A stretch of DNA of 20,979 nt, from positions 1 through 20,979 of the IMG/VR virus record IMGVR_UViG_3300030098_001734, one strand, 5' to 3'. The position numbers and the translations under genes were made by a program. Under the pieces are notes generated by a model that saw nothing but the letters and a program-made list of their open reading frames with translations, ran no database searches and had not been told where the DNA came from. The DNA comes from a virus. Positions 1-20,979 of this stretch are shown in pieces; within the stretch, counting starts at the first letter, position 1, and each line of letters begins with the position of its first letter.

Positions 1-43
1 TACATCTAATGAATCTTTTTTCACTCAGTTCAATAACACTCAT
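1..43 (-). CDS. Hypothetical protein, 5' fragment running off the left edge
   Basis: An ATG at 43 opens a minus-strand frame reading MSVIELSEKRFIRC with no stop before the window ends. Its ATG overlaps the TGA of the preceding 48-codon gene in an ATGA arrangement, the same coupling used between the two genes before it. Only 14 residues are visible, so no function can be suggested. The call rests on the tight spacing and the open frame; there is no clear Shine-Dalgarno sequence. Confidence 0.45.
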   Translation of the reverse strand, partial: MSVIELSEKRFIRC

Positions 44-186
44 GATGATAAATCTGGGTTAGTTGCTATTACTCTTGCCTTGGGATTTCTTGCCTTTGCT
101 GTTTCAATTGCATCAGATCTGTTGATTGCATGTACACTTTCATAGAAAGTTGAACCACCAACATACATTTGAACTTTCCATTTCAT
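40..186 (-). CDS. Small hypothetical protein, 48 aa
   Basis: The frame starts at ATG 186 (MKWKVQMYVGGSTFYES...) and ends at TGA 40-42. The start overlaps the stop of the upstream 65-aa gene as ATGA, and its own stop overlaps the start of the next gene the same way, so the three are probably translationally coupled. The product has a beta-strand-like N-terminus (KVQMYVGG), then a basic helix-like stretch (DAIETAKARNPKAR). This resembles very short conserved proteins of T4-like cyanophages, but I cannot name a function. It is too short for many gene callers. Confidence 0.7.
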   Translation of the reverse strand: MKWKVQMYVGGSTFYESVHAINRSDAIETAKARNPKARVIATNPDLSS

Positions 187-380
187 TGTGAAATAACCTC
201 CTTAACTACAGTTTTTGATGATGTTGCCACTTGATCATTCTTATACCAATTCTTAACAATTTCTCTTCTACTATTTAATAAATCATTATACTTTTGTTGC
301 TGATCTGGTGTGAAATTGAAATACTGATCCCTGTAAACTTGCTTTAATTCTATTAATTGCTTCAGGATACTAGATGACAT
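183..380 (-). CDS. Small hypothetical protein, 65 aa
   Basis: The gene runs from ATG 380 to TGA 183-185. The protein is hydrophilic and helix-rich (MSSSILKQLIELKQVYRDQY..., then QQQKYNDLLNSRREIVKNWY). No membrane segment, cysteine cluster or enzyme motif is visible. It is the first of three ATGA-coupled small genes and lies 53 nt after the ligase-like gene on the same strand, so it may be on that transcript. I see no clear Shine-Dalgarno sequence or promoter in that 53-nt gap, only a weak 5-bp inverted repeat (GAGAG/CTCTC) just after the upstream stop. Function unknown. Confidence 0.75.
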   Translation of the reverse strand: MSSSILKQLIELKQVYRDQYFNFTPDQQQKYNDLLNSRREIVKNWYKNDQVATSSKTVVKEVISQ

Positions 381-433
381 GGTAATAAGAAATAAAGGAC
401 ATTAGAGAGGCATTTAGATACCTTAGAGAGTCA

Positions 434-1363
434 TTATGCTCTCACTCTATTAAAATTTGCATTGGAAAATACCTCCCTGTAGATGAGTTTGAATGTGCCA
501 TAATCATTGGACAGAACATAACCTTCATGACCAACTTCTTCACCATTAATATAACATTCTACCTCATTGTATGTGGCAATATGTAACATGAATTCATGTT
601 TGATTGACCACACTAACTTCCACAATCTAAGCACATTGATGTCAACATGATGATAATCAGCAAGAGCAATTAGAGTTAGATCATCAATCACAAGACCACT
701 TGTAATGATACTATTAAGACTCTTAATTACCTTGTTAGCAGTAGTAGTGGACATGTAATCTGCTGCACCTGATATAGCACTAGCATAATCACAAAGTGAT
801 ACAATATCACTCAAATCTTCATCAAGATCAACATAAGGATATAACCAGAATATATCCTCATCACTATCAATTTCAACACAATCTTTAAGGAAAGATTGAT
901 AATCTAATTGATAAGAAACTGCATTTCTTAGATCACCAACAGCAGTGTATCTTGTGTGTGGTGTGATGATAAGTTTCTGATTGATTACATCACCAAAAAC
1001 ATATGCAATAGTGTTGGGTTGATATACATTATCACCACCAAAACCAATGAAATCACCTTGATAAATGTGTTCTGTTCTTGGAAGTTCATCAAAACATTTA
1101 TGTAAAATGTTAGCAACCTTTGGAATGTGTCCATGATTAGTATCAATATCTGCATGAGATTCATTGATCATAATCTTTACTTTGTTGAATACAGATTTAG
1201 TACCAACAAAGAAATTACCAGTAGCAGGATTAGTTCCCCACACAATAGCAGGAGAACCATCCATCTTGACTGATAAGTTACCCTTAGAAGTAAACCACTT
1301 TAACACTGATAAATCACCAGTTAAAACAGAATCTTCAGGGTGATTGATGTGTGTGTTTTTCAT
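434..1363 (-). CDS. Ligase/nucleotidyltransferase-like protein (DUF6267-type)
   Basis: The 309-aa protein starts MKNTHINHPEDSVLTGD. It carries what look like the motifs of the covalent nucleotidyltransferase (DNA/RNA ligase, capping enzyme) superfamily in the right order. These are KMDGS at residues 33-37 (K33 as possible nucleotidyl-lysine), FVGTKS soon after, YQGDFIGFGGD mid-protein (motif III-like), HEGYV near 279-283 (motif IV-like) and FKLIYREVF near 291-299 (motif V-like lysine). I recall similar HINHPED proteins in cyanophages, mostly annotated as unknown or DUF6267. Ligase activity is therefore inference; it could instead be a non-catalytic relative. The start lies 6 nt after a TATAAT box, so a transcript from that promoter would be nearly leaderless. 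No Shine-Dalgarno sequence is present. Confidence 0.85.
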   Translation of the reverse strand: MKNTHINHPEDSVLTGDLSVLKWFTSKGNLSVKMDGSPAIVWGTNPATGNFFVGTKSVFNKVKIMINESHADIDTNHGHIPKVANILHKCFDELPRTEHIYQGDFIGFGGDNVYQPNTIAYVFGDVINQKLIITPHTRYTAVGDLRNAVSYQLDYQSFLKDCVEIDSDEDIFWLYPYVDLDEDLSDIVSLCDYASAISGAADYMSTTTANKVIKSLNSIITSGLVIDDLTLIALADYHHVDINVLRLWKLVWSIKHEFMLHIATYNEVECYINGEEVGHEGYVLSNDYGTFKLIYREVFSNANFNRVRA

Positions 1364-1369
1364 AGTTTC

Positions 1370-1398
1370 ATTATATCAACAAAAAAGACCCCTTGCAA
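1370..1398 (-). promoter_or_regulatory. Sigma70-type promoter nested in a terminator
   Basis: On the minus strand TTGCAA (1398-1393) is followed after exactly 17 nt by TATAAT (1375-1370). The -35 hexamer is exactly the six-base loop of the upstream terminator hairpin, and the spacer is the 3' stem arm plus the T-tract. The expected start site is at or within a few bases of the ATG at 1363, so it would drive the ligase-like gene with little or no leader. Confidence 0.6.
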
Positions 1399-1406
1399 GG
1401 GGTCTT
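1381..1406 (-). terminator. Intrinsic terminator after the basic-protein gene
   Basis: A perfect 22-nt palindrome at 1385-1406 (stem AAGACCCC/GGGGTCTT, loop TTGCAA) is followed on the minus strand by six T at 1386-1381. It sits 10 nt beyond the stop of the gene at 1416-1682. The 8-bp GC-rich stem plus U-tract is a classic rho-independent terminator in this AT-rich DNA. Confidence 0.9.
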
Positions 1407-1415
1407 GTGACAGTT

Positions 1416-1682
1416 CTAGAACTGGTTCTTAAGAAGAAGTTGTGTGAACTTTTCCAGATATAATAATGGGAGTAAGATTAACTCTAACCCATCTAATTCT
1501 GTCAAAGATCTTTTTACTTTCTTCTCTTCTTTAACTGGTGTTTCTGTCACTTTCACTGCCTCAATTGGTGTAACTTTATTTACACTTTGGGTAGTAACTG
1601 TGCTTTTCTTAGTAACAACAGTTCTGGGAGATTTCTTTGCAGTAGTAGATTTAACTGCTGAAGTTCTTCTCCTAGTTGCCAT
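1416..1682 (-). CDS. Small basic Lys/Thr/Ser-rich protein, 88 aa
   Basis: The protein starts MATRRRTSAVKSTTAKKSPRT. Its first about 58 residues are low-complexity and rich in K, R, T, S and V, with many TTKK/VTKK-like runs, recalling histone H1-type tails. The last about 30 residues (ELDGLELILLPLLYLEKFTQLLL...) form a leucine-rich, probably helical segment. DNA binding or packing with self-association through the helix is a reasonable guess, but nothing proves it. It is a single-gene unit: a candidate promoter at 1708-1737 precedes it and a strong terminator follows 10 nt after the stop. No Shine-Dalgarno sequence is seen; the leader is T/A-rich. Confidence 0.75.
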   Translation of the reverse strand: MATRRRTSAVKSTTAKKSPRTVVTKKSTVTTQSVNKVTPIEAVKVTETPVKEEKKVKRSLTELDGLELILLPLLYLEKFTQLLLKNQF

Positions 1683-1707
1683 AAAATAAAATGCAAGTGT
1701 GTTATAA

Positions 1708-1737
1708 AGTATAAGTTAAGAGACTAGGGGAAGTCAA
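1708..1737 (-). promoter_or_regulatory. Candidate sigma70-type promoter for the basic-protein gene
   Basis: On the minus strand TTGACT (1737-1732) is followed by TATACT (1713-1708) after 18 nt; an overlapping TTATAC gives 17 nt. The gene start at 1682 is 25 nt downstream of the -10. The -35 overlaps a weak GACT/AGTC inverted repeat, echoing the hairpin-associated promoters elsewhere in the window. Confidence 0.4.
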
Positions 1738-1768
1738 TTACTCTAACATTATGTCCTACTTTATCATT

Positions 1769-1796
1769 TGCTAGACTTAATTTGCTGCTAGACTTA
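1769..1796. repeat. Short direct repeat, 11 bp, period 17
   Basis: TGCTAGACTTA occurs at 1769-1779 and again at 1786-1796. The pair lies in the middle of the 244-nt noncoding gap between the methyltransferase stop and the basic-protein gene, upstream of the latter's candidate promoter. It could be a pair of protein-binding sites; chance is not excluded. Confidence 0.4.
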
Positions 1797-1834
1797 TAAT
1801 GAATGTTAGGTAGTTAGAAACCTAGTGATCTCTT

Positions 1835-1912
1835 AATGTTGAAAGACTGCTTAAGTTCGAATTAAATGCCACTAATTAAGGCAACCTTGAAAGTCTTATG
1901 CCTCTCAACATT
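1835..1912 (-). other. Foldable tRNA-like element in a noncoding gap
   Basis: Read on the minus strand, an 8-bp outer helix AATGTTGA/TCAACATT (1912-1905 with 1842-1835) encloses a second helix AAGACT/AGTCTT (1897-1892 with 1848-1843). The two are continuous on one side and separated by 7 nt on the other. Inside lie TGCC/GGCA with a 9-nt loop (or the competing AAGG/CCTT) and TTTAA/TTAAG closing a TTCGAAC loop, which is the consensus of a tRNA T-arm loop. No D-arm or normal variable loop fits, so this is not a standard tRNA. It may be a decayed tRNA or another structured RNA. A TATAAATG late-promoter-like box lies just upstream at 1916-1909. Confidence 0.25.
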
Positions 1913-1916
1913 TATA
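1909..1916 (-). promoter_or_regulatory. T4-type late promoter-like box
   Basis: TATAAATG on the minus strand differs by one base from the TATAAATA late consensus. It lies 17 nt after the methyltransferase stop and reads toward the foldable element and the basic-protein gene. In AT-rich DNA a single such match is weak evidence. Confidence 0.3.
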
Positions 1917-1933
1917 CAATAGCAAAATTTCAA

Positions 1934-2860
1934 TCAAGTGGGGGAAATAGTGGACAGAATGTTGACTGGCACACGCTCTTGGATTAGGTTGTTATACTCT
2001 TCATGCAACTCACATCCAATATAATACCTACCCAAACTCCTTGCTACAGCAGCAGTTGTGCCACTTCCCATAAATGGATCAAGGACAATATCATCTTTTT
2101 CACTACCTGCTAATATACATGGTTTGATTAACTCTTCAGGGTAAGTTGCAAAGTGCGCACCTTTATATGGTTTCTTATTAATAGTCCAAACTGATCTTTT
2201 ATTTGCCTTTGAGTATGATTTAGTGAGTCCAGAATGAGGTTGTAAACCTGTACCTTCATTGTGATATTTGCCATTAGTTCTATCTCTTGTGCCCCAATCT
2301 CTTGCAGGTTCTTTTATACTTTCATTATCATAATAATAATATTTGTTCTTACTTAAGAGGAAGATATACTCATGTGATTTAGTGCATCTATCTCTTACAC
2401 TTTCTGGCATTGGATTAGGTTTATGCCATATAATATCTTGTCTTAAATACCATCCATCTGCTCTTAATGCAAATGCTAACATCCAAGGAATACCAATTAA
2501 ATCTTTATCTTTATATCCTACAAGTTTATTACTTCTTCTTGGTGTAGTTTCAGGTAAATCTTGTCTATTAGCAGAGAATGTTTGTTTAGGTATGCAACCA
2601 TCTTTCCTATAATTATAATAACTATCTCCAATGTTTAACCACAATGTACCATCATCAGTAAGACAATCTCTTACTAACCTGAATACACTTACCATCTCTT
2701 TAATATATTCTTCTGGTGATTGTTCCTGTCCTATTTGACTATCTTCCCCACCATAATCACGCAAACCATAGTAAGGTGGAGATGTTACACAACACCTTGC
2801 CTTTTCATCAAATTGTTTAAGTGTTTCTCTACAATCACCAAATAAAATTGTATCTTTCAT
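1934..2860 (-). CDS. Site-specific DNA methyltransferase, beta-class (N4-C or N6-A type)
   Basis: The 308-aa protein has the catalytic motif IV TSPPYYGLRDYG early (residues 26-36) and the AdoMet-binding DPFMGSGTT late (261-269), followed by the motif II-like YYIGCEL. That order defines the beta class of amino-methyltransferases. Motif X-like HFATYPEELIKPCIL precedes DPF, and the middle (about 90-220) would be the target-recognition region. SPPY favours N4-cytosine but N6-adenine enzymes also use it. It probably transfers a methyl group from S-adenosylmethionine to phage or host DNA. No restriction endonuclease lies nearby, so it is an orphan. Its ATG overlaps the stop of the upstream 64-aa gene by one base (TAATG), so coupled translation is likely. 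Confidence 0.93.
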   Translation of the reverse strand: MKDTILFGDCRETLKQFDEKARCCVTSPPYYGLRDYGGEDSQIGQEQSPEEYIKEMVSVFRLVRDCLTDDGTLWLNIGDSYYNYRKDGCIPKQTFSANRQDLPETTPRRSNKLVGYKDKDLIGIPWMLAFALRADGWYLRQDIIWHKPNPMPESVRDRCTKSHEYIFLLSKNKYYYYDNESIKEPARDWGTRDRTNGKYHNEGTGLQPHSGLTKSYSKANKRSVWTINKKPYKGAHFATYPEELIKPCILAGSEKDDIVLDPFMGSGTTAAVARSLGRYYIGCELHEEYNNLIQERVPVNILSTISPT

Positions 2861-3054
2861 TAGTAATATTTTTCAAAATCATCACTAACTTGCACTTCAA
2901 TGGTGTCAAATATTCTCAACAATGATTTTGCAAATATTCTATACCCACTACCAACATATAATTGACCAGCAACTACAGAAAAAGTTGCAATTCCCCAAAA
3001 TAAGTAATAGAATCTTGACTTAACTTGGTTTCTTACTTTATCTTTAGTGAGCAT
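2860..3054 (-). CDS. Small single-helix membrane protein, 64 aa
   Basis: MLTKDKVRNQVKSR is a short basic N-terminus. It is followed by one hydrophobic segment of about 20-25 residues (FYYLFWGIATFSVVAGQLYV) and an acidic C-terminus ending VSDDFEKYY. The positive-inside pattern suggests an N-in single-pass inner-membrane protein. It is the first gene after the nested terminator/promoter at 3076-3113 and is coupled to the methyltransferase by a one-base overlap. No Shine-Dalgarno sequence is visible. The function is unknown; I believe similar proteins occur in T4-like cyanophages but cannot name one. Confidence 0.8.
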   Translation of the reverse strand: MLTKDKVRNQVKSRFYYLFWGIATFSVVAGQLYVGSGYRIFAKSLLRIFDTIEVQVSDDFEKYY

Positions 3055-3075
3055 AATAAATCATTCATCAAATAT

Positions 3076-3104
3076 ATTATGGCATGAAAAAACCCTAGTG
3101 TCAA
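3076..3104 (-). promoter_or_regulatory. Sigma70-type promoter nested in a terminator
   Basis: A perfect -35 TTGACA (3104-3099) is followed after exactly 17 nt by CATAAT (3081-3076), 5 of 6 matches to the -10 consensus. The -35 is the complete six-base loop of the terminator hairpin at 3090-3113. The ATG at 3054 would lie about 15 nt after the start site. It would drive the membrane-protein and methyltransferase genes. Confidence 0.7.
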
Positions 3105-3113
3105 CTAGGGTTT
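3087..3113 (-). terminator. Intrinsic terminator after the 53-aa gene
   Basis: A 9-bp stem AAACCCTAG/CTAGGGTTT at 3090-3113 with the loop TTGACA (minus-strand reading) is followed by a run of six T (3092-3087, overlapping the stem end). It lies 5 nt beyond the stop at 3119. Confidence 0.88.
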
Positions 3114-3118
3114 CAATA

Positions 3119-3280
3119 CTATGTTAGAATTTGTTTGCAAATTCTTCTGCTTTGGTGTTGATCATCACATTCAATTAGACAGTCAAAGTAATCATTTACT
3201 AACTCCCTGTCATCTAATTCTTGGGACTTATCTATATTATTCCATGCTGCTAATTGATTGGACGACATAAGATTGTGCAT
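3119..3280 (-). CDS. Small acidic hypothetical protein, 53 aa
   Basis: I place the start at ATG 3280 (MHNLMSSNQLAAWNNIDKS) because AGGGAG lies 6 nt upstream of it; a longer frame beginning with GTG at 3304 would put that ribosome site inside the gene. The product is acidic and helical, with a C-terminal cluster of two cysteines and basic residues (CLIECDDQHQSRRICKQ gives three Cys in all). No known domain is recognised. A perfect late promoter lies about 70 nt upstream and a terminator directly follows, so it may be a single-gene late unit. Confidence 0.75.
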   Translation of the reverse strand: MHNLMSSNQLAAWNNIDKSQELDDRELVNDYFDCLIECDDQHQSRRICKQILT

Positions 3281-3305
3281 AAAATTCTCCCTATTGTTTA
3301 ACACA

Positions 3306-3325
3306 TAACCAAGAAGGTTTGGTTA
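3306..3325 (-). other. Leader hairpin upstream of the 53-aa gene
   Basis: TAACCAA/TTGGTTA form a 7-bp stem with a 6-nt loop in the stretch between the late promoter at 3350-3357 and the ribosome site of the 53-aa gene. It has no T-tract, so it is not a convincing terminator. It could protect the transcript end or affect translation. Confidence 0.35.
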
Positions 3326-3349
3326 CATCTTGCTACCTAATTCTATCAT

Positions 3350-3357
3350 TATTTATA
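3350..3357 (-). promoter_or_regulatory. T4-type late promoter (TATAAATA)
   Basis: A perfect TATAAATA on the minus strand is followed about 69 nt later by the 53-aa gene start. T4-like phages read this box with the gp55/gp33 late sigma system. It lies just downstream of the stop of the 58-aa gene. Confidence 0.6.
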
Positions 3358-3406
3358 ATATTTGTCAGCAAATTTACATATTTCTGATACATTTCTCAAT
3401 TATGTA

Positions 3407-3583
3407 TTAATACTTAATTAACAACATATTACCAAGTATTTCTGTTTGTTTCATTCCCATCTTGATAGTATATTTAAGCAACAACTTTACATCCTCAATG
3501 TCATCCATCTTATCAATAGTTCTTGATATTTTCTCATATTCAAATTCCCTTTCAGGTGCTATCTTAATCTTGTCAGGATTCAT
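3407..3583 (-). CDS. Small hypothetical protein, 58 aa
   Basis: ATG 3583 to TAA 3407-3409 encodes MNPDKIKIAPEREFEYEKI..., charged and helix-rich throughout (DKMDDIEDVKLLLKYTIKMG). It starts one base after the stop of the 122-aa gene (TAACATG), on the same strand, so it is read as the last member of the helicase operon. Codon use and length of the open frame look genuine, although it is below common length cut-offs. No function can be assigned. Confidence 0.75.
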   Translation of the reverse strand: MNPDKIKIAPEREFEYEKISRTIDKMDDIEDVKLLLKYTIKMGMKQTEILGNMLLIKY

Positions 3584-3584
3584 G

Positions 3585-3953
3585 TTAGTATCTAGCAGGA
3601 ATTGAACTGTAACTATCTATATCTAATGGTCTCTCTTGCGATTTATACATATCTGCCATAGTATCTCCTCTTCTATTCTTAACATACTCTAACTCATTCC
3701 AATTATCTTTATTACATAGCAATGTCACATGTACATTTTTATGCTTCATTGGTTTACCAGAAGTATAACTACACTCTTTTTTAGGATAAACTACAACTTC
3801 AATAGTAATATATTGTGATACAGGATTCCACCCTTGTTTAACTCTTTTGTCATTATCTACAGCATCTCCTTTATGATAAACCCATCCCTCTTCCCAGTCA
3901 CCATTAGGTCTTTTCCAGATGACATAATCATCTACTTGTGGTTCATAAGTCAT
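3585..3953 (-). CDS. Conserved cyanophage-type hypothetical protein, 122 aa
   Basis: The protein begins MTYEPQVDDYVIWKRPNGDWEEGWVYHKGD and has many short beta strands (YITIEVVVYPK, NVHVTLLCNK), which suggests a small beta-barrel such as an SH3-like fold. It ends with a polar tail (ELEYVKNRRGD...). The start is supported by GGAGG spaced 6 nt before ATG 3953. It overlaps the preceding 57-aa gene by 11 nt. I recall very similar MTYEPQVDDYV proteins in T4-like cyanophage genomes, all without a known function. Confidence 0.85.
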   Translation of the reverse strand: MTYEPQVDDYVIWKRPNGDWEEGWVYHKGDAVDNDKRVKQGWNPVSQYITIEVVVYPKKECSYTSGKPMKHKNVHVTLLCNKDNWNELEYVKNRRGDTMADMYKSQERPLDIDSYSSIPARY

Positions 3954-4116
3954 TTAAATCCTCCAAAAATAAAATGTCTCTGTCTTTTTCATCAACATTG
4001 AACTCAAAATACAATGAGTCAGCATCACTTAGTTGATCATTATCAACTAATTCACTCATTCTTATGTTCCAGAATGATTGTAACTCAATCAAAGCATTTC
4101 TTTTAGTTTCATTCAT
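3943..4116 (-). CDS. Small acidic hypothetical protein, 57 aa
   Basis: ATG 4116 to TGA 3943-3945 encodes MNETKRNALIELQSFWNIRM..., strongly acidic in its second half (DADSLYFEFNVDEKDRD). AAGG about 5 nt upstream overlaps the helicase stop, and only 2 nt separate the helicase TAA from this ATG. The frame overlaps the next gene by 11 nt and supplies that gene's GGAGG ribosome site. Both ends therefore fit a tight operon. It is small enough to be missed by gene callers. Function unknown. Confidence 0.75.
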   Translation of the reverse strand: MNETKRNALIELQSFWNIRMSELVDNDQLSDADSLYFEFNVDEKDRDILFLEDLNDL

Positions 4117-4118
4117 AA

Positions 4119-5291
4119 TTACCTTGTAATTACTGACACTGCTGGTTGACCTTTATCAAAGACAGTATCAACAACTGCATTTACTTTCTTTGATGTACTG
4201 ATACCAACTCTATCATACACTGGAATAGAAACAATGCCAAACTTTTTGTTTGCATTACCTTTTCTAATCACTCTACCAATAGTTTGACTGATAGCAGTGT
4301 AATTCATAGATCTTAGAAACAATACTGCTTCTAGTCCATTTACATTTATACCTTCAGATAGTATGCTGTGATGTAACACAACAAATCTAGTGTTGTCCTT
4401 ACCCCACTGATTCAATGTCTCAAAGAACTTGACTCTGCTGACCTTGATGCCATTGATAACTGCACCAGTCTTAGCAGTGATGTACATCCAATTGTATCCT
4501 CTACCATACAACTCTGTGCCTAGTTTACTATTAGCAAACAACTGCACTATCTGTGATGTTCTTCTGGCACAGATGAGTATCTTATCAACAGAATTAGAAT
4601 CAATACTAGACAATATATTATCAGCATCATCTTCACATGTAATCTTTCTATCTCTAATCATATCCAACTGATTAACAACTACCTTGGGTGGTAGTATGAC
4701 ACCAGCATCAACCAACTCAGGTGCAGGTACTTGCTCAATGACTCTACCATACACCTCCTCATTGTTCATGCCAACTTTCTTGTGACTAGAACTATGGTGA
4801 GGAGTAGCAGTAAAGAAAAAACACCTACGATTATTTGTAGTTGCAAAAAATCTAGTAGGAGTGTGGAAATGTTTTTGAACACTGTTATGTGCCTCATCAA
4901 AGTATATTGTATTTACAGGAATACTAGACTGTTGTATTCTATGTAATGAATGATATGTTGTAAATATAATTTTATTGTCATTCCAATTGTTTACAACCCA
5001 CTGACCAATAGCATTGGAGTTAGTTGTACTATCATGATCTGTATCACCACTGTGTACATGCAACACCTTTGCATTGTCAATTATCTTTAAGAAATCAGTA
5101 GATAATTGCTGTGCTAATAATATTCTAGGTGCTACAACTACAACAGTTTGATTACCATATTGAAACTGTCTATGAGCATCAGTGATCATGCACATAGTTT
5201 TACCACCACCAGTAGGCACAATGACCTGACCCTTGATAGTGTGAATCATTTTATCAACAATCCTCTGCTGGTGAGGACGTAATGTAATCAT
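4119..5291 (-). CDS. SF2 DEAH-box helicase (UvsW/type III restriction-like)
   Basis: The 390-aa protein shows the superfamily 2 helicase motifs in order. They are LRPHQQRIVDKM (Q-motif region, 4-15), Walker A PTGGGKT (26-32), VVVVAPRILLAQQ (Ia), TTYHSL (111-116), DEAH (132-135), TATP (161-164), ILSEGINVNGLEAVLFLR (V) and SQTIGRVIRKG (VI). It would couple ATP hydrolysis to DNA or RNA remodelling. It is shorter than T4 UvsW (about 500 aa) and lacks an obvious extra N-terminal domain, so I call only the superfamily. It leads an operon with three small genes (57, 122 and 58 aa). The promoter at 5312-5340 lies just upstream, leaving a leader of about 14 nt without a Shine-Dalgarno sequence. Confidence 0.93.
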   Translation of the reverse strand: MITLRPHQQRIVDKMIHTIKGQVIVPTGGGKTMCMITDAHRQFQYGNQTVVVVAPRILLAQQLSTDFLKIIDNAKVLHVHSGDTDHDSTTNSNAIGQWVVNNWNDNKIIFTTYHSLHRIQQSSIPVNTIYFDEAHNSVQKHFHTPTRFFATTNNRRCFFFTATPHHSSSHKKVGMNNEEVYGRVIEQVPAPELVDAGVILPPKVVVNQLDMIRDRKITCEDDADNILSSIDSNSVDKILICARRTSQIVQLFANSKLGTELYGRGYNWMYITAKTGAVINGIKVSRVKFFETLNQWGKDNTRFVVLHHSILSEGINVNGLEAVLFLRSMNYTAISQTIGRVIRKGNANKKFGIVSIPVYDRVGISTSKKVNAVVDTVFDKGQPAVSVITR

Positions 5292-5311
5292 AAAAATATT
5301 TCAGTAACCAT

Positions 5312-5340
5312 ATAATAAAACTCCTGACTACAAAAGTCAA
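5312..5340 (-). promoter_or_regulatory. Sigma70-type promoter nested in a terminator
   Basis: TTGACT (5340-5335) is followed after exactly 17 nt by TATTAT (5317-5312) on the minus strand. The -35 forms part of the 5' stem arm, next to the loop, of the hairpin at 5319-5345. The helicase ATG at 5291 lies 20 nt after the -10. Confidence 0.65.
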
Positions 5341-5345
5341 GAGTT
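5317..5345 (-). terminator. Intrinsic terminator after the 80-aa gene
   Basis: Stem AACTC/GAGTT plus TGACT/AGTCA with one mismatch between them and a 5-nt loop spans 5319-5345. On the minus strand it ends in GAGTTTTATTAT, a short T-rich tail. It lies 41 nt after the stop at 5386. The tail is weaker than at the other two terminators. Confidence 0.65.
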
Positions 5346-5385
5346 ATGGGACACTATTCTAACTGGCACATTGAACACTATAAAA

Positions 5386-5628
5386 CTAGGAAACTTTAAC
5401 TAATGACTCCATGTTTCTAAAACTACCATCAATACTATAGTATAACTTATAATTTTCTGTTGTTACATAATGTCCTATTATATCATTACCATCACAGTTC
5501 CAACCATATGCTATGATTCTCTCTTCACCACCATCAATTCTCATTTTCTTACTGCCATCTAGGTAAGAGTGGTATCTTTCATCTAAATTCAGCATAGGAT
5601 TAAGAGTAATGTGAGGACATTCTAACAT
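5386..5628 (-). CDS. Hypothetical protein, 80 aa
   Basis: The protein begins MLECPHITLNPMLNLDERYHSYLDGSKKM and continues with likely short beta strands (RIIAYGWNCDGNDIIGHYVTTENYKLYYSIDG). It has two cysteines and no membrane segment or known motif. ATG 5628 is the first start; no Shine-Dalgarno sequence precedes it, and M12 is an alternative start. A TATAGATA box (5649-5642) 13 nt upstream is one base off the late consensus, and the promoter at 5796-5824 could also read into it with a leader of about 160 nt. Function unknown. Confidence 0.7.
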   Translation of the reverse strand: MLECPHITLNPMLNLDERYHSYLDGSKKMRIDGGEERIIAYGWNCDGNDIIGHYVTTENYKLYYSIDGSFRNMESLVKVS

Positions 5629-5693
5629 ATGTTAGTTCTAGTATCTATAAACTTAATTGTCTCTTAATATTTCAGAAGTTTGCTATGGTGTAC

Positions 5694-5795
5694 TCAACCA
5701 ATCTTACACCCCAATTCAAGAAGACAATGAATGAGGTGATAAAAATCAACTTTTCCTTTGTAGAATAAATCACAAATCAATACTAAACTATTCAT
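5694..5795 (-). CDS. Possible 33-aa small protein
   Basis: ATG 5795 to TGA 5694-5696 encodes MNSLVLICDLFYKGKVDFYH and 13 more residues, with a protein-like mix of hydrophobic and charged positions. It fills much of the otherwise empty gap 5629-5855. Against it: there is no Shine-Dalgarno sequence, and the ATG directly abuts the -10 box of the promoter at 5796-5824. It could therefore only be translated from a transcript started further upstream. A second short frame with AAAGGA before a TTG overlaps it. Low certainty. Confidence 0.35.
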   Translation of the reverse strand: MNSLVLICDLFYKGKVDFYHLIHCLLELGCKIG

Positions 5796-5824
5796 AGTAT
5801 AGAAAGTGTCATGTCACATGGCAA
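5796..5824 (-). promoter_or_regulatory. Sigma70-type promoter at a hairpin
   Basis: TTGCCA (5824-5819) is followed after exactly 17 nt by TATACT (5801-5796) on the minus strand. The -35 straddles the loop and stem of the inverted repeat at 5812-5838. It would restart transcription after the large fibre gene and read toward the 80-aa gene. Confidence 0.55.
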
Positions 5825-5838
5825 GTAGTCATGTGACA
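5812..5838. terminator. Hairpin after the large fibre gene (possible terminator)
   Basis: TGTCACATG (5812-5820) and CATGTGACA (5830-5838) form a perfect 9-bp stem with a 9-nt loop, 18 nt beyond the stop at 5856. On the minus strand no T-tract follows, so intrinsic termination of the fibre transcript is doubtful. On the plus strand G plus five T follow. It may act as an mRNA 3'-end hairpin or terminate opposing transcripts. Confidence 0.5.
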
Positions 5839-5855
5839 GTTTTTACATTGTCATA

Positions 5856-8800
5856 CTATGGAGTAGTATCTTGTATCAACCCTGCGCTCATTCCATAACC
5901 ATTCCAATGACCTTGAACACCTGCCCAATCAGTTTTGTCTGTCATTATTTGAATGGGTGATGAAAATGCGTCAGAATCTGTTGCTTGAGAACTTGGATTT
6001 CCAGAATCTTCAGCAAGTGCTCCTCTATTATTCAATCCCCATCCCCACATTGATCCATCAGTCTTAAGTGCCAATGAACCATTAGTTAAGAAACATATTT
6101 GTTGATGATTCCAATTAGTACCAGGAATTTGTCTTGGTGATGAGTATGCTGTATTGTTATTTTGTCCCAGTCTACCATTGGTATTTGTTCCCCATGCCCA
6201 TAATGTTCCATCAGTCTTGGTTGCTAGAGTAGCATATTGTCTAGCAGAGACACTGCTCCAATTAGTACCAGGAACTTGAGTTGGGTTGACCTGTTCAGTT
6301 TTATTATTCAAACCCAATTGACCATTATTATTTCTACCCCATGCATATAACTCCCCTGATGTATTAACTGCAAAGGAACTAAAGACAGTTTCTCTATTAG
6401 TATATACCCAATTAGTAGAAGATCCTACTTGTCTTGGAGATGAATAATGACTTTTATCACCTTGTCCTAGTTGACCATATTCATTAGTTCCCCATGCCCA
6501 TAGTGTTCCATCAGTTTTAATCCACCTAGTGTGACCTGATCCTTGTCCACCATGTCTAGCATTAGAACTCCATGTAGTACCAGGTATTTGAGTTGGTGAT
6601 GATTTACCATTACCTACAGGACCATTTAAACCCATGGCATAACCAGCATTTCCCCATGTCCATAATGTTCCATCTGTTTTAGATGCCACAGTAAAGTTAT
6701 ACAATCCAACAACAGCATCACCCCATGTAGTACCAGGAACTTGAGTTGGTGATGATCTATGCTTATCATTATTATCTCCTATATTTCCATAATTACCTCT
6801 TCCAGTTCTCCATAAAGTACCATCAGTCTTAAGTAAAGCAAATCCCTGAATACCACCAGAACCAGCTAATACCCAATTAGAACCAGCTAATTGAACTGGT
6901 GATGATATGCCTTTATATGATGGAGTATCTGCATTATTAAGTCCTAATCCACCATATTCATTATCTCCCCATACCCATACTTGATTTGCTATTGGAGTGG
7001 TTCTAAATGTCCATCCAATAGCAACATTACCATCACCTGCATTATCAACAACTACATTTGCTGGTAATTCCACTGCTATGACAGAATCATTAGCAAAATT
7101 ACTAAGCATATCCATCTCAAGAGATGATGTAGAGAATCTAACAGAACTACCAACACCAAATGCTTGTATGACAGTTCCACCTAGACTTACTTGTCTTACA
7201 TTAATGGTGCCACTACCTGGAAAGACTGCTGTAGTAAAACTAATTCCTATACCTGTGGTTATGTTTGCTTCACCACCAGCTACAGGATTATAGTGTAGAA
7301 CACCAATAGTTCCACCAACACCAGTTAATGCACTACCATCACCAGCAAATGCTGTTGCACTGCAAGTGCCAGTCACCGTAAATCCGCCAGTTACCGTTTC
7401 TGCCTTCTTCGAACCATTAAAGTATAGGTCAACACCATCATTAACATTAGCTACTAGATAATTTTCTCCAACACTCTTTGCTGCAAGAGATATATTATCT
7501 CCTTTTACATATATGTAACCAGTGGAATTTTCAAAGTATGAGTTGCTTCCATCGTGATAGATGGACATATCAGCTCCACTACCCATTTTTATCTTTGCAT
7601 TATCATTAAGTTCAAAAGCACTATTTGTCTCATTCCACATTGCATTATAATTTGCTCCATCAAATGTGACATCATCACCAAATGTAGATATACCAGCATT
7701 GTTTAAACTATCACAATCAACATTACCTACTACATTCACACCAACGCTCGTAGTGTTTATTCTTGCTTGATCATCATAGTAGAGAGTTACGCCTACGTTT
7801 GGTACAGCTAATAGAGCATTTTCACCACCTATTCTAAGAGAGAAATTACCATCAGTATTGTCAATTATACCTGTGGTCCCATCATGCCTTATTTTTAAGT
7901 CTGATCCCGTCCCAAATAATGCTTGTGCATTATCATTCCATATTATACTATTTGCACTCTTATCCCAAGTTACATTATAACTAGCACCAGCAAAGACAAC
8001 ATCATCACCAAAGTTTGAAGCACCATCAACATCTAAAACATCTAAGTTTGTTGTACCATCAACATCTAAATCTCCATTAAAGTCAGCATTACCAGTCAAT
8101 GTTGTTATACCAGTCACACTTAAGTGACGACCAATAACTGCATCATAATTTGAGTGCAATATATTTGAGTTGGTTTGTGCAGCATTTCCCATGTAACCAT
8201 GGTTAACACACATATAGAACAACACAGTAGGAGTTGTATCACCTACAACTATCTGAGTATATGCTCCTGAGTTACCAGCAGTTCCATTGTAAGTTACTCC
8301 ATTTTCATACAAACCAGTTTTATCTGATTCAAGATAGAACTTAATTTGATGAGAACTATTAGAACTATCAGCTTGATCAAATCTATATGTATTGCCTGGT
8401 GTTAAGGTCAGGAATGGAGATTGCAAACCATCAATAACATATCCTAAACTACTTCCTTGTCCATGATATCTGTGTTGTCCACTAACCTTTGTTGCAACTG
8501 TGACTGTAAGTGTAGTGGTTGTTCCACTATAAGGTGCAGCAGTATATTTGTATCCTTTTATTATATCTTGAGCATCAACAGCACCAGTGAGTGTAGATAC
8601 ACCAGTAACACTAACTTGATTAGCAGTCAAACTGGTAGTAAATGCAACAGGAGCAGCAAGACGTGTAGCAGCAAGAGTAGTGCCATCAAATGTTAAACCA
8701 GCATTATCTTGCAACTCTCCAGAACTACCAGCAAAAGTAACTCTACCAGATGTTAAGTCACCAATAGCAGCAGTATCAGCAGCAAGACTATCAATATTTG

Positions 8801-9671
8801 CAGTTCCATCAATATATAAATCTTTAAATTCTAATCCAGATGCACCTAAATCTCTTGCATTATCAGTAGAGGGAACAATATCACTATCAAATCTACCTGT
8901 TGCAGTAATAGTATCTGAGGTAGCATTACCAAGATCAACATCACCATTGAATGTAGATCCAGCAGATACAAGTAATTGAGTAGCATTGGAGTTAGTAATA
9001 GTACTAGTTCCAGATACTATAGAGTTAACTACTCTCTCTTCATCATATACCAAATCACCAGTAACATTTAAATTACCAGTTGCTGTTATGTTATTAAAGA
9101 ATGAAGTTCCTGTTGTATCAATACCAACAGTAGAACTAGCAATACTAACATTTACTGTATTACCAATTGAAACAACAGTATTTCCAACTCCAATAAAGTT
9201 TATTTGTGTTATACCTACACCTATTGCTACTCCACCTGATTGAATACCTACACCAGCAGTACCAGCTTTAAAACTTGTATTAGATACTGTACCATCAGCA
9301 ATGGTATTAAGAGATAATGATTGTCCTAAGAATACGCCAAAAAATGTTAAACCAGCAGAAGGTGCTGTGGTGAAGGTGATAGTAGACCCTGATACTGTGT
9401 AGTCATTGGTGGGATTTTGCATCACACCACCAACACTTATCAATACCTGTGCATCACTAACTGGTTCTACTGCAACACTAGAAACTCTTAAATTAAACTG
9501 AGTGGTTGAACCATTAAATGAACCTGAAATATCATCTAACTCCTTTATGTTAGCAGCTCTTTGAGGATCTGTGCTGATCCAAACTGTCCCATTCCATTCA
9601 TAGGAAAAACCAGAAGTAGAATCATGAAACACATCACCTGTATTTGCTGAATCTGGAAAATTTAACGTCAT
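5856..9671 (-). CDS. Large tail-fibre/structural protein with cupredoxin-like and RCC1 domains, 1271 aa
   Basis: The N-terminus (FPDSANTGDVFHDSTSGFSYEWNGTVW) and the following QFNLRVSS...LISVGGVMQNP region are typical of marine phage fibre proteins. A long glycine/asparagine/threonine-rich stalk follows, with repeated units such as DVDGTTNLDVLDVDGASN and DLKIRHDGTTG. Residues about 378-502 form a cupredoxin-like module, with H441, C488, H491 and M494 in the order of a type-1 copper site. The stalk then resumes. From about residue 895 to the end there are seven RCC1-type repeats (TDGTLWxWG...G.LG...SSPxQxPGTxW), fitting one seven-bladed propeller that could bind a host receptor. Each element is visible in the sequence; assembly as a trimeric fibre and receptor binding are inferred. 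A perfect late promoter lies 20 nt upstream. Confidence 0.9.
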   Translation of the reverse strand: MTLNFPDSANTGDVFHDSTSGFSYEWNGTVWISTDPQRAANIKELDDISGSFNGSTTQFNLRVSSVAVEPVSDAQVLISVGGVMQNPTNDYTVSGSTITFTTAPSAGLTFFGVFLGQSLSLNTIADGTVSNTSFKAGTAGVGIQSGGVAIGVGITQINFIGVGNTVVSIGNTVNVSIASSTVGIDTTGTSFFNNITATGNLNVTGDLVYDEERVVNSIVSGTSTITNSNATQLLVSAGSTFNGDVDLGNATSDTITATGRFDSDIVPSTDNARDLGASGLEFKDLYIDGTANIDSLAADTAAIGDLTSGRVTFAGSSGELQDNAGLTFDGTTLAATRLAAPVAFTTSLTANQVSVTGVSTLTGAVDAQDIIKGYKYTAAPYSGTTTTLTVTVATKVSGQHRYHGQGSSLGYVIDGLQSPFLTLTPGNTYRFDQADSSNSSHQIKFYLESDKTGLYENGVTYNGTAGNSGAYTQIVVGDTTPTVLFYMCVNHGYMGNAAQTNSNILHSNYDAVIGRHLSVTGITTLTGNADFNGDLDVDGTTNLDVLDVDGASNFGDDVVFAGASYNVTWDKSANSIIWNDNAQALFGTGSDLKIRHDGTTGIIDNTDGNFSLRIGGENALLAVPNVGVTLYYDDQARINTTSVGVNVVGNVDCDSLNNAGISTFGDDVTFDGANYNAMWNETNSAFELNDNAKIKMGSGADMSIYHDGSNSYFENSTGYIYVKGDNISLAAKSVGENYLVANVNDGVDLYFNGSKKAETVTGGFTVTGTCSATAFAGDGSALTGVGGTIGVLHYNPVAGGEANITTGIGISFTTAVFPGSGTINVRQVSLGGTVIQAFGVGSSVRFSTSSLEMDMLSNFANDSVIAVELPANVVVDNAGDGNVAIGWTFRTTPIANQVWVWGDNEYGGLGLNNADTPSYKGISSPVQLAGSNWVLAGSGGIQGFALLKTDGTLWRTGRGNYGNIGDNNDKHRSSPTQVPGTTWGDAVVGLYNFTVASKTDGTLWTWGNAGYAMGLNGPVGNGKSSPTQIPGTTWSSNARHGGQGSGHTRWIKTDGTLWAWGTNEYGQLGQGDKSHYSSPRQVGSSTNWVYTNRETVFSSFAVNTSGELYAWGRNNNGQLGLNNKTEQVNPTQVPGTNWSSVSARQYATLATKTDGTLWAWGTNTNGRLGQNNNTAYSSPRQIPGTNWNHQQICFLTNGSLALKTDGSMWGWGLNNRGALAEDSGNPSSQATDSDAFSSPIQIMTDKTDWAGVQGHWNGYGMSAGLIQDTTP
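5880..6985 (-). repeat. Seven RCC1 repeats in the large fibre gene
   Basis: Seven degenerate units of roughly 45-55 codons share TDGTLWAWG, a GQLG turn and SSP-Q-PGTNW. The third and seventh carry insertions (for example SGNPSSQATDSD in the last). The number seven fits a closed seven-bladed beta-propeller. Confidence 0.85.
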
Positions 9672-9691
9672 TATCCAATGCTTTTTTTATA

Positions 9692-9699
9692 TATTTATA
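9692..9699 (-). promoter_or_regulatory. T4-type late promoter (TATAAATA) for the large fibre gene
   Basis: A perfect TATAAATA on the minus strand lies 20 nt before ATG 9671, in an AT-rich 59-nt gap without terminator structure. Confidence 0.7.
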
Positions 9700-9730
9700 T
9701 TATTATATTAGTAAGGATTAGAATATAGAT

Positions 9731-11602
9731 TTAAACATTATAATTCACTACTTCCTTTGCATACCAACCACCTATCTCTACATAACTTCCCATATTTGAG
9801 TGATTAGAACAATAATAATAAAGAAGAGGAGCATCAGCAGCAACAGTAATTCTTGTGTATGCACCAGAGTTACCTGGTGAACCATTTGTAACTACTCCAG
9901 TGGTGTATTGTGATCCTCCTCCATGAGTACCATCACTAGATGTAGAGAATCTTAGTGGATGATTACTATTACTAGAATCTGATTGATCAAATGTATATAC
10001 TCCACCACGATATAGAGTAGCTCTGTATGAAACAGTGCCATCAAGATAAAACTTATTACCACCAGAATCAGCTACTGTGACTGTATAGGTGGTAGCAGTT
10101 GTATCAGGAAGTTTTGCTGCTAATTTAAATACCTGTACTTTATCAGTGCCTCCAGCACTTTGAAGTAATGTAGGTTCTGTTCCACCATCCCATACAAAAC
10201 CAGTTGGCCATGTGACTGTTCTTGTTGTACCATTATCATCCTTAACTCTAATCAAATAAGCAACAGATACATTGTTAGGATTATTGAGAGCTATAGTAGT
10301 ATTAGAACTTTGAGTCATGTAAATGAGATTACCACTACTCATATTTAAAACAGTGCTAGTGCTATTAGCAGTAACAGATTGTTGATTATAAGCTCCAGCA
10401 GCAATACCTGACAAATTACTACCATTTCCTGAAAATGTTGTAGCAGTTACTATTCCAAGATTTGCATGAGAAGTATTGTTACTTAAACCTGCTGCATTAC
10501 CTGTTAAATTTCCTGCAAAACTACTTGCTGTGCATATACCCAACTTCAAGTTAGGAGTGCCAGAGACTGCACTAGCATTACCAGTAAGATTTCCTGCAAA
10601 ACTACTTGCACTACAGATACCTAACTTTAGATTAGGGGTTCCAGAAACTGCACTAGCATTACCAGTGAGATCCCCTGCAAAACTACTTGCACTACAGATA
10701 CCTAACTTTAAATTTTTATTATTAGATGCTATGCCACCAGCATTACCAAATAAATTTCCAGCAAAACTACTAGCAGTTACAATACCCAACCTCATGTTGG
10801 CATCATTAGTAGATAAACTAGCAACATTACCTGTTAGATTACCTGCAAATGATGAGGCAGTTACAATACCTAGATTTAAATTAGCATTAGTACCAGTTAG
10901 ATTAGCAGCATTACCTGTCAAGTTACCAGCAAATGATGTGGCAGTAACAATACCTAGTTTCAATCTAGCACTACTACCAGCTAAGTTGGCAGCATTACCA
11001 GTAAGATCTCCTGCAAATGATGATGCACTTGTGATACCTAATTTTAAATTAGCACTGCTTCCAGCTAATTCAGTGGCATTACCAGTAAGATCTCCTGAGA
11101 AACTAGTGGCACTTGTTATTCCTAACTTTAAATTAGCAGTGGTGGTGGATAATCCAGCAGCATTACCAGTAAGATCTCCTGCAAATGATGATGCTGTAAA
11201 TGTTCCTACATTTATATTCTTACCACCTGATACTCCAGTGGAACTACCTGTAGTATCTCCCTGAAACTTAGTAGCAGTAACTAAACCAGCAGTGATATTA
11301 GGTCCACCAGTAATACCAGAGGCAATACCAGTAAAATCTCCTACCATACTGGTGGCAGTGACTTCCCCTAAAATTAAATTATCTGTATTACTTGTTATAC
11401 CTACAACATTACCAGTAACATCTCCCACAAAAGATGAAGCAGTCAAAACTCCTACTACTAAGTTGCTACCTTTTGCAAGACTACTAGCAGCACCAGTTAC
11501 ATTACCAACAAAATTACCACCAGTTACCACTCCAGCAACATTCAATCCAGGAACATTAAATGTACCTTCAGGTGCTATCAGTTGGACTTTTTCCTGACTC
11601 AT
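9731..11602 (-). CDS. Tail-fibre protein: 13-repeat shaft and C-terminal cupredoxin-like domain, 623 aa
   Basis: After a 30-residue head (MSQEKVQLIAPEGTFNVPG) the protein has 13 tandem units of about 28 residues, typified by ASSFAGNLTGNAANL. A cap GNGSNLSGIAAG follows. Next comes a beta-rich domain (VTANSTSTVLNMSSGNLIY, TVTWPTGFVWDGGTEPTLL) shared with the two fibres upstream. Instead of their RCC1 propeller it ends in a cupredoxin-like module: GGVYTFDQSDSSNSNHPLRF with H548, then YYYCSNHSNMGS with C598, H601 and M604. It is one of three paralogues in a row. The late promoter AATAAATA upstream overlaps the preceding gene's stop. No Shine-Dalgarno sequence is present. The shaft probably trimerises as an elongated beta structure (inference). 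Confidence 0.88.
   Translation of the reverse strand: MSQEKVQLIAPEGTFNVPGLNVAGVVTGGNFVGNVTGAASSLAKGSNLVVGVLTASSFVGDVTGNVVGITSNTDNLILGEVTATSMVGDFTGIASGITGGPNITAGLVTATKFQGDTTGSSTGVSGGKNINVGTFTASSFAGDLTGNAAGLSTTTANLKLGITSATSFSGDLTGNATELAGSSANLKLGITSASSFAGDLTGNAANLAGSSARLKLGIVTATSFAGNLTGNAANLTGTNANLNLGIVTASSFAGNLTGNVASLSTNDANMRLGIVTASSFAGNLFGNAGGIASNNKNLKLGICSASSFAGDLTGNASAVSGTPNLKLGICSASSFAGNLTGNASAVSGTPNLKLGICTASSFAGNLTGNAAGLSNNTSHANLGIVTATTFSGNGSNLSGIAAGAYNQQSVTANSTSTVLNMSSGNLIYMTQSSNTTIALNNPNNVSVAYLIRVKDDNGTTRTVTWPTGFVWDGGTEPTLLQSAGGTDKVQVFKLAAKLPDTTATTYTVTVADSGGNKFYLDGTVSYRATLYRGGVYTFDQSDSSNSNHPLRFSTSSDGTHGGGSQYTTGVVTNGSPGNSGAYTRITVAADAPLLYYYCSNHSNMGSYVEIGGWYAKEVVNYNV
10400..11512 (-). repeat. 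Shaft repeats of the 623-aa fibre (13 units plus cap)
   Basis: Thirteen units of about 84 bp encode the pattern S-F-G-L-T-G-N...L-LGI-TA, counted from GGNFVGNVTG (residue about 31) to the cap ATTFSGNGSNLSG. Neighbouring units near 10500-10720 are the most alike, which suggests recent local duplication or conversion. Confidence 0.85.
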
Positions 11603-11615
11603 CGCGTTTTTTAGT

Positions 11616-11623
11616 TATTTATT
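11616..11623 (-). promoter_or_regulatory. T4-type late promoter (AATAAATA)
   Basis: AATAAATA lies 13 nt before ATG 11602 and overlaps the TAA stop (11619-11621) of the preceding fibre gene. A start 6-7 nt downstream leaves only a few bases of leader. Confidence 0.55.
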
Positions 11624-14234
11624 CATCATATTGTAGACCTAAAAGTCCTTTAAATCCATTACTAATTCCAACTGAGATCCACTTAGTACCAGGAATTTGT
11701 TTTGGTGATGAGTAATCTGTTGTATTATTAAGTCCTAGTTGTCCAACCTCATTACTTCCCCATGACCACAATGTTCCATCAGTTTTGGTTGCTGCTGCTT
11801 GAAAACTAGATATACAATTTGCTGCAAGTCCAGTTTTCCATGTAGTGCCAGGTACTTGTCTTGGTGATGAATAAGGTGTTTTATTATTATGTCCTAATTG
11901 TCCTTGATCATTTGCTCCCCATGTCCACAGTGTTCCATCAGTTTTGGTTGCCATTACATAACTTCCGCCAGAAGAACTAGCCCATGTAGTACCAGGTACT
12001 TGAACTGGTGATGAGTATCTTACTTTATTACCCTGTCCTCCTTGTCCATTATTATTTCTACCCCATGTCCACAGTGTTCCATCACTTTTGATAGCGTGCA
12101 TTGAATGTCCTGCATTAGCACTAACTTGAGACCATGTAGTGCCAGGTACTTGAACTGGTGATGATCTTTTACCTGGATTTTCATTTGCATTTTGTCCCAA
12201 TCTTCCATCACTATTACTTCCCCATGTCCATAGTGTTCCATCAGTTTTGAGTGCAAAACAAGTTTCAGCTGCACCTCCAGCTCCTCCAACACCAGTTTTC
12301 CATGTAGTGCCAGGTACTTGAGTTGGTGATGAAAGTTTTAGTGATGGTGATTGATTTAATCCTAAACATCCATCACTATTTTGTCCCCATGTCCATAGGG
12401 TTCCATCAGTTTTAGTTGCCACATTAAACCTATCACCAGCACTTATAAAAGACCAGTTAGTACTACTTCCTATTTGAATTGGAGAAGAATACTGAGTGCT
12501 ACCTGGTGTATTAAGTCCCTGCAATCCACTATCATCTGAAGCCCATGTCCACAATGTTCCATCTGATCTAATAGCATAACCTGGATATTTGGTGCATTGT
12601 CCTGAATCTGCTACAAAACTCCAAGTGCTGCCAGGTACTTGAACTGGAGATGATACTCTTGACCTAGTGGTCATAGGTATTGGCAATGCTCCCTGATAGC
12701 TATCATTTCCCCATGCGAAGAATTTAGTAGTTGAAGGATCATTAGAAATATTCTCCCACCCAAACCATGTTGTTCCACCATCACGAGTTAATAAATTAAA
12801 TTGTTGATAATCACTAGATCTGGGGTTTTCAATGAGAGTTGGAGCAGCTCCACCAGTCCATTTTACAGCATTAGGCCATGTAATGCTACCAGTGCCATTA
12901 GCCCTCAAAATTGAAATTACATGTGAAGTTGAAACATTACTAAAAGATATTGTAGTATTAGCAGTTTGTGTGAGAACTATGTTATCACCATTATTTAAAT
13001 CTATTGTTGTGCTAGAACTATTAGCAGTTACATTATTAGTGATAAAAGCTGTTGCTCCAATCCCTGTTAAATTACTCCCATCCCCAATAAGGGTTCCTGT
13101 CATAATACCAACAGTAATATTAGGACTGCCAGTAATACCTGATGCTACTCCTGTAAAATTACCAAGGAAACTACTTGCAGTAACTATTCCTGCAGTAAAA
13201 CTAGGTGTGCCAGTCAATCCAGAACCAATACCAGTAAAGTTACCTATAAAACTACTTGCAGTAACTATTCCTGCAGTAAAACTGGGTGTACCAGTGAGAC
13301 CAGAACCAATACCAGTGAAGTTACCTATAAAACTACTTGCAGTAACTATGCCAGCAGTATAATCAGGTGTTCCAGTTAATCCAGATCCAATACCAGTGAA
13401 GTTACCAGCAAATGCTGTTGCTGTTATAACACCAGCAGTGATATTAGGTGTACCAGTTATACCTGAAGCAAATCCAGTAAAGTTGCCAAGTAATGATGAT
13501 GCTGTCACAAGACCAGCAGTTACATCAGGTGTGCCAGTCAATCCTGATGCATGACCAGTGAAGTTACCAATGAATGATGATGCTGTAACCACACCAGCAG
13601 TTACATTAGGTGTACCACTAAGTCCAGAACCAATACCAGTAAAGTCTCCTATAAAACTACTTGCAGTGACCACACCAGCTCTGACATTAGGAGTGCCACT
13701 AAGTCCAGAACCAATACCAGTGAAGTTACCCACAAAAGTAGATGTAACTACACCAGCAACAACATTAGGTGTGCCAGTTAAACCTGATCCAATGCCAGTA
13801 AAGTTACCAGCAAAATTAGTAGCAGTAACTATACCTAGATTTAATTGAGAATCAGTGTTTGAAAAACTAGCAGCATTACCTGTTAGATTACCAATGAATG
13901 ATGTGGCAGTAAATATACCAACATTAGCATTAGTGCCATCAGCTAAATTTGCTGATCTTCCAGAAGTATTACCTGTAAACTTAGTAGCAGTAACTACACC
14001 AGCAACTATATTATTTCCACTAAAAATACTACTTGCAGAACCAGTGACATCTCCAACCATACCACTGGTTGTAACTATACCAACATCTAAATTAGCTGTG
14101 GTGGTGCTAAGACCAGTCACAGTACCAGTCACATCACCAATAAGAGTCGTAGCAGTAACCACACCACTCACTTGGATAGTGGATGCTGTAACTACTCCTA
14201 TTGGTTGTATTAATTGTGCCTTGGTCTGACTCAT
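11619..14234 (-). CDS. Tail-fibre protein: 13-repeat shaft and RCC1 propeller, 871 aa
   Basis: The head MSQTKAQLIQPIGVV is followed by 13 tandem units of about 27 residues (SSFIGNFTGIGSGLTGTPN...TAGIVTA), then the cap GDGSNLTGIG. A beta-rich domain follows (VTANSSSTTIDLNNGDNIVL, ITWPNAVKWTGGAAPTL, DGGTTWFGWE). The C-terminal part has seven RCC1-type repeats such as TKTDGTLWTWGANDQGQLG ending SSPRQVPGTTW, fitting one propeller. The final residues (GLLGLQYDE) would close the ring. RCC1 propellers bind proteins in eukaryotes; here receptor recognition is a reasonable inference only. It is a paralogue of the genes on both sides. The late promoter lies 12 nt upstream within the previous gene's stop region; no Shine-Dalgarno sequence is present. 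Confidence 0.88.
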   Translation of the reverse strand: MSQTKAQLIQPIGVVTASTIQVSGVVTATTLIGDVTGTVTGLSTTTANLDVGIVTTSGMVGDVTGSASSIFSGNNIVAGVVTATKFTGNTSGRSANLADGTNANVGIFTATSFIGNLTGNAASFSNTDSQLNLGIVTATNFAGNFTGIGSGLTGTPNVVAGVVTSTFVGNFTGIGSGLSGTPNVRAGVVTASSFIGDFTGIGSGLSGTPNVTAGVVTASSFIGNFTGHASGLTGTPDVTAGLVTASSLLGNFTGFASGITGTPNITAGVITATAFAGNFTGIGSGLTGTPDYTAGIVTASSFIGNFTGIGSGLTGTPSFTAGIVTASSFIGNFTGIGSGLTGTPSFTAGIVTASSFLGNFTGVASGITGSPNITVGIMTGTLIGDGSNLTGIGATAFITNNVTANSSSTTIDLNNGDNIVLTQTANTTISFSNVSTSHVISILRANGTGSITWPNAVKWTGGAAPTLIENPRSSDYQQFNLLTRDGGTTWFGWENISNDPSTTKFFAWGNDSYQGALPIPMTTRSRVSSPVQVPGSTWSFVADSGQCTKYPGYAIRSDGTLWTWASDDSGLQGLNTPGSTQYSSPIQIGSSTNWSFISAGDRFNVATKTDGTLWTWGQNSDGCLGLNQSPSLKLSSPTQVPGTTWKTGVGGAGGAAETCFALKTDGTLWTWGSNSDGRLGQNANENPGKRSSPVQVPGTTWSQVSANAGHSMHAIKSDGTLWTWGRNNNGQGGQGNKVRYSSPVQVPGTTWASSSGGSYVMATKTDGTLWTWGANDQGQLGHNNKTPYSSPRQVPGTTWKTGLAANCISSFQAAATKTDGTLWSWGSNEVGQLGLNNTTDYSSPKQIPGTKWISVGISNGFKGLLGLQYDE
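11650..12732 (-). repeat. Seven RCC1 repeats in the 871-aa fibre
   Basis: Seven units share SDGTLWTWG, G-LG and SSP-QVPGTTW. The spacing of the first two is irregular (SYQGALPIPMTTRSR; LQGLNTPGSTQ). Nucleotide identity with units of the neighbouring fibre gene is high: one 34-bp stretch at 11981-12014 is identical to 15239-15272. Confidence 0.85.
13055..14144 (-). repeat. Shaft repeats of the 871-aa fibre (13 units plus cap)
   Basis: Thirteen units of about 81 bp run from TTLIGDVTG to SSFLGNFTG, followed by the cap GTLIGDGSNLTG. One unit (STFVGNFTG) is a residue or two short. Units near 13180-13360 are nearly identical at the DNA level. Confidence 0.85.
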
Positions 14235-14246
14235 TAGTTTTTTATT

Positions 14247-14254
14247 TATTTATG
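14247..14254 (-). promoter_or_regulatory. T4-type late promoter (CATAAATA)
   Basis: CATAAATA, with a second AATAAATA four bases on, lies 12 nt before ATG 14234 and overlaps the TAA (14250-14252) of the preceding fibre gene. Confidence 0.55.
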
Positions 14255-16859
14255 ATTGTTTTAGAGCAACAGAGAACTGTCCACCTCCCACATCAAACCA
14301 AGTAGCACCAGGTATTTGAACTGGTGATGAACGTTTTATTGTGTTGTTTTGAGCTAAATCTCCCCTTTGGTTTTGTCCCCATGCCCACATTGTATTATCA
14401 GTTTTGATTGCTAATGTTGAATTACCTTCAACAATACTAGTTAAATTAGTAGACCATGTGGTACCAGGAATCTGAACTGGTGATTCATAATCTGTTTGAT
14501 TATTTTGTCCTAATTGTCCATATTCATTATCTCCCCATGCCCACATTGTTCCATCAGATTTTACAGCCAAACTAGTTCTAGTTCCACTTCTCACCCTAGA
14601 CCATGTAGTGCCTGGCACTTGAACTGGTGATGAATAATTTGTTTTATTACCTTGTCCTAATTGTCCAGAATTATTTTGTCCCCATAACCATAATGTTCCA
14701 TCAGTTTTAGTTGCTGATTGTGTTCTGTTACCTTGTGTTCCCACATGAGCCCAATTAGTGCCAGGTACTTGAATTGGTGAAGACCTTGAACCTGCTGTGC
14801 TATATGCAGTATTATCTCCTAAACCATATTCATTGTCTCCAGTAATCCATAGTGTTCCATCTGTCTTAACTGCTGCAAAACCATATCTTGCTGCAGCTAT
14901 TTTATCTTCAGTGGTGCTCCATGTAGTACCAGGTATTTGAGTTGGTGATGAAATTGCTGTACTTTGATTTTGTCCCAATGCTCCATTTTGATTACTCCCC
15001 CATGACCAAGCTGTTCCATCAGTTTTAGTAGCAATAACAAATTCTCCACCCCTAGCAGCTTGAGACCATGTGGTGCCTGGCACTTGAACTGGTGAAGAAA
15101 TAGCTCCACGCTGTGCTTCTGCTTGATTTTGACCCAATTGTCCATATTCATTATCACCCCATACCCATAATGTACCATCATTTTTAATTCCTACAGAAAA
15201 ATCTCCATCATCAAATGAACTATTATTATTAACTGATACCCATGTAGTACCAGGTACTTGAACTGGTGATGATCTATTAACATTACTATTATCTCCTATT
15301 CCTCCTTTTTCATTATCTCCCCATCCCCATAGTTGATAAGGTCCACCAATTGTATTGTTATCAACAACCTCCCATCCATACCAATTGGTTCCACCATCAT
15401 AAGTATTTAAAGCAAATACTTGTCCTGCTAAATTAAAACTGTTAAGACCTAATAATGTAGGAGCACTTCCACCATCCCACTTAACAGCAGCAGGCCATGA
15501 AATAGTATTATTAGTGAGAGTTCTTGCAATAACTACTCTAGTAGATGGTGGTACATTGGAAAATGATAGTGTTACATTAGCATCATGAGTAAGATATACT
15601 GCATTTCCATTATTTAAATTAATAGTGCCACCAGAACTAGCTGTAATATCTTGTCTAATAAATCCAGTGACCCCTATTCCTGTTAGTCCACTACCATCTC
15701 CATGAAAAGTAGTAGCGGTGATTGTGCCACCTGTTATATTTTTGCCAGCAGATATACCAGCAGCATTGCCTGGTGTGTTACCTATAAATTGACTAGCAGT
15801 AAGTGTGCCAAGATTTAAATTAGTATCATCTGCAATGGCACTCACACTACCAGTAGCATTACCTATAAACTTTGATCCTGTAAGTGTTCCTAGATTCAAA
15901 TTAGTGTCATCAGAAATAGCACTCACACTTCCAGTAGCATTTCCAATAAACTTTGTACCAGTGAGTGTGCCAAGATTTAAATTAGTATCATCTGCAATAC
16001 CACTTACAGTGCCTGGTGTATTTCCTACAAACTTTGTGCCAGTAAATGTACCAGCAGCCACATTAACATCATCTGCAAGTTTAGTAGCACTGCCAGGTGT
16101 GTTACCTATGAACTTTGTGCCAGTAAATGTACCAACAGTCAAGTTAGTTCCACTTTTTAAATCTGCTGCAGTGCCAGGACTATTTCCTATGAACTGAGTT
16201 CCAGTAAATGTAGCAACATTTATATTGGTATCATCAGCAAGCCCTACAACACTACCATTAGCATTACCTATAAACTTACTAGCAGTTATTATTCCTACAT
16301 TTATATTAGTGTCATCTGCTAAATCAGTTACACTACCAGTTGTATTACCCTCAAACTTAGTAGCAGTTATTATTCCTACATTTATATTAGTATCATCAGC
16401 AAGATCCACCACTGCACCAGTAGAGTTACCAAGAAACTTAGTTGCTGTAACTATACCTGTCTGTATATTAGGAGTTCCACTTAGACCAGATGATAAACCA
16501 GTAAAGTTACCACGAAAACCAGTGGAAGTAACAATACCTAAATTTAAATTAGATGTAGTAGTTGATAATCCTGTAGCATTTCCTATCAAGTCACCCACAA
16601 ATGTGGCTGTCATGATACCAACAGTTATATTTGCTCCTTGTGCTAAACTACTAGCTGTTCCAGTTACATCTCCAATAAATCTAGTGGCAGTTATTATACC
16701 TGCTGTTATGTTGAGTGTGGTGGCAGCCAATCCTGTTGCACTACCCTGAACTTGTCCTACAAATCCACCTGTAGCAGTTGTTATTCCTGTGGCATTAACA
16801 CCATCAACATCTAATGGACCTTGTGGGTCAACTAATTGGGCTTTTGGTTCTAATGGCAT
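14250..16859 (-). CDS. Tail-fibre protein: 13-repeat shaft and RCC1 propeller, 869 aa
   Basis: I start at ATG 16859 (MPLEPKAQLVDPQG) because this aligns with the heads of the two paralogues (MSQEKVQLIAP, MSQTKAQLIQP); an in-frame TTG at 16877 would add six residues. There are 13 shaft units of about 27 residues (TKFIGNATGSVSAIADDTNLNLGTL), the cap HGDGSGLTGIG, then the shared beta domain (ITASSGGTINLNNGNAVYL, ISWPAAVKWDGGSAPTLL, DGGTNWYGWE). Seven RCC1-type repeats end with FSVALKQS. The shaft is more acidic than in the paralogues because of repeated ADDTN. The late promoter TATAAATA lies 29 nt upstream. It is the first of four consecutive fibre genes in transcription order. Confidence 0.88.
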   Translation of the reverse strand: MPLEPKAQLVDPQGPLDVDGVNATGITTATGGFVGQVQGSATGLAATTLNITAGIITATRFIGDVTGTASSLAQGANITVGIMTATFVGDLIGNATGLSTTTSNLNLGIVTSTGFRGNFTGLSSGLSGTPNIQTGIVTATKFLGNSTGAVVDLADDTNINVGIITATKFEGNTTGSVTDLADDTNINVGIITASKFIGNANGSVVGLADDTNINVATFTGTQFIGNSPGTAADLKSGTNLTVGTFTGTKFIGNTPGSATKLADDVNVAAGTFTGTKFVGNTPGTVSGIADDTNLNLGTLTGTKFIGNATGSVSAISDDTNLNLGTLTGSKFIGNATGSVSAIADDTNLNLGTLTASQFIGNTPGNAAGISAGKNITGGTITATTFHGDGSGLTGIGVTGFIRQDITASSGGTINLNNGNAVYLTHDANVTLSFSNVPPSTRVVIARTLTNNTISWPAAVKWDGGSAPTLLGLNSFNLAGQVFALNTYDGGTNWYGWEVVDNNTIGGPYQLWGWGDNEKGGIGDNSNVNRSSPVQVPGTTWVSVNNNSSFDDGDFSVGIKNDGTLWVWGDNEYGQLGQNQAEAQRGAISSPVQVPGTTWSQAARGGEFVIATKTDGTAWSWGSNQNGALGQNQSTAISSPTQIPGTTWSTTEDKIAAARYGFAAVKTDGTLWITGDNEYGLGDNTAYSTAGSRSSPIQVPGTNWAHVGTQGNRTQSATKTDGTLWLWGQNNSGQLGQGNKTNYSSPVQVPGTTWSRVRSGTRTSLAVKSDGTMWAWGDNEYGQLGQNNQTDYESPVQIPGTTWSTNLTSIVEGNSTLAIKTDNTMWAWGQNQRGDLAQNNTIKRSSPVQIPGATWFDVGGGQFSVALKQS
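14260..15345 (-). repeat. Seven RCC1 repeats in the 869-aa fibre
   Basis: Seven units contain TDGTLW-WG (once TDGTAWSWG, once TDGTLWITG), GQLGQ and SSPVQVPGTTW. The fourth lacks the usual W of WG and has a shortened GLGDN turn. Seven units again match one closed propeller. Confidence 0.85.
15665..16763 (-). repeat. Shaft repeats of the 869-aa fibre (13 units plus cap)
   Basis: Thirteen units of about 81 bp run from GGFVGQVQG to SQFIGNTPG, followed by the cap TTFHGDGSGLTG. The later units carry IADDTNLNLGTLTG and are near copies of each other (about 15790-15990). Confidence 0.85.
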
Positions 16860-16878
16860 TATAAATCTATAATACAAC

Positions 16879-16907
16879 TTGCTCTTTTTATTTATATCTG
16901 TTATAAT
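16879..16907 (+). promoter_or_regulatory. Sigma70-type promoter for the epimerase gene
   Basis: A perfect TATAAT (16902-16907) lies exactly 17 nt after a weak -35 TTGCTC (16879-16884), with the ATG at 16922 14 nt downstream. The spacer contains the opposing late promoter of the fibre gene, so the two start sites share one 29-bp stretch. Confidence 0.6.
16889..16896 (-). promoter_or_regulatory. T4-type late promoter (TATAAATA) for the first fibre gene
   Basis: A perfect TATAAATA on the minus strand lies 29 nt before ATG 16859 and sits inside the spacer of the plus-strand promoter. Confidence 0.65.
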
Positions 16908-16921
16908 ACGATCAAAAAAAT

Positions 16922-17794
16922 ATGATAATAGTCACAGGTTCAAAAGGTTTCATAGGTCAACACTTTGTTAAGTATATTGAGAAATGTTACAATGACCCAA
17001 GACCAGAAACTTACAAATATAACTCTAATGTTATGGGAATAGATGAGGATAATTGTTGGGATTTTTTAGAAAATTATGATACTTGGGATTCAGTTGAATT
17101 AATCATACATCAAGGTGCTATATCATCCACTACAGAAACTGATGTAGATAAACTTCATAAGATGAATGTGAAATTTACCATAGAATTATTTAAAAAAGCA
17201 ATTTACTGGTTAGTGCCAATTAAATTTGCCTCATCTGCATCTGTCTATGGACATCTTAATAAAGAAAATTTAGTCAATCCACTTAATTATTATGCAATTA
17301 CTAAATTGCAAACTGATTATTGGATTAAAGATCATATGGATGAATTTAATTCATACATTCAAGCTCATAGAATGTTTGAAACTGAGCATCCCTCTATTCA
17401 ATCTTTTAGATACTTCAATGTCTATGGTGATGGAGAAGATCATAAAGGAGATCAAGCAAGTCCTGTATCTAAATTCACTAAACAAATCAAAGAGACAGGA
17501 GTTCTCAAATTATTTAAAGGATCTGATAGATTCCTCAGAGACTTTATATGTGTAGATGATGTTGTAGATATTGTTTTGAATAATGATAAACCATCAGGTA
17601 TCTATGACTTAGGTACAAGCAATCCTACTAGTTTCCAAGAAGTAGGAGAACTAGTGGCAGAGAAATATAATGGTACTATAGAATATATCCCATTCCCAAA
17701 GCACTTAGAATGTAAGTATCAAGAATACACTTGTGCTAAGAAAGAATGGGGTGATTATAAATTTACTACTATCAAAGAGTATCTCCAGCTATGA
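16922..17794 (+). CDS. hldD: ADP-L-glycero-D-manno-heptose 6-epimerase (HldD/RfaD-like)
   Basis: The 290-aa protein has the Rossmann NAD(P) motif TGSKGFIG (residues 5-12), HQGAISSTTETD (63-74), SSASVYG (104-110) and the catalytic YAITK (Y124, K128). Later it has FRYFNVYGDGEDHKGDQASPV, LKLFKGSDRFLRDFICVDDV, GIYDLGTSNPTSFQEVGE and IEYIPFPKHLECKYQEYTCA. These last four blocks are specific to HldD among short-chain epimerases. HldD converts ADP-D-glycero- to ADP-L-glycero-manno-heptose; bacterial enzymes are about 310 aa. It is the only plus-strand gene in the window, is driven by its own TATAAT promoter, and overlaps the cupin gene's 3' end by 23 nt head-on. No Shine-Dalgarno sequence is present. 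Confidence 0.9.
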   Translation: MIIVTGSKGFIGQHFVKYIEKCYNDPRPETYKYNSNVMGIDEDNCWDFLENYDTWDSVELIIHQGAISSTTETDVDKLHKMNVKFTIELFKKAIYWLVPIKFASSASVYGHLNKENLVNPLNYYAITKLQTDYWIKDHMDEFNSYIQAHRMFETEHPSIQSFRYFNVYGDGEDHKGDQASPVSKFTKQIKETGVLKLFKGSDRFLRDFICVDDVVDIVLNNDKPSGIYDLGTSNPTSFQEVGELVAEKYNGTIEYIPFPKHLECKYQEYTCAKKEWGDYKFTTIKEYLQL

Positions 17795-18137
17795 CTCTGT
17801 GTGAGTCTTCATCAAAGTGTTGTGTAGAGAACTCAAATAATTCTGAGTCTGCTTGAGCAACCATTTGATGACGCAATCCTCTATAGATATGAAACTTGTC
17901 ACCAGGTTCTAGCAACAGAGTCTTTGCATCCTCTAATGAATCTGTATCACCATAAAATAAAAGAAGACTACCTGATTGTAGATAGAATGTCTCATCTTTT
18001 AGTTTATGATAGTGCCATGAGCATCTCTTGCCCTTATTAAAGAACAGCAACTTGCCACAATACTCATCAGTATTGACTATCCACTTCTCATATCCCCATC
18101 CCTTGGGTACATGTTTAATCTTTGAAGAAATCATCAC
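17772..18137 (-). CDS. Cupin-fold protein, probable sugar isomerase/epimerase type
   Basis: The 121-aa protein is a single small cupin. Motif 1 is complete as G36-x5-H42-x-H44-x4-E49-x6-G56 (KGKRCSWHYHKLKDETFYLQSG), which gives three metal ligands. The second motif supplies H90 (YRGLRHQM). It opens with HVPKGWGYEKWIV, like the C-terminal domains of type II mannose-6-phosphate isomerases and related sugar-binding cupins, but the reaction is not determined. I use GTG 18137 because AAAGGA lies 7 nt before it; ATG 18134 is the alternative. It overlaps the HAD gene by 23 nt and converges on the epimerase gene. Confidence 0.82.
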   Translation of the reverse strand: MMISSKIKHVPKGWGYEKWIVNTDEYCGKLLFFNKGKRCSWHYHKLKDETFYLQSGSLLLFYGDTDSLEDAKTLLLEPGDKFHIYRGLRHQMVAQADSELFEFSTQHFDEDSHRVIAGDTL

Positions 18138-18459
18138 AATTTATTCCTTTATCATCAATGAATAAGTCTGCATGAGGTTTACCCATGATCAACTCATGGT
18201 ATTTACACCCCCATATATCTAGTTGCATTACAGTGAGGGGTTTCAACACCTCCTCTGCTGCCCTCTTTGCTTCATCAATGGGTTTATCACTATTCCTACC
18301 CATTGCACGTGCAGTAAAGTATGTGATGTGATGTCCCTCATCATATAATTTATTGACATATGCAATTCTTTTCTTATTAGGTGTAGCACCCTCATACTGA
18401 CAACTTTTACAAGTGCCAGGAGTACATATGGTGCCATCTATATCAATACAATATCTCAC
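18115..18459 (-). CDS. HAD-superfamily phosphatase, possible GmhB-role enzyme
   Basis: GTG 18459 is chosen as start because AAGGGG lies 7 nt upstream and the product then begins directly with MRYCIDIDGTIC; a longer frame would need a TTG at 18480. The HAD motif I D6-I-D8-G-T is present, with YFTAR (motif II) and FIDDK (motif IV). A C-x2-C pair (TCKSC) sits in the cap region. At 114 aa it is shorter than GmhB (about 190 aa). Its place between HldE-type and HldD-type genes suggests dephosphorylation of heptose 1,7-bisphosphate, but a different sugar phosphatase role is possible. It overlaps the oxygenase gene by 17 nt. Confidence 0.82.
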   Translation of the reverse strand: MRYCIDIDGTICTPGTCKSCQYEGATPNKKRIAYVNKLYDEGHHITYFTARAMGRNSDKPIDEAKRAAEEVLKPLTVMQLDIWGCKYHELIMGKPHADLFIDDKGINCDDFFKD

Positions 18460-19078
18460 TGGTTGACCCCTTGAGTTCAAGATTAAAAGAAAAAGTCATT
18501 CTCATATCATTTTTATGTTCTGGTTTAGATTGAACAGAGTGTTCAACATATGGAGGAAATAAAAGTATATCACCATCTTCTACAGGGGGAGAACAAGTCT
18601 CTGCTAAACATGTAGCAAGTGCTCCTTTATCATATCCAACATACCTTTGTGATTGAATCATGCGATTATCATTATAAAATGTAGTAGGTGATGAGTTTTT
18701 ATTATAGTAAACTCCTGACCAAAATGGATTTGGTTGTCCTGTTAAACAAAGATGAGAGTGTCTTTCTTGTCCTTGATTATCATGGTATATATTATACCAC
18801 AGATTTATAAATTCAATATTAGTTGGCAAATTCATTTCATTAAATACATTTACTATTGAATTTTTCAAATCCAACCTAAGAGTATCTCTCACAGAAGTTG
18901 GGACAATAGGATCATTGTCAGGAATACTAGGAAATGTAGTTTGAAGTGATTCTACCCAAGTTGTGGGTTTATGATCTTTCTTTTCTACTTCTGGAAAATT
19001 ATACTTATAATGATTCTCAAATTTAATTATAAGAAGAGGGATTGAAAAAATATTAATAGGTATGTAGTTGTTTGACAT
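18443..19078 (-). CDS. 2-oxoglutarate/Fe(II)-dependent oxygenase-like protein
   Basis: The 211-aa protein resembles the putative 2OG-Fe(II) oxygenase family PF13759. It has RHSHL (H107, H109), FWSGVYYNKN, PTTFYNDNR, then EDGDILLFPPYVEHSV (H180) and RMTFSFN (R193, likely 2-oxoglutarate binding). Such enzymes hydroxylate or otherwise oxidise small molecules, proteins or glycans, and are frequent in T4-like cyanophages. Sitting between the heptose kinase and phosphatase genes, it may oxidise a sugar or the glycosylated protein, which is inference. The start at ATG 19078 lies inside the end of the kinase gene (26-nt overlap), with AAAGGA two bases before the ATG. Confidence 0.82.
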   Translation of the reverse strand: MSNNYIPINIFSIPLLIIKFENHYKYNFPEVEKKDHKPTTWVESLQTTFPSIPDNDPIVPTSVRDTLRLDLKNSIVNVFNEMNLPTNIEFINLWYNIYHDNQGQERHSHLCLTGQPNPFWSGVYYNKNSSPTTFYNDNRMIQSQRYVGYDKGALATCLAETCSPPVEDGDILLFPPYVEHSVQSKPEHKNDMRMTFSFNLELKGSTSEILY

Positions 19079-19820
19079 CTTCCTTTGTTAATACATATGT
19101 GCCTGGATGAGAAACAGCAATTGCTGCTGCTTTGTTTGCAATTGGAATTGCAGCTTCCATAGTATGCTTAGTTAAATATCCATAAGTAAGTGCTGCTAAG
19201 AATGTGTCACCTGCACCCACAACATCACGAACCTTGACCTTCTCTGCAGGAAAAAATTTGTGATTGTATTCTGCACCCTCTCCTCCCTTTGTTACTATCA
19301 CACTGCTAGTAAGATCCCTCTCTAAAGTTTTAGATTCTAATTCATTTATTTTTATCCATGCACCCTCAGGCAACACTTTCTTTTTACTATCAATGATTAC
19401 AGGACCATCAAACCATTTAACTAATCTAAAAATTTCATCTTGAGTTATGAATCCTTTATCATAATCTGATATCACTAAGACATCATACCAATCATCTGAT
19501 TTTGGTTCATTAGCAGCACGTTCAAGAAATGGTGGTTCATATTCTATTGGCTTTACTTCTGGTTCCTCATCCACCCTAAGTATCTGTTGATTGGATTTCT
19601 CATCAATATACCTAGTCTTTTTAATTGTTTCCATTTGAGTGATCATATAAACATCTAATCCAAATGCCAACATATTATTATATACATTCCATGCCATTCC
19701 TTGACTGGTATGCTCTCTCTTAGGTTCAAGAACAGGAACTGGTGCCTCTGGGTTCAGTCTCTTGACATCACCATACACATATACATCTGTGCAACTATCA
19801 CCAATTAATAATACTTTCAT
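19053..19820 (-). CDS. hldE1: PfkB-family sugar kinase, HldE kinase-domain type
   Basis: The 255-aa protein begins MKVLLIGDSCTDVYVYGDVKRLNPEAPVPVL, the diagnostic start of D-glycero-D-manno-heptose-7-phosphate kinases. It ends with the ribokinase-family signature DVVGAGDTF (199-207), where D205 is the expected catalytic base. It would phosphorylate heptose 7-phosphate at position 1 with ATP. The E. coli domain is about 320 aa, so this version is compact. It follows the nucleotidyltransferase gene with an ATGA overlap, so the two activities fused in E. coli HldE are here separate, coupled genes in reversed order. The symbol follows the domain and is not from a database match. Confidence 0.88.
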   Translation of the reverse strand: MKVLLIGDSCTDVYVYGDVKRLNPEAPVPVLEPKREHTSQGMAWNVYNNMLAFGLDVYMITQMETIKKTRYIDEKSNQQILRVDEEPEVKPIEYEPPFLERAANEPKSDDWYDVLVISDYDKGFITQDEIFRLVKWFDGPVIIDSKKKVLPEGAWIKINELESKTLERDLTSSVIVTKGGEGAEYNHKFFPAEKVKVRDVVGAGDTFLAALTYGYLTKHTMEAAIPIANKAAAIAVSHPGTYVLTKEDVKQLHTY

Positions 19821-20215
19821 AGATTGTGAATCCTTTTGATTGTGTTACTACTTGCATATCCACCTACTCTTGGAAGGAATCTAACTTCCTTGGCATGTTC
19901 TCTACCTACCACATCACCATACCTCCAATCATCACCAAGTAATAGTATATCAGGTTCATATAACATGATCAAGTCTTCTAGTTCTTTCCTATTCCCAAAA
20001 GTGTGAACAACATCAATATATTTAATAGACTCAAGCATTGCTACTCTGTAGCATAAATCATTAACTGGTTTATGATCACCCTTGTCTTTTCTTATCTTCT
20101 CATCTGTATCAGTAGCAACTATAACTTTATCACCCAATGATCTAGCAACCTTAAAAAGTTCTATATGACCAGGATGTAAGATATCAAATGTGCCATTAGT
20201 CCATACTATGCTCAT
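19817..20215 (-). CDS. hldE2: Cytidylyltransferase-like ADP-heptose synthase (HldE C-domain type)
   Basis: The 132-aa protein has TNGTFDILHPGH (H14-P-G-H17, the nucleotide-binding HxGH motif), GDWRYGD-like LLGDDWRYGDVVGREHA and the C-terminal SSNTIKRI, matching the TTNIIxKI end of HldE. It would add AMP from ATP to heptose 1-phosphate. I choose ATG 20215 over an in-frame GTG at 20227 because AAAGGTGG lies 8 nt upstream of this ATG. The ATG overlaps the TGA of the dehydratase gene (ATGA), and its own stop overlaps the kinase start likewise. A glycerol-3-phosphate cytidylyltransferase-like role is the main alternative; the adjacent kinase argues for heptose. Confidence 0.87.
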   Translation of the reverse strand: MSIVWTNGTFDILHPGHIELFKVARSLGDKVIVATDTDEKIRKDKGDHKPVNDLCYRVAMLESIKYIDVVHTFGNRKELEDLIMLYEPDILLLGDDWRYGDVVGREHAKEVRFLPRVGGYASSNTIKRIHNL

Positions 20216-20979
20216 AGTTCTATCCACCTTTCATTATTAAGAGTCCACTTGGTTACTTCACCAATGCGCTCTCTTACTGACTTAGCAGGTTCCCATCCTA
20301 GTTTCTTCATCTTATCACCATCCAGTGCATACCTTAAGTCATGTCCTGGTCTGGATGAGTGGAAATCAACCATCTCATACTTCAACTCTTTACCTTGTGC
20401 TTCAGCAATGATCTGTGCTAACTCAAGATTATTCAACTCTTCTGAACCTACTATATTAAATTTAGGACACTTTGCATTGCCCCATGTTGGTTCATATATC
20501 TCCTCATGATTGAGAAGAAAGAGAACAGCAGAGGCAACATCCTCTGCATGTATATAATGTCTAGAACCAGGAATAGTTTTGGTTGAGTCACTATGAATAG
20601 TAACTGCCTCACCATCCCTTGCCTTTCTTATACACATGGGAATGAACTTCTCTGGATGCTGACGCTCTCCAAAGACATTCATTGTATGAGTGATATACAC
20701 AGGTAAACCATATGTATTCTCATATGCCACTGCTAACTCCTCTCCACCTGCCTTGGTAGCACTATAAGGATTGGTAGAATTGTATCTATCATTCTCCTTA
20801 TACTTGATACCATTAGGAGCAGGACCAAACACCTCATCAGTGCCAAAGTAAATGAACCTTTCAAGATGATCTATCTGTGTCCTAGCAAACTCAAGTATAT
20901 TACATGTGCCTACTACATTATCCAACACAAACTCCATTGGATAATCAATGCTCCTATCTACATGAGAACCAGCAGCCAA
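20212..20979 (-). CDS. NAD-dependent sugar-nucleotide dehydratase/epimerase (RmlB-like), 5' truncated by window
   Basis: About 256 C-terminal residues are present; the frame is open at the right edge and starts mid-protein at LAAGSHVDRSI, so 70-90 residues with the Rossmann glycine motif are missing. Visible are AAGSHVDRSI, FGTDEVFG (TDE triad part), the catalytic YSATK, MNVFGERQHPEKFIP, SRHYIHAEDVA and SRPGHDLRYALD. All are typical of dTDP-glucose 4,6-dehydratases, although UDP- or GDP-sugar dehydratases share them. The T-D-E triplet favours dehydratase over epimerase. It is the first visible gene of the minus-strand sugar cluster and is coupled to the nucleotidyltransferase gene by ATGA. 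Confidence 0.87.
   Translation of the reverse strand: MAAGSHVDRSIDYPMEFVLDNVVGTCNILEFARTQIDHLERFIYFGTDEVFGPAPNGIKYKENDRYNSTNPYSATKAGGEELAVAYENTYGLPVYITHTMNVFGERQHPEKFIPMCIRKARDGEAVTIHSDSTKTIPGSRHYIHAEDVASAVLFLLNHEEIYEPTWGNAKCPKFNIVGSEELNNLELAQIIAEAQGKELKYEMVDFHSSRPGHDLRYALDGDKMKKLGWEPAKSVRERIGEVTKWTLNNERWIEL

Follow-up and report, generated by a model that had tools for sequence, protein, structure and literature searches.

The window, the 20,979-nucleotide stretch of DNA analysed here, is a fragment of a T4-like marine cyanophage. Four intergenic sites on its minus strand, surrounded by small ORFs, hold an inverted repeat interlocked with a candidate promoter. We scanned both strands for a TTG-type -35 hexamer that has 4/6 or more matches and lies within a stem of six or more pairs (three or more of them G-C), followed after a spacer of 16-18 nt by a -10 hexamer (at least 5/6). 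The scan returned exactly the four sites of the initial annotation, and all of its hexamer pairs were found in place, each with a 17-nt spacer. Among 200 locally dinucleotide-shuffled windows, 165 contained no such site, 31 contained one, 4 contained two, and none contained three or more, which gives a mean of 0.2 sites versus 4 in the real window. RNA folding yielded -14.3, -14.1, -14.3, and -12.5 kcal/mol for sites 1, 2, 3, and 4, respectively (z -3.0 to -5.7). Promoter-like sites per se were not enriched in the window (71 vs 88.5 ± 7.6); its unusual feature is the nesting, not promoter-like sites as such. The four copies have their geometry in common but share no sequence. The 17-nt spacing had been considered hard to attribute to chance. 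The four nested sites exceed the shuffle maximum of two, but 17 nt is in itself the ordinary sigma70 spacing. Relatives have spacers of 16 or 17 nt. An Rfam search of the window gave no match, and a tRNA search of it found none.

At site 1, a dyad box (CCAGTT-CTAG-AACTGTCAC, 1407..1425, minus strand) was recognized by its sequence, its phasing, and its conservation in phrog_455 orthologs. Its 3' end is 31 nt before the -10, and it overlaps the TAG stop of ORF 1416-1682. The terminator-like hairpin AAGACCCC-TTGCAA-GGGGTCTT with its T-run (1385..1406, minus strand) is supported by the scan, by folding, and by the orthologs, and the -10 TATAAT (1370..1375, minus strand) follows the stem at an offset of 11 nt. 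The proposed -35 TTGCAA (1398-1393, minus strand) straddles loop and stem. In the orthologs, the hairpin and the -10 are kept, the stem by two double-sided changes in L013, L042, and L023, and the -35 is not conserved. These orthologs rule out the loop -35 as the element conserved in every case, and the constancy that the initial annotation had given it is lost. The ATG of ORF 434-1363 begins 6 nt after the -10, at a distance that is the same in 15/16 orthologs. Hence, a leaderless mRNA is predicted.

Site 2 carries the terminator-like hairpin AAACCCTAG-TTGACA-CTAGGGTTT (3090..3113, minus strand), identified by the scan and by folding. Here, the -35 TTGACA (3104-3099, minus strand) constitutes the loop. 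The proposed identity of a six-base loop with the -35 at sites 1 and 2 is thus correct for site 2 but not for site 1, where the best-pairing loop has 4 nt. The -10 CATAAT (3076..3081, minus strand) lies at offset 11 and is preceded by TGC, as in an extended -10. TTGACA-17-(C/A)ATAAT is invariant among the orthologs, though the stem is rebuilt in L013 and L022, and site 2 is the only one of the four that keeps both hairpin and promoter among orthologs. The promoter would drive ORF 2860-3054 (phrog_2000), as judged from its position. No dyad box was found at site 2.

At site 3, the dyad box GCCAGTT-AGAA-TAGTGTCCC (5348..5367, minus strand), recognized from sequence, ends 30 nt before the -10 with its 3' end, and the orthologs carry equivalent AACTGTCC/AAGTGTCC boxes. 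Folding predicts a terminator-like hairpin (5319..5345, minus strand) of the offset-3 class. The -35 TTGACT (5340-5335, minus strand) lies inside the 5' arm of the hairpin, and the -10 TATTAT (5312..5317, minus strand) is supported by the scan and by orthologs. L005, L006, and L016 have kept both hexamers but lack the hairpin. The predicted promoter would drive ORF 4119-5291, which encodes a UvsW-like helicase.

The box at site 4, AACTGTCAC (5833..5841, minus strand), is situated 31 nt before the -10 and is conserved in L003, L005, and L006. An inverted repeat identified by folding (5812..5838, minus strand) holds the -35 TTGCCA (5824-5819), and the -10 TATACT (5796..5801, minus strand) is found both by the scan and in orthologs. 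A T-tract is present on the plus strand and absent from the minus strand, which rules out site 4 as a minus-strand terminator; it is terminator-like on the plus strand only. Hence, the view of four boundaries with one architecture applies to sites 1-3, all of which look like terminators on the minus strand, and does not extend to site 4. In the orthologs L005 and L006, the site 4 hairpin is absent and the promoter is kept. As the orthologs of site 3 behave likewise, the hairpin is no constant of the architecture either.

Sites 3 and 4 coincide with gene-order junctions between the window and L003. Identity rises from 54% upstream to 98% downstream of site 3, and from 59% to 99% at site 4. Both junctions are consistent with shuffling but do not prove it because junctions of swapped genes fall in intergenic DNA anyway.

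In the relatives, the phasing of terminator and -10 is well above chance: a -10 lies 10-12 nt past the stem in 55 terminators versus about 6 expected, counted after collapsing orthologs, which leaves in relatedness through cassette copying. A -35-like hexamer is present in the loop of 31/52 phased terminators vs 20/181 other terminators (p=4e-12), and the loop match occurs at spacers 16-17 only. The relatives' -10 often reads TGn-TATAAT, and similar stretches from the -10 to the start are combined with differing hairpins across contigs. A pattern scan across IMG/VR placed TATAAT at offsets 10-12 in 43/72 hairpins. These phased hairpins more often had a -35-like loop (16/43 vs 3/29 of the others), a dyad box (29/43 vs 2/29), and a TGn (30/43 vs 5/29). 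Compensation between stem-arm and T-tail lengths to hold the 17 nt was also considered and is unsupported (rho -0.13, p=0.35).

Terminators and AT-rich promoters could also overlap in short gaps by genome compaction, with no functional coupling. The intergenic gaps are indeed short and AT-rich, and neither the -35 of site 1 nor the hairpins of sites 3 and 4 are conserved. The sharp phasing at offsets 10-12, repeated in an independent scan, already disfavours such a coincidence, as does the -35 match at spacers 16-17 only, found mainly in phased terminators. We therefore regard it as improbable.

Composite promoter-terminator motifs (PeSLs) have been described for T4-like phages (Arbiol et al. 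2010; Comeau et al. 2014, cited in PMC4503421). The sites resemble them in that a terminator and a sigma70-like promoter are combined at gene-order junctions, in variable regions and between small genes. A stem-loop with a T-tract predicted to be able to terminate is present at sites 1-3 and missing at site 4, a putative sigma70-like promoter lies within the same short cassette, and the setting is a small-gene variable region at exchange junctions (the site 3 and 4 junctions, P-SSM2, S-PM2). The architecture is thus not new in kind; it is most likely a variant of the known PeSL, extended to Prochlorococcus-type phages. In RB49 and T4, the stem is followed by nearby -10s after ~18-23 nt, and the loop does not contain the -35. 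In the window and its relatives, the offset of the -10 is 10-12 (or 3), and either the loop or the 5' arm contains the -35. The dyad box phased to the -10 further distinguishes the window and its relatives from the RB49/T4 PeSL. Syn9, S-PM2, and S-SM2 display little or no terminator phasing, and the exact architecture is ruled out as a general one of T4-like phages for RB49, T4, Syn9, S-PM2, and S-SM2. The Vibrio phage KVP40 comes close, as its terminator hairpins hold a -35 TTGACT that precedes the -10 by 18 nt (for example, GGGTTGACTACGGTCAACCC-TTTCTTG-TATTAT). However, its -35 is in the 5' arm, the offset is 7, the stem sequence is nearly constant, and it has 0 phased dyad boxes. Intergenic repeats of halovirus HF2 (PMC8707807) and motifs of HGTV-1 that combine promoter elements with an inverted repeat (PMC3950731) are similar in placing promoter elements in intergenic DNA, in HGTV-1 together with an inverted repeat; they differ, compared here by description, in having archaeal TATA-type promoters.

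We consider it likely, with a probability of about 0.78, that the sites are PeSL-type boundaries of tandem genes at which a sigma70-type phage promoter encloses the terminator of the upstream gene. The reading is built on geometry, enrichment, phasing, conservation, and location at gene-order junctions, all established at the sequence level. The promoter, of host-sigma70 type, would consist of a distal dyad box (sites 1, 3, and 4), a -35-like hexamer that varies in quality, and the -10. At sites 1-3, the intrinsic terminator of the upstream gene would be nested within it, and therefore the loop or 5' arm would supply the -35 and the 3' arm plus T-tract the spacer. The polymerase of the upstream gene would stop at the T-tract, and a new polymerase would initiate just downstream. 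The resulting RNA should lack the hairpin, as had been suggested, because the predicted start is downstream of it. Read-through polymerase, as had also been proposed, might occlude the promoter. The proposal that one short unit ends a transcript and starts the next likewise gains support from the recurrent, tightly phased architecture in related phages. The genes at these boundaries are probably early in timing. Several observations count against this explanation: the -35 and the hairpin are not jointly conserved at sites 1, 3, and 4, a minus-strand T-tract is absent at site 4 and a dyad box at site 2, stem-arm and tail lengths show no mutual compensation, and terminator phasing is scarce or absent in Syn9, S-PM2, and S-SM2. 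If correct, the PeSL-type reading provides a short rule, open to testing, that locates transcript ends and starts in abundant marine cyanophages. A single stretch of DNA could then serve as both terminator and promoter, its hairpin loop providing the -35, and PeSL-type modularity would reach as far as Prochlorococcus-type phages. This geometry could also be used to test for the reuse of terminated polymerase.

Such reuse would be a functional extension of the PeSL-type reading: polymerase still on the DNA after intrinsic termination would be captured by the nested promoter and reinitiate, passing expression from gene to gene. In vitro, E. coli polymerase remains on the DNA after termination and can start again from promoters close by; the terminator-promoter distance is expected to influence this (PMC6978380). 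At our sites, the release point would fall inside the promoter. However, the E. coli result is neither in vivo nor cyanobacterial, and the loss of the hairpin in some orthologs that yet retain the promoter argues against necessity; we consider such a hand-off unlikely. If true, a string of early genes would be expressed without long read-through RNAs. Similarly doubtful is an elaboration in which a phage or host factor bound to the dyad box sets the reinitiation frequency, so that early genes are expressed singly.

The dyad box, absent from the initial annotation, has the consensus GNCAGTT-N4-AACTGNCAC, a dyad with a gap of 4, and is phased 29-31 nt before the -10 (111/282 box clusters). Its conservation extends further than that of the hairpin, and 75/111 phased clusters have no hairpin. 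It is ruled out as part of the terminator by its occurrence without hairpins and because its register follows the -10 (28-30 nt) rather than the hairpin (0-5 nt). The phased box points to a regulator, which would bind there. Alternatively, the hairpins might serve the phage promoter mainly as operators or RNA elements, together with the box, to which a regulator from phage or host would bind, and termination would be minor. The many hairpin-free phased clusters would suit this view, as would site 4, whose inverted repeat overlaps its box and lacks a T-tract. It is very unlikely, however, since the phased hairpins are rich in G-C, carry T-tracts, and vary in stem sequence, as expected of terminators and not of a sequence-specific operator.

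In 2016, Doron et al. reportedly found, in Syn9, a new element by which T4-like cyanophages control their early genes. The dyad box may be identical or related to this element. In Syn9, 1/28 boxes of dyad form is phased. Most phased boxes of S-PM2 and P-SSM2 fall in small-gene regions: 3/4 at 5-12 kb in S-PM2 and 12/14 at 42-68 kb in P-SSM2.

At four minus-strand boundaries of the window, -35 and -10 hexamers were found at 1398-1370 (site 1), 3104-3076 (site 2), 5340-5312 (site 3) and 5824-5796 (site 4), as claimed in the initial annotation, with a 17-nt spacer at each site. Both strands were searched for a TTG-type -35 within a hairpin followed by a -10 at 16-18 nt, which yielded these four sites and nothing else. 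Shuffled windows gave a mean of 0.2 and a maximum of 2. The stems fold with energies of -12.5 to -14.3 kcal/mol. The proposed role as terminators holds in part: on the minus strand, the hairpins of sites 1-3 resemble terminators, but the T-tract of the inverted repeat at site 4 lies on the plus strand, which rules it out as a minus-strand terminator.

We then turned to related phages, as the initial annotation had suggested. Three proteins of the window served as queries against IMG/VR, and the loci so retrieved, together with P-TIM68 and two single-cell contigs, make up 1.62 Mb of related sequence. Among 214 unique terminator-like hairpins, 89 have a -10 at 10-12 nt past the last G-C pair (about 7 expected). 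With P-SSM2, S-SM2, Syn9 and S-PM2 added and orthologs collapsed into 233 clusters, 55 such cases remain against about 6 expected. The phased terminators were picked blind to the -35. A -35 hexamer (at least 4/6 matches at spacers 16-18) is present in 31/52 phased terminators versus 20/181 of the unphased ones (Fisher p=4e-12). In the phased set, the average -35 match peaks at spacers 16 and 17 only. The usual loops are TTCACA, TTTACA, TACACA and TTGACA; in a smaller class, exemplified by site 3, the -10 comes at offset 3 (counted from the stem) and TTGACN lies in the 5' arm. A separate IMG/VR-wide scan, open to relatives and non-relatives alike, looked for CCCC-loop-GGGG-T6 with a TATAAT downstream, 25 offsets being allowed. 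In this sample, TATAAT lies at offsets 10-12 in 43 of the 72 unique hairpins among the matches listed, and 16/43 of these have -35-like loops versus 3/29 of the others. The nested geometry is real, non-random and widespread in one cyanophage branch.

Judged from sequence, the arrangement most likely works as a terminator nested inside a sigma70-type promoter. The polymerase ending the upstream gene would halt at the hairpin and T-tract. The same DNA would serve the host sigma70-type polymerase as a promoter: the loop or 5' arm would supply the -35, the spacer would consist of the 3' arm plus the T-tract, and the -10 would follow just past the T-tract. The new RNA would start 3' of the hairpin and hence escape termination. 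Another reading, which we regard as improbable, is a hand-off of the polymerase from the terminator to the nested promoter; it is prompted by in vitro results on RNA polymerase after termination (PMC6978380). Cyanomyovirus early genes use host sigma70-type promoters (PMC2984593); from this and the small-gene context, we infer early timing for the genes behind nested promoters.

The window geometry is a variant on known composite promoter-terminator cassettes. Such cassettes at exchange points of T4-like phages are the promoter-early stem-loops (PeSLs), as cited in PMC4503421; few were found in S-PM2 (PMC4503421). The jump in identity between the window and the related locus L003 (98-99% downstream of sites 3 and 4, 54-59% upstream in a forced global alignment) fits a PeSL, yet swapped genes meet intergenically anyway. 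A 2016 study of Syn9 reportedly described a novel element controlling early genes; the dyad box described below may be this element. KVP40 has seven related hairpins with a -10 of TATTAT (or TATCAT) 6-8 nt past the stem (loci L201, L203-L206); offset 7 accounts for five -10s, where 0.7 would be expected at each position. Three of the seven follow the pattern GGGTTGACTACGGTCAACCC-TTTCTTG-TATTAT and carry the -35 in the 5' arm. A -35 nested in a terminator thus already exists in KVP40. Unlike in the window, -10s near RB49 and T4 terminators are mostly about 18-23 nt away, and the loop holds no -35.

A dyad box that the initial annotation missed lies directly upstream of hairpins 1, 3 and 4 (consensus GNCAGTT-N4-AACTGNCAC, with a 4-nt gap within the dyad). 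Its density in cyanophages is about five times that in T4, RB49 and KVP40. In 111 of 282 ortholog-collapsed boxes, the 3' end lies 29-31 nt before a -10; 75 of these phased boxes have no appreciable hairpin in between, and 27 have a strong one (2.8 expected). The box-to--10 distance is 28-30 nt (10-nt box measure) and the box-to-hairpin gap 0-5 nt. The box thus keeps register with the -10 and is loose to the hairpin, as a promoter element would be; it probably acts as an operator to which a dimeric protein binds. Phased boxes cluster in P-SSM2 (12/14 within 42-68 kb) and S-PM2 (3/4 within 5-12 kb). One of the 12 immediately precedes the P-SSM2 helicase homolog, with the box-terminator-promoter order of the window. 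At site 1 (1416-1425, minus strand), the middle of the dyad falls on the TAG that ends the upstream ORF, so half of the operator-like dyad is made up of that ORF's final codons. Upstream of the helicase in more distant IMG/VR cyanophages (e.g., L033, L034, L044), a much-repeated intergenic AGGGGGGACGCATAAAGTGTCC(C/T)TATAGTGTA may be a variant of the box; its 8-mer GGGGGGAC occurs 49 times against 0.3 expected. The helicase promoters of three other loci (L046, L059, L066) read ATACC-TTTTAT-GGTAT-AAT, with the -10 itself inside a small inverted repeat, and are adjoined by a GCGTCTGTATGGCGTT repeat.

The claim of a single promoter-terminator unit stands only in part. At site 2, TTGACA-17-(C/A)ATAAT is invariant among the orthologs found, and the stem alternates between two pairings. 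Site 1 was compared across 21 starts upstream of the phrog_455 protein. Box, hairpin and -10 are present in most, and stem changes are double-sided (AAGACCCC/GGGGTCTT to AAGCACCC/GGGTGCTT), but the loops vary and several lack the -35; L096 has TTGACT-16-TATACT instead, without a hairpin. The hairpin is also absent at site 3 in L005, L006 and L016, which keep TTGACT and TATTAT, and at site 4 in L005 and L006, which keep the box, TTGYCA and TATACT. Promoter and terminator are thus separable parts set in register, not a single indivisible motif. The start codon follows the -10 of site 1 by 6 nt in 15/16 orthologs (window 1361-1375, minus strand), which predicts a conserved leaderless phage mRNA for the phrog_455 gene. 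Between site 4 and the ORF at 5386-5628, about 170 nt (5629-5795, minus strand) are strongly conserved in L003, L005 and L006 (91-99% identity over 300 nt in this region). They may encode a 33-aa product (MNSLVLICDLFYKG...) from an unlisted ORF. Its ATG is immediately adjacent to the site 4 -10, and an RNA initiated at this promoter would therefore not yield the product.

The nearest named relatives of the window, a viral IMG/VR record of 20,979 bp, are T4-like cyanophages; P-TIM68, for instance, matches segments of the methylase-helicase stretch at 80%. The main genes lie on the minus strand across 434-16877. PHROG matches in the window include a DNA methyltransferase, a DNA helicase and several small proteins of unknown function. 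The helicase (4119-5291) matched 423 phage records, nearly all cyanophages. Translations of 5856-16877 (minus strand) contain consecutive long fibre-like proteins with RCC1-like GTLWTWG..GQLG repeats at their C-termini and differing N-terminal repeats.
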